From: Eutreptiella sp. 'Long Island Sound 2002'
Lineage: Eukaryota; Euglenozoa; Euglenophyceae; Eutreptiales; Eutreptiaceae
Assembly (NCBI GenBank): GCA_964036045.1
Contig: OZ038384.1
Coordinates: 40,650,844 to 40,714,843 of the forward strand
Length of the DNA stretch: 64,000 nt
Direction of reading: 5' to 3'
The notes beneath the pieces are model-generated. The model had not been told where the DNA came from, ran no database searches, and saw nothing but the letters and a program-made list of their open reading frames with translations. A program made the translations under genes and the position numbers. Shown here piece after piece: positions 1-64,000 of this stretch; the first letter of the stretch is position 1, and each line of letters starts with the position of its first letter.

Positions 1-1260
1 CCCCCCACCCTGCTGCAGCCAAGTGCCTCACCCCGTGCTTGCATCTTGCTTGCGTCGTGCCTGCGACATGCGTGCAACGAAGGGACGACGACAAGGGCGC
101 CCCCCCCCCCCCCCACACACCAACACCCCCCCGGGGGTGCGCACGCAGGGTAGGAGGGGCGACGACGGGTGACACACGGCAAGCCCCCCCCCCCCTGCAG
201 ACGGACAAGTGCCGCGCCTCGTGCCTGCGCCATGCTTGCGTCGTGCCTGTGACGTGCGTGCTACGAAGGGAAGACGACAAGGGCGCCCCCCCCCCCCCCA
301 CACACCTCCGCCTCCCCAAGGGTGGGGGATGCAGGTAGGGGGGGGCGAAAAGCGCCCCCCCCCCCCCCCCGAGGACAAAGCGGCAGGGTGGGGAGGCAGC
401 GGCGAGAGGGTGCGGGACGGACCACACGACCGTGGCCGAAGAGAGCACGCGCCGTGCAAGCCCCAGCGGGGGGACCACCGGGGGTGCGAACGCAGGGTAG
501 GAAGGGCGACGACAGGAGCCACAAGGCATGCCCCCCCCCCTGCAGAGGGACAGGTGCCGCGCCTCGTGCCTACGCCGTGCTTGCGTCGTGCCTGCGACGT
601 GCATGCAACGAAGGAAAGACGACAAGCCCCCCCCTCCCACACACACCTCCACCCCCTGAAGGTTGGGGGATGAAGGTAGGGAGGGGCGGACAGCGCCCCC
701 CCTGCCCGAGGACAAAGCGGCAAGGTGGGGAGGCAGCGGAGAGAGGGTGCGGGACGGACCACACGACCGTGCCCGTAGGAAGCACGCGCCGTGCAACCCC
801 CAGCGGGGGGGGCGCCGGTGTGCGAACGCAGGTTGGGAAAGGCGACGACGGGAGCCACACGGCAAGCCCCCCCCCCTTCTGCATAGGGACAAGTGCCGCG
901 CCTCGTGCCTGCGCCGTGCTTGCGATGTGCTAACACCAGAGGACGGACAGCGAGGACGCCCCCCCCCCCACCCCCTTCTCCCCCACTCACCCAGGAAAGG
1001 GGCGAGGACAGCGAGGAGACGGCAAGGGGACATGGGGGGGGGCAGAGGACGGACCGACGCGCCAGGGGGAGAGACGGGCGGCGGGCGGTGGAGACGAAAG
1101 AACAAAGAACAAAGCAAACCAACGTGCCAGGTGAGGAAAGCGAGGAGGCAGGGACCAATACCGCGACGTACAGGGGGAGCCCGTGGCGACATGGGCCTGA
1201 AACAGACGCTGTTGAGGTACCCGACCTCAGGGCTATGAGGGCCCCAAAGGAGAAAACCCC
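1..1260. repeat. GC-rich tandem modules, block 1
   Basis: Very GC-rich sequence with long poly-C tracts, built from modules of about 340 bp. Landmarks recur at fixed spacing: the string TGCCGCGCCTCGTGCC lies near 211, 554 and 892, and GAGGACAAAGCGGCA near 371 and 709. A second module type ends in GGTACCCGACCTCAGG near 1216. Many open frames cross it in all directions because the DNA is stop-poor, so I regard none as genes. By position it could be a tandem-monomer 5' leader or promoter of the LINE that starts near 4 kb; that is inference. Confidence 0.6.
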
Positions 1261-2639
1261 CCCCGCCCACTGCAGCCAAGTGCCTCACTCTGTACCTGCG
1301 TCGTGCTTACGTCCTGCCTGCGACATGCGTGCAATGAAGGGAAGACGACAAGGCCCCCCCCCCCCCCACAGGGGACATGGGGCTCTGTCGGCCCAAATTT
1401 CAGCCACCACAAAGCGAGGGTGCAGGCCGTGGGCTGGTTCCTCTTGGGGACCAGGAAACAGGGGAGCAGACCTTTTGCTGCCCCCAGCCCCCCCAACAGA
1501 AATGGGGCCGGACCGAAAGCAGGCCCAGCACCCCCCCCCCCCCCCCGCATGCCCTCGCACCCTCACTGCAGGCCGTCACATGGTGATCGAGGTCCCTCAG
1601 GGAGCGGACTCCGAGCGACAAGTATGTTGGGATCTGGGACCCGCATGGTAACCCAGCAGGTGGTCCTCCTCTCCCACACAAGTGAACAGGTAGACCCATC
1701 CACCACCCTACCCCCCCCCCCCAGCCTGCGCCCCCGACGGGAGGGGTGCACGGAGTCGGCGCCCTCAGGGCCTAAAAGTGGAGGCTGTGAAGGGCTCACA
1801 GCTTGACCGCTGTGGGTATCCCTTGAGCGGCCTGCCCAGGGAACCTCCAGGTGTGCACGTGCCCCTCCAACTTCATCACAGACGCCTAGGCCAGCACAGC
1901 CCCGTGCACTCCAGTGCAGTTGTGGGTGACCCCTGGAGGCCAGACAGCCACCAGCCGACCCCTGCCCCCCCCCCCCCTTCCTCAACGGAGAGGCCATTCG
2001 GGTGTGGTGCCCTCTGGGCCCCCTCGTCTACGCGGGCTGTAGCGCCGCAGCCAGTGCAGCCAGCACTGGTGGCACCCAGGGCAGGGAAGCACACTCTGTG
2101 CCCTGGTGCCCCTCCATCTGCCCAGGGTACGCCCTCGGCCGTGGGAGCCGGACCCAGCCCGCGAGGCAGCACCACCTGTGCCTAAGGCAGTCAAGGAGTG
2201 CGGGTCTGACCCCAGTCGTGCCACGTACCACCGCCTTCCCGTGCCAATAGGCAGTCGTGGAGTGGTTGGGTAGCATGTCCTTGTGACGTGGAGGTTGCGA
2301 GCCCAGGCCCACATCTCCCCCGGCGGGCTCAGCGTCAGGCTCTCCAGCCTCCCTGCCGGGGCCTGGAGCACCAGGCACACACTTCCCCGCGCCAACGCCG
2401 AACAACAATGGAGCAAGCAGGTGTGCCACAGCCCTCCCCCCCCCCCTCAGACACACAAGGGCACATACACACAGGCACGGCGGCATCTCCCGCCCGCGAG
2501 CGCCACCGCGGGGTCTGGGGGCGGTCAACAGTCCGGTAGGCCTTGTGACCGGACACCCGGGTACGGCCGCCCAGTCGGGTCCCGCAGGGAAGGCGGCGCG
2601 GACCGTGGGTAGGCGACCAGGCGAGGCCTTGACCCAACC
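1261..2639. other. GC-rich spacer, no gene recognised
   Basis: GC-rich, C-tract-rich DNA between two blocks of the same tandem modules. It begins with another copy of the motif seen at the window start (CTGCAGCCAAGTGCCTCAC, near 9 and 1270). The open frames here look like composition artefacts. I see no recognisable domain. Confidence 0.4.
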
Positions 2640-3360
2640 CAACCCAACCCAACCCCCCCACACACACCACCGCCCCCCCAAGGGTGGGGGATGACGGTAG
2701 CGGAACGCGGACCCCCCCGCCGAGGACAAAGCGGCAAGGTGGGGAGGCAGCAGAGAGAGGGTGCGGGACGGACCACACGACCGTGCCTGTAGGAAGCACG
2801 CGCCGTGCACGCCCCAACGGGGGGACCACCGGAGGTGCGACCGTAGAATAGGAAGGGCGACGACGGAAGCCACACGGCAAGCCCCCCCCCCACCTGCAGA
2901 GCGACAAGAGCCGCGCCTCGTGCCCGCATCGTGCTCGCGACGTGCTTACGCCAGAGGACAGGCAGCAAGGACACCCCCCCCCCACCCCCTTCTCCTCCAC
3001 CCACCCAAGAAGGGGGCAAGGACAGTGAGGAGACAGCGAGGGGACATGGGGGGGGCAGAGGACAGACCGAAAGACCGGGGGGAGAGACGAGTGGCGAGCG
3101 GTGGAGATGCTAAAAAAAAAAAACAAAGGACACCAACGCGCCACAGCAGGGACAGACGGCAGGGGCAGACGGGACACGGCAGGAGCCAGGAAGCACGGCA
3201 AGGGGCGCGGGAAAGGGGGCACTCCTGGGGAAGACAGCTGGGCGGCGGGGACCAACACCGCAGCGAACGGGGGGGGGGGCGGGGTGACAAGAGCCCGCAA
3301 AAGACGCTGGTGAGGTACCCGACCTCAGGGGTTTGGGGGCCCCCTCGGTGTCCGTATCGG
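2640..3360. repeat. GC-rich tandem modules, block 2
   Basis: A second, diverged copy of the modules at 1-1260. GAGGACAAAGCGGCA recurs near 2722, GCCGCGCCTCGTGCC near 2910, and the module again ends in GGTACCCGACCTCAGG near 3314. It starts with a short CCCAA microsatellite (2635-2657) and contains a poly-A run (3112-3123). The order of landmarks matches block 1, so the two blocks are units of a larger repeat about 2.1 kb apart. Confidence 0.6.
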
Positions 3361-4007
3361 CCCCACCTGAGCGCAGGCAATAAGGTGGGTTACGCCCGTG
3401 ACCGTTGGCCAGTCACCCGAGGTGGCACCAGCCTGGGGGGGTGGCCAATGGGCCTGACCAAGAGCACTCCCCACGGCACGTACTGCGGTTTGTGTCCTGT
3501 GAGGGGCGGCGGGTAGGGCACACCGTCCATCGGGGTAGACAAGAGACGCGCCTATCCCGCAAGGACTCCACAGAGACCCACAGTGTACCCGACCCCGGTG
3601 TGGGGAAGGGACAACGTACCCGGTTACGGCGCAGGTCCATTTGTACGGAACGGGTTCAAATGAACGGCCCGTACAACAGAGTTACACCCTGACGGGGAGT
3701 GCATGCATAGGCCCCCCCGTGGGGAAACTCCCGGAGGGAAGGACCAGAGCCAGCGTCGGGCCCCCCCCCCCTCCCAAACCCTGCCTGGCAACACACCCAA
3801 CAACAACCGGGTAGAACCAAGGAGCACACCTAGGGGGCGACACCGGAGGCAAAGGGGCACGAAAGGGATGGGGGGGGGGGGCGCAAGAGGGGAGGATAAC
3901 TGTGTCGTGCGATGTGTCGTGAAACATAAGGCCAGCAGCGAGTGGGACTGGCCACAGAGTCCACCCGTACTGCCATGTCCATAGCTCACACAGCCTTCGT
4001 TAGCTAA
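3361..4007. other. presumed LINE 5' leader
   Basis: No gene is supported. The segment lies between the tandem modules and the first LINE-like open frame, so it is probably untranslated leader. It contains a long imperfect inverted repeat at 3641-3676: arms TTGTACGG and CCGTACAA, with an inner GTTCA/TGAAC pair. Its role is unknown. Confidence 0.35.
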
Positions 4008-4409
4008 ATGTCCCTATCGGTCCCCACCAATCTCGCGGAGTTGCCAGCCTTCCGGCGACGTGCCTGGCGCCTGGTAGACATGGTGTCTGATCTCCTCAGA
4101 CACGGGCCGCACACGTATGCGGCGTTCCAGGCGCGCGTGGACGCGGACCGTTGGGCCAGGGACAACGGATGGGACCATTTCGTCGACGTCTGCTTGCGGC
4201 AGATGTTGGCCCGCGATCCCCACCCGTACAACGCGCCTGACGTTCAGGCGCGGTTCGCAGCGGGCACGCTGCTGTTCGGGGTGCACCTGCTCAACCGACT
4301 ACTCCGATGTCTAGAAGATCTCGGGCAGCTCGAGGACGCGCAGCGCGGGCGGCCCCCAGTGGGACCGGCGGGGCGGCCGGGGTATGTGGCGCCGCGTGCG
4401 TTTCCGTAG
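4008..4409 (+). pseudogene. LINE ORF1 region, N-terminal piece
   Basis: An open frame of 133 codons starting at an ATG just after a stop-rich leader. It encodes a compact, helix-rich, charged segment (motifs such as RRRAWRLVDMVSDLLRHG) and ends at a TAG before low-complexity DNA. I recognise no family. It is placed in the LINE because the same GC-rich coding bias continues, with interruptions, into the RT gene. It could instead be an independent short protein. Confidence 0.35.
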
Positions 4410-5820
4410 CCGCCGCCCCCAGTCCTCAGGCCCCTGCCCTTCCCGCCTTTTGGGGCTCACCACCACCACCAACTCCATCTCCATCACCTACTTCATCACC
4501 CCGTAGGTTTCCCCATGATGCAGCATCACTTCCAACTCCAACACGTACACCCGGCGGCTGTGCCACAGCTCCCCGTCCACCTTCACCATCACCATCACCT
4601 GGCGGCTGAGCCGAAGCACCCCGTCGAACTTCACCATCACCATCACCATCACCGTCCGCACCAGCATGTGGTGTACCCGCATCCCCTGTCCCAGCAGCAC
4701 CCACGGCCGCCTCAGCACACGGTACCGGTGCCGGTACCGGTACCGGTGCCTGCGCTGGGACGGGGCGCTTAGCAGCTGGGGGTGTCGCAAGGGGAGGCAA
4801 GTGGCTGCCCGCGGGCAAGGCGGGGAGAATGGGGGCGCCTGCGGCTGCGCCAACCCTGGCGGTGCCCCAGACGGGGCATACCGCGGCGGGGTCTCCATCG
4901 GGGACGGTTCCGCTGCCGGATCCAGCCGTGCCGCGCGGGGCCCCACCCGTGGTGCCAACGGGGCCTGAGCCGGTGGTGCTGGGTGGTGGTCCACCCCGGA
5001 CGCATGGGATGCAGGGCGCAGCCCCCATGGGGAGGCCTACGGCGGGGGAACAGGCGGGGGATGCGGTGCAAGAGGCGGCAGCGGCCGGCCCGCGAGACAT
5101 CAGCGAGCTGCTCGCGCAGGCCCTGGACGCGTACCGGCGGACAGCCGCGGGGGGCGATGGAGCCGCGCCAGAAGCGCCGGGGGGGGGGCTGACGCCGGCG
5201 AGCTGATCGCGCAGGCGCTCGCGGCTGTCGCCCCGAGGGCGGAAGGGGCCAAGGAGAAGCCGTCAGAGATGGTTGCTTCGGGGGGACAGGACGCGGGGCG
5301 AGGTGTGCTGGAGGCGCAGGCACCGGCAGAGGGCGGCGGGGTTGTGGAGCCCAGTGGGAGGCGTGCCAAGGGGGAAGGAGTGGAGGACTGGATGTGGGAG
5401 TGGCGGGAGTGGCGCCAGGTGGCGCCTGGTGAGCCATGGCTGGCGGGGCTGGCGTACAGCATGGACCTCCATGCGGGCACCAGCTGGGCCCGGCTGCCCG
5501 ACAACCTGCGGGCACGGCTGGACGCGGCGGAGGTGGCAAGGGGCGGAGGCGCTGACAAGCGGCCTCTGGCGCCCTTCCTGCCGCGGCCGGACACGCCGCC
5601 GGCGATGGTTGCGGCTGGGGAAGGGGCAGAGGAAGAGCAGGAGGCGGAGAAAGTGGAGGACGAAGAGGCGTACGGGCCCGGTGAGTCAGCAATTGCCCTC
5701 ATGTATGAGGACGACGCCAGGCCCAACATCTACGCCGGCATGGACGTGGGCCCGGCCCACGGGCCGCTGCGGCCCATGCCCACTGCGGTGCCGCCCCCTC
5801 CCCTGGGGAGGTGTGAGTAG
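4410..5820 (+). pseudogene. LINE ORF1 region, low-complexity linker and acidic segment
   Basis: This segment opens with short tandem runs (CACCAT-type near 4470-4660, GGTACC/GGTGCC near 4722-4749) that translate into His-, Pro- or Ala-rich stretches. Two frames then carry plausible protein: 4829-5206 (Pro/Ala/Gly-rich, ending in a short helical segment LLAQALDAYRR) and 5269-5820 (Trp-rich WMWEWREWRQ followed by an acidic EEEQEAEKVEDEE tail). The change of frame lies at a poly-G run near 5180, typical of slippage decay. No known domain is recognised. Confidence 0.35.
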
Positions 5821-5868
5821 CCGCACTGCAGGTACCATGCGGCCCAGGGTGCCCACAGGCACAGCCTC

Positions 5869-8361
5869 ATGGGTACGGGGCGGCGGGAGGCAGGGATGCT
5901 GGCGAGCGCCCTGGAGCGCTACGAGCTCCAGCGCCCAGGGCAGGTCGCCCGGGAGAAAGCCCTGGTGGCCGCGTCCCCGGACGACGGCCAGGTCCGCTGT
6001 GTCCAGCTGGGGGACGCGGCGGTCCTGGGTCACCACCCCGGTGATGTCCGGGCGGCCGAGCCCCAGGAAGGCCTCCCCCTGTCGGGGCGCCTGTCCGTGG
6101 GGCGCCTGCTGGACGAGGCAGGGCTGGAGGACGTGCGGCGGGACGAAGGCCTGTACGTGGCCTTGTGGCGAGGTGGGGCTGACGCTTGGCGTCGCGAGCA
6201 GGCTGTGCGGCCCCTCACGCCCCAGGCGCTGGGATCCCATGCGCTCCTGGTGGCGGTGCATCCTGAGGGTGCAGAGGTCGTGTTCGGCGCGGACCGCCTG
6301 CTGCTGACCGGGGATGGGGTGGTCCTTGTCCCAACCTCCAGCAGCCACCGCCTTGAGAGCCGCGGCGGTGACCTCAAGCTGCTGGTGGTGGTGGGCTTGC
6401 CCCTCGACGAGAGCGCCGCCCCACAGGGGTCCGAACACGCGGTCCCGGTCGGGAGTGATGAGGAGGCAGGCCGCGACAATGACGAGGTGGAGCAGGAGCA
6501 GCCCACGGGGGAGGAGCAGCAGCAGGGTCAGCCGGAGGTGGCCGGGGAGGAGGTGGATGTGCAAGCCATTGTGGCGCCCGCCCTGACGAGGTTCACGGCT
6601 GCAGCGAGCCCGCCGCTGACGACAGAGGCACTGGAGGAGGAGGACCAACGCAGGAGGAGTGAAGAGGCGCAGGTCGCCATGGAGCGGGACGAGGAGCTGG
6701 AGTTCATGGGGACGTGAGAAGCGCAGCGTGAGGTGGGCCCACGGGGGCTGGGAGTGGCGGACAAGGCTGGGCCGAAGACGGGGGAGGTGGAAACCTGCAG
6801 GCACTGGGCCAAGGGGTGGTGCATGCGGGCAGATGCCTGCCGGTTGGCCCACCCCCAGCCGCCGGTGCCGCGGGGAGTACCCCAGGAATTGCTCCTGATC
6901 CTTCAGGCCATGGCCCGTGTGGGGGCCCTCAGCCTGCACCACAGCCAGGGCCACGGCCGGGGCCACGGAACGTTGCTTCAGGAAGTGGTGGTAAAGGCGC
7001 AAGGAGGAGGACTCCCAGCGTTGGGGTATGCGGTGGAGAGTGGGGGCCTGACCGAGTGGGCGGTGGCGTTGCCATGTGGCATGGCGGCCCTGCTCACTCC
7101 GTTCCCGGTGGTCCCGTGGAGGGACATGGTCACCGTCCAGGAGGCCAACCCGGGGTGGGTGTGCACGTGGCACACACATCCTGCCGGCATGGACCCTCGC
7201 GAGTGGCAGGCTGAGGCGGTCATGACGTACCTGTCGTGGTCGTTGTCGGCAGCGCCGGGTGCGTGGGCGCAACGGTGGGACAGAGCGCTCAGCTGGGCGA
7301 GGAATGGCAGTGCTGTGGCGGCCTGCCCTGACCTCCCGCGCGAGCCTGTCTCAGTCCAGCCGTGGACTGTCTCCCTGCATCTCCCCACGGTGGCGGCTCG
7401 CCTTGCGGCCACGGACCCGGAGGTCTTGCTGCTGGGAGACCGAGAGGGGCCAGGGTTTCGCCTGGGCCGGGGGTTGGAGGTTCGCACTGCCCGCCTCCCC
7501 AGCCCTGTGGACAGGGACATTCTGGAAGGACTCCAGTTAACGCGGGCTGACGGGGCAGATGTGTGGACCGCCGTCCATCGCCGGCTCCCAGACGCATGGC
7601 CCCAGGTATTCCAGCCTCCTGGTCACGAGCGTCTGATGGGAGTGGAATGGCGCGTGTGGGCCACCAACAGCCCGTGCCCGCCGGTAGTGGTCCTGCCAAG
7701 GAGAACCAGCCACCCCAGCTGGGAGACAGTGGCGGTCTTGTGGGGATGGGTGGCGGTCCGTGGGACCGGTGGCCACGTCTTCACTGCCCCACGGGGCACG
7801 GTGATCGAGACCGACAGGGGGACGGCATTGCAGCTCGCCGCAGAGCCCCTGACCACGCATGTGGTGGTGGCTGTCCTCGTATGGGGAGCCGACAGGCCAC
7901 AGCCCTGGCGCGATCCGATCGCTGGGGCTGTCTGGCGCGACCTGCCGGTCCTTAGGGCCGCCGTCTGGCCAGGAGGAGCAGGGCGGCATCTCTTGGGCGC
8001 ACTCTCCTGGCTGCGGGACTGCGGAAACGCCTCTCCTCCGCCAGCTGAGTTGCGGGGCGCCCTGGAGCACCTGTACTCGAAGCCCAGGCACCATTTCCTG
8101 GTAGCCGGGGACCATGCGCTGGAGCTCAGCGACGACGTGGTCGCGCTGGCAGCCGACGTGGTGCGGTGCCTGGCCCCCCACGCTATGATGCTCCCGAGGG
8201 AGGGGTGGGAGGGCCAGCGGCACGACCAAACCCGGCTGCCCTCTTCATTGCGAGGTACGTCGAGCTTGGGGGCTCAGAGGCGGTGTACCCCGACCGGTCG
8301 GAGACGCCGAGCATGCGGCACTGGACGTCTCACCACCTCCTGGCCCCTGCCACGCAGTTGA
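5869..8361 (+). pseudogene. LINE ORF1 region with CCCH zinc finger and JAMM/MPN-like motif
   Basis: One reading frame runs through 5869-8361 with a single in-frame TGA at 6715-6717. The first part ends in an acidic, Gln-rich linker. After the stop, a C-x7-C-x5-C-x3-H finger (CRHWAKGWCMRADACRLAH, about 6799-6855) fits the RNA-binding CCCH class. About 100 residues later, GWVCTWHTHPAGMD (near 7157-7200) resembles the HxHP core of JAMM/MPN isopeptidases, but the usual S-x2-D is not clear, so an active site is not shown. The frame is lost near 8170-8361, where a different frame carries the conserved protein onward. The domain order is consistent with a large ORF1-type polyprotein; that function is inferred. 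Confidence 0.45.
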
Positions 8362-9485
8362 CGGTGGACCCGCTAGGAGGGCCTGAGGTGTCTGGAGCCC
8401 AGCCCCAGTGGCCACACACATGGGACATGGCAGTCCGGACGATGCGCATGGCTCCCAGGGGTCAAAGGGCGGGGTGGCCGGGCGCGGAGCATCTGCTGGC
8501 GACGGCCAGGGAGGCACAGGTGCAGCAGCCAGCCGGCAACAACAAGGACTGTGGCGTGTGCGCCCTCATGTCCACCGTCGGCACCCCTCTTCGGGTGCCA
8601 AGACCGGGCAACCTCCTGTCCGCGCTGGACAGGCGCTGGATGGCGGCGGTGGTCCTCAACAGGGACATGGGGCCCATCGTGCGTCTGCCGTCCCTGAGGG
8701 AGCTGCCTGCGGCGGTGCTGAATGCCCTGCCGGCGCCCCGCACACCCTTGGACGTGGCGGACGTCCAGCACAGCGTGGGGTTGCCCGGGGCGCGCATGCA
8801 ACATGCCCTGCTGTGTATGGCGGCGGCAGCGGACGGGGGGATGTCCATGCTGATGACGGTGTCCCTGCAGCACGTGCAGGACGCGATGCAGCAGCAGCGG
8901 ATGCATGCCCCCCAGCTGTGGGAAGAAAGCGCCAAGCGGCGGCTGCGGGTGGAGAGCGTGCCTCCCACCCATACGGTGGGCGTGGCGGATATGGGGCGGC
9001 TGGTGGTGTTGGAAGGGGCGGAGTATTGGGCCTGTGTTTGGGTGGAAACAGGGGGACTGGAGTGGGTTGTCGTCACCGCGTGCCGGCTCAGGAGGCAGCA
9101 ATCCAGGGGCCCAGCCTGCTACAGGGTGTTCCGGGGGTGCCTCAGGGAGCTGGGGCCGGTGCGCAGGGCACACAGGTGCACGGCCGAGGACATCCCGCCG
9201 GCGCCGGCGGTCTTCATGGAGGTCACGCGACCGCCGGCGATCCAGGGGCAGGACGTCTGGCCCATAGCCCCGAGTAACATGTGGCAGGCTGAGCATGCAG
9301 CTGTCATGTGCAGGGCGCTGCAGGGTCACGCGGCGGCCCTCCCCAGGGCCCTGGCAGCGCAGTCCTCCAGCAACGGCCGGCAGCCTCGCTGGCACTGCTG
9401 CATAGCGTGTCACGGGCGCGGTGCTGGGTTGTGGCGGCATTGGAGCCCCACTCCTCGGCACTGCGCCTGTACGATCGCGGAGAGG
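8166..9485 (+). pseudogene. LINE ORF1 region, Ulp1-like cysteine protease domain
   Basis: The frame has the motif order of Ulp1/SENP (C48) proteases, counted from the ATG at 8166. RHW has its histidine at residue 52, an aspartate follows at residue 68 (LTVDPL), and the motif QQPAGNNKDCGVC supplies Gln 121 and Cys 129. In Ulp1 these are the catalytic His-Asp, the oxyanion Gln and the catalytic Cys, with similar spacing. The frame shifts again near 9310-9480, where the next frame continues (CWVVAALEPHSSALRLYD). In transposons such domains are known as SUMO/ubiquitin-like proteases. Here the copy is broken, so activity is unlikely. Confidence 0.5.
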
Positions 9486-10311
9486 GCACGGTGCTCACGG
9501 TCCGCGCCGCCGACCTGGAGGCCCTGAACCTTAGTGCACTGAGTGGTCACGGGGGCGAGGCGCTGTACCTCCAAGGGACCGTGGCAGGCGCAGCCGCGAC
9601 ACGCTTCCGCCGGCAGAGAGGAGGAGATGCCCTCCGCCTGGTCATGGCGGAGACCATGGGGCCGTGGCTCCGGGCGTTCTCCACGTCCAGGCGGAAGGTC
9701 GAGGGCGACCAGGAGAAGTTCGCCAACGCGTGGCGCTGCTGGGTGGAGGAGCAGTTTCCCGTGGGGGGAATGCTGCACCTGCCGCAGCCACCAAGCGTGC
9801 CACCGGTACGGCCTGCGGCATCCCCGGCCGCAGCGGCGAGGCAGGCCCCGAAAGCAGCGCCCAAGCCGCCGCCCAAGAGGAGCCCCCCGCCTCAGTATGG
9901 CGCCTATGCCAACATTCGGTACGTGCTGCAGCACTTCGGCGCTGACTTGGCCACGGAGCAGCTTGGGTCGAAGACGATCAACGTCTGCCCCTGGTCTCGG
10001 CTGGATGGGGCTGGTCACTGCACACGGAGAGCTGGCAAGCACTGCCGGCCCACCCACCTCCATCCCAAGGACCTGTTGGACCACATCCAGCGGGACCATG
10101 CGGCTGATCCGGCGCAACGGGACCAGGCGCTGGCCATGCTGGCTGGCGTTATGCCGGGGGGCCAGGCGGGGCCTTTTGCGTCAGCCCAGGCGAGGTCCAG
10201 AGCGCTCACGCTGCCCACGGATGCCCGCCCCGCGGCAGAGCGCGGGGCGTCGCTGTCGGCGGCGCGATCTGGAGCGATTGGGTCTGCAGCACGGCGTGGG
10301 GCGGTGAGTTC
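9486..10311 (+). repeat. 826-bp direct duplication, copy 1 (LINE coding)
   Basis: This sequence recurs at 11883-12708, offset 2397 bp, with no difference in any stretch I compared; the translations are identical in three frames. It encodes the next part of the LINE protein: a Pro/Ala/Lys-rich linker and a zinc-finger-like segment CPWSRLDGAGHC followed by H-rich DLLDHIQRDH. It ends in GGTGAGTTC, immediately before a run of 20 T. Copies 1 and 2 flank a minus-strand LINE, so they look like an exceptionally long target-site duplication. Confidence 0.85.
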
Positions 10312-11882
10312 TTTTTTTTTTTTTTTTTTTTATAAACACAAGGCCAAAGTCCAAGAGTCCACGTCCAAACTCAGGAAGGGTGAGCCCATCATACAGAAGT
10401 GACCCCATCCCATTGGGTCAGGGTCAGGCATGTGGGACGCGGACAGGGAAGAGGAAAATGGGCACAAGCAGATTTTTACGTAATAGAATACATGGATGGC
10501 GACATGCGAGCAAACGCCCCTTCTCAGGGCCCCGGGGGACCAAGAATCATGCGGGGGTGCCAGGCATGTGGGCTACAGCCTGAGGAGAAGCCCTGGGAGA
10601 GAGGACAGTGCAAAAGACACGCACTGTCTGGGCAAGGTATGCTGGGGGGGGGGGGGGCAGCGCTGATGGCGTATGTCGCGTGGACTGTATGGGGCTGCGG
10701 GTGGGGACAGTGCAGAAAACTGATTTAACGTGGGTAGCTGTGACACTATTGGGCTGGGGGGAGGGGGGGGGGCTGGGTGTGCGCCACCGCCACAGGGCTC
10801 CGGCAGGCCCCAGCGTCAGACACGGGGGAGTCACAGCCACAGGTTAGGTCCAATTAAAAGCGCAACCAGGGGGTACATCTGTCATGTGTCATCCATCGGC
10901 GGCGTGCAGAACGAAGGCAGCGTGAGCATCACTGTGATGACAAAGCATGTACAGTCGCGGCGGAAACTGAGTAAAGTACAGCGCCCTGGCGGCACGAGCA
11001 CCACTTAGTTTAAGAGAGGGCAGCCAATGCAGCTTCAGGTGGTTGCCTGTGAAGAGAGGGGGGAAGGGGGGCAGGGGGGCATTGGAGGACCATTACAGGG
11101 TAGTGACACCGTGCGGTTTGAGCACACACGCATGCAGAGGGCGAGAGGGGGTCAGCATAGGCTCAGGGGCTGGGACCAATCAGCGGGGCTGAAGGGATTG
11201 GGCCGTGCCTGGGGCTTGGTGGGGACCGAATCGGCCAGAACCGCGGTGACATTATCCAACACATGCTGCTGGAAGTGCCTGACAGTCTTCCGCGCCTCGC
11301 GCAGTCCCCCAAGTCTGGTCTTAAGGAAGCGGTACAGGGACTGAGGGATGGCCAGTCTGCCAACGATGCGAAGGTCCTTGCGCTGGGCGGACCGACGCCA
11401 CGTCAGGACCTCTGATCTTACCGTCCAAGAGGAGAGCCAAGCAGCAACCAGTGGGTGGGTCTGTGTGCAGAAGGCCAGTGTGCCGTGTAGGCTCTGGTTG
11501 TGGAAGCGGTGGCAGTGGGGGCAGGGGTGTTTGACGGGTGCGTCGGTCCAGAAGGTGGCATAGTGCGCGTACCCCAGGCGGGACTGCAGGCCAAAGAGCC
11601 ACTTGTGCCATGCCAGCCTCCGGAAGCGCAGGGGCCGCCAGGACAAAGGGTGGAAGCCTTCGTGGGCGTGTGTGGGGAACAGTCCATGGGTCCACACTTT
11701 ATGGGGGGGCGCCATGCGTTCACCGTGTCGGACCACATCCCAGGGGGTCACCCTTGTCTGTGGGGGGGGCAGGGGGAGGGCCGTACCGATTTTGGCATAC
11801 TTGTCCGACATTTCATTGTGGACTTCCCCAGTGTGCCCTTCAACCCACTCCAGACCTTGGCATTTAGCCAGGATGGAAGTGC
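10312..11882 (-). mobile_element. 5'-truncated minus-strand LINE with poly(A) tail
   Basis: A 1,571-bp insert. On the minus strand it ends in a poly(A) of 20 (T run 10312-10331). It has about 820 bp of 3' untranslated DNA with G-rich and C-rich tracts, and the rest is the 3' end of a LINE coding region. The other edge (11882) abuts the second copy of the 826-bp duplication, which shows 5' truncation, the usual outcome of target-primed reverse transcription. Its protein is different from that of the LINE it sits in. Confidence 0.8.
11152..11882 (-). pseudogene. LINE C-terminus: RNase H end and CCHC finger
   Basis: The minus-strand frame begins inside the 5'-truncated edge. It reads through the C-terminal RNase H motif (EWVEGHTGEVHNEMSDKYAKIG-like: the V-x-GH-x-G...NE-x-x-D signature) and then a basic, aromatic segment. 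A zinc motif CPHCHRFHNQSLH...C follows, of the kind found near the C-terminus of many LINE proteins, and the stop is at 11152-11154. Only the last ~245 residues of the ORF are present, so this copy cannot encode a working RT. The open frame with no internal stop fits a young insertion. Confidence 0.7.
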
Positions 11883-12708
11883 GCACGGTGCTCACGGTCC
11901 GCGCCGCCGACCTGGAGGCCCTGAACCTTAGTGCACTGAGTGGTCACGGGGGCGAGGCGCTGTACCTCCAAGGGACCGTGGCAGGCGCAGCCGCGACACG
12001 CTTCCGCCGGCAGAGAGGAGGAGATGCCCTCCGCCTGGTCATGGCGGAGACCATGGGGCCGTGGCTCCGGGCGTTCTCCACGTCCAGGCGGAAGGTCGAG
12101 GGCGACCAGGAGAAGTTCGCCAACGCGTGGCGCTGCTGGGTGGAGGAGCAGTTTCCCGTGGGGGGAATGCTGCACCTGCCGCAGCCACCAAGCGTGCCAC
12201 CGGTACGGCCTGCGGCATCCCCGGCCGCAGCGGCGAGGCAGGCCCCGAAAGCAGCGCCCAAGCCGCCGCCCAAGAGGAGCCCCCCGCCTCAGTATGGCGC
12301 CTATGCCAACATTCGGTACGTGCTGCAGCACTTCGGCGCTGACTTGGCCACGGAGCAGCTTGGGTCGAAGACGATCAACGTCTGCCCCTGGTCTCGGCTG
12401 GATGGGGCTGGTCACTGCACACGGAGAGCTGGCAAGCACTGCCGGCCCACCCACCTCCATCCCAAGGACCTGTTGGACCACATCCAGCGGGACCATGCGG
12501 CTGATCCGGCGCAACGGGACCAGGCGCTGGCCATGCTGGCTGGCGTTATGCCGGGGGGCCAGGCGGGGCCTTTTGCGTCAGCCCAGGCGAGGTCCAGAGC
12601 GCTCACGCTGCCCACGGATGCCCGCCCCGCGGCAGAGCGCGGGGCGTCGCTGTCGGCGGCGCGATCTGGAGCGATTGGGTCTGCAGCACGGCGTGGGGCG
12701 GTGAGTTC
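11883..12708 (+). repeat. 826-bp direct duplication, copy 2 (LINE coding)
   Basis: Second copy of 9486-10311. Here the LINE frame continues past the duplication without the poly-T (GGTGAGTTC then TACGGGGAGTAC), so this is the downstream half of the interrupted host LINE. The frame runs on to a stop at about 12817 in an Ala/Ser/Gly-rich tail. Confidence 0.85.
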
Positions 12709-13512
12709 TACGGGGAGTACGGCGGCAAGTACATCCGGCAGACGAGCAGAAGGGAGGCCCGCCGCATCTGCCGGGTCTCAGCAGACAACGGCCGCCTCGG
12801 GCGAAGGCCCACGGTGACAGGGGCCACCTGGCCAGCCACCCGCGCCGGGTGCGGGTGGTCCCCTGGACCTGCTGGTAGCCCCCCTCCGTCCAGTGATCCG
12901 GATCCGGCGGGTGGCCCAGGTCGGCACATGCAGCCATGAAGGGGCCCCGCCCCCGACACCCGAGCAGCGGTGTCCTGGAACGTCCAGGGCTCGATGCGGG
13001 GGGATGGCGTACCAGTGGCCCGTGGTATGCTGGACGGTGAGGCGGTGGCGGCCGGCGTCCCGAAGGCCGAGGGTGTCATCCTGGGCCTCTCTCAGGAGAC
13101 CGGCCTGCAGGACCCTCAGGGTGTGGTGCACCTGGAGAATCAGTGGCGTCACCACGGGTATCATGCGTACCCAGGGGTGGATGCCCAGGTGGCGTCAGCA
13201 GCAGCGGTGCGCGGCGGATTCTTGATTGCCCTTCGGGCGGACATGTTCGCCGCAGAGGAAGTTTGAGACGTCGTGGCCACTTTGCCGGGCAAGGCCATGG
13301 CCCTTGATGTGGTGACCGCAGGTGGCACCCTCACGGTCATCAACGTCCACGGCTCGGGCAGCGGCTGCGACTCCTGGGCGTCTAAGGCGTCCTTCTGGGC
13401 TAACGTGGCCATGTACGCGGCAGCCAAGAGCGCGGGTGGCACAAGGGCCGTGCTCCTCGGAGGGGACTTCAACGTGTGGCTGGACTCCCCGTGGCACCCC
13501 ACCACGAGGAGG
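12709..13512 (+). pseudogene. LINE APE-type endonuclease, N-terminal two thirds
   Basis: After the tail of the preceding frame (stop about 12817), a new frame carries VSWNVQG near 12968-12990. This matches the first motif of APE-type (AP-endonuclease-like) LINE endonucleases. A QETGLQD segment follows, and after a TGA near 13264 the frame continues to LLGGDFNV near 13456-13480, the GDFN metal-site motif. The frame is lost at 13512 in a TAGG microsatellite, where a 2.3-kb foreign block begins. The APE domain would nick target DNA to prime reverse transcription. Confidence 0.65.
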
Positions 13513-14699
13513 TAGGTAGGTAGGTGCACTCGGTCGTGGAGAGGCGCCCCTTGGTTCCCCCTGGCGTTGCCCCTGTGACGAACAGGAAGAGGCTCCGCGC
13601 GTGAAGAGGGGATGCGGCTTACATCCCGCTAGACCTGACTGTTGGCCCCCAACAAAGCAGCCCCAGGCAACACCGGGAGGGCTGATCGCCGCCAGGGTGA
13701 CGTGCTTGTCTCGCCGGGAAGGTGTGCCCCCGTGCTTGCGCACGTCCCCTCCTTTGGGCGGAACGCTAGAGGTTCACCGGACTTCCTGGCGTATCCTGTT
13801 CCCAAGGCATGCATGCACGTTCTTGGTACTAGGGTTCCGAGGCGCTTGGGTGTCGCACACTCCGCCTCGAGTCCCAAAGCAGCGCAGGCCTTAGGATGCA
13901 GCCTTACCCCCGGTCTCCGGATCTCGTTTGGCCGGGTCACCTGCATGGCACGGGCTGCCTCAGTGCCCGGGCTGTGGGCACTGGGTTTCCTACTGTTGGC
14001 TTGCGTTTGTGTTTGGGTCCGGGTTGCGGTACGGTGTGGGTTTTGTTAACCCCTGCCAGTCCTGGCTGGGGTCTTGGGTGGGTGTGTTTGGGCACGGTTT
14101 GTGGTGTTGTCTCTCTTTTGCTGGCTGTTTGTGGTGTTCGTGGTTGGGCTTTGGTTTCGGCCTGCTTATGGGACGTGTGTGGTTTCGTGCGCGTTTCGCT
14201 TGCCTCCCGCCGTTTCTGGTTCCGGTGTGCGGTGTGGGCGTGCGTGCTGGGCCCGGGTCTCGGCTGTGCCCCGCCCTTCTTGGCTGGGTTGTCGGGGTGT
14301 GTTGTTTGCGCTTCTTTTTTTTTGCTTTGTGGTGACTGTTGCTGGGTGTCCCCATCCCGGGCCTTGTGGTCTGTCCCCCTATCCCCTTTCTTTCGGGCTG
14401 GGCTGCTGGCTTTTTTTTTTCGTGGCGTGTGTCCGCATGTTTCAGTGCCCCTTTTCCCGGTGGGCCGCTGTTCCTGGCTTGGTGTTGCCGGTTTTGGCTG
14501 GGTGGTCCCCCTGTGCCTCTTTGGGGGTCCTGTCTTCGGTGCCTTCTGGGTGGGGGGTTTGGCCGCCTTTTGTGTTGTTGGCGGGCGGTTTGGTGGCTGT
14601 GGGCTGTTTTCGCGCCCCCCCCCCTGTTCTTTTTTGGGGGGGGGCCGCCTATCCCTCCCTCTGCCTTCCCTTGGCTGGCGCACGCACTGTGGCCGGTGT
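13513..14699. other. inserted block, G/T-rich, no gene recognised
   Basis: Starts with a (GGTA)n run, then an unrecognised GC-rich stretch, then strongly G/T-rich DNA from about 13990. The long plus-strand frame (13896-14870) encodes only Trp/Cys/Val/Phe-rich low-complexity protein. I treat it as a composition artefact. The block lies between two diverged copies of endonuclease coding DNA. Confidence 0.4.
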
Positions 14700-15845
14700 G
14701 TGATGCGGTTGGTCCCTCGCCACTCCTGGCGGAGGTTCCTGTGTGCTATTCCCCGCCACTCCTGGCTGGGTTTCGCTGCCCGTGGTGGTGGGCGTTCCTC
14801 GCCACTCCTGGCTGAGGGTCCCGGGTGCGGTTCCACGCCACTCCTGGCTCGGGTCCGCTGGCGGCAGTGATGTGTGGTGTGCGGCGGTGGTGTGTTGGTG
14901 GGGTTGTGGCTGGTGTGTGGTATGGTTGGTCCCTCGCCACTCCTGGCGGAGGTTCCTGTGTGCTACTCTTCGCCACTCCTGGCTGGGTTTCGCTGCCGGC
15001 GGTGGTGCGCGGTCCTCGCCACTCCCGGTTGAGGGTTCCCGGTGCGGTTCCCCGCCACTGCTGGCTGGGGTCCGCTGGCGGCGGTGGTGTGTGGTGTGCG
15101 GCGGTGGTGTGTTGGTGGGGTTGTGGCTGGTGTGTGGTGTGGTTGGTCCCTCGCCACTCCTGGCGGAGATTCCTGTGTGCTACTCCCCGCCACTCCTGGC
15201 TGGGTTGCGCTGCCGGTGGTGGTGGGCGTTCCTCGCCACTCCTGGCGGAGGGTCCCGGGCGCGGTTCCCCACCACTCCTGGCTGGGTTTCGCTGTCGGCG
15301 GTGGTGTGTGGTGTGTGGTTTGCGGCGGTGGTGTGTTGGTGGGATTGTGGCTGGTGTGTGGTGTGGTTGGTCCCTCGCCACTCCTGGCGGGGGTTCCTGT
15401 GTGCTACTCCCCGCCACTCCTGGCTGGGTTTCGCTGCCGGTGGTGGTGCGCGGTCCTTGCCACTCCTGGCTGAGGGTCCCAGGCGCGGTTCCCCGCCACT
15501 CCTGGCTGTGGTCCGCTGGCGGCGGTGGTGTGTGGTGTGTGGTGTGTGGCGGTGGTGTGTTGGTGGGGTTGTGGCTGGTGTGTGGTGTGGTTGGTCCCTC
15601 GCCAGTCCTGGCGGAGGTTCCTGTGTGCTACTCCCCGCCACTCCTGGCTGGGTTTCGCTGCCGGTGGTGGTGGGCGTTCCTCGCCACTCCTGGCTGAGGG
15701 TCCCGGGTGCGGTTTTCCCGCCACTCCTGGCTGGGGTCCGCTGGCGGCGGTGGTGTGCGGTGTGCGGCGGTGGTGTGTTGGTGGGGTTGTGGCTGGTGTG
15801 TGGTGTGGTTGGTCCCTCGCCACTCCTGGCGGAGGTTCCTGTCGT
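14700..15845. repeat. ~220-bp minisatellite built on CGCCACTCCTGGC
   Basis: About five tandem units of roughly 220 bp. Each has several spaced copies of the near-palindromic core CGCCACTCCTGGCGG or CGCCACTCCTGGCTG, separated by GTTTCGCTGCCGGTGG-type and GTGGTGTGTTGGTGGGG-type spacers. The absence of stops gives open frames in several phases, which are not genes. The array ends abruptly where LINE endonuclease sequence resumes at about 15845. Confidence 0.85.
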
Positions 15846-16622
15846 GGACATCGTGCCGGGCAAGGCCATGGCCCTCGATGTGGTGACCGCAGGTGGCACC
15901 CTCACGGTCATTAACGTCCACGGCCCGGGCAGCGGCGGCGACTCCTGGGCGTCTAAGGCGTCCTTCTTGGCCGACGTGGCCATGTACGCGGCAGCCAAGA
16001 GCGCGGGTGGCACCAGGGTCGTGCTTCTCGGAGGGGACTTCAACGTGTGGCTGGAGTCCCCGTGGCACCCCACCACAAAGAGGTTCCAAGCCCTGTGGGA
16101 ACAGTGTGGCTTCCGCAGGGCAGGCCTGTAACGGGAGGAGGACAGGAGGCCCACGAGGGCAGGGCACCAACTGGACTCCTTCCTTCTGAACTCGCATTTG
16201 GTCCCTTGGGCGGCATGTGAGTGCCCACACTTGGCGCCTGGGCGGTCTCCAGCGTCGCTGCGATCGGATCATGGCCCTGTGGTCCTGGACCTCCCGCTGG
16301 CGGTGGCTTGCAAAGAGAGGGTCACCAGGATGGCCTACTCGCACGCCCAAGGCAGGCTGCATGCCATACGCCCGGACTTCCCGGGGGTTCGTGAGGCGGC
16401 CGCGGCAGTACTGCAGAAGGCCTGCGGGGATCGCCGGCTGCAGGCGTTGCTCTCGTGGGACCAGGACACTGCCACCATTGGCAAGTTGGAGGTGCAGGCG
16501 GTCTTTGACCTGCTCTACTCCCTCCGTGATGACGTGTCCAGGGTCACGGGAGTGCGCATGCCATCGGGCGTGGACCCGCAGTACCCGTACGGGCAGGCGG
16601 AGACGGAGAGGTCCCTGGCCTA
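15845..16622 (+). pseudogene. LINE APE-type endonuclease, C-terminal part
   Basis: The first 235 bp repeat the end of the upstream endonuclease piece (13273-13512) at about 93% identity by eye, including GDFNV near 16038. Here the frame continues past that point (HPTTKRFQALWEQCGFRRAGL). In a shifted frame, SDHGPVVLDLPL (about 16264-16300) is the conserved SDH motif that closes APE endonuclease domains. A TAG near 16621 separates it from the RT frame. The presence of all three APE motifs supports an APE-type LINE. Confidence 0.65.
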
Positions 16623-18036
16623 GGTCCTCTCACATCAGCAGGCCCTGGCCTGGCGCGCCCATGAACTGTGGCAACGGGACGCGGCGGCGGCCAGACTCCA
16701 CTCCCAGGAAGCGACTGCCTTGCTACAGCACCTACGGCGGGTGGACCCCGACCTATCCCCCGCTTCGGTGGAGGACCTACGTGCGGCGTTGGACCAACAG
16801 CTCCACCAGCTGGAGACACGCCTGGAGGAGATGCGGGGTGTCCTCAGGAGCAACAGGGGCCGGTCCATCAAGGACTATTGGCGGCGCAGGGTGCCAGATA
16901 TGCAGCTCCGATGGACGGCGATACGGGGGGCCATCAACGTGGTGAACTATGCCCCATCGAGCCTGTGGTCCGTACGCGTCCGGGAGTCGGAGAAGGTGCT
17001 CTTGGAGGCCTCAGACGTCATTGGCGAGGTCCAGAGGTACTGGGAGGCGCTGTACGCCAAGCGGCCAGTGAACCTGCCGGCCTTCGAGCGGCTGGTCCGG
17101 GCCCACATTCCCAGGGGGGTGCCTGGGGAATCGAGGTCGGTGCAGGACTACACCCTGCAGGACCTTAAAGACGCCGTGAGGCAGGCCGTGGCGGACGACA
17201 AAGCTCCGGGGTCCAACCGGGTCACGGTTGCCCTCATAGCACAGCTGCCTGAACCAGTGCAGGGGCTCCTGGTGCACGCGTACAGGGCTATCCTGCGGGG
17301 TGCGGACGTCCCGGAGTCCTGGCCCGAGGCCATTATCTGGCTGATGCCCAAGGGCACAGCCACGGACAACCTGGACGAGTACAGGCTGATAGCGCTGGGG
17401 CAGCAAGACATGCGAATGCTCATGACTCCCCTCATGCGGAGGTTCACAGCTGTCCTCGCTCGCAAGGGACTGGCTGCGGCCTGGCAGTTCGGGGCCATGC
17501 CGGGCTCCACGGCGGCTGCCCCGGTGTTCCTGGCCAAGCGCAGGCTGCAGCGTGGGCAGGAGGAAAACCATGTCCTCGCCTTCGATGTGTCAAAAGCTTT
17601 TGACACAGCGCCGCACGGGGCGCTGGCACTCCTCCTGCGCCACATGGGAGTCCCGGAAGAGCTCATCAGGCTCTTCCAAACCCTCAGCTGCGGGTCCCTG
17701 GTGCGCATCGTCACTGCGCACGGCCCGACGCCGAGCATTCGGCTCCACAGGGGCCTGCGGCAGGGCAGTGCGGAGGGCGCTTGGCTCTACCTCCTCCTCT
17801 TGGAACGTCTTCTGCGGAGCCTTGCCTGCAAGGCGCGGGGAGATGCTTGCCATGCGGTGCCACCCCTGGTGCAGACGTACTGTGATGACCTCCTGTTGAT
17901 AGCGCACTCCCTGCCGCAATTCCTCGAGTATCCAGCGGCGATAGCGCGATATCTCACGGACATGGGCATGTCCCTCAATATCGGCAAATGCGCCTACGCC
18001 AATACTGGTCGCATTCATCGGTCATGGTGTGCCTGA
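16623..18036 (+). pseudogene. LINE reverse transcriptase, fingers and palm
   Basis: The frame begins with a coiled, Gln/Arg-rich segment, followed by the RT blocks. These are DLKDAVRQAVADDKAPGSN (block 1, 'K-x-PG-x-(D/N)'), WPEAIIWLMPKG (block 2), YRLIALGQQDMRMLM (block 3), LAFDVSKAFDTAPHGAL (block with the first catalytic Asp), GLRQGSAEGAWLY (block 4) and TYCDDLLLIAH near 17878 (the YxDD box, here YCDD, with both catalytic aspartates present). The frame ends at 18036 through a frameshift. This is the polymerase that would copy LINE RNA at the nicked target. Confidence 0.8.
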
Positions 18037-19538
18037 GCCCAGGGAACATGGCGGCCCCATGGGTATGCTTACACGCCAAGGGCACGGTACCATACTTGGG
18101 CCTGCGCCTCGATCCCAGGGGGGTGGTTACCATGAAGGAGAAACATGTACTCCGGTGTGAAGCTCTGCTGGGCTGGTGCAAGAGCACGTTGGGGCCGGCG
18201 TCGGTGCCTCATGAGATGATGGCGGCTGTGGTTGGTGGCATCGTCCGGTACGCGGCGCCCTACCTGTCCGACACGGCGGAGGCGGTGATCAAGCTGAATA
18301 CTGCCATCAAGGCTGCGGCCCTGCAATTCGAAAAGCTGACCAAGGACCTGTCCACGGTAGCAGTGCGGTCAGGTCATGGGTTACGGTTGGCGGATATCCA
18401 GGTTATCTGCCGCGAGTCCGTTGTGGCGACCATGGCTCAACTCACCCACCACAGGTCGACGACAGTCCGAGATGAGCTGCAGGCCATGCTCCGGGACATG
18501 CACGTGCAGTACCGAGTGTCCGGGCAGTTCATGGTACCCTCTGCGTCATTCGCCAGGCACGCTGGCAATATGTGGGTGGACAGGGTACTCCAGGCGATGG
18601 GGTCGTTGCGCGTAGGACTTCTCATGCCATCGTCAGTCTACTCATGTGTACAAGCCCATCTGCTGCAAGTGCAGTGGGCGGGGCGGAAGTGGGTGTCCCA
18701 ATCCTATTCCTTCAAGGGTAGAGACATCTGCGTTCTCTCGGGGCCCTGCACAGATGCGGCGGTACAGTCCCTGACTGATCCCGCAAATGACCTCCTGCAT
18801 GCGCGGCTCCCCTGTCCTGCCCCTGGGCACCGGGCTGTCCAGCTCCAGGAGTGTCATGAGGACCACCTGCACCTTCCGCACGCAGGAGTAGGGCCCCATC
18901 AGCTGGTCCACGTGTGGTTCAAGGGGCTCCGCGACGTCTTCCGGCCGCGGCTGCTTAGTCCGTTGACTCACCGGCTAATTCACCCGGTGCGCCGAAAGAA
19001 GGCCAGCAAACGCAATAGACAGTCCACTGCGGGGGACGTGTATGTGGTGGGCGGGTACAGGGAGGAAGGATGGGACCCGGCCAACCCGGGGCTATCCATG
19101 CCGTTCCTCCCGCTAGCCGCCCTCCTGTTTCTGTTGGGGGACGTCTTTGAGGGTTACCAGCAGCAAAACGATCCGGCGTCCGTCCCCCTACTCACTCCAC
19201 ACGCCGGGGGCGGCATAAACCCGTCACCACTGTGGGTTGTGCACGGGCGGCCAGCGTTCTCCAGGGCATGCGCGGCGGTGCACGGGTGCAGCGGGTGGGC
19301 AATTGTCCTTCTGCTACCAGCAGGCCCTGTCCCGGATCCGGATGAGTACTCGGTCCCGGAAGTGGTTGGGATGTTCAACGTGCCGCACACTCCGCACGTC
19401 GCCGTCACGTCGTTGCGTGATGGCGGCGCGGTGGAACAGGGATCTGTGGTGGTGTACCAGCCCTCCTGCTCCGCAACGGTTTTGGGGGGCGGAGTAAAAC
19501 ACCCCCCGGGACACCATCAAGTCAGTCTGTGGATGTGA
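17988..19538 (+). pseudogene. LINE RT thumb and linker
   Basis: This frame overlaps the previous one by about 50 bp in another phase, so an indel near 18000-18040 broke a continuous ORF. It continues with the RT thumb motif PYLGLRLDPRG and a helical connection domain. After a basic patch (RRKKASKRNR) comes a segment that ends near 19538. No stop interrupts more than 500 codons, so the damage is limited to a few sites. Confidence 0.65.
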
Positions 19539-19560
19539 ACTGGCCTGGAGACCACATGCG

Positions 19561-21156
19561 GTGTATCGGCCGAAGGTAGTCCGGTCCCCAGAGCTCACGG
19601 CCTCAAGTGCGGCGTCCCTCGGAAGGCTGGTGCACAGCTCCCACTCCGACGTGGCGTGGCTGGAACCCCATCGGTACTGCTGGGTGCCGGTGGCGACTAA
19701 AGTCACATCGTCTGACGCGTTGCCCCGGGGAGACGACGCCACAAACGTGGCAGTGGCCAGCCACGGAATCCCCACGTGGACGGGTGCCATCTACGGCACG
19801 GTCCCGGAGGCAGAGATCATCGGCGCGGCGGCATACCTGTTGCACACGCCCCCGTCAGCGTGCACGGTGCACGTGGTGGTTGCGTCCATCATGGGAGCGC
19901 ATCTCCGCAGTGCGCAGGAGGCCCTGTACCGTGGCATCAAGGGGCCGACATTACATCTGGTGAACCAGCACGCACTGAGCTGGATAGTGGAGGGGCTGCG
20001 GCGGCTGCCCCGCCGAGTTCGGAGGCCGCACCACTGGGTGGTGAGGCAGAGCTCGCACTTGGCGGCGGTCCCGCTCGAGGCGCCAGACTCTGCCGCGGCC
20101 TGTGCAATGGCCCCGCCTGTCCCTCTCGTCCTACCCAAAGAGCACGCCATCCTCTTGGTGCCGGGGGATAATGGAGAGCTCGAGCCGCGTGTGCTTTCCA
20201 TGCAAGCCCTTCACCAAGTCCGGGGAATGGAGTGGCGTTCGCTAGCGGCACGCACCAGGGCGCACACGCCACTGCCTGGCGCCTGCGAGGCGGTGCCCCT
20301 GGGAGCTATACACCACGGCCGGACGCACAGAAATATGCTGCGGGCACGTGACGGTTGCTTGTCCACGATGCAGGTCATGCGACGGTGGAGACAGAAGCTC
20401 AAGCGTATGGCAATACCGGCCCACCCCTGTATCTTCTGTGGGGGGCCGGAGGAGGACATTGGCCACATGCGCCTGCTGTGTGCGCGGGACGAGGAGGTGG
20501 CAGGGCTCCTGTGCAGGCGTGTGGAGGAGTTCACGGCCGAGCTACCCCTGACAGACAGGGCGGTGAAAATCGTGGCGTGGAGGGAGCACGGCTGCAGGTG
20601 GACTGAATCCCTGATGGCGGGTGTCGTCCCCGGGGACCTGAAGCGGCTGTTCGCTGCGGTGCGAGCGGCGTCGTCCCCGGGCCCTGCCAAGGCCAGGCTC
20701 TTTGTGGAGGACATGGTCCAGATTGGGGAAGATATGTATGCCCGCAGGAACCATCGGGTCACCCAGATCATGCAGCTGCCCGTGCAAGATCAAAAGACGG
20801 CGGTATACGCGTTCCTGCGAGGTGACACACCCTACTGCCCGCCGGCAGGGAGGATCCAACGGCGTCCGCCCTGGAACCCGTTTGCCGGCCTCCCCAGCGA
20901 CCTGCGGGCAACCTTTCAGAGGGCAGCGCTGCACGCACTGCTCGTGCCACGGTGGTGCATCGCGCAGGAAGAGGCCATGTCCTTGTTCCCTCACTGGATG
21001 GCGGCCGTGGCGCAGGCCTCTTGCCAGTGGATCGGTTCCTGGGTGGCAAGGGACATCACGGCATTCAGGGAGTGGTCCCGCGTGGTGTCGGCGCAAACGT
21101 GGGCCCTGGTGCGTGGTACCATGGTGAGAAGCCCCGATGGCCAGAGTGATCCCTGA
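19561..21156 (+). pseudogene. LINE C-terminal region with C-x2-C-x8-H-x4-C finger
   Basis: A 531-codon frame in yet another phase. The N-terminal part (EAEIIGAAAYLLHTPPSACTVHVVV) has the pattern of an RNase H-type fold, but the usual aspartate is not evident. Near 20430-20484, CIFCGGPEEDIGHMRLLC is a CCHC zinc motif of the type found after RT in LINE proteins. The rest is basic and unrecognised, ending at a stop near 21156. I see no restriction-like endonuclease signature, so the dual-endonuclease Dualen/RandI clade is possible but not supported. Confidence 0.55.
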
Positions 21157-21423
21157 CTCCAGGTGTACGCCAACCATCCAGCTGTGGGGAACGTCATGCG
21201 CTTGCCTCGCGAGGTGCTGCCGGTCCCTCAGCAACCTCTGTGCAGTCTCCCAATCCTGGCGGTGGCTGTCGTACTTGACGTGGGTAAGTTGTGGCTGTAT
21301 GACCGGCAGCTGCAACGAGCCATACCAGCGGTCACGGAGCGGCGGTCCATGGCAGTGTTAGTGGGATCCAAGCAGCTGGCACGGGTACAGAGCGACGAAA
21401 CGTAAGGCCACGTCACGGAGGCC

Positions 21424-22218
21424 ATGTTCTCTCTGCCAGAGGGGGACGACCACGTGGCTACCGATGCCAGTCACACCCTTGACACCCTGGGCCTCGCGGC
21501 GGTCATTGAGGCTCGGGCGGGAGGACAACGCTTGGTTCTAGCATCCGCCAGGGGCCCGGGGCAAGATGGGGTTGATGTCATCGGGGAGGTCTTACAGGAC
21601 TACGGTTGGGAGCTCCTGGCGCATGGCACACACAGCCCCAAAGTTGCGCGGTGGCCCCGGCTGATTGCGGGCCTGCCGGTGATGCCCGACGGGCGACCGA
21701 TACTCTGCCCGGTGTCCACGTGGGAGGAAGCGAGGCGCAGCCTACTCAGTTGTGCCACAGCACGCACGCTGGTGGGTGCTTTGCTCGGACTCCAGGACGC
21801 GTGCTGCGATGTATGGCAGGACCTGTGGTCGCAGTGCCGTGATAGTAGCTGCGTTCCGTCGCGGTCTGTGCTTCTGCAGCGATGCCACGGGTGCCGAGAG
21901 ACAGCGTCAGTTTGGGTTCATCAATGTGCCTCCGTCCCACTATGCGGGACATATAAGGAGCGTGCCGAGAGGGGGTGGCCTAAGGCGAGGTGGGCACTGT
22001 GGCACTCTGGACAGATGTCCTCAAGTTCCTGGAAGACAATCCAGAGTGACCTGAAGAGCGTCCGAGTGGAAGGGGTGAGATGCCCCGATGCGCCGTCGGC
22101 AGCCTTGCCCCTGCTGCTATGGTGGGCGGCTCTGGAGGGCGACTCGCGGATACTCTGGTTGTGGCATCACGGAGGAAATGGTGACGGCGTGGTGGGGGCC
22201 GGGGGTGATGCAGATTGA
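21424..22218 (+). pseudogene. RNase H-like C-terminal piece of the LINE
   Basis: The frame starts with HVATDASHTLDTLGLAAVIEA, which fits the first RNase H strand and catalytic Asp (TDAS...G.A). It then continues through about 200 residues without another clear RNase H motif. A Cys-rich segment (CCDVW...CRDSSC...CHGC) follows. The gap 21157-21423 carries a short frame of the same coding bias, so this is probably the last exon-less piece of the LINE polyprotein, now frameshifted. Confidence 0.4.
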
Positions 22219-24344
22219 TGGGGTTAGGAATTGTGGGTGCACCTGCTACAATCCCTACACTGGACGCAGCAGTGGGGGTAGCGCCTGAGAAGCAATGCCC
22301 TCGTGGCCTGATTGTGCGGTACTGGCAGGCGGCGTATGACGGCCAACGCGATAAGACAGGTCGTGCCGGCCTGATGGTGAGCCGTACTGCCCCCGTGCAT
22401 GAGGGTCGGACATGGATGCTTCACCCGCCTGCCCCGGGTCGCCGGATACAACAGTGAGGTGTCATGGGTCGTCAGGGTAATAAGGCCCAAACCCCTGTAG
22501 GGTATTCCCATGGCACCAGGGTCTCTACTGGCGGCCTGGCAACGGCAGTATCGGGAGTGGTTGCTCGGGATACACCGGGGGTGCACGTAGTTGTTCTGGG
22601 GGCGGGGGACATCGTTGCCGGCGCTACGGTGCACGCGTTGCGGCGCCCCCTGGGAGTATTACACGGGGTTGCAGGGACAGCCTGCAGGCCCCGGGAGCGG
22701 TGACGAAGTGGTGATGTGTGCATAGAGGGATGTGACGGCGAGGTCGTCAGGTGGACTGTATGGCGGGCGTTCTTGAGAGGGCGTGGCAGCCTGGGAGGAG
22801 CACTCACGAGGGGCAAGCGGAGTTCAAGGTGACGGTGTACTGGCGTCTTGGGGGTGCACGCGGCGGTACTGGGGTCCGTACGGTGGGGGTACGCGGCGGT
22901 ACTGGGGAACCGTACAGTGGCGGAGCTGCGGGGATGCATGGCGGTACTGGGGTGTCCCCCTGACCCCTCTAACAACTCAGGGGGCGCGTAGGGGCATCCC
23001 CCGGCCCCGTTAACAAAAGAGAGGGACCGTGCCCGCGGGCAAGTACATAGTCTAACCTCTGACCATGGCCTTGCGGTTGCGGTGGTGCGTGTGGTGGCGG
23101 CTCGCAGGTGGCATCGGCGTGGCAACAGCGGTACTGCGCGGCGTCGTAGTGATAAGTATGCAATCGCCTCATCATTTGTAGCGACTTACTGCTGGGCGGC
23201 GCCAGTCTGGTCGGCTAGAGGCGGGAAGAGAGGAGGAGCAGCATGCTGAGTGGTCCGGGGGGTGACGCGTGGGCCAATGCTATAAGTAGGCTCGCCACGT
23301 CGTCGGTGGAGGCCGAACCTGCGGCCTGGCCGCTGCTGTGGCGGAAGTGGCGCAACCACGGGAGCTGGCCAAACAGTGCAGGTAAGTGTCAAGGGTAGGC
23401 GCCAGGGCAATGTATGTTGGCCAGATGAGGTGCACCTGGTTACCACAGCCCGGGGCGAGCCTCTGGTGGGTACCCCTACAGGGGGTCGATAACCAAGCTA
23501 CGGCACCCACCAGTTCGAGTCGCAGCCAGCGATATTCACGGGTTGCGCCACTCCCGTCGCGTAGCGGCCGGCGTCCCCCCCTGTAGACCCTCAAGTTATA
23601 TTATACATGGGCAAGTGGATGCCTCGAGGCTGATTGGGTTCTGGCCCCTGACAAGGAGTGCCGGCACAGTATATATATCTGGGGTGTGGGTGCTGCTCAG
23701 GGCCACGGGGACGTGGAGTTGATACCGTGTTTCTATACTATACTAGGGGACTGATGCGGTGGGTCGGCGGCGTACATTGTGGAGACACGGGGGCGATGAA
23801 GGCTGAGGGCCAGGCTAGGCTGGAGCCTCCCAGAAATCTTGGCTGTGCATAAAAGGGTTATTGCGTGCTGGCACCGGGATATGAGGATTCAGGGGTGGTG
23901 GGTATTTACGAGTACGCAACTGACAGTGGATTCCGTGGGGTCACGGGTACTGGATGTCTCCACGGTGGCGGGGGTACGCGAACAACGGAGTGTCCCCTCT
24001 TGCTTCGCCGCATGCGTGCTGCTTTGTTCCTTGGTTGCCGCTTTGCGCTGGACGGGGAAGCCCTTGCTTTCTGCTTGTTGCGATGCTGCTGCTTTGCTGT
24101 GCCTTGCCCCCATACCCCCGGCGAACAAACGGGCCAGCGTCCGTCGCCGTTGCTAATGCTAAAGCTTTGCAGATGACACTGCCCCCAAAGCCTGGTTGAC
24201 CGGTAACCCCGGTCCTCTGGGTCCTCCGTCATGCTGTGGGCCACCTCAGGCAGCCCTGGGACCCAGGGGATCGAGCGAGGCAGGAACCACCTGTCGGCGT
24301 GAGATGCCCAGTAACTCCAGTACACGGCTTGATAAGTGGTTATG
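22219..24344. other. GC-rich 3' flank of the LINE, no gene
   Basis: No supported gene. The first kilobase still looks like decayed LINE or 3' untranslated DNA. At 22855-22955 a short motif GGCGGTACTGGGG occurs three to four times with GTACGG spacers. No poly(A) or clear LINE end is visible. GC content falls toward the AT microsatellite at 24345. Confidence 0.35.
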
Positions 24345-24355
24345 ACTATGACTAT

Positions 24356-24404
<49 letters not shown>

Positions 24405-24640
24405 GATGTACATACATGTACTTGTATATATATGTATATATTTCACTTATAGGGAGTAGAAACTGAGTAGGAGGGAGTGGATTTATGCTTGGAGGGAGTG
24501 GATTTCCAGTCAGAGGGAGTACAAACTGAGCAGGAGGGAGGTACAATTGAGTGGGAAGGAATGGATATTCAGTTGGAGGGAGTTGACATTGAGGGGAAGC
24601 GAGTGGACTTTCACTTGGAGGGAGTATACAGCAATATATG

Positions 24641-24679
<39 letters not shown>

Positions 24680-24699
24680 GTATACATATATATATATAC

Positions 24700-24733
<34 letters not shown>

Positions 24734-24985
24734 GTATGTATGTATGTATGTGTGCGGATATGTGTGTATCAATGCGTATATATGTATATATATATATATA
24801 TCTACATACATAAATACATATATATATATATATATATATATAAATATATCTATATATATATAGATGTACATACATGTATTTGTATATATATGTATATATT
24901 TCACTTGGAGGGAGTAGAAAGTGAGTAGGAGGGAGTGGATATTCACTTGGAGGGAGTTGAAATTGAGGGGGAGGGAGTGGACTTG
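24345..24985. repeat. TA/TATG microsatellite interleaved with GGAGGGAGT minisatellite
   Basis: Begins with (TGACTA)n, then (TA)n with TATG and ACATA variants at 24360-24440. A purine-rich minisatellite follows (units like GGAGGGAGTGGATTT with TCACTT or ACTGAG spacers, 24450-24630), then (TA)n/(TATG)n again (24635-24900), then the same purine unit to about 24985. The shared junctions (GATGTACATACATGTA near 24405 and 24863, TTTCACTT) suggest duplication of a composite unit. The Tyr/Ile-rich open frames here are artefacts. Confidence 0.9.
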
Positions 24986-25959
24986 CGCAGAGCGCTAAAC
25001 GCGTTCAAAACAGCGAAGTAAAGGGCAACGGTCGTCAATCACTCATCTGTCAGTAAGGATCCAAACAGGCGATTTGACCGAAGAAGGTGTAAGAGCAGCT
25101 GAACGCTACTATCAGATGTTCAGCCAGAAGGGGAAATTCGAAACTCTTGCAGTAGTTAGAACAACAACATAAAATTCATACCGTTCATTCATTTGCGGTG
25201 GTTTTTTCAGTTAAGCGTGTCGCCTGTTTGTGCACAGTCTTTTGCAGTCTGCTAGGGCCACAGTCTGCATACCGTCACCGATCCAAGCCAGGCAGGTGTA
25301 TATAGGGTGAAATCCCGCCTACCCCCATTTCGGGCCGTTTTGGGCCTATTCGCGTACTCTACTGTGGTTACAAAGTGATTTACAGTAACAGCGCCCGATT
25401 CAGGCTGCATTATTATTTTTTAGATTTAGATTTACAGTATGCGGTGCTGGGCATTATTATTTACTTTACATCTACGATAACATTATACAAATGACATGCG
25501 CGCGCTCTACCGAGAGGGAGTACCCTATCAGCCAGCGCGCTGGGGTACGACTTGGCAAACATTGGTTCGATTCCTGGTACTTGCATTTTTTTTGCCATTT
25601 TCAGCAGCGATCTCCGATCGGCGCCCATTTTCAGCAGCGATAGGCGCACCGGCCTGCAGGGATCAGAGCGATCGCTGACCACAATTCTGCGCAGCAACAG
25701 ACTTCAATTTGCGAATTTCGTGTTTTGGACTATGATTACATTGGGAATGGTATTTAGAGTCCACATGGGGCGCCGAAGCTGCCGAAGCAAAGATTGAGAA
25801 AAACATCCAATTACATTATCCGAGACCCCTATCCATTAAAAAATATACTATTTTACATTATCCATTTTTCGGCCACATTATTCTTCTTTAACATTTACAT
25901 TTTACATTTTCGTTTTTCGTCGACGTTATTATACTGTAAATCACTTTGTAACCACAGTA
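24986..25959. other. no gene recognised
   Basis: Mixed-composition DNA without a supported ORF. A perfect pol III B-box-like string GGTTCGATTCC lies at 25564-25574, but I find no matching A box at tRNA spacing, so no tRNA or SINE is called. Short TTTACATTTT-type runs occur near 25850-25920. Confidence 0.4.
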
Positions 25960-26620
25960 GTGTGCCAAATACAAGTTCCTGGTCTGTTACACATTTTTGT
26001 AGGTTTGAGCCGGTCTCGTATTGGGAACCTGGTCGCCGATCCGAGACTTTGTCGGTTCAATGCCCGCTGGCTCCAAACCTTGACGCCGTGCGCTGTACTG
26101 AGCGATTGCCAGATCGATTCGGCGATTCGATCAAGTCTTGCATGATGGCTATGTCAAGCTTAAAAAGTATGAGCGCACTACAGAGGAGGCATCCACTCTA
26201 GTGACTGCACAAGTATCACAAGATGTTGCTTCCTCAAGCTCAAGTGACCTTGCCCCCCCCCCCCAATGTGGCACCAACAGAAAAACCAAAGCAAAGTCCT
26301 ACACTTGGTACTCTAGAGTGCCAAATACAAGTCCCTGGTCTGTTACACATTTTTGGGGTTTTGAGCCGGCCCTGGTCTCTTATTGGAAACCGGGTCGCCG
26401 ATCTAAGGGTTCGTCGGTTCAACTCACGCTGGCCCCGAACCTTGATGCCGTGCGCTGCACTGAGCGATCGCCAGATCGATCTGGCGATTCGAGCAAGTAT
26501 TGCGCGATGGCTATGTCAGGCTTATACAGTATGAGTGCGCTAAGGAGGAGGCATCCACTCTAGTGACTGCACAAGCATCGCAAGATATTGCTTCCTCAAG
26601 CTCAAGAGACCTTGCACTAG
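25960..26620. repeat. two tandem ~365-bp units
   Basis: The units start at TGTGCCAAATACAAGT (about 25961) and GAGTGCCAAATACAAGT (about 26316), and end at CAAGCTCAAG(T/A)GACC. They share CTGGTCTGTTACACATTTTT, the ATTGG(G)AACC(T/G)GGTCGCCGAT region and GAGGAGGCATCCACTCTAGTG. I estimate 85-90% identity. The short open frames shared by both copies are in different phases after indels, so coding is not supported. Confidence 0.75.
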
Positions 26621-27889
26621 CCCTCGCCAATGTGACCCCAAAGCCAAAACCAAAGCCAAGTCCTAGACTTGGTAAACGCAAGCCGAAGCCCAGGGCTATG
26701 GGTTCCATGGCACCTATCAACAACCACTTCTCTCCGTTGCCGGAGTTGCCTCCGCTTCTTCTCGGATTCATATTGCCTCCAGATGTGTTTGCTCTATTTT
26801 CCCAAGGTGCCGTGCAAGATAAAAACTCCGCCCAGTGGCCTAGTTTGATGTAGTTTCACGAATTGTTATTTCTTGTGTTGTTGCGGATGCCTTCCATGCT
26901 TGCGTGCTCATCTCTGCTTTGGTGACAACCCGGTCTCTTATTAGGAACCCGGTTATTTTCAAAACAATTGACGCAACCGGTTATTTTGAAAACTGATTGA
27001 AACCATTTAATCGGATTGGTTCCAAATTTTTCGGGTTTTTATGGGCGGTACATTTTGTCCAATTTTTGCACTAAACAGAGGCTTTTGGTAATAACAAACA
27101 ATGGACGATGCTAAATTACAACTTCGGACGTAGTTTGGATCAATGTGCTCCGACTTCAATGGGCTCTCTTCTGCCAATTGCAGAATTTTGCTGTGTAAAG
27201 GGCAATTATTCGGGAAGACCGGTTATTTTGAAAGGTATTAATGGGCAAAAACGGTTATTTTTATAAAAATAATCGTTTGAAACCCGTTATTTTCAAAACT
27301 ACTACAGGGGCGAGTAAAAAGTCGAAACGGTAAAATTCCGAAAAACTCGAAGTTCGTAATTACCCTTTTCGTATTTCTACACTGTTTGTCGCCTGGAGTT
27401 TCCGGATTTTGCCGTATTCGTATTTTGCGCTCACGCTGGCACTGCCGCATCGCCGCCATCGGAGACTTTGTTTGGACGATTTCTCAAACTTTCCGAGGAT
27501 CTAGACGCTGAAAACTTGAAGATTGTTGATTATTGCCGAAACCTACCTGTTAATCATTTCAGCTTCTGCTCTGGTGGGTTTTGTTTAGTGCCAGACCGGA
27601 ACAAAAAAATCACACCAGAACAGAAAATAAGATGATAGATAGTCGGATCTTATCACAGATGAAAAATCCTAAGAGTTTCAGCTTACAACTCTTTAAACGT
27701 TTGGCGAAATGGTCGAAATCAGAAGTCGGAAAATCGCCGACGCGGCATTGGCGGCGACGGCTTCGGTGGGCAGGTTTCTGGTTTTTGATACAAGAAACCC
27801 CATGCATTTTTCTGAATCTAGATACAAAAAGTTGTTTCGCAACCCCCATTTCTGATTTCAGCTTCATTTGGAGTTTTTCCCCCCACTCT
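26621..27889. other. no gene recognised
   Basis: AT-rich DNA. The phrases CGGTTATTTT and AAAACCGGTTATTTTGAAA recur several times between 26940 and 27300 in both orientations, so there is weak dispersed repetition. I see no domain in the open frames, including 27581-28054 on the plus strand. Confidence 0.4.
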
Positions 27890-28865
27890 AGGCTCCAAAC
27901 CTTATGCGCAGGTACTTGTCCATGTGGGAGTCATTATCCCTCTCCATGGCCATCTCCATCAATAGATCGATCACGTCATCATAGGAGTGCGTCCGAGCTT
28001 TCCTCTCGGACATCTCCCTGCAGTTCTCTCAAGTCTCTGGAGAGAGGAAGGTGAGGCTCTGTAGGGCCATAGGACGTGGCGTTCATACGCCCAATGAGCT
28101 CTTGCAAATGCGCCACAAACTCTGAGATACGGGCAGCTGTGGAGAATTCGGGGAGTGAAGGCAACTCTTCAATCTCAGTACGGACACTGAACTCCGCCTC
28201 ATACACTGGGTACATCTCTTCCAGTCTCCTCAGAAGGTCGCCCCAGGTGGGGCTCTTCCTGATAGCGGTCTTCACTTGCCGCTGAAAGAATTTCTTTTGG
28301 CACGACTTCGTGATAAGCGTGAACTTAGTCGTGACGTCAGCAGGTTGCTGACCCGTGAGGAGTGAAAATTCAGATAACTGCTCAGCCCCCTCGGGCAGGT
28401 TTTTGAGATCAAACTCAGGGACCTCAGTCTGAAGGTTCGGCGTGGCAATGGCTTTCGCTCCCCTACCTGGTAAACCTGGGTTCCCTATTCCACTTGAACG
28501 GGGTGAGGGGTCTGTGGTGGCCAATGGCGCTAGTGCAGCCAGGCCATAGCTCTTCATCTCGGCCTCTGTGGTGTCACCTACACTACCGACAGACACATTT
28601 CTTACACGTGGCTACAAAGGGCTCGGACAGGTGTCCATAGGAGAGTTGCGGATGCCTCTACAGCTCTTCACATCCGTGGTAAAATATTCCACACCAAGGG
28701 CTTGGTAGGGGGCAGCTTCCTCAGATCAGGGAGCCCCAGTTTTGCCTTGGGTGCTTCTGACAGGGCAGTCAGGTCCGGGTCTTCATCACCTACACCGGGG
28801 ACCCGGGAAAGTAGCTCCATGGTCTCATCGAGACCCGGCTTAGGGGCTCCCATGTGTGGGGGCAT
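27890..28865 (-). pseudogene. gypsy-type gag fragment
   Basis: The minus strand encodes a Pro-rich N-terminal part (28668-28865), then a ~205-residue helical gag-like domain (27979-28596) with SPTWGDLLRRLEEMYPVYEAEF and SEFVAHLQELIGRM. It shifts frame near 27985 into YDDVIDLLMEMAMERDNDSHM, a helical motif typical of Ty3/gypsy gag proteins in streptophyte-alga-like genomes; that last comparison is from memory. No protease or RT follows downstream (below 27890), so this is a gag remnant. It is not contiguous with the gypsy pol at 50-61 kb, though it could be from a related family. Confidence 0.5.
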
Positions 28866-30865
28866 GAGGGTTCACGAGCCACTCCCCTTGGAGAAGGTTC
28901 TTGCTTTAGGCACTCAGGCTCCTTCAGCTCCTTCGAAACATAGGTTCTTTCGACACCCAGTGGCCCCACGTAGCTCCGAACATCGGTGTAACACAATCCT
29001 ACTGTGGTTCATCCTTTCGCAGTGCCTTGTAGTCCTTCTCATTGCCTCTGCTCTCGTTCACAGCGTAACAAGCAGCAGCTACAAACACACTTTGAACGTA
29101 CTTTGATCTCCTTCAGTTCGTCAATATTCAGCAGGCATATGCTAAAAACAAGTGTACCCGCACATGACGTGGTAGGTACATAGAATGTATGTAAATGTAC
29201 ATATAATGTCAACAAACATACATCCATGCTAATTACGATGAAATTCAAAAGGTTTAACAAGGAAAATATTTTAAGATCTTAGGTGCGCGCGTCGTTGATC
29301 TGGCATTCTAAATGCGCAATTTCGGCGCGACATTATGCAGCTGTCAATCTAACCTGCCTCTTATGAATCCTCCATCAACAATGGCTGTCACTCTATTGAG
29401 CCAAGTAGTTTCTATTACACTCTCCTGCCAAGCTATGTGCTAGGGTTAACCACATGGACCCTTAGCACATTCTGATTAGAAATAGATATAACTGCTTCGC
29501 CATTCTCACACAAATAGACACTCAGAAAGTATGGAGCCATCCCCAGCACTATTCCTGAGCTCAAAGGTATGTTGTTAAGTGGCGCAAAACGTAAAAGAAG
29601 ATTCTATTGAACAATGCACCTCTTGAGCAAAGACTCACAAACTTCTCCAATGCAATATGAAACCAGGTGATGACACATAGCCAGATTAGTTTGGGTGGGG
29701 GGTCTCGGGCTGAGTAAAAAATTTGCCCATCATGGGGGTCAACGATAGAAAGGAAAGCATGGGAGCCAGCCAGGCCAAGTTGTCCAATGTGAGCCTCTTC
29801 GATCAATTCAATACAATCACTTGCTATCAGCATAGTATCAACAGTTGGTCCAGCGTAGAAAAAAAACAAAATGCCGACGCGATACTAAGTGCGTTGCTGT
29901 CCGGAAACAAATGGTCGGGGGAGGCTTATGCAAATATAAATGCTCTCCATTATCTCCGGTTGGATTATAGTAGCTTGTGTCTTCACGGTTTTTCCACATG
30001 AACACAAGAAGTCTGTAAAATCATTCCCCAAGGTTACAGATTCTATAGAAATGTTAAGAAAAGCAATAGGAGTGAAAATGTAGAAGTGTACTTGGGCATG
30101 TGCTCCACAGATTGCATAGTAACACAAAATTGGAGATTAGTTCAGTATGGACTACTCCCCTGCCAAAACCAGTGCACGGTTCCGGGGGTAACTTTGACAT
30201 CCATTCACATGCCAAGATGGTGTCTTTATGTCAGGCACGGAAGCCTACCCTCATGGGCAATGGCCATCCCTTCGGGTGTCTCCTTATTTGGATCCGACAG
30301 CTATTTGCATCAGGTACTCATGGCATGAAATCTGTCCGGGGTTCCCCTAATTTCGATATGACTCCGTTCATCAAATACAACCAAAGCTTGACGGGTGGGG
30401 GTTCTATTATTTGTGCCTGAATGTTAACACAAATGCTTTGGGTACAGGGGCTAGCCACGAATGAGCATTCTGGAAATCATAGGCATGGGTATAAACAATG
30501 AGTAGAATTTATGGTCACCTGTTTCCAGAACGCAGCAGCTGGGCTATTGTGTGGCACTATGCCACTATTTGGGCCTGCGCTCCCGAGCCATGTCCCCACA
30601 ATCTTCCGGCCCTCAATACTGCCTTCACTCTAACCCCGAAAACAATTTAGCCATGTCTTTGCCTTCGGAAAAAGAAGAAATAGGGTTCCTCTGGCACCCT
30701 ACGGCAAAGGCAACCCTCGGAATGTTCACTAAGGGGCGGATCCCCTTATTGTTTTGCTATGAGGAGGAAGTCATGGGCGGTTCTGTTCCCTGGGCGTCTC
30801 CCAGCCTGGTTTTGTTTAAATGCCATTCTCTTTAGGGCATGGTAGTTTGGTGGCCTGATGCCGGC
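28866..30865. other. mostly unrecognised; weak coding-like stretch on minus strand
   Basis: About 2 kb without a supported gene. On the minus strand, 30127-29885 and 29869-29561 encode two non-repetitive protein stretches (AQVHFYIFTPIAFLNISIE and AGSHAFLSIVDPHDGQIFY) that read like pieces of a real protein separated by a break near 29880. I cannot name a family, and no splice sites are obvious. Confidence 0.25.
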
Positions 30866-31293
30866 TTACACTACTATAGGGTGTTCCACCGAAAGGCGAA
30901 GTAAGTAAGTAAGTAAGGGCGGCCGCGTCCGCAGCCTCATCTGACGTCCCGTTGTCTGTTTAATATGGTGGCCGCCTCTGGCCGGAAGGGGAGCTGTCCA
31001 CCATCGATTCCTCTGGCGTCTCACCTCACGGCCGAGAACTTGTACCAGGCTTCCTTGGGGCATGACCAGTGGTAGCTTCCCTTCATCCACTGACCTGACG
31101 GGCGCACCTTCCGGTCCCCCTTCGAAGAATCCTCTGGTCTTCCTCCCCAAGCGCAGCCTTTAGGCCGCCTGGGTGTTAAGGCGCCGCTTTGCATCTCGTT
31201 CCTCCATTTGAAGAATCTCAGTATCCTCTGGTTGCACTTGCTTTGGTGTTTGCTCCTGCTCCATCTCAGGTACTCACAGATTTCACCAGACAA
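30866..31293 (-). other. minus-strand coding-like fragment, unknown
   Basis: Two overlapping minus-strand frames (31293-31021 and 31150-30866) encode basic, Trp-rich protein (KGSYHWSCPKEAWYKFSAVR). A (GTAA)n run lies at 30900-30917. The piece resembles decayed retroelement protein but carries no diagnostic motif. Confidence 0.2.
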
Positions 31294-32150
31294 TAAAACC
31301 AGACCGAGACTCCAAGACGAGCAGAACTGGGATCAAAAAAATATTAAAGAACTTGATGGGGCTGTACAATGAACAGACAAACAATGGGTGATGTTGGGCC
31401 TTGTGTTTGCTCGTATGTATGCATGTATGCGTCACAACCACTCAACACTTCAGTCTGCACTCTGCAACAGTGAACAGTGACTTCAGATCAGGGCAAATAT
31501 GGTATAACTCAGAAATCAGGCTCCTGCAAAGATAGTCAAACATACGAAAGACAAATGGTTTCCCAATGATAAAAAAACATAGAAAACCACTTGAAATGTC
31601 TTCCAGGAATTTTCTGTAGCTCAGGAAATAATCCATTCATGTCTGTAGAACTCAGTAGGAACTTCCATGATGACCTCAGAACTCAGTAGGAATCGCCCAT
31701 AGTGGATGCGGCGCGCTCACGGGGCAAAAATGGTCAAAGAAATGAGGTAGTCTTATGACGACTACATAGATGCGGAATTCTATGCTGAGTCTACAAATCA
31801 TATTCTCTTCCTGTGAAACAACCATATGTTGGAGAAAAATGCAGATTACTGAACAGCTCAGTCTCAATGAGAGTAGCCAAAAAAATAGATAAAGCAAAGG
31901 CCGACACCCATGTTGTGCTATATAACAAATAGTGTTCAAAAAAGAAACAATGGAATAACAAACAACAACTCATGGCATATAATACAATAGATAAACCCTC
32001 TTTTGAATTAAAGTTAAGCCATTAAGTGTCTTTCACCCATATTGGAAGTGATCAAGCTCCATGGACAAAATCTCCCCCAATGTCCCAACCAAACTCCAAT
32101 AAGCAATAATACCATTGCTTCATATGAAACCAATATTTTGAGATATTGTT
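31294..32150. other. no gene recognised
   Basis: AT-rich DNA with no ORF of note and no repeat that I can define. A partial direct repeat CAGAACTCAGTAGGAA occurs near 31645 and 31677. Confidence 0.4.
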
Positions 32151-35100
32151 GCTCATTCATGGACTTTTAACACTGCGGGCGGGTTTCCTGTGGATAGCCG
32201 TCACCAACAGCGCAGCATTGCTCTCAGCCACATTCCACCACTCCCCATCTCTCACGGGCTGGAGTACCCACTCGGCTCCCGGATGTACTTGGTTGTCGTC
32301 CATCCGCGGCCGGAGGCCGGGGGGCGACCGTTTCCACATTCCCCCAGGTCCCGCTCACGCACGAACCTACGTGTACTCCGGCCCTTGACCCAGGGGCCTC
32401 AGGGTCAGCCCTCATCCCTGCGGACACCTCACGGTCATCCCGGGGTTCAGGGCATTTTCCTGACTTCCCGTGGCCAGGTTCCCTGTGGTTGGCCCATGGT
32501 TCCCCACTCCATGGTGACCGTTTCCCCACTCCCGCGGGGCTGTTGCTCGCTGCTTTCTGCCCTATTTCCCTTGTTCCTCTTTGTCCGCAACCCCGCGCCG
32601 CCCCTTTCCCCTTTTCCACTCCCCGTCACTGGCACCGTCCCCACGCCTCACCCCTCATCCCGTATTTATACCCCACTGGGCCACCAGCAACCCTTTGGCG
32701 CGGGCCCACTGGATCCTCATCCATCTGGGGACCGTTTCGTTCGTCTTGCACGGGTCGCTCCTATCCCGCCCCCTTGTGCTTGTTTTGTTTGTTTTTTTTG
32801 TGGGAGGTTGTGCGGTCCTTGCCATACCGTCTCCCCGGCCCCGTCCCCGCATCCGATCCTGTTATTCGTGCCCATACCCCTCCGGGCCGCCTGCATCTCA
32901 TGTGTATACCTCACCCGGCCGCACGCTACCCTGTGGCGCGTGCCCAAGGGACCGTTTCTTGCCCCATGTACAGGTTACTCTCATCGGTACTACCGCTGCC
33001 TGCTCGCTCGGTGTTGTGTGCTTTCTGGTTGTGTGTTTAAATCTTTTTTTTGGGGGGGGTCTTTCTTCTGTGCGCATCCCGTGGGCCGCCTCCCCCCCCA
33101 TTTCCCTCTGCGTATCTGTGCCCTGTCCCGTGGTTTTCTGTTGCTTCTGTTTTTTTCCCTCCTCCCTGCATGCACGCACGTCACCACTGCACTGGACATC
33201 AGCTGTTGCGGCTCCCCTGTGTTCTCCTCTCTGGTCCTCTCGCCCCCGCGGGGCGTTCCCCTTGGCACTCCCCGGCCAAGCCAGGTGGGCACCCCTCCCT
33301 CGCGTCAACCTCTGTCCTCTCCCCTCCTCGCCCTACCCCCGTCACCTGCCTCTCGCCCGTTCCCCCTACTGCTGCTCTCCTGCCCCGTGTGCTCCGCGCT
33401 GCTCCTCTCTGCGCCAGGGCTGAATCTCGCGCGCCCTCACGCTTTTCTCTGCCTGTGCTCCGTCCTCCGTCCTGTAGGCCGACTTGGGCGGCCTCCCCAG
33501 GTACCCATTCGGGGGGATTCCCCCGTCGCCCGCCCCCGCCGGCCTCCCCTCCATCAGTTCCCTGATGGTGGGGCGGGGCGACCGGTACGGCTCAATGCGG
33601 GTCATTGGCATGGCGTAGATCTGTGGGCGATGTGGTGCTCCTGTTTGCCGTTGTTTGCTCGCCGCGCCCCTCCCTCGGCGCGCGGCCTTGTCGTCCGTCC
33701 GGGCCCGCCCCTTCCCCTTTTTGCCTCTCGTGCCAGGCTCGTTCCCGCTCACGCACGCCCTGCGTGTGCCCCCTGCCCCCTGCTTCAATACCGTTGCCCT
33801 GCCGCCCTAACCCCTCTCTCTCTGCCCCTTTCGTCCTCCTCTACCCACCACCTCACCGTGTCCCAACCCTGCGTCACACAGAGGGGCTTCGCTTGCCCAT
33901 AGCCGTCTGGATATTACCGTCTGCTATCACTCCCCGTGCTGTACACCCTCTCGAGTAGTCCACTTGAGGGTACCACCTATGTGGCCGAACTCCCTACCCT
34001 TCCCCCTGTCATCGCAGTCAGGTCGTACCCGAAGGCCTCTCGGCCTGGCCAACCAATGTGGGTGTGCGCCGTGTAAGACCACTTCGCCGTATCGCCCATG
34101 GTGCCTCCGGCATATCCCAGGCCGGCCGTGGCTGAGCCTTCAGAGCTCCGGCCAACCATAAGCCCAATGGCACCTCCGCAGCACCACAACGCTGGACTCC
34201 CGGCAGTGGGCAGTCCGCATCCCAGGGAGTCAGCTGTACAGGGGCGCCATTATGCAGTCTTGTGGCACTGATTGTGAGAGCGCCAGGTGAAGCTGTCGCG
34301 CGCCGTGTAGCAAACCAGGATCCCAGCGCCAGCGTGTCGAAACACCGGCTGGTCTGGCTGTTTGCCACCCCTGCAGGGCGGGGTTCTGGCACTAATCTCC
34401 ACCTGACGGGTGCTGCGCCTCTACATCTCTTAGCGGGATTCCTGTGGAACACCGCACACATCGCCCGTTGTTCCCCCCGGTCGCCAGCTTCGCATTCGTC
34501 GGATCCCCGCTGTGCGCCCGCCCTCCATAGGGGCAATATGGCCGGGGCGGAGATTTCCGCCCCGGCGCTCCTTTCGTCGCCGTACACGTCGCCAATCCTC
34601 TCTTGCGGCGATGTACGCCTCCCATACTCCGATCACCGACGCGGACGCTGACATTCTCCGCTGTCGCTCCATACGCCTCGCCTATCCCCTGGTGTCTGGC
34701 AGTCAGGCTGGCTTGCACCGTTGGCCTCCGCCTTGCTGCCCGGCCGCGGTGCCCACACTTGCCTGCGATCCCGTACCCCACCGTCAGGGCCGCTGCTGCC
34801 GCTGATCAGACGCCCGGCCCGTCGTCCCCCTCTGCCCTGCTGGCCATCCTCCATGTCTGTGTTTAGATTCTCAAAACAGCTGCTACCAACTTTTACCCCT
34901 CGACTCTTTCTTCGTAAGGGAAGGATGGCCTTGTTCTGGTCAGCCTTGGATCAACACCACGACACTGCAATGCAACAAGAGCAAGAAGTCCACACTTGAA
35001 TCTCAGTCCAAGTATCAACAATAATACAAATGAGAAATAGACATCCCCTGTGAGGAAGGGAAGAACAATGGACAAAAATGAACACAAGACCTCATACCTG

Positions 35101-35252
35101 ACCTACATGCAAATGGGCAGTTTCCGCTCTCCATTGGGTATGGGAATATAGAGTCGGGAAGTGCCCTCAAAACACACAAATTCAGCCATTCTATTTTACA
35201 ATAACATGTCCCAATGGGCTGCACACAAGGTCCCACAGCAAAAGCAAAGAAG
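32151..35252. other. C/T-rich GC block, no gene called
   Basis: From about 32160 to 34860 the plus strand is strongly C/T-rich with abrupt edges. Open frames of up to 570 codons (32190-33902) encode Pro/Ser/Arg/Cys-rich low-complexity protein in several phases. I reject them as genes. The texture (CCCCACTCCCGCGGGGC, CTCCCCGGCC) resembles LINE leader DNA of the first 15 kb. A decayed LINE 5' region is one possibility. 34861-35252 is ordinary AT-rich DNA leading up to the hAT element. Confidence 0.35.
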
Positions 35253-35273
35253 TAAGGTTCAGAACCGATTCCA

Positions 35274-35301
35274 GCGATTAATCGATGAATCGATTAATCG
35301 C
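35274..35301. repeat. near-terminal inverted repeat of the hAT element
   Basis: Arms of 13 bp, GCGATTAATCGAT and its exact complement, are separated by only two bases (35287-35288), just inside the left end. Subterminal palindromes of this kind can be transposase-binding sites. In this element it is a single copy. Confidence 0.7.
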
Positions 35302-35699
35302 CAATTATTGGCAAGCAAAAAAACAGTTACAATCTATCGATTATTTTGCTACCTGCATGGAAATCGAATCGATTATTTCAGCGCGCAGCGGGCGCAGCAC
35401 AGGGGAGTCGCCACTGCAGACAGCAGGGTTTCTCGGCGCTCAAAATGCCCCAGAACGGCAGAAGAAACCAGAACATTTGAGGCTTACCACTGTATGCTTT
35501 CTGTTTCCAAGCGCCAGTGATATGCACGACAGGCAAAACAGTGAAAACGACAGGTTCAGAACTTTAGAACGTGTCTTAAGTTCAGCTTCTCAGCAGTGCC
35601 AGTGTGGTATGAGACCACGAGCGTTATATAGACAACGTTTGCAGCAAGAAACAGCGCATACAAATGTGGTCGCAAAGATTGTGCGTGACCATCATGGTC

Positions 35700-35945
35700 G
35701 TCATCATCAACATCTCAATGAGAAATGCGCGGGCTTAAGAGTAGCAATACAGAGCGTGCTTGTAGTAGTATGCGGCGAGCAACCTGGCGCCGAGTGTCTC
35801 CTTTTTGTCATCATACTCTTTTCATCAGCAACATCTCAATGACAAATGCGCGGGCTTAAGCATAGCAATACAGAGCGTGCGTGTAATTGTATGTGGCGAG
35901 CAACCTGGCGCCTAGTGTCTCCTCTTTTATTACGTGCGCCAGGTC
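35700..35945. repeat. tandem duplication of the transposase 3' end
   Basis: CATCTCAATGA(G/C)AAATGCGCGGGCTTAAG and the following 90 bp (to GTGTCTCCT) occur at about 35712-35805 and again at about 35831-35922. The duplicated unit includes the transposase stop codon and last ~20 codons. The upstream (inner) copy still reads as transposase; the outer copy is a relic. Confidence 0.75.
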
Positions 35946-38155
35946 GCCGAAAGTCAAATCGGCAGCGCTGAACAGCCGCTCCAGTCCAGCTGAAGTTGCG
36001 GCCGTCGCGAGCTATTGTCGCTCCATTTTACTAAGGTCAGGAAAAAGACTGCGATGGCGCTGCCACCACTCTATCACATTGGTCTTCATGTCTTCTACTG
36101 GCAATGATATATACGCTGACAGTTCGTCATTAGCAACCACATCTGCAACAGGAACAGCCGCACCTGCACCCTCTTGGAATTCATCTTGCAGAAGAGCTGA
36201 CAGTACTTTGTTCCTTTCTGCTGCAGGTTTCGGTTGAGGGCGCTCACCACCCTGTGGCTGCCACTTCTGCGTCCATTGTTCTTGGAAGGCTCAAACAGCA
36301 GTGTCCCATTGTCCCTGTGAAAGAAATCTGAATGACTTGAAGCGAGGATCAAGAAGTGTGGCAATACTATAATGTTCAAGAACATGATCTGGCAGCGACC
36401 GAATAAAAAGATGTTCCACAGTTTTCTGCAGGTTTTCACGTGCTGCTCCGACCTCTGGTGTTGTGTGTTGTGGTTGGATAACCGAGTTATCCCAATGGCA
36501 CACAATGTCACCTTTGTGGGCCTTCAGAATGAACATGTACACAATTGGTAATACAGGCGACGCTGTCACATACTCAGTACCTTCAATATCATTCACCACT
36601 GTCGCTGATGGATAAAGTACTGCCACTGAATGCTCGTTTAGCTTCCAGTCGTTGTACTCCATGCGGCTGTCAGCATAGGGTCCATCTTCATGGCGGGCTT
36701 CAGTACCAAAGTTGATATCATAATTCTGAACAACCACTTTCTGTTCCCAGAACCAAATCATGGAGTCATTGGTATAATGCCAGCGAACAGAGTTCCCTGT
36801 TAGTGGTGGCTTCCTGTGAGGCATGTTAAACCGTTTCTGCAGGTCCGCCAGCCGATCAAGACGATGGGATGATCTATGAAAATATTTCGTCATCCCTTTG
36901 GCCTTCTGCACGAGGCCAGAAATACCTTCGCTCTGCATGTAATTCTTCGCTGCAAGTTCGATTGTGTGGCCGACGCAGTAACCACCCGGCAATCCACCCC
37001 AGGCTTTCTTAATATTACTTCCCTGATCTGAAGGTTTGAACGTCAGTCGGACAGTAGCCAGATCGTCCACGGCTTGCTTTCGAATGTGGTCGCCAGTGTG
37101 CCGAGCACCAGTAAAACCTGTACAGCCAATGAGCATGGCATGCAGGCCATCCCATTCGTCGTCAATGTAGTATAGAAACGTACCCATGAGCGATACATCA
37201 CTGTTGCTCCAAATGTCAGAGGCCATGCTCGGCTTCACATTTTGCATCTTTCATTTTGTGAATATCCTGCGATTGTTGACCTTGACAGCTGCAACCATCT
37301 CCAAAGTCTGCTTCAGTACCTCCTTCTCAGAACAGGGCTGATACTTGCTGCATGAGATCTCATCACAAAAATCCTTAAACTCTTCGTCAGTAACCAAGTG
37401 TGGTACACGTTTCCGGCGGCACAGCCAGTACCTTAGTTTTCTGTTGCATAGATGTACCTTTTGCGCGGACCACTTTGGCGTTGTACGTAATTCGATAGCA
37501 CCAGTGTCATTTGTTACCAATCTTCTTTTCGGTGTCCTTAAGGAAACCACTCTTTGTGACATGCCATAACATGTGTACGCAAATTGGTAGTGCCACTGCA
37601 GTGTTTGATTCGAGTTCCACAGACAGCACCATTTGCTCTGTTCAGGACACATCGGGCAAAACTAGGCTCTTCTCCATCTTCTGTGAAAGCTGTCCAAAGA
37701 ACCGAACTTCGCCGACCTGTCTGAGCCTGCGATGGTGCTGAGCTGGTATAATCTAATACGGCAGTCTCGGACTCTGATTTTTGCTTTTTTTGGCGCTCTG
37801 CTTCATCTGTTTCTCAGGCTCTTTTGCGCTTCTCAGGGTCAGCCCGTTTGTTTGCTTCGGGCACCTCGTTGAACCGTGCTATGAATGCCTCACAGCCACT
37901 GAGGTTCTCAAGTGGCTCCCATGTTTGGGCGGAGGCAGGAAAACCTTTCCACTGGACCAGCCATTGCTTTTCACTGTTGCCTTTGTCGTTCTTTGCCATG
38001 CGCTCAGCGATAATCTAATCAACGTCGTAGGTATCACACAAACCCGCAGGGTCTGCAATGTGTTCTGGAGTGCGGCGGGGGTGGCTTTGTTGTCTTTTTG
38101 CTGGCAGCCTGGTTGGTGCAGCTGGTTTGACAATTTTCGCGCCACGTTTACCCAT
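35856..38155 (-). pseudogene. chromodomain-BED-hAT transposase
   Basis: Reading on the minus strand from an ATG at 38155 (MGKRGAK): a basic N-terminus, then a chromodomain (YDVD...IIAERMAKND, QWLVQWKGFPASAQTWEPLENL; 38030-37860) interrupted by an in-frame TAG at 38015-38017. A BED-type zinc finger follows in another frame (VLWTAF...CVLN...GTTNLRTHVMACH; about 37705-37547). The hAT catalytic core is in 37247-36291 (SDIWSN, WDGLHAMLIGCTG, CVGHTIELAAKN, LDPRFK). The C-terminal dimerisation motif ATSAGLERLFSAADLTFGDLAH ends at a TAA at 35856-35858. Frame changes between blocks may be introns or decay. hAT transposases cut and paste DNA. A chromodomain would bind methylated histone and bias target choice, which is inference. 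Confidence 0.75.
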
Positions 38156-38718
38156 ATTGTTGCCTGAGAAAACAAAAACATAACTAGACCAGCCTGAATG
38201 GGTGTCTAGAAAGTCAGAACATGCCTCCCCTGGTGGCCCGCCACGGATAGGTGAGTTTGACAAGCCACCGAGTGTCGAAGCCAGCATGGTTCTGATGGCC
38301 TGGCCCTGACGGCTGATGTTATGTGACATTGTTAGAATTAAGGTACCATCATGACGTCATTGTAGTGACATCATCAGTGATGGCATGCTAACAGGGCAGG
38401 ATGACATCATCATGGAAAATCCTAGTGGGACCGAAAAAGCATAGTCAAAGGAACACAAAAAAAACCAAAAAGAAGTTTGTGAGTGTGGAAAAGACAACCA
38501 GTAAAGCAAACATCTGTGCTGAAACCCTGAAACACAACGATTGGCAAAGGAAAGGAAAACCAGGCATAATTGGTTAATCATTGATTATTTTAGTGGCAAC
38601 AATCAAAAAACATGATTATTTCAATGAGTAATAATCGGAACAATTGGTTACGTTTGCGGAAATGATCTGAAAAAACCGATTTTTTGTTTTCAAACCAATG
38701 CCAAACCTTACAAGGGAG

Positions 38719-39419
38719 CAATGGACACTCAGGACTTAGGGCTCAAACATCCACCCATAGTGCATCCAGCGGGGTGTCCATAAGGGTGCACTAGGGACCT
38801 CTCAAATGGCAAAAATAGGCACAATTGAGGTAATTTCTATCATTGGCTCGGGCAGCCAGGGCTGAACCCATGGCTCATGGGACAGGAGGTAGGACCTCAG
38901 ACTCATATCTCAGTGCAGGACTTGAAACTAGGTCTGGGCTCATCATGCGCATCAAGATATGCGGCCCCCAATCGACCACATGGGGGGCTGAAATTGGGTT
39001 CCCAAAAAGGGGTGTTTTGGCATATCCAAAAATGAGCGAAAATTGAAAGTATCCCCAGGGGTATTCCTCTATGGTGGCGTGGAGACGGGACTCAACGTTC
39101 GGTATGGGCACCAATGGGAGTCTAATGTGGGCCAACACACATAGGATTTTACGATGTCGCCAGATCCCAAAATTCAGTTGCCGGACTATCGGAGAAACCG
39201 CCGCGGTCGCGATTTTTGCCGCCGCCGCAAGCATTTTTGGCTCATTTTGCGAGATTTGTGCCAATTCTGTGCGCAGTTAAGCAGATTCAAGAAGCGCAAT
39301 CTGCCAATCGCAACCGTATCCTGCTCCTGTGATCAAATCACGGTCATCCCATCAACCTCTGGGGAGATATTTCCAAAATACCGCCTTTTCGGGCCTTTTT
39401 TGGCACTTTTTCACGAAGA
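38719..39419. other. no gene recognised
   Basis: Ordinary DNA flanking the hAT element. The open frames on both strands (38843-39264) show no domain. It leads into a satellite array. Confidence 0.35.
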
Positions 39420-40530
39420 AAGTGGCATAAGTGGATTTCGGGGAGGTCTCATGAGATTTCAAATGGGTCAAGGTTCTCCCTAAGGTTAGTTTGGCCTTAG
39501 CAAACCACCATATTTGACCCTAAATGGTGGTGCAACAAGATAATTGAGTGGCGGGTGCCAAAATTGCCCCAAAACAGCCATATTTGCCCTTTTTAACTTG
39601 TAAATCTCGCATAAGTAGATTTAGGGGAGGTATCATGAGATTTCAAATTGCTCACCCTTGTTGCTAAGGTTAGTTTGGCCTTGGCAAAACACCATATGTG
39701 TCCCTACATGCTCTTGAATCAAGATGTATCAACGGCGGGTGCCAAAATTGCCTCAAAACAGCCATATTTGCCTTGTTTGACGTCTAATTCTAGTATAAGT
39801 AGATTTAGGGGAGGTATCATGAGATTTCAAATTGCTCCACCTTGTTCCTAAGGTTAGCTTGGCCTTGGCAAAACACCATATGTGACCCTGCATGCTCTTG
39901 CATCAAGATATATCCACGGTGGGTGCCAAAATTGCCCCAAAACAGCCTTATTTGCCCTGTTTGACGTCTAATTCTAGTATAAGTAGATTTAGGGGCAGTG
40001 TCATGAGATTTGAAATTGCTCAACCTTGTTCCCTAGGTTAGTTGGGCCTTGGCAAACCACCATTTGTGACCCTAAATCCTCTTGGCTCAAGATGAATGAA
40101 CGGCGGGAGCCAAAATTGCCTCAAAATAGCCATATTTGCCCTATTTAACATGTAATTCTCGTGTAAGTAGCTTTAGGGGAGGTATCATGAGATTTCAAAT
40201 TGCTCAACCTTGTTCCTAAGGTTAGTTCGGCCTTGGCAAACCACCATATGTGACCCTAAATGCTCTTGGCTCATGATTAATGAACGGTGGGTGCCAAAAT
40301 TGCCTCCAAACAGCCATATTTGCCCCTTCTAACGAGTAATTCTAGTATTGGTAGATTTAGGGGAGATGTCATGAGATTTCAAGCTGTTCAACCTCGTCCC
40401 TAAGGTTGGTTTGGGCCTGGTAAACCACAAATTATGACCCCAAATGCTCTTTGCTCAAGATAAATGATCGGAGGGTGCTAAAGCCCCCTCAAACCTGCCA
40501 CATTTCCAACCCGTAATAATTGACGTAATT
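39420..40530. repeat. satellite with 183-185 bp period
   Basis: Six clear units. The phrase ATGAGATTTCAAAT or a close variant occurs near 39451, 39634, 39819, 40002, 40187 and 40371. Each unit also has AAGGTTAGTTTGGCCTTGG, CACCATATGTGACCC, GGCGGGTGCCAAAATTGCC and AGCCATATTTGCCC in the same order. Identity between units is roughly 80-90% by eye. The period is close to a nucleosome repeat, as in many centromeric or pericentromeric satellites. Confidence 0.9.
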
Positions 40531-41169
40531 GAGGCAGTTTGAGAACATCGCCTGGCTTTGTGTTTGCGCTGCCATTGCTTCATTGCCCACATTGCACTCA
40601 TATCATGTTTGTGACCTAACGAGGTATGGGGAAATTTTCATCCGGTTTCAAATTGGATTGTTGCCCATGTCATGTGTCTCGTTATGGGCAGATGAAATAT
40701 CACACACACAACACACAACACACACCAAAACTAGCAAAGCAAAAACCGTGCATTGCAACGCGCGTTGGATGGCAACCCAAAGAGCCGGCTTAGGCAATGT
40801 GCTAGAAACACTTGGTGGCAACAATCTCCCAAACAGCTGTATTTGCACTTTTGAACCCGCGATGGTTGATTTCATTGATGTCGTTGTGCTTTCGTGTGAT
40901 TTGGCATTAATGAAATTTTTCCCTAGAGCTCGGTTAGGCTTGCCAAGCAACAAATTGTGACCCTACATGCCTTTTACTCAAGATAATCGTCCGGAGGGTG
41001 CAAAAAGTGCCCCTGAATAGCCATATTTGCACTTTTGAAGCCACAAATGTGGATTAGAGTGATTTTGTTGTGATTTCGTCGTGATTACCAACCTGAGCGG
41101 TTTGTGGAACCCAACAAGACAACTCCCACAGTATCTGCGAGGATCGGGTAAAGTTTTTCGTACACAAGG
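40531..41169. other. degenerate satellite and unknown DNA
   Basis: Remnants of the preceding satellite are visible near 40940-41040 (GCTTGCCAAGCAACAAATTGTGACCC, AGCCATATTTGCACTTTTGAA). Between them is a short CA-rich run (40700-40730). No gene is supported. Confidence 0.5.
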
Positions 41170-41687
41170 GTGGTGTCAAGGGCCTGGACTGTATAGCCAG
41201 CGACCAATCCCGTCCTGGCTTCTACAAATTTTCGTTCCACAACGTCTTGCATTTCGTTTTCTGGGATCTCATGTACAACGACACTTTTGTGATGTGCTCG
41301 TCAATTTTCGCACAAGCCCTGGGAACTGCTATTGGTGGGTCCACCTCCGCCCAATACGCTTCCATGGTCGTAGCTAAAAAAGAAATTGACTTGAACTCTT
41401 CTTCCCTACCCTCCATTGTTAGATATCGGGATAATTTCCTGGTCTTGGTTCTCCAGGGTTTTCTGCAACACACATCCGTGAACGAGTGTATTGCACAGGT
41501 ATTGCGCCGACTTACTGCAACTATCCGTATGAACCTCACGCTGGAAGCTTTAACACCACGCCTACCTTTTCTTGAAGCTATGGTCTTTGTTACTTCCAAC
41601 TCAACCTTCGGCCCGAACTCCCGTGACATGCTGTCTTCATACGTCCCCAACCAAATAGCTAAGTGTACACACTATGCACATAGTTGA
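41170..41687 (+). pseudogene. reverse transcriptase fragment, Penelope-like
   Basis: One frame from about 41199 to a stop near 41687 encodes FYKFSFHNVLHFVFWDLMYND, ALGTAIGGSTSAQYASMV (matching the Q-x-x-G-x-AMG-x-x-x-SP-x-x-A block of RTs) and LPSIVRYRDNFLVL. The last occupies the place of the RYxDD catalytic box but reads RYRDN. This spacing is found in Penelope-like elements. Upstream RT blocks and the GIY-YIG endonuclease are not visible. It is a fragment; whether RYRDN is active is unknown. Confidence 0.45.
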
Positions 41688-42280
41688 AACATCAGAGAGG
41701 AAATATCACAGTTGTGTCGGTCATTTTTTGCCCGCCTGTCCCATCTCTCCATTCAAGTGGTGGTTTGGCTTGCCGTTGTGGTGGTTGATGATTCTGCTGC
41801 GGTTGCAATCCATGATGCATGATGCATGATGCTCCACTTCTCTTCTCAAAGCAATGTCGTCTATCCCGCAAATTGGCGGTACTCTTCCAGTGTTGGCAAG
41901 GGAGCACTTGTGCATGTGGCTGCTGTGTTGGAGTTCCTGAGCAATGAGATGTTGGAGCTTGCGAGCAACGCATCAAGAGAAAACAAGAAGTAGCAACGTA
42001 TCACGCCTCGGCTCTTGATGGTATGCACCGTGTGCAAGAGGCCTTGGCGGCCTTCCTCCCCCTCCTGTTCAAGGCCCTCCTGTTCAAGGTGCCGCGTGTC
42101 CAAGATACAACATGTGTATGTACCGCATTATTTTGGGACCTGGCTACAAGGGGACTGTTTCATGGGAATCAGTAACATCAAGAATGGGGCTGCGGGGGTG
42201 GGGGGACTGGGGGGGGGTGCCGCCTAACACCACTGAACGTATTCAGCAAATGTAAACATTCACAACAGCACATGCACATT
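41688..42280. other. no gene recognised
   Basis: Unremarkable DNA with a short direct repeat ATGATGCATGATGCATGATGC near 41811-41832 and CCTCCTGTTCAAGG repeated near 42061 and 42077. It ends at the AG tract. Confidence 0.4.
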
Positions 42281-42434
<154 letters not shown>

Positions 42435-42474
42435 CTGGGTCCGTGAGTTTGTTGCATCAATTCACATCCTGCAC

Positions 42475-44190
42475 GCACCCACTGTGCACGCTGCACGCAC
42501 GCATTGTGCACGCTGCACGCATTGTGCACGCTGCACGCACCCACTGTGCACGCTGCACGCACCCATTGTGCACACTGCACGCACGCATTGTGCACGCTGC
42601 ACGCACCCACTGTGCTCACTGCACGCACCCACTGTGCACGCTGCACGCACGCATTGTGCACGCTGCACGCACGCACTGTGCACACTGCACGCACGCACTG
42701 TGCACACTGCACACACGCATTGTGCACGCTGCACGCACGCACCCACTGTGCACGCCGCACGCAGGCATTGTGCACGCTGCACGCACGCATCGTGCACGCT
42801 GCACGCACGCACCCACTGTGCCCGCTGCACGCACGCACTGTGCACACTGCACGCACGCACTGTGCACGCTGCACGCACCCACTGTGCACACTGCACGCAC
42901 CCACTGTGCACGCTGCACGCACGCATTGTGCACGCTGCACGCACGCACTGTGCACACTGCACGCACGCACTGTGCACGCTGCACGCACGCACTGTGCATG
43001 CTGCACGCACGCACTGTGCACGCTGCACGCACGCATTGTGCACACTGCACGCACGCACTGTGCACACTGCACGCACGCATTGTGCACGCTGCACGCACGC
43101 ACTGTGCACGCTGCACGCACGCATTGTGCACGCTGCACGCATGCACTGTGCATGCTGCACGCACGCACTGTGCACGCTGCACGCACGCAAAGTGCACGCT
43201 GCACGCACCCACTGTGCACGCTGCACGCACGCATTGTGCACACTGCACGCACGCACTGTGCACACTGCATGCACGCACTGTGCACACTGCACGCACGCAC
43301 TGTGCACACTGCATGCACGCACTGTGCACACTGCATGCACGCACTGTGCACACTGCACGCACGCATTGTGCACGCTGCACGCACGCACTGTGCACACTGC
43401 ATGCACGCACTGTGCACACTGCACGCACGCACTGTGCACACTGCACGCACGCATTGTGCACGCTGCAGGCACGCACTGTGCACACTGCACGCACGCACTG
43501 CGCACACTGCACGCACGCACTGTGCACGCTGCACGCACGCACGCACTGTGCACGCTGCACGCACGCATTGTGCACGCTGCAGGCACGCACTGTGCACACT
43601 GCACGCACGCACTGCGCACACTGCACGCACGCACTGTGCACGCTGCACGCACGCACCCACTGTGCACGCCGCACGCAGGCATTGTGCACGCTGCACGCAC
43701 GCATCGTGCACGCTGCACGCACGCACCCACTGTGCCCGCTGCACGCACGCACTGTGCACACTGCACGCACGCACTGTGCACGCTGCACGCACCCACTGTG
43801 CACACTGCACGCACCCACTGTGCACGCTGCACGCACGCATTGTGCACGCTGCACGCACGCACTGTGCACACTGCACGCACGCACTGTGCACGCTGCACGC
43901 ACGCATTGTGCACGCTGCACGCACGCACTGTGCATGCTGCACACACGCACTGTGCACACTGCACGCACGCACTGTGCACGCTGCACGCACGCATTGTGCA
44001 CGCTGCACGCACGCATTGTGCACGCTGCACGCACCCACTGTGCCCGCTGCACGCACCCACTGTGCCCGCTGCACGCACGCACTGTACACGCTGCACGCAC
44101 GCATTGTGCACACTGCACGCACGCATTGTGCACGCTGCACGCACGCATTGTGCACGCTGCACGCACGCATTGTGCACAGTGCACGCACTA
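42475..44190. repeat. 22-bp minisatellite, about 78 units
   Basis: The unit is GTGCACGCTGCACGCACGCA plus two variable bases. Variants occur at fixed places: CGCATT, CGCACT and CCCACT before GTG, and CGCTG versus CACTG. A higher-order segment of about 220 bp is repeated at 43440-43560 and 43550-43680, and another long block (42730-42990 and 43640-43900) is nearly identical. Because 22 is not a multiple of three and stops are absent, open frames of 520-644 codons exist in several phases on both strands. These are artefacts. Confidence 0.97.
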
Positions 44191-44509
44191 CCTGCTGACA
44201 TCATAGATGTTAACAAGACATATAGTTGTGGTGCTCTTGCCTTCACACTTGCTGCATTATTTCCCAAGCTTGGGCCCAGCGTACGTGCTTCAGATCCTCC
44301 CTGAACCTATATTCCTGCTCCGTGTGGCTGCTCTCCAAATATATGGGTTTCATTCTGGGGGATGGGCGAGGGTACTTTAATGGATCCTCACCCGATAGAG
44401 CAAAACATTCAAGCTCTCAATGATGGGGAACATAATCTCAAACTGCACGCACCGTGTTCTATAATCAGGTGCGTTCCCTGCCTGGTGCAATGTATTGGTA
44501 CGGCCATCC

Positions 44510-45297
44510 AGGGCTCATTTTGGGGCGATTCCACTGGCTGTGACGTCATGGGTTTCTATTCTGCCTTCGCCACATACTCCAGCCAACTGGCCACGCTGCT
44601 CATTGCATACCTGACGTATCGGATCGTGTTTTCTACGGTGCCAAAGTGGGAATACGTCGCGCTTGTGGGATTGGCCATCTTTGTGCTCTCTGGTCTGATT
44701 TCAATGCTCCCCCTCATTGGGGTGGCCTCTTATGTCAAGTACGATGGGTTCTGTTACATTGATTACCGAGATGTTACACACTGCGTCTTGTGGCTGCTGA
44801 TCATGGTTCCATGTGTGTTCGGTGTCCTGCTCCTCTATGTTCAGATCTACAAGCGGAGTGGTTTGTCAAAGACAGTCCGCTTCGGTCTTCTCGGCTTTTG
44901 GTTTGTTTTCCTTTGCGGGTGGGTCCTTGGGATCCCACTGATTGGCTTCGGACTGTCGAACAGCGAATACCCTGACAATCTGAACCTCGTCAGCGCCATT
45001 CTGGGACATCTCATGAACCTCATCAACCCCCTTCTGTATGGCATTTTCTGGTACAAGTGGTTTGTTGCAGATGGGCAGGTTGCCCCTCAAAAGGGGCTAG
45101 ACACAGAGTTTGAAGTCCAGGACGCTTATGGTAGCAGTGTGCCCTACGCACTGCCAGCACCATGGAACACCCCAGTGACTCCTGTGCAGTACCCAACATA
45201 CAATGGCCCCCCACCTGTTTACACATATGATGCGCCTGTTGCCTACCCAACGTACAGTGGTCCGCTGCCCACTCCTGCAGACACACAGGTGTATTGA
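44510..45297 (+). CDS. 7TM receptor-like protein, TM3-TM7 exon (partial)
   Basis: The frame is open from 44362, but the receptor-like part begins near 44512, after a possible splice acceptor (GGCCATCCAG, 44502-44511). It encodes five hydrophobic helices: FYSAFATYSSQLATLLIAYL, WEYVALVGLAIFVLSGLI, CVLWLLIMVPCVFGVLLL, VRFGLLGFWFVFLCGWVLG and LVSAILGHLMNLINPLLYG. These correspond to TM3-TM7 of rhodopsin-type GPCRs. The cysteine before TM3 (GDSTGCD) and one in the loop after TM4 (GFCYID) fit the conserved disulfide, and NPLLY fits NPxxY in TM7. The DRY position reads TYR. The C-tail is Pro/Tyr-rich with repeated PVQYPTYNGPPP-like units and stops at 45297. TM1-TM2 must lie on upstream exons, but upstream is a minisatellite, so the gene may be truncated. 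Ligand unknown. Confidence 0.55.
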
Positions 45298-45479
45298 GCA
45301 GATGCCCAAACTGCATTTTGCCAGCAACTTATTTTGTCTTTTCTTAACGCAACAACCCAGGTGTCCATCCCACATCTCCGTTGCCTCTGCATGGCAGTGT
45401 GGTCTGCACAGGTCGGACGGACCCAATGTTTCATCGAACCCATGCCGGCGCCTACGTGCACTTTTCTCGCATCTTGCCC

Positions 45480-46440
45480 AACGATGAAAAAACGTCCGAA
45501 AAATGGCCGTTTTTTGGTCAAAAGTTGAGTTTTTTGGCCTCAGACAAGCGGTTGAAGACCATTTTCGTTCCAAAATCGGCCAAAAAAGGGAGTTTTTTGG
45601 TCAAAAATTTGATTTTTTTTGCCTTCAGCCAAGCAGTTGAAGACTTCCCCCTATTTTGAGGGTGCTGGATGCGAAAAAAAAGGTTGTAGGCACACACAGA
45701 TCAGGAAAACACAATTTACAGCATCCATATGCACCAAAAAAAAACGGCAAAAAATGGCCGCTTTTTGGTCAACAATTGAGTTTTTCGGCTTCAGACAAAC
45801 AATTGAAAACCCCCCGCCCTATTTTGAGGGTGTTGGATGCAAAAAAGCAGGTTCTAGAGACACACAGATCACGAAAACACAATTTACAGCATACATTTTT
45901 CATGAAAAAACGGCCAAGAATGGCCGTTTTTGGTCGAAAATTGAGTTTTTTGGCCTCAGACAAGCATTTGAAGACCCCCCCCCCCCATTTCGAGGGTGCT
46001 GGATGCGAAAAAGCAGGTTCTAGGCAGACACAGATCACGAAAACACAATTTACAGCATGCGTATGCACCAAAATTTACCATTTTTCATGAAAAAAACGGC
46101 CAAAAATGGTTATTTTTTGGCCAAAAATTGAGTTTTTTTTAGCTTCAGATAAGCAGTTGAAGACCCCCCCCCTATTTTGAGGGTGCTGGATGCTAACAAG
46201 CAGGTTGTAGGGGCACACAGATCACAAAAACGCAATTTACAGCATGCGTATGCACCAAAATTTGCCATTTTTCATGGAAAAAACGGCAAAAAATGGCCGC
46301 TTTTTGGTGAAAAATTGTGTTTTTTGGCCTCAGCAAAGCAGTTGAAGACCTCCCCACCCCTATTTTGAGGGTGCTGGATGCAAAAAAGCATGTTGTACGG
46401 GGACACAGATCGCCCAAACACAATTTACAACATGCTAACT
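45480..46440. repeat. tandem repeat, 165-190 bp units
   Basis: Five units are marked by GAGGGTGCTGGATGC at about 45658, 45827, 45991, 46179 and 46367. Each unit has a poly-C run after GTTGAAGAC, the phrase CACACAGATCA(C/G), AAACACAATTTACAGCAT and an AAAATGGCCGTTTTTTGGTC stretch. The array starts about 190 bp after the receptor gene. It is unrelated to the satellite at 39.4 kb. Confidence 0.88.
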
Positions 46441-49400
46441 ACTTAAAAGGGTGTTTTTTTTGATGCTGCAGGTTTTGGGATTTTCGGACGTCATAAAATC
46501 CTATGTGAAGTACTTGGGTCCCAAAGATCTTCATGGGCCATGGCATGGTGATAGCCGGAATCGTACCCACAAGTGCCAAAATGGCAAAATTGTGCACACT
46601 CACCTTGGCAAGGCTCCGTATGAGTGGGCGCTTTGGTTCGCCCATGTAGTGTGTGAGTCATGGGGACCAATGTGCATAAGCTACATAACATATGTGGGAC
46701 ATTGATCCATGCGTCCGGCGTCCATGGGGGGGCTGAACATAGTGGCCGTCGTGCTGAAAATATAAGAAATGGCAGAAAATGTCCAAAAATGCGCACACTC
46801 ATGGTGGCGGCAAATTGAGCACGTGTCCAACTTGGACCGGGGTGTGCCCTAGAATTAGAACCAAGTGCTATGTGTCCAATATACCTTTTGGGCATCCACC
46901 AAACCCCCCTGGATTTGGGAATGGCAGGGTCACCGAGTGAGCCCGTGATTTGGAATTGACCGAAATTGCCCACATGGGGGCCTTGGTGTACCCAGCCCAA
47001 GGAGAGTTGTTGGCTGGGACCAAGATATGTTGGCCACCGAAGTATGTACTCTCAAGATACATTGATTCATGATGTCAGTTAAGCGCAACGTTGAGATACA
47101 AGGTCGCCAGGTGACATCATGAAGGCCCACAAATGGTAAAATTGATGAAAAAACATTAAAAATGGACTTGAAATCCCCACAAATATATTACAATATATCC
47201 CCAAGTGGGCACATGGAAAAATGGAAAAATGCAAATAACACACCTTGCTTGCGGCGCATCACTTCGGGTGTGCTCTCCATGGGTCCTTGGGTGAGGACTA
47301 GACTTTCGAATGTTGGTTTGGGATGGGAAGAAGGGCTCCGCTTAATATGGGGTCCATTGGCGGGTTTGTCTTGGAATGGTACACCCGCCAAATGGGCAAA
47401 CAAAATGACCCATATTTGACCAACGACCCTACCCAAGCCTTATATACCCACCCTAGTGGCCTAGAACCAAAGTATGCCTATATTCTTATGTAACTTTGGT
47501 CCTTGAACACACATGCAAGTGCTGGGGTTGGGAATCGACCTCATTTCGATTTTTGGCATGCAAGCACAAAATGTGGCCAAGCCGGTTATAATGGACATAT
47601 ACGCACACTCTGGGGAAGGCAAGTGATATGACCCGAGTGTTAACTCGTGCAGAGAGGCAGATTATACGAACTCAACATTTTTTTACCTGTACTTGGGCAC
47701 CAAGTACATGAGATTGCCCAATTTCTGGAAAATCCCAAAAATGTGTAACCCTTTGGGCATATTGAGTTGCGACCCAATGGCTTGAATATGAGGGTGATAG
47801 GGGGAAACCTTCATCCATAGTGCCTATGAGGCACATTAGGTCGCCCTAGGGGGTTCCAACTCGCAAATCCTTTGTTATTGGACTTGGGGGATTAGAGCGC
47901 GTTTCGAGACTTTTCTTTACGGGAAAAATCGGGGACTTATGTCAAAAATTAGAGGATAAAATTGCGGAACAATCCAAGGGTTTTGCGCCGTTAAGTTCTC
48001 AAAAAATCACTTTACAAATTTGGCTTATCACAGCCGCGGCACAGGCGACGCTGTCATTTGGACTGCGAGGACGGGCGCCTGTGGTAACATAATAGACAAT
48101 GATCAAATTTTGCTGCAACTTGCTCACCAACATAGAATTGTTGAAAATCCTGATTGCCTGATGCCACTCACGGAAATTAACAGCGACGTAGGGAATCGAA
48201 TCCTCTTGCAGTCATTCTGCAACAATTGCAGACAAGGAAAAACTTGGTATCTCAGCGGAAGAAGGGAGATACCTCAGGGACGTCTTAAGGGTCCTCACGG
48301 GGAGCCAAAGAGGCGTCCCTCCCAAGGCTGGTCAATCCCGAAACACTCCCCCCCCAAGACACAAGTAGGGCTCGTGTCGGGGAACACCATTTGGGAATGA
48401 CCCAGCACCAATGCACAATAGGGAGGGAAGAGTGGGTGTTTCAATTCCCACACCAGCTGTGAATTCCCTAAACACTCCCGCTACCAGCCCCAAGTATCCC
48501 CGAGAGGCGTACTTGGGCGGAACATACCTCTGAAGTTAGGGAATTCACCCTCACCAGCCCACACATGTGCTCTGCCCACAAACAGGACAAACATGGCACC
48601 ATCGCAGGCGACGTCCGCGTATGGCACTCAGCCATGCACACTGCAGTGACAATAGTAGACAAAACAGAAATTACACACACATATCACGTGGGGGTAGACC
48701 CCAAAAACAGGCCGGTAACCTGGAAAGAAAACTCGCTGGCTGGGATTCAGCCCAAAGGGTGCCGCAGCTTGGTTATCGCCCCCCTATAGGGGGACCCTCT
48801 GGCGCTCGAGGTTCCCGGGGGGTGATCACACAGGATCTGCACATCTATGGCATCACATACGTTCCCCTAGCCTCGGCAGCTGCCTTACTTGCACTAATCG
48901 GCCAGTGCCGTTTGTCTGGTCCCTTTTAACCCGTAGATGTGAGTCAGGAACAAGGCTCACGCCCAGGTACAATGTGGGTTAGGTCTGCATAATTCTCCTG
49001 CACTCAATTGAATTCAGGATGCGACTTCCTGTAATCGCACCCACGCAACTCGGAATCGACACTCAGCAAACAGCAGGGCTCGCTGGAATAACACTTCGCA
49101 ATGTACAATCCATCTGTGTCACTGCATAAAACACCAATCATACCACTGCCGGCTGCAGCGGTCACTCCTGAGGAGGGCAAACAGTCAATGCCTGCTCAAC
49201 GGTGTGTCCACGGGGCGACACGCCAAGAAAAGTTGAGAGACAAGCGAGGAGGGATGGAGAGTAACTAAACAACGTAACAAAGAGACACATGCACGGGTCC
49301 AAGTCTGGTTGCACAGCCCTGACAGAGGTGCACACCAACACTCTCTCCATGCCGAGGCACGTTGCAGCGTCATAGGCTGTCCAGGCTAGAACAGGCTGTG

Positions 49401-49945
49401 CCAGAGGCACACAATCGGGGTGGCCTGTGCACACGACGCCTGTCTACTAGGCTGATCAGGGACTAAGCCATTGTGAGACGATGAGTCGCAGACCGCCTCT
49501 CAGCCGTTCGATGATGTGTGTGTTTGCGTGCACTCCTGGACTCGGCAACTGTACTGCCCTATAGAATGTCCAGGAGGATGTGAGTCGACGTAGAAACAGT
49601 GACGGGGTTTCGACGCCAGGTCCTTACCCTGCTCACAGCTTCACGCTCTTCAAAGGGCAAATACCATCTGCACCTTGGCGTCATTGTGGCTGCTGGTTTC
49701 CGTCGCATCTGCTGCAGGAGGACCATTTTGGCCAGACTTGTCTCCTAGGCAACAAGCAAACTGTCGTTTTGGCAGGTTGCAACGGCTCACCCACATAACA
49801 TGCGAACGGCAATGATGAGAAACCTGATGAGAACTGACCCGAAAGGCTGTACAAAAGGGTGCTTCCCACTCCCAAATCCCGGGAGGGCCCACGTGCAACA
49901 GTGGCCGAAAAAATAGAAAACAGCATTGGGGTTCAGATCAGTCAG
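46441..49945. other. 3.5 kb without a recognised gene
   Basis: I see no domain-bearing ORF. The longest frames (46491-47000 minus; 48020-48400 plus) lack recognisable motifs. This region is downstream of the gypsy pol on its coding strand and should contain its 3' LTR, but I could not identify an LTR pair by eye. Short near-repeats occur (for example AAACACTCCC near 48340 and 48470). Confidence 0.35.
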
Positions 49946-52133
49946 TCAGCAAGCAGAAAACAACAGCGTCAGTAGAAGATCGCACAATCCTGCATCCGGT
50001 GAACTCAACATTACATCAGGATCCTGTCCGGGTACAGCGAAAGGAACGGGCGATTCACCACCATTCGCAGCCGGAACTGGTCCACCATTCCCGTGGGAGG
50101 GTCTTCCATTCCACAGATTGCGGAGGGTATCAACCAAAAACCCCCCCTGAGGCTCAGGCTGAGGCTCAGGCTCAGGCTTAGGCTCAGGTTGAGGCTCAGG
50201 CTCAGGCTCAGGCTGAGGCTCAGGCGGCCAAGAGCAAAGAAGGTTCACCCCCAGTCGCCATTTAAATGGAAAATCATCCACCTGGACCCTTTGCGCAGTG
50301 AAGTGACTGAGGTCCACGTGGAGTCAGTGCTGCATATTACATTTCATCCACGTACTGTTGATGTCGTGGACAAAACTGGCGGCGGGGTGCCATTCCAGGC
50401 GGGCATGATCTCGAAACTCAACATACCACCAAGGCTTGGCACCGGGAAAAGGTTGGCGGGCGCGTTTTTCGCGGCCATTGGCCCCTCTTCAACGCCATTC
50501 ATGCCTATCCACCCGCTCCACCATGTAGGAATCGTCGCGAATCTCACGACGCTCCGCATAGTAATGCAGTGGGGGCTGACGTCTGTCATGGAGCTTCACA
50601 AAGGGCTTCAGCCGTTCCACCGATAGGTCCTGCTCCACCCCATTGTGGTTAACCCGGTAAACGGAGTCAGAGATCTTGTCAATGATCACAGAGGGTCCCT
50701 GCCATACTCTACCGAGCTTTTCACGTTCTTCCTCTCGGTTCTGGACCCGTACCCGGTCACCGGCAACGAAAACAGAGGGAGGGTGTTCCTTTAGGAACCT
50801 GTCCAACTGTTTTTTGTGTATTGACTCCAGTTTTTCTTGTACCAATTCCCTTTCCGCAGCCACCCTCTTAGAAAACTGGGTGGCGTGCTCGCAGCCCTCA
50901 CTGTCCAATACCGGGGGTAGGTCGGGGGTTGCGCCCAAACACCAGCCAGTGTGGCGAGTAGGGTGCCACTGCCCCAGCGAGGTCATTGAGACCCCACAGG
51001 GCCAGTTGCAACGCCTCCAGCCAACTCACGTTCGTGCTGAGGAGCTACTGCCGCAGAGTATTGATGGCACTCTGCACAGCCCTCAAAGCCCTGCCATTGG
51101 ACTTAGGTCTATATATGATAGACTTGGTCTGTTCAATGCCGGCAAGATTGCACAGCGCATTGAAAAAGGTGCTGCTGATGATCGACTGATTGTCAGCTGG
51201 AATTTCTCTGGCCAAGCCCATGAAAAATCCACACCTATGCAGGACGAGCTCAGCAGCCTTACGACTGGTGAGCCCCTCCTTACAGCAGGGTATGGCTATC
51301 ACATATCCTGTCAACCGACAAACTATGACCACGGCGTAGTTCCCCCGAATTTCGGTCTTGGTTGACTGGTTACAGACTTCAGGTAAATCCACGAAGTCTA
51401 TGGCCACTGAGCTGAAAGGAACCGAGGGTACGGGAAAGGGTTTGCAGGAGTCAGGATGTGGGCCGCATCTAGCTTTCGCTTGTGCGCAGACCAAACAGTC
51501 TGACGGTGCCTTGTTCACTGTTTCCCGCAGCCGGGCATAGGGCATGTCAGCGTGAGAACGCTGTAGAAACAGCTCCAGGGTCTTTGCCTGACCCAGGTGG
51601 GCACATGCATGTACAGCTCGGATAACCCGAGACACAATGGACTGCGAGACACAAATTTTACCATCCCGACGAATGTGGGGATGACTCCACTGTGGTCCCT
51701 TGGCCCAGAGGTATCCATCCATGGAATCCTGATTCTCCAGACCCCTATCCAGGAGTCTTTTGTACGTTCTGTCCGCCCTGTAGTGGGGCATCCAGTCCTC
51801 GTACAGTATTTTGGTCTCAGGCGGCATTTTGACCTCAGTGAGGTTTCAAGAGAGGCTAGCGGCAACCCAGGTAGGATCTCCGTCACTGTAGCACAGTGGG
51901 GCCGCATCATCAGTCTCATCCAACACATTCCAGATGGCCTCATCAGGGCCTACACTGGATTCCGCTTCAGACGAGGACTCCTCCTCGAGGCTCATAGTCA
52001 CCTGACTGAAGCAAGGCGGAAAGGGTCAACAGGGTTCACAGTGATCTGGTGCGCTCTGGACGGCATTCACTGCGGGGTCGTCCGGGAGCGAACTGCTGTC
52101 ATAATGTACACTGTTATGCAACCTGTGGACCTG
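49946..52133 (-). pseudogene. gypsy integrase and C-terminal tail
   Basis: Past the insertion, the minus-strand frame continues in phase (QVHRLHNSVHYDSSSLPDD), with two TGA codons where CGA would give Arg. The zinc-binding part (HACAHLG, CLVCAQAK) and the core (SVAIDFVDLPE, first Asp; REIPADNQSI, second Asp) follow, then YRPKSNGRALRAVQ. The usual third catalytic Glu is replaced by Leu (GRALRA, where the family has GxAER). A frameshift near 50940 leads to 50986-50489 (GDRVRVQN...WQGPSVIIDKISDSVYRV, an integrase C-terminal domain). The same frame then continues through further TGA stops into a PEPQPEPEP-type tail ending near 49946. Integrase inserts the cDNA. This copy is dead. Confidence 0.85.
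50141..50226. repeat. GGCTCA hexamer repeat
   Basis: Roughly 13 hexamers (GGCTCA, GGCTGA, GGCTTA). They encode the PEPQPEPK-type tail of the gypsy protein on the minus strand. Confidence 0.9.
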
Positions 52134-52138
52134 CAACC
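52134..52138. repeat. left target-site duplication GCAAC
   Basis: GCAAC precedes the left terminal repeat. The same five bases follow the right terminal repeat at 58998-59002. With one copy and the element removed, the gypsy frame reads straight from RERDYLLL into QVHRLHN. Confidence 0.85.
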
Positions 52139-52161
52139 TTAGCCCACGCAAACTGCACCCT
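52139..52161 (+). repeat. left terminal inverted repeat
   Basis: 23 bp, perfectly inverted relative to 58975-58997. It starts with CTTAG at the outer edge. Confidence 0.9.
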
Positions 52162-52333
52162 GTTTTGCGCGCCGAAGGCGCAAAAAAGGACCGGTTCGCA
52201 ACAGGGCAAAAAAACTATTTTTTTGGATGTTTCATGAACGTGATTTTAGACGTAGTGAAATAAATTGCTTTTTTCGTGTTGTGCAACTCCGTGTTCCTCA
52301 ATGTGACGTTTTTTACATTTCTCTGGCGTTCTG

Positions 52334-52355
52334 AGTGCGCGAGGCCTCGCGCACT
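52334..52355. repeat. 22-bp palindrome, copy 1
   Basis: AGTGCGCGAGG followed directly by its complement. The flanks extend the dyad to 26 bp (52332-52357). It lies 195 bp inside the left end. Confidence 0.97.
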
Positions 52356-52558
52356 CAAGATAGCGAAAGCAGAGTTTATCACGAAACGTAACAACCCGTA
52401 AGGACTGGCTTTTGCGGAAATACGCAGCTCCCACACGGTATTAAAATTAGGATTGTGTTGACCAGGGAGCATTGGAAGTGTATGGCTGTCGGACTTCCCA
52501 TGTTAGGGGAAACACATGTACTGTAAAGTGAAAATAAAATACAAATTTAAGCAACCTG

Positions 52559-52580
52559 AGTGCGCGAGGCCTCGCGCACT
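52559..52580. repeat. 22-bp palindrome, copy 2
   Basis: Perfect copy. The flanking ACCTG and CAGGT extend the dyad to 32 bp (52554-52585), the longest of the ten. Confidence 0.97.
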
Positions 52581-52744
52581 CAGGTCACGTTATGTATTGA
52601 ATTTTCAGACTGGATGTGACGCGTACAATTGCAGGTACAGTACGAGACGGACAAACACGTTTGATTTTTCCGGTGTATATGTGTGTAGACACCATGTTGA
52701 TCAGATTCAACACGGTATAGAACATTGTTTCCCCGGAAACAATC

Positions 52745-52766
52745 AGTGCGCGAGGCCTCGCGCACT
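52745..52766. repeat. 22-bp palindrome, copy 3
   Basis: Perfect copy with no dyad extension. It is the last of three upstream of ORF1, 463 bp before its ATG. Confidence 0.97.
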
Positions 52767-53229
52767 TAAATGACAGAAGAAAATGAAAAAGCGATCAAGC
52801 TAGGCTACGCCGGTATTTACATTCCCCTTCACGTCTACCACCTGTGACAGTCGATTATACATCGGTAACCTTCGTCATATTTTTCAGGGGATCAGGGGAA
52901 TGATTTGCTTTTTTCCAACAGCCACTCGATGGTAGACGTGTCCGGTTTTAATAGCGGCGTAGCCTTCGTTGACCGATAGACATGGTTTTTTTTTCCAACT
53001 GGGTTTAAAGACGGACGCAGAACAGGAAATTGTGGTTGCGAAAACAGTTTGCGGTTACTGGGAACGGAGCGCACGCAGACACCAAATCCAATTTGCGGCA
53101 ACAGCACACGCACCAGAATGACGACAGGAAAAGGCCAGATGTTTTCTAATACATTTTTTTTAAAGGTCGCTGTGCGAAACGATAACCAACATATGTGCGC
53201 AAATATAATTCCACAGAGAAAGACGCAAA
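52767..53229 (+). promoter_or_regulatory. presumed promoter and leader of ORF1
   Basis: 463 bp of non-coding DNA between palindrome 3 and the ORF1 start. I see no clear TATA box. With the three palindromes it is the likely control region, by position only. Confidence 0.3.
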
Positions 53230-55227
53230 ATGCCACTTCGAGCCAGAAAATCCGTAGAGCAACGCATGATTGCAGAAGTAAGCAAAGGAGCAGCAGCACT
53301 ACGAGAGGCATGCGCGGCAGAACCAGCATACCAAACAGCAGGTGACCTATGGAAAGGACTGAAACGGAACGACCTGGCGGCGCAACTGGTGTTAACATTT
53401 GCACAGCGACTCAGGTTCAACAAAAGAACGCGCCACAGTTTACCAGCAGCTAAACGACAGGAGGACAAGCGCTGGGTGCGCATTTTGCAACAGGAGGGCT
53501 GGAACCTGTACCTGTTGATGCGTCAACGGGCAGTACCAAACAGGAAAAAACCGGGAAACACAACAGGGTACCTGACGCAAACAGAAAGACGAACAAAAGT
53601 ACGACTCGGGCAAGCAGACGCTGCCGCAGACACAGTGGACGAACAGGCAGCAGCAGCACTTAAAGCAACTTGGTCACTGGTGCTTTCGTCGTGTTGCGTG
53701 CTGTGGATAGACAACTGGTACCGGGCACAATACACGACACACCCAGACGAAAGTGACCGGTCGCAAAACTGTACTGCAATGGCAGTACTTCAACTGAAAC
53801 AGAGGCCCACGTATTGGGCAGGACATCCAGCCATTGAGGAACTGGCAGCACGGATAACGACAGTCGCAAGGGCTCTGCAACAGCGTGAACGGAGAATCCA
53901 CCAGACATTGCGTGACATGGGGTATGCAGATGGGTGTACACCAGACGCTGGAAACGTGAGAGCGCCGTTGGATGTGAGGAGGGATGCAAGGACTGTACAG
54001 GCACCGGTGTGGCGCCCGTTTGCCCTGTCCAAAGAGAAGGTAACTTGTGGTGTTGGTCTGTTAAACTTGTTACACTTTGCAAGGGACGTAGCACAACAGA
54101 CAAACAGAGTTCTACCGCTGTTGGTTGACGAAAACATACACTACAGGGTACTAAAGTTGTTGTACGGTGCCAAGAACCAACGATGGAACATGCGTGCATA
54201 CCTGCGTTACGTGCCTGTAGTTTACGGTGTCTGGCATGCCTACAAGTTCGTTGTTACTCATACTTTTCGGGTGTTCTGGCCTATTCTAACCTACCTACGG
54301 AAAGGTCTGCTACGACCTGGTTCCACCATACTATCATACCCCAAACTGATAGTTATGGAAAAAACTATTGCTGCGCTGATGCTTGCCACACCCCGAATAC
54401 TACGCCCGTATCGGCGCAAGGCACAAGCTGCAACCGCGATCAGTGGTCGTGACACTACGCATGCCAACAGGGCAGCAGTGGCAAACGCAGTCTTGCATTT
54501 GTTGTCGGATTGGTGCCCGTTGTTGTTGTACTTGGGTCACCTGGTACGGGAGTGCAATTGGTCGGGGGAAAACAACGCTACAGGGACACGAGCTCAGGAG
54601 GTGTTGCAGTTGAGTTTGTGTCTGTTGCGGAGGCTGCGTCGAGGACCGTGTGACACCATACTGAAGTACGAGCGCACAATCATGTGCACATTGTTGTACA
54701 ACAGCAAGTGGCACCAGGACCTGCCCGGTCAGGCACACTCAGAGGAGTTTGGAGAAGGGATGTTGAGCAAGCTGGTGCGGGACAAGGCGAGAAACACGGG
54801 TTCTGTTACTGTTCAGGAGGTGGAAAACCATTACTTGTTGCTAAAGGTTGGTCCTGGTGGAAAACGCGTGGGGGTGCAAAACGTTCCCAAGAACCTGGTA
54901 CACAGCATGCGACAACGACTGACCAGATTTTTGGCGACAGACCGGATATGCATGGCCTATGTGGAATGGGAGTCGGACAGAGTAAGCACGGTTGCACCTT
55001 CTTGGCCGCGGAGGTTACCGAGATTTCCGCCCTCACCTACACAACCCCTCGGTTACGACCACTACCGGCTACTTGGTCACAGCGTACTAGATGCCCTCAT
55101 TGACCAGAAAACAAATCCCACCAACCAACTGAAACGGAAACTGGATGCTGTTGTGGGACAGAGAACAGATATGGATGCCGACAGACAGGAAGCAGCAACA
55201 CGCAACGTGCGGCAACGCTTGCGGTAA
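53230..55227 (+). CDS. candidate transposase of the palindrome element (665 aa)
   Basis: An intact, intronless ORF of 665 residues starting MPLRARK. The start is the first ATG in the frame and lies just after a TATA-poor leader. I do not recognise the family by name. Features fitting an RNase H-fold DDE transposase are LWIDNWYRAQY (Asp 161, a 'DN' motif), LPLLVDENIH (Asp 300), VPVVYGVWHAYKF (His 336 after G-x-x) and QEVENHYLLLK (Glu 530/532 before Asn 533). This D-N / D / G-x-x-H / E-x-x-N arrangement is similar to DUF6589-like transposon proteins; the comparison is from memory. The N-terminus is basic and helical, and the C-terminus is basic (RKLDAVVG...RNVRQRLR). It lies between palindromes 3 and 4. 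It probably cuts and joins the element ends, but is unproven. Confidence 0.6.
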   Translation: MPLRARKSVEQRMIAEVSKGAAALREACAAEPAYQTAGDLWKGLKRNDLAAQLVLTFAQRLRFNKRTRHSLPAAKRQEDKRWVRILQQEGWNLYLLMRQRAVPNRKKPGNTTGYLTQTERRTKVRLGQADAAADTVDEQAAAALKATWSLVLSSCCVLWIDNWYRAQYTTHPDESDRSQNCTAMAVLQLKQRPTYWAGHPAIEELAARITTVARALQQRERRIHQTLRDMGYADGCTPDAGNVRAPLDVRRDARTVQAPVWRPFALSKEKVTCGVGLLNLLHFARDVAQQTNRVLPLLVDENIHYRVLKLLYGAKNQRWNMRAYLRYVPVVYGVWHAYKFVVTHTFRVFWPILTYLRKGLLRPGSTILSYPKLIVMEKTIAALMLATPRILRPYRRKAQAATAISGRDTTHANRAAVANAVLHLLSDWCPLLLYLGHLVRECNWSGENNATGTRAQEVLQLSLCLLRRLRRGPCDTILKYERTIMCTLLYNSKWHQDLPGQAHSEEFGEGMLSKLVRDKARNTGSVTVQEVENHYLLLKVGPGGKRVGVQNVPKNLVHSMRQRLTRFLATDRICMAYVEWESDRVSTVAPSWPRRLPRFPPSPTQPLGYDHYRLLGHSVLDALIDQKTNPTNQLKRKLDAVVGQRTDMDADRQEAATRNVRQRLR

Positions 55228-55238
55228 CTGACACCCGC

Positions 55239-55260
55239 AGTGCGCGAGGCCTCGCGCACT
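55239..55260. repeat. 22-bp palindrome, copy 4
   Basis: Perfect copy, 11 bp after the ORF1 stop codon. Confidence 0.97.
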
Positions 55261-55294
55261 AAACGTTATGAAAACAGGTATGTAATGCGATGTG

Positions 55295-55316
55295 AGTGCG
55301 CGAGGCCTCGCGCACT
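55295..55316. repeat. 22-bp palindrome, copy 5
   Basis: Perfect copy, 34 bp after copy 4 and 159 bp before the second gene's ATG. A CCCTTTTCAG string at 55451-55460 could be a 5'-untranslated splice acceptor, in which case this copy and perhaps copy 4 would also be intronic. Confidence 0.95.
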
Positions 55317-55475
55317 GAGTACTTCGCTAAGTGCCGTGGATTAAGTCACAACAAAGACGTTTGTGGAACAGATTTCCGAAAACGACCTGCAAAATACCGT
55401 TTCGACTGATTTCAGAGTTCAAATGACCGTGTTTCATGTCATGCCATTTGCCCTTTTCAGGTATTGTTTGGCATC

Positions 55476-58431
55476 ATGAGTGAACCAGGGTCGCCAGAAC
55501 GTCCAGTAACAGACGCAGAGGCCATGGAGTCGTCACCAGGGACCGACCACGGGGACACGCCGAAGAAAGGACGCAAGAAGAAGGGTGAGAAGAAAGCAAT
55601 ACCGGAGATGAAGCTCACAGTCGAAGTGGCACAGTGGCTGCGGCAGGAGAATGGTAAAGCCGTGAAGGTAAAGATTGCTGATTTGAAAATTGACAAGACC
55701 AAGGAGCGCGGACAGATCCGATCCATCAACTATGACGACGTTGCCAGAAAAGTGGCAGGATACCAAGCACTGCCACCAGCTGGACCGTTGCGCATAACGG
55801 CGTGGGAGGATGGTGGTATGACTCGCTTCGCTTTCGATCGAAGACGGTTCTTCTTTTTGCTTCGGTACATGATTTGCTTTGCAGATGGCTCCCTTTACGT
55901 TCTGAATGGTCAACATGGCACAGAAACATGCAGAAAGATTCAGCAACAGCGTCTCGAAGAAGGCAAAGAATTGGAGGATTGGCAGGAGTTTTGCTACGTT
56001 GACATTCTGAAGTACGAAACGCCTTGGAGGATCCGTGCCAAGGTTGCAGGATTGCAACAAGCTGGCAGCCAGTCTGTGACGTGGATTCCGCTGTCCGAGG
56101 CGCTGGACAACATGTTGTTGTACATTGAGGATCAGAAGCGGGAAAAAGAGCCACAAGATTTCGAGAGGTTCAAGATTGCTGTTGTCCAAGCTGCCGTCAA
56201 CTCTGCGTTTCTTGCACCCGAGGCTTTGGAGGAAGCAGGACATACAGTATGTATTCGTGTATCGCACGGTTACAGTGCGCGAGGCCTCGCGCACTCCATG
56301 ACACTGTCTCCCCCCGCAGGACTCGACATTCAAGAATTGGAGGGACATCTTCTCCCTGGCGTATTACTGCGGCCGTGAGGCGGTTACTGGTATGAGGAAC
56401 CTCGAGAGTAAGAGCAAGAAAGAGGACGTTACAAGGAATGCCTTCAAGAGGCTGGAGGGGCTGCATCTACCGAGCCTATTGCAGAAAGTCTGTGCGCACA
56501 TGAACCTGAAGGACTCGACCTTGAAGACCACCCAGAACTACATTGACGCGCAGATTACGGAACAATGGGTTATTTTCCATCTTGACCATCCGGACAATAC
56601 GCAGCATGTCAACCAGACCGCAGGTATGCGTCAGTGTCGCAGCTGCAGTGCGCGAGGGCTCGCGCACTTCACCACGTTTGTCACATCCGTACAGCTGCCG
56701 ATGCGAAGATCCGAGCAGAAGTCGCAGCACTGGGCACGCCGCAATTGAAAATTGGGCTTGGAAATTGGGGTTATTGGGTGGACGCAAAAAGTACGAAGTT
56801 TCGGTCGCCCTGGCCAAAATGGAAGACGTTGCTCACTGCACCTCTGTGGCGCACTGGGGACAAGGGCGCACCTCCATTACCACAGACGTTGGCCGTGCGG
56901 AAACAACTGCAAAGGAAGGTTGAGGCACCATCATCGGCACCTTCACAGACACAGCTCAGTAATGGCGATGTGATCAATGTCTCCAAGTCGGACGAGCAAG
57001 GGATCAAATACGCTTTGACAGCCTGCCGTATTGAGAATATTGAAGAGACACCGCCAGGCCGTTTCCGGGATCTGCAGTACCCGTTGTGGATCATCAACGC
57101 TGACCTTTTCATTGAATACGACTCTCCAGGATTTGTTCCGAAGTGGCTGATCGATGTGATGATGCTGGGGAAAGACGTCATTTTCTATGGCGAGGCTGAT
57201 GTTGTGCACCGTATTGGCCGCGAAATGCAGAGGCTCTGGCGTATGGAGAAGGACAAGGATCCAACCACAGTGCCATTCTACCATGTTCGGTTGCCGGTGT
57301 ACTCTTGGTTATCGGGTCCCGTGACCAGCAGTACGTATCAGTTCGACGAGCACTGTATGTGGATCGGAACAACGAGTCGCTGGGATAAGCAGGTATATCT
57401 GCTTCTTTCGATTGTTACGATGCCGTTGTGTGCGCGAGGCCTCGCGCACTGCTGCCTCCGTTATTCGTCTATATTCATCACATTTACAGTTGCCGAACTA
57501 TGTGTCGTATTCCGCTGGACATTTCGAAGAGATGCAAGAGAAGAACCTCGGCGGTTTCATGCCTCTGATTCACGTGCTGTGGTACCTGGACAGATACGTT
57601 TTGTGCAGTGGGCTTCCTGATGCAGTGGTTGTTGTGGACGACACGCCTGCCATGGCCGCAAAGATTGCGATGTCTGACCTCAAAACTAAAGTGGCGTTTC
57701 TGGCTGTGTCAACGATCAAGCAAAAGGACCTAGGGAATGCCGTTGGAGGTGCTCTGCAGCATGCAATCGTGATGCGGTACATGCTGGAGGCCGATCAGAC
57801 GGAGCAGGGAGCAACAGCTGCAACTTGGGATACTCAAGAAGAGTGGCTCCAGCGTGGCATTCCACTGTGGGTTTTGGACAGCAAACGAGGGCATGAAGGG
57901 CACCAGCAGGTGCATGCTGCAGAAGCCGTCCAGCAAGATGTCGTGACTGAGGCCCCCGCTGAAGACACTGAGCCTGGTGCGCCTGCACCTACCTTGCCAA
58001 TGCAAGCCAAGATGAAGAAGACTGCCAAAGTTGTACCAACTCAGGGTACTGCAGCCGGAAAAGGAACACCCTCGAGTACCAAGAAGCAAGCAAAAGGGAA
58101 AGAGAAGGAATCGGACAAGCCCGCGGAATCAGACGACGACGATACTGACGAGGAGTCAGAAGAAGACGATCTGGAGCAAGTACTGGAGACCCAGCAGAAG
58201 CGCAAGCGGGCATCCGCCTCTCACTTCGATGCAAGCAGCCCCGACTCTGGTAAGGAACAGTCCAAGAAGAAAGCGAAGACTGCTGCCAGTGCTACTGCAG
58301 AGTTCAAGCCGCCCTCGCGTTCTGGTACCCTGCCGTCTCGAGGTACCGTTGCCTCTCCAAGTGGGACAAGTACAACAGCAAGAAGCCTGGGTTCCAGGTT
58401 GGCTAAGGTTGCTGGACCGAAGAAGAAGTAA
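55476..58431 (+). CDS. ParB/DGQHR-like protein of the palindrome element, four exons (904 aa)
   Basis: Exons are 55476-56246, 56320-56623, 56695-57392 and 57490-58431. All introns are GT-AG (GTATGT, GTATGC, GTATAT donors; phases 0, 1, 0) and every junction keeps the frame. The ATG at 55476 is the first in frame (MSEPGSPERP). Residues 1-45 are charged with a KKGRKKKGEKK nuclear-signal-like patch. Residues 65-160 resemble the N-terminal ParB/DGQHR fold: VKIADLKID...NYDDVARKVAGYQAL, then LYVLNGQHGTETC (143-152), where ParB-type proteins have (D/N)G-x-HR. Here the Arg is Gly, so nuclease or nucleotide-binding activity is uncertain. The middle (residues 360-690) is globular and unrecognised (IINADLFIEYD, DAVVVVDDTPAMAAK). 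The last 130 residues are Lys/Ser/Asp/Glu-rich with KRKRAS and KKKAK patches. It could bind the palindromes, but this is inference. Confidence 0.7.
56274..56295. repeat. 22-bp palindrome, copy 6 (intron 1)
   Basis: Perfect copy inside intron 1 (56247-56319, 73 bp), 27 bp from the donor and 24 bp from the acceptor. Confidence 0.97.
56647..56668. repeat. 22-bp palindrome, copy 7 (intron 2)
   Basis: Inside intron 2 (56624-56694, 71 bp), 23 bp from the donor and 26 bp from the acceptor. One base differs from the consensus, in the centre (GGGC instead of GGCC); both 9-bp arms are intact. Confidence 0.97.
57429..57450. repeat. 22-bp palindrome, copy 8 (intron 3)
   Basis: Inside intron 3 (57393-57489, 97 bp), 36 bp from the donor and 39 bp from the acceptor. 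One difference, at the outermost base (T for A). Confidence 0.97.
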
Positions 58432-58473
58432 GTCACCATTAACCCAAGTGTTACGCCTCTTTTTGCAGTCATG

Positions 58474-58495
58474 AGTGCGCGAGGGCTCGCGCACT
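58474..58495. repeat. 22-bp palindrome, copy 9
   Basis: 42 bp after the stop of the second gene. It has the same central GGGC variant as copy 7, with both arms intact. Confidence 0.97.
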
Positions 58496-58632
58496 CGCCT
58501 TCGACGCGAATGCAATTATATGCCCTTAAAGGGTTGTACATTTTTGCCAAGCTTTTATCTCAGTGTTTGTACGTTGTGCACTTCGTGTCCTGTTTTTGTT
58601 GCCCTCTGTACACAATTGTTTCCATGACCTTG

Positions 58633-58654
58633 AGTGCGCGAGGCCTCGCGCACT
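58633..58654. repeat. 22-bp palindrome, copy 10
   Basis: Perfect copy with extended flanks (CCTTGAG and CTCAGG). It lies 343 bp inside the right end and is the mirror of copies 1-2 at the left. Confidence 0.97.
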
Positions 58655-58974
58655 CAGGTACACAAAAAAGCAATTTATTTCGCAGGACAAACATAGGTGC
58701 AACTGGAGACCCGCAGAATGTCATATTTTGAAAATGAGCTCCCGAACAGGCACGCACCAGTTGGCTTTTGAAATACAAAAACGACAAGATTGGTAAAACA
58801 CACCCCTCAAATAAGACAAAATAATAGTTTATTTTGATAAGCAAAAAGTGGAAAAAAGCAGCAAATTGGGTAAAATTGTATTTTTTCGGTGGCATCTGGG
58901 CCATGTGTGTTGCAAATGTCCAAAAAAAATAGTTATTTGGGCGGTCATTTTTTAGGTCCTTCTCTTCCAAAAGG
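58655..58974. other. right subterminal region of the palindrome element
   Basis: AT-rich non-coding DNA between the last palindrome and the right terminal repeat, with several poly-A and poly-T runs. No gene. Confidence 0.6.
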
Positions 58975-58997
58975 GGGTGCAGTTTGCGTGGGCTAAG
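58975..58997 (-). repeat. right terminal inverted repeat
   Basis: Exact inverse of 52139-52161. The outer edge reads GGGCTAAG, followed by the target duplication. Confidence 0.9.
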
Positions 58998-59002
58998 GCA
59001 AC
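58998..59002. repeat. right target-site duplication GCAAC
   Basis: Matches 52134-52138 and sits directly after the right terminal repeat. Confidence 0.85.
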
Positions 59003-59850
59003 AGCAAATAATCGCGCTCCCGCTGTTCCTGCATGTCCTGTGGTGTGGGACGTCCCTTAGGAGGTCTCACCTCCAGAGCTTTGCGGGGATACTTGTTTGC
59101 TGCGATGAGCTGTTGCTCCTTGTCGTGCCCAGATGCCTCCCACTGGGTTACCCCTTCCAGATCGACGTCCAAACCGTGAAAGTTCGTGTCATCCGCCAAT
59201 TCGGCTGAGTAGGCCCAGCGGACATCCCGTCGGGGGCATCGGTTTCCACTCCCGGTTTGTAGACAACTACCATATAATACCGGGAGAGGAATTCGTGCCA
59301 CCGGCCGCGACGTCCCAATGGACCAGCCATGGTACAAAGCTCTTCTTTGTACCATGAATCCAGGGACTTATGGTCAGTGAAAACAGTGACCTGGCGCCCT
59401 GATATCCAGCTTTTGAACTTCAAAAGACAGGACACCAGGGCGTAAGTCTCCTTTTCCCTCACTGACCATGCTCTTCGGCCCATATACCCCAGGACCTTCC
59501 CTTCAGCGTCGTATTTGACGCTGCCCTGGAGTTTTCGACTGAAAAAAGCACAGGGACGCCAGTTTCCCTGGTCGTCCTTCTGTTTCACGACAGCGCCAAT
59601 GCCGTGGTCCGACGCATCCGTATGGATGGCGAACTCACCTTGGTCACTGGGTATATACAGGCTGCAGGCCTCAGATAGGGATGTTTTAATCTTCTCGAAG
59701 TTCTCACGCATCAGATCAGTCCAAGTGATGGTTTGCTTATGTGCTGGGACGTTACTGGTGCGTTTATCAGGATCGTACTTGTACTTTCCGGCAAGTGAAT
59801 CCATGAGCGGCGCCGCCAGTGACGCGTAGTTTGGGATATAAATCGAATAT
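59003..59850 (-). pseudogene. gypsy RNase H
   Basis: Continues the RT frame after the TGA (IYIPNYASLAAPL) into the RNase H domain: FAIHTDASDHGIGAVV (first Asp), REKETYALV (catalytic Glu), VTVFTDHKSL (second Asp) and the RRGRWHEFLSRY motif. A frame change near 59150-59220 leads to the frame 59355-58993, which runs through RERDYLLL to the edge of the inserted transposon at 58997. RNase H degrades the RNA strand of the RNA:DNA hybrid. All three acidic residues listed are present. Confidence 0.88.
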
Positions 59851-60563
59851 CAATTGCTGATGCCAAGAAAACTCTTCATCTGCTTTGGCGTCCGAATGAT
59901 ATCCTTGGACCACTCGCGCAGCGCGGCAACCTTCCCAGGTCCCGGAAAGCGTTGGCCTTCATGCAAGATGTGGCCAAGGTACTTCACCTCAGTGTAGAAA
60001 AGGAAACATTTTTCCTTTTTAACTTGCAAGTGGCACTCCTTTAATACATCAAACAAATTCGCGCACGAGTTTATCATGTTCCATTATGGCTTGCAGATCG
60101 AGGAGTCTCCCTTTGCAACTGCAAGTGGGTGCCATGCCTACTACAATGTCATCCATATAGGCTCTGATATGGGGTTTCAGGCGGCCAACACACCAGCTCA
60201 CAAGGCGCTGAAAAGCCTGTGGCCCAACCTTAACCCCCATGGGCAGGACCTTCCACTCAAATGTCCCTGCGGGGGTGCAAAAGGCAGTTAAGTGCCTGCA
60301 CTCCTCCAACAGGGGCATCTCGTGGAAGCCATCCTCCAGATCCAGAAGGGTCCAGAGATGGCTTCCAGCTTGCCCTTGAAGACGGTCCTCGATCACCGGT
60401 AGTGGGAACTTATGTCCTTCTAGACACGAGTTCAGGTACCGGTAATCGATGATCAATCTCCATCTGTTGGTTCCTGGTTTTGGAACCAGGAACCCTCTCG
60501 CGACCCAGGCACTGTGTGATCGCACAATCCATCTCTTATCAAGGAATCATCTGATTTTTTTGT
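59851..60563 (-). pseudogene. gypsy reverse transcriptase
   Basis: Minus-strand motifs appear in order: RGFLVPKPGTNRWRLIIDYRYLN, LWTLLDLEDGFHEMPL (first catalytic Asp), TAFCTPAGTFEWKVLPMGVKVGPQAFQR, and YMDDIVVG (the YxDD box, intact) in 60525-60049. A one-base frameshift near 60060 moves to the frame 60077-59850 (FDVLKECHLQVKKEKCFLF, VKYLGHIL), which ends at a TGA after SFLGISN. These are the canonical RT blocks of Ty3/gypsy elements. RT copies the element RNA into cDNA. Confidence 0.9.
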
Positions 60564-61465
60564 TCATCTCCTCCTCTCTGATTCCCACAGCCCGTATGGG
60601 GTTGCATGCTCTGAATCTGCGAAGTCGTCATAGATGCGGTTGCGGAGCTCGCTGGCCAACTCACCAAGGAGCTCACCATCAGCTTCAATCACTGAGCTAA
60701 CACTACGTTCTCTGTCCTGAAAGAAAGCGGTAAGGGGCGCCAAGTTGGATCCCATGAGGGGTATGGGCTCTCTGAGTATGGGATCTACCTTGGTGCACCA
60801 CTCAGAAACCTTATCGCATGACCGTTCGTGCTTATCAAGCGACAGGCCATGCTTGGTCACCTCGGCGAAGGAGGTGAGTTAGTTTTCGCCTTGAGGTCTG
60901 GTCCACGGGGTGTACCCTTGTCGGGAACCACACCCTGACCATCAGTGGAGCAGATCTGGGTTAGTTTCGCTGAGGCCTCTTGAGACTGGTCCAGGGCCTT
61001 GGTCTCAGCTAGCTGCAACTCACTGATTTTATAGCAGGCATTCATCTCCTCAATTTGGAGCTGGACCAAGGGTTGCGGCATTAGGGGGGGACTCTCCTCA
61101 GACAACTTAGGGCCTGGCGTATCCACAGGGCCCTGTCCGAGGAGTGCCAACTTGTGGCACTTGAGCCTCCACCGTTTGCGGTCCGTACCCTTGGGCCTTC
61201 TCCCAAGCAGGTTAGTATGTTACCGTGGAGAATGAATATTCTGCCCTTTGTGGGACGTCGGGGTCCGAATAACCTGGTTGAGCCCTCCCTGAGAGTCCAG
61301 ATGATACGTGGGACGGCCTTTCCAGTTGGTATGAATTACGCCTTCCTGTTGCCCACCCAAACAGTCGAAGGCTATGGCCCGATACTGAGTATCAGGGTCC
61401 TGCATATGTTGTCCCCCAGGGACATCTATAATAGGACACGGTGTAAAGATCGCGTAGGGTCGCAC
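60564..61465 (-). pseudogene. gypsy gag/pol N-terminal region
   Basis: One minus-strand frame covers 61465-60858 with a single stop near 61219. It then shifts at about 60860 into 60860-60564. It encodes polar, Gln/Glu-rich protein (IEEMNACYKISELQLAETKALDQSQEA) followed by WCTKVDPILREPIPLMGSNLAPLTAFFQDRE and leads into the RT. No clear D(S/T)G protease motif is visible, so the protease may be diverged or lost. Confidence 0.45.
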
Positions 61466-64000
61466 GCACAGCTGCAGAATGTAGATGTACCCAGAAAGCG
61501 TGAATGATCTGTAATTAGTTTGATGAATAATGGTATCCTTTTTAATTGTAAATTCTTGTGTTGGTTACAGAAGTCCGGGATGATATTAATTTTTGGATTT
61601 ATCTTGCTGCATGTCTGCGACGTATTAGGTTTCTAAAAGAAGGAGTTCCAATGAAAGGATATCAAATGAAAATCAATACAAATAACTATCACAACGGGAG
61701 AGCAAGGTATTTCCATTACGATCCCGGACTTCGATCCGTTCTGAAGGTTCTGATGCTGTGCGTGCTACGCAAAGGGACGCCTTCATTGAGAACGGCGCCA
61801 CATGGGGCGCTGCAGGCAGTACAGGAGCGCCGCTTTCGAGCAGACGGCGCCACAGAGGGTGTAGAAAGGCCGCCTGAAGCAATTTTGCGCGGTGAACACC
61901 TTAAAGAGCAGAACCGCAACGAGGATCGTTGATGAAGAGACGCCGCCTGAAGTGGTTTTTTGCACTGAACACCCTTGAAAAGTGTACGGCGACGAGGGTC
62001 ATTGATGAACAGACACTGGTGACACGAGTTGCAGTTGCCACATTGGAGCTTGACAGCACGGCGCCGCTGCAGTGAGCAGGCACCAGAGGTCATTAAGGCG
62101 GAGGTGCCAGTCGTGCTTACCTAAGGCGTCAGCGACCTGAGCAAGACTGCGCCAGAGCTCGGCAGTGGGTGGCACCTAGACCTTGCAAGCGCCGGCATAA
62201 ATAGTAGGTAATTTTAAGTGATCGGTGCTGTTTGGCTTTGTCTTTGGCGTCATATTATCTTTTGTTGCTTGCTTCCTTCGCTTGAGCGTCCGTTGTCAAA
62301 TTGTTATTATTAATACTATTTTTTTGCGTTCCCCTGTGATTGTACAGGTGGATCAGTCAGCTTTACAAGGCAAAGTTAAGCAACGCAACGCAATGCAAGA
62401 TGAGCACGCGCAGACTCCTCTTGTTTACAGGTGTGCTGTGCATTGCATGCCAGCTTTGTGTTCCCTCGTTTTTGCTTTGTCTGTGTCCTGTCTTCATGTT
62501 TGCATTTTCGTGTTTAATTTTTGTTTCTGTATACTTGATGTGCCCACTTTTCTTTTCACGGGTTCCCATCCTTGCCTTTGCAGGTTGCAACATGCTGAAT
62601 CTGCAAATGAGTTGAATGTACACTTTGGGTATGTGCTGTGTGTGCAGTGAGTGAGTTTTCTCAGCTTTCAGTGTGTTCGCATATGTCTACGCATCGACAG
62701 GCTTGCCTTCCTTTGCCTGTTTTGGCAATTTTTGTCAGTTTTTCTCATTTCGGTGTTTTTGTATCGTTTTGGGCTTGTTTGTTTGGTTACAGTTGCGTTC
62801 CTTTGCCTTCGACGGAAACGCACGACCCAGTTTGGGTGCTTCTGCTTCCTCTTTGTTTCTTTCATTTTCTGTTTGTGTTGTTAGTGGTCTCTACTTCTAC
62901 GTTTTCTGTTGTTGGCCGGTCAGTGCCTGTCTGTCTGTTTTGCTGGTCTTGTGCTTGGCGAGCACTTGTTAAGGTCAGACAGTAACCCCCACTGTAGGCA
63001 GGGATTGTCCTCCCGACAAGGTGCCTTTGAAGCCTTTAGGTCCTGGGTGCCTTCTAAAGCCCTTCACTTTTCTAACAGTCCTGGCCTTGGGTTGGTAAGG
63101 CAGGACACCCCACCCTGAGTTGAAGGGCGATTCCTTTTCTGGGGATGGCACCTACTCGGGTCGGGCGGGTGACTCGCCGCGGCCCCTGTTTGCCTGCGGG
63201 GTCGTAGGTAGATAGGAGTGTTACCGCTACGTCCGGCAGCTTGACGACTTTGTTTGTCTGTATAGGCTCTCTGAATATTTCTTCCACATGACCCGTGATT
63301 GTGTGTGTATGTCTTTTGATTTCTCTTGTTCAGTTTTTGTGTATTGCGCAGTCTTTTTTCTTCCAGTCTGTTTCTTACTTTGGCCTTTTTCTGTGATGTG
63401 TCTATGTGTTGTGTTTGCAGTGTTTTCCTTTAATGACAAGTATGGTGAGTGTGTGCATTTGTGCATGCGTAAGAAACTGCTGCACGACTCGCGCGCGCTG
63501 GGGCCCTGTCCCAGAACAAAAGAAAAAGATAGGCAAAACACGGCGGAAAAAATTTTCTGAATAGCTGAAAATAAAGCTAATTAGCATAACAAACGGTTAG
63601 GCCAAAAAGCGCGCTGCAAAACGCGTAAAAACGCGACAAAACATCTTTCGACGTAAAATAGGTGAATAGTTAGCGCCGAAAACACCGAAACGCTCGTAGG
63701 ACCCTAACGCCGTCCCTCACGACGTCTAACTAGCCGTAGGCGCAAAAAAAACGCGTCGCGAGCAGCGCGTAAAACTCCAAAACAATTTTTCTAAGCTGCC
63801 GCGTCCCTTCGCCCTGCTTCCCTTCCTTTTCTTTCCTTCTCCATGCACCCACCTCCCTTCCCTTGTGCCCCCCCTCACTCCTTTCTGTCAGCTTAGGCGA
63901 CCGACCCTGGGGGAAAAGCGGTCAACCCCTTGCAAGCAAGACCACCATCTTCGCGGCCGCGTGGCGGAAAAGTAAGTCAGAAGTTCTACCTCAGCATTGC
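61466..64000. other. flank of the gypsy element, no gene
   Basis: This should include the upstream (5') LTR of the minus-strand gypsy, but I could not define it. A 73-bp unit is repeated in tandem at about 61869-61941 and 61942-62014 (GCCGCCTGAAG...GATGAA(G/C)AGAC). An inverted pair AGGTGCCA/TGGCACCT lies at about 62102 and 62170. From 62200 to 63440 the plus strand is T-rich with only low-complexity frames. The last 450 bp is CG/AAAA-rich (GCGTAAAAACGCG) with no recognised feature. Confidence 0.35.
61869..62014. repeat. two tandem 73-bp units
   Basis: GCCGCCTGAAG, GAACACC, CGACGAGG/CAACGAGG and ATTGATGAACAGAC-like blocks appear twice in the same order. Identity is about 75-80% by eye. Confidence 0.7.

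Follow-up and report, generated by a model that had tools for sequence, protein, structure and literature searches.

The window, which is the whole 64,000-nucleotide stretch of DNA analyzed here, contains a DNA transposon of 6,860 bp (positions 52138-58997) that has recently spread in the source assembly and carries a 20-22-bp palindrome, AGTGCGCGAGGCCTCGCGCACT, ten times. The element had been predicted to be a complete two-gene DNA transposon, and the evidence supports this description. Because the ten palindromes lie in non-coding DNA and their core is kept by a distantly related element, the transposon probably carries its own protein-docking array.

The ends of the element are defined by the following features.

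52133..52137, no strand: target site duplication GCAAC, left copy, 5 bp, in the window copy (a 5-bp match was also found in 7/7 other copies checked)
52138..52160, + strand: left terminal inverted repeat CTTAGCCCACGCAAACTGCACCC, 23 bp perfect (exact 22-mer in 29/30 family-1 loci, own copy included)
58975..58997, - strand: right terminal inverted repeat, 23 bp perfect
58998..59002, no strand: target site duplication GCAAC, right copy, 5 bp, in the window copy

The termini of the window element read CTTAG..CTAAG, and both the inverted ends (23/23 bp identical) and the GCAAC on either side were as stated in the original prediction. The predicted span of 52139..58997 was correct at its right edge, but the element starts one base earlier on the left, at 52138. 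When up to 3 mismatches were allowed, the 22-bp end had 2 matches in the window against 0.01 expected. When 600 bp from either side of the element were joined around one GCAAC, a single frame stayed open for 158 codons across the junction, which confirmed the predicted read-through and fits a gypsy pol gene as the insertion site. The host sequence reads as gypsy pol, and gypsy-like open reading frames are present; the gene name is that of the original prediction.

Using the ORF1 protein as the query in the 2.28-Gb source assembly, we found at least 67 copies of the element (the window's own included) with about 100% identity over the whole protein and none with a stop. This number is a lower bound, because just 67 of 8,569 first-look candidates were scored. 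We fetched 30 loci of this family (family 1; 5 kb each), among which L023 is the window's own copy. The exact 22-bp end was present in 29/30 loci, L023 included, at most 9 bp from its expected place, and the 5-mers to the left of it differed among all these loci. Where 40 bases were fetched at the right end, the left 5 bp were repeated there in 7/7 other copies. Thus, the ends and the 5-bp duplication are common to other copies, and inverted ends with a duplication of fixed length, the pattern of a terminal-inverted-repeat DNA transposon, were found in several of them.

The element is recently active and recently spread, since 27/30 fetched loci, the window's own among them, show at most 0.11% difference to the window copy. 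L026, L005 and L004 are more divergent. The match to the element ends at position 3378, early in ORF2, in both L004 and L005, and at 4358 in L026; a deletion or an insertion could produce either pattern. L018 lacks element positions 3326-3955.

The first gene encodes the candidate transposase.

53230..55227, + strand: ORF1, 665 aa, probable DDE transposase, with D161, D300 and one of E377, E505, E506 and E509 as the candidate catalytic acids

The residues invariant in all rows present (nine diverse rows, 6 to 9 rows per residue) include D161, D300-ENIHYR, H336, E377, E505, E506 and E509. In a weak AlphaFold2 model, D161 lies in strand 156-163 and D300 just after strand 297-299, helices run across residues 373-490, and E505-E509 fall within helix 505-521. 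The N-terminal residues 11-100 are helical and fairly confident (block pLDDT 65-89). A weak structural comparison of the model placed P-element and Hermes transposases at rows 3, 4, 5 and 8, and a Foldseek search against PDB and viral models returned 0 rows at E <= 0.001. Taken as a model-based reading, ORF1 is probably an RNase H-type DDE transposase.

No library family was found for ORF1. Its best E values, 0.15 in Pfam (below the curated cut-offs) and 0.96 in PDB sequences, were taken as chance, as was the best E of 0.022 in a PHROGs search that covered ORF1 and the spliced ORF2 parts; NCBIfam gave no match, and 18 aligned ORF1 members gave none in Pfam. That neither protein has a confident family, as had been noted, was therefore borne out, with no match above chance for ORF1 in Pfam, NCBIfam, PHROGs and PDB sequences or for ORF2, in whole or in part, in the same libraries. 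Judged by sequence comparison with these four libraries, the element could be placed in no known family; it is not proven to be undescribed, because the comparison did not extend to Repbase, Dfam and nr. It is possible, although somewhat unlikely, that the element belongs to a superfamily already held in Repbase or Dfam and that the palindromes are a known quirk of that family. Many transposon superfamilies have no Pfam model, and the protein comparison covered Pfam, NCBIfam, PHROGs and PDB sequences rather than those two collections; on the other hand, ORF1 had no match in any of the four, the 16-bp palindrome core was not found in a full-text literature search of 5.39 million papers, and CTTAG was not found in the 20 listed of 64 literature matches on new superfamilies.

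The properties of the element also differ from those of the transposons it most resembles. The P element makes an 8-bp duplication. Compared with the P element and hAT elements such as Hermes, the window element has no Pfam match, a 5-bp duplication (hAT usually 8), CTTAG ends, a second gene and a palindrome array. The order of the ORF1 motifs, a D-N motif followed by a D-rich motif and G-x-W/F-H, presumably resembles that of KDZ (Kyakuja, Dileera, Zisupton) or DUF6589-type proteins. However, ORF1 has no Pfam match, and the window copy and 7/7 others have 5-bp duplications, whereas Zisupton makes 8-bp duplications according to PMC12730594. The same source describes a hAT5 with a 5-bp duplication, and a CMCT clade (EnSpm/CACTA, Mirage, Chapaev, Transib, Plavaka) with 2-5 bp duplications and mostly CA..TG ends. 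The 5-bp duplication is within the range given there for the clade, but the ends are CTTAG..CTAAG instead of CA..TG. Members of the clade also share C(2)C and H(3-4)H motifs located between the second D and the last E, whereas no cysteine is invariant in the nine diverse ORF1 rows.

A protein search with ORF1 returned 65 relatives, none of them named beyond one "hypothetical protein". Family 2 (P0036), whose ORF1 is 45% identical, is in the same assembly with at least 67 copies at 96-100% identity, some with stops. Family 3 (P0061), 36% identical over half of ORF1, is also in this assembly (94 match rows), and more distant relatives (about 28-42%) are on short contigs from other sources. Scans with two to six short peptide patterns found no ORF1 relatives in viral contigs or in prokaryote genomes.

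The second gene had been described as an uninterrupted unit of 904 codons beside one of 665. The 665 codons of ORF1 stand, but ORF2 is interrupted and reads 904 aa only once three introns are removed. Where family 1 reads through in frame (intron 0), family 2 carries a 73-nt intron in the corresponding position and phase (24 of 30 family-2 loci parsed). We therefore predict an ORF2 of 881 aa with five exons and four introns.

55476..55815, + strand: ORF2 exon 1 (predicted, by comparison with family 2)
55816..55884, + strand: ORF2 intron 0 (predicted, by comparison with family 2), 69 nt, in frame, palindrome-free
55885..56246, + strand: ORF2 exon 2 (predicted), NGQH motif
56247..56319, + strand: ORF2 intron 1 (predicted), 73 nt
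56320..56623, + strand: ORF2 exon 3 (predicted)
56624..56694, + strand: ORF2 intron 2 (predicted), 71 nt
56695..57392, + strand: ORF2 exon 4 (predicted)
57393..57489, + strand: ORF2 intron 3 (predicted), 97 nt
57490..58431, + strand: ORF2 exon 5 (predicted), low-complexity charged tail

This exon structure and the ten-copy palindrome were both absent from the original prediction.

Over its N-terminal 335 aa, spliced ORF2 shares 39% identity with family 2, and for part of the C-terminal region a 45%-type relative shows 29% identity across 146 aa. Comparison of the predicted proteins showed that the ORF1-ORF2 pair is conserved between families. Protein searches with ORF2 returned 1 and 99 relatives, mostly 70-100% identical and called at most "hypothetical protein". 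The protein has a basic N-terminus and a charged tail, and a form retaining intron 0 gave an AlphaFold2 model with a pLDDT of 33.5.

A stretch of ORF2, D-G-x-x-Y-x-x-N-G-Q-H, with a motif order ending in Y-V-L-N-G-Q-H, may be read as ParB-like and likened to the ParB-methyltransferase accessory proteins of algal transposons, as a motif-level lead. In contrast to those proteins, ORF2 had no ParB or methyltransferase family match in Pfam (904-aa form and spliced N- and C-terminal parts) or in PHROGs (spliced parts). In NCBIfam, the N-terminal 257 aa, translated through intron 0, gave no match. The best hits of the charged tail in Pfam (E 0.015, below the curated cut-offs) and of the N-terminal part in PDB sequences (E 0.019, a ribosomal protein) were taken as chance, and ORF2 pieces matched phage records at E 5 to 10 only. 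In hhalign, ORF2 scored 15.8 against a set of 80 Bacillus-type and five phage ParB sequences and 20.0 when the set was limited to the phage ones, which is not above the controls (30 shuffles, up to 22.9; reversed query, 10.5; unrelated ORF1 alignment, 15.8). ParB carries GERR-type residues. By analogy only, the element may be likened to bacterial ParB-parS in having several near-identical palindromes and an encoded, probably DNA-binding protein; it differs in being a eukaryotic transposon with no ParA seen, and in having GQHG or GQHS at the GERR-type position.

The palindromes of the window element lie 202, 427, 613, 3107, 3163, 4142, 4515, 5297, 6342 and 6501 bp from its left end.

52335..52354, no strand: palindrome copy 1, GTGCGCGAGGCCTCGCGCAC
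52560..52579, no strand: palindrome copy 2, symmetric over 32 bp
52746..52765, no strand: palindrome copy 3
55240..55259, no strand: palindrome copy 4, 12 bp past the ORF1 stop (in family 2, a copy follows the ORF1 stop directly)
55296..55315, no strand: palindrome copy 5, 56 bp beyond copy 4 (55 bp in family 2)
56275..56294, no strand: palindrome copy 6, within intron 1
56648..56667, no strand: palindrome copy 7, one central change, within intron 2
57430..57449, no strand: palindrome copy 8, within intron 3
58475..58494, no strand: palindrome copy 9, one central change
58634..58653, no strand: palindrome copy 10

Eight copies are exact and two have one central change, against 0 expected, and none was found in 57,130 bp of window sequence flanking the element. 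Non-coding DNA makes up about 32% of the element, and by length alone the chance that all ten copies would fall in it is about 1e-5. The symmetric arms are 10-16 bp long, and every tested 8- or 9-base half-site sits within a palindrome, which points to a dimer as the binding protein.

The palindrome is also a property of the families. The 30 family-1 loci (5 kb each) contained 204 copies, and 30 family-2 loci contained 181 copies of the 16-bp core when its two central bases were left free; 30 left flanks of 400 bp contained 0. The 18-bp core had one matching stretch in viral contigs. A core of 16-18 bp is kept at similar places in family 2. When the window element was compared with one family-2 locus (L031), 48/53 merged shared words of at least 12 bp were palindromes; the other five comprised two words within ORF1, two from the ORF2 region, and a single non-coding word whose places do not correspond. 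In L031 the palindromes are 201, 429, 487, 2878, 2933 and 3914 bp from the left end, with a variant in intron 0 at 3477; those at 4515, 5297, 6342 and 6501 in the window are additional, the last two being beyond the fetched part of L031. With the palindromes masked, the non-coding parts still aligned better than shuffled sequences did (166.5 versus at most 128.5; 51 versus 39.5), so distant descent is visible there too. Between the two families compared here, only the palindromes stayed identical in the non-coding parts. A nested mini-element was considered as the source of the palindromes and set aside, because the copies occupy similar positions in two families whose flanks differ.

The ORF1 transposase itself might bind the palindromes, as other transposases bind internal or subterminal repeats, leaving ORF2 to do something else. 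Both proteins are conserved with the palindrome between the families, and the modeled helical region at residues 11-100 could be a DNA-binding domain, but subterminal transposase sites normally cluster at element ends, whereas five of the ten palindromes are between the ORFs and in ORF2 introns; we regard binding by ORF1 as fairly unlikely. A role in RNA, with hairpins in untranslated regions or introns controlling splicing, export, stability or small-RNA production, seems quite improbable. Three of the four introns do hold exactly one palindrome each, and the palindrome would form a strong hairpin with the central changes in its loop. However, intron 0 is palindrome-free, and one copy lying 202 bp from the left end and another about 350 bp from the right are perhaps outside the transcribed part.

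The palindrome core contains four CpG and one GGCC, a composition that would suit palindromes recognized by a host factor or subject to DNA modification; ORF2 would then be a relative of the ParB-methyltransferase accessory proteins. PMC12477816 describes such a protein in a Sola1 element of a brown alga, and parallels in green and red algae, and the accessory gene is thought there to bind the element's own DNA. We give this explanation little credence, since ORF2 had no such family match in Pfam or PHROGs, and palindrome CpGs in inserted family-2 copies change about as often as other non-coding CpGs (0.0205 versus 0.0181 changes per CpG site). At non-CpG sites the values were 0.011 in palindromes and 0.0135 elsewhere. 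A test for protection of the palindromes within inserted copies thus gave a negative result, as would be expected if only source copies are under selection.

The explanation that we favor, and consider fairly probable, is a cut-and-paste two-gene transposon in which ORF1 is the DDE transposase and an element-encoded dimer, most likely ORF2, docks on the palindromes. ORF1, with its putative RNase H fold, would cut at the CTTAG ends and join them with a 5-bp stagger. A homodimeric DNA-binding protein, most likely ORF2, would dock on the palindromes along the whole element, and it may either draw the ends together for excision or shield the element and its transcription from host silencing. Palindromes in introns would be a way to keep the array across a protein-coding element. 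A more far-reaching version, which is speculative and rather unlikely, is a new superfamily of eukaryotic DNA transposons with centromere-like docking, in which a ParB-type accessory protein would load on the spread palindromes, introns included, and coat the element for synapsis, silencing protection or target choice.

A recently spread transposon that protein libraries do not recognize would escape the usual annotation. The retention of a palindrome core between families with 45% protein identity, together with its placement in introns, is an unusual cis-acting arrangement among DNA transposons, and the conserved array gives a clear, testable prediction on which element protein binds. If ORF2 does coat the element, the array may offer a new handle on transposon end assembly or on escape from silencing.

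In the four fetched family 1 loci L004, L005, L018 and L026, ORF1 was intact, and the element sequence ended early or was deleted within ORF2. The following features were recorded in the element and elsewhere in the window.

8313-9527, ORF with a NNKDCGVCALMS stretch
16831-21156, three long ORFs, one resembling reverse transcriptase
42260-44304, both strands, minisatellite-like array with long overlapping ORFs
52160-52190, inverted repeat TTTTGCGC..GCGCAAAA, directly internal to the left end of the element
55228-55475, splice-like signals in the interval between ORF1 and ORF2

The NNKDCGVCALMS stretch recalls Ulp1-type (C48) proteases, which are cargo of some transposons. The reverse transcriptase-like ORF reads like that of a non-LTR retrotransposon. 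In the array, it is a short repeated unit that builds the ORFs. The inverted repeat adjoining the left end on its inner side is a different one from the terminal repeat.

Since the splice-like signals were present in the spacers of both family 1 and family 2, the sequences suggested that this interval could contain a leader intron in both families. The putative intron would contain the second intergenic palindrome (55296-55315).
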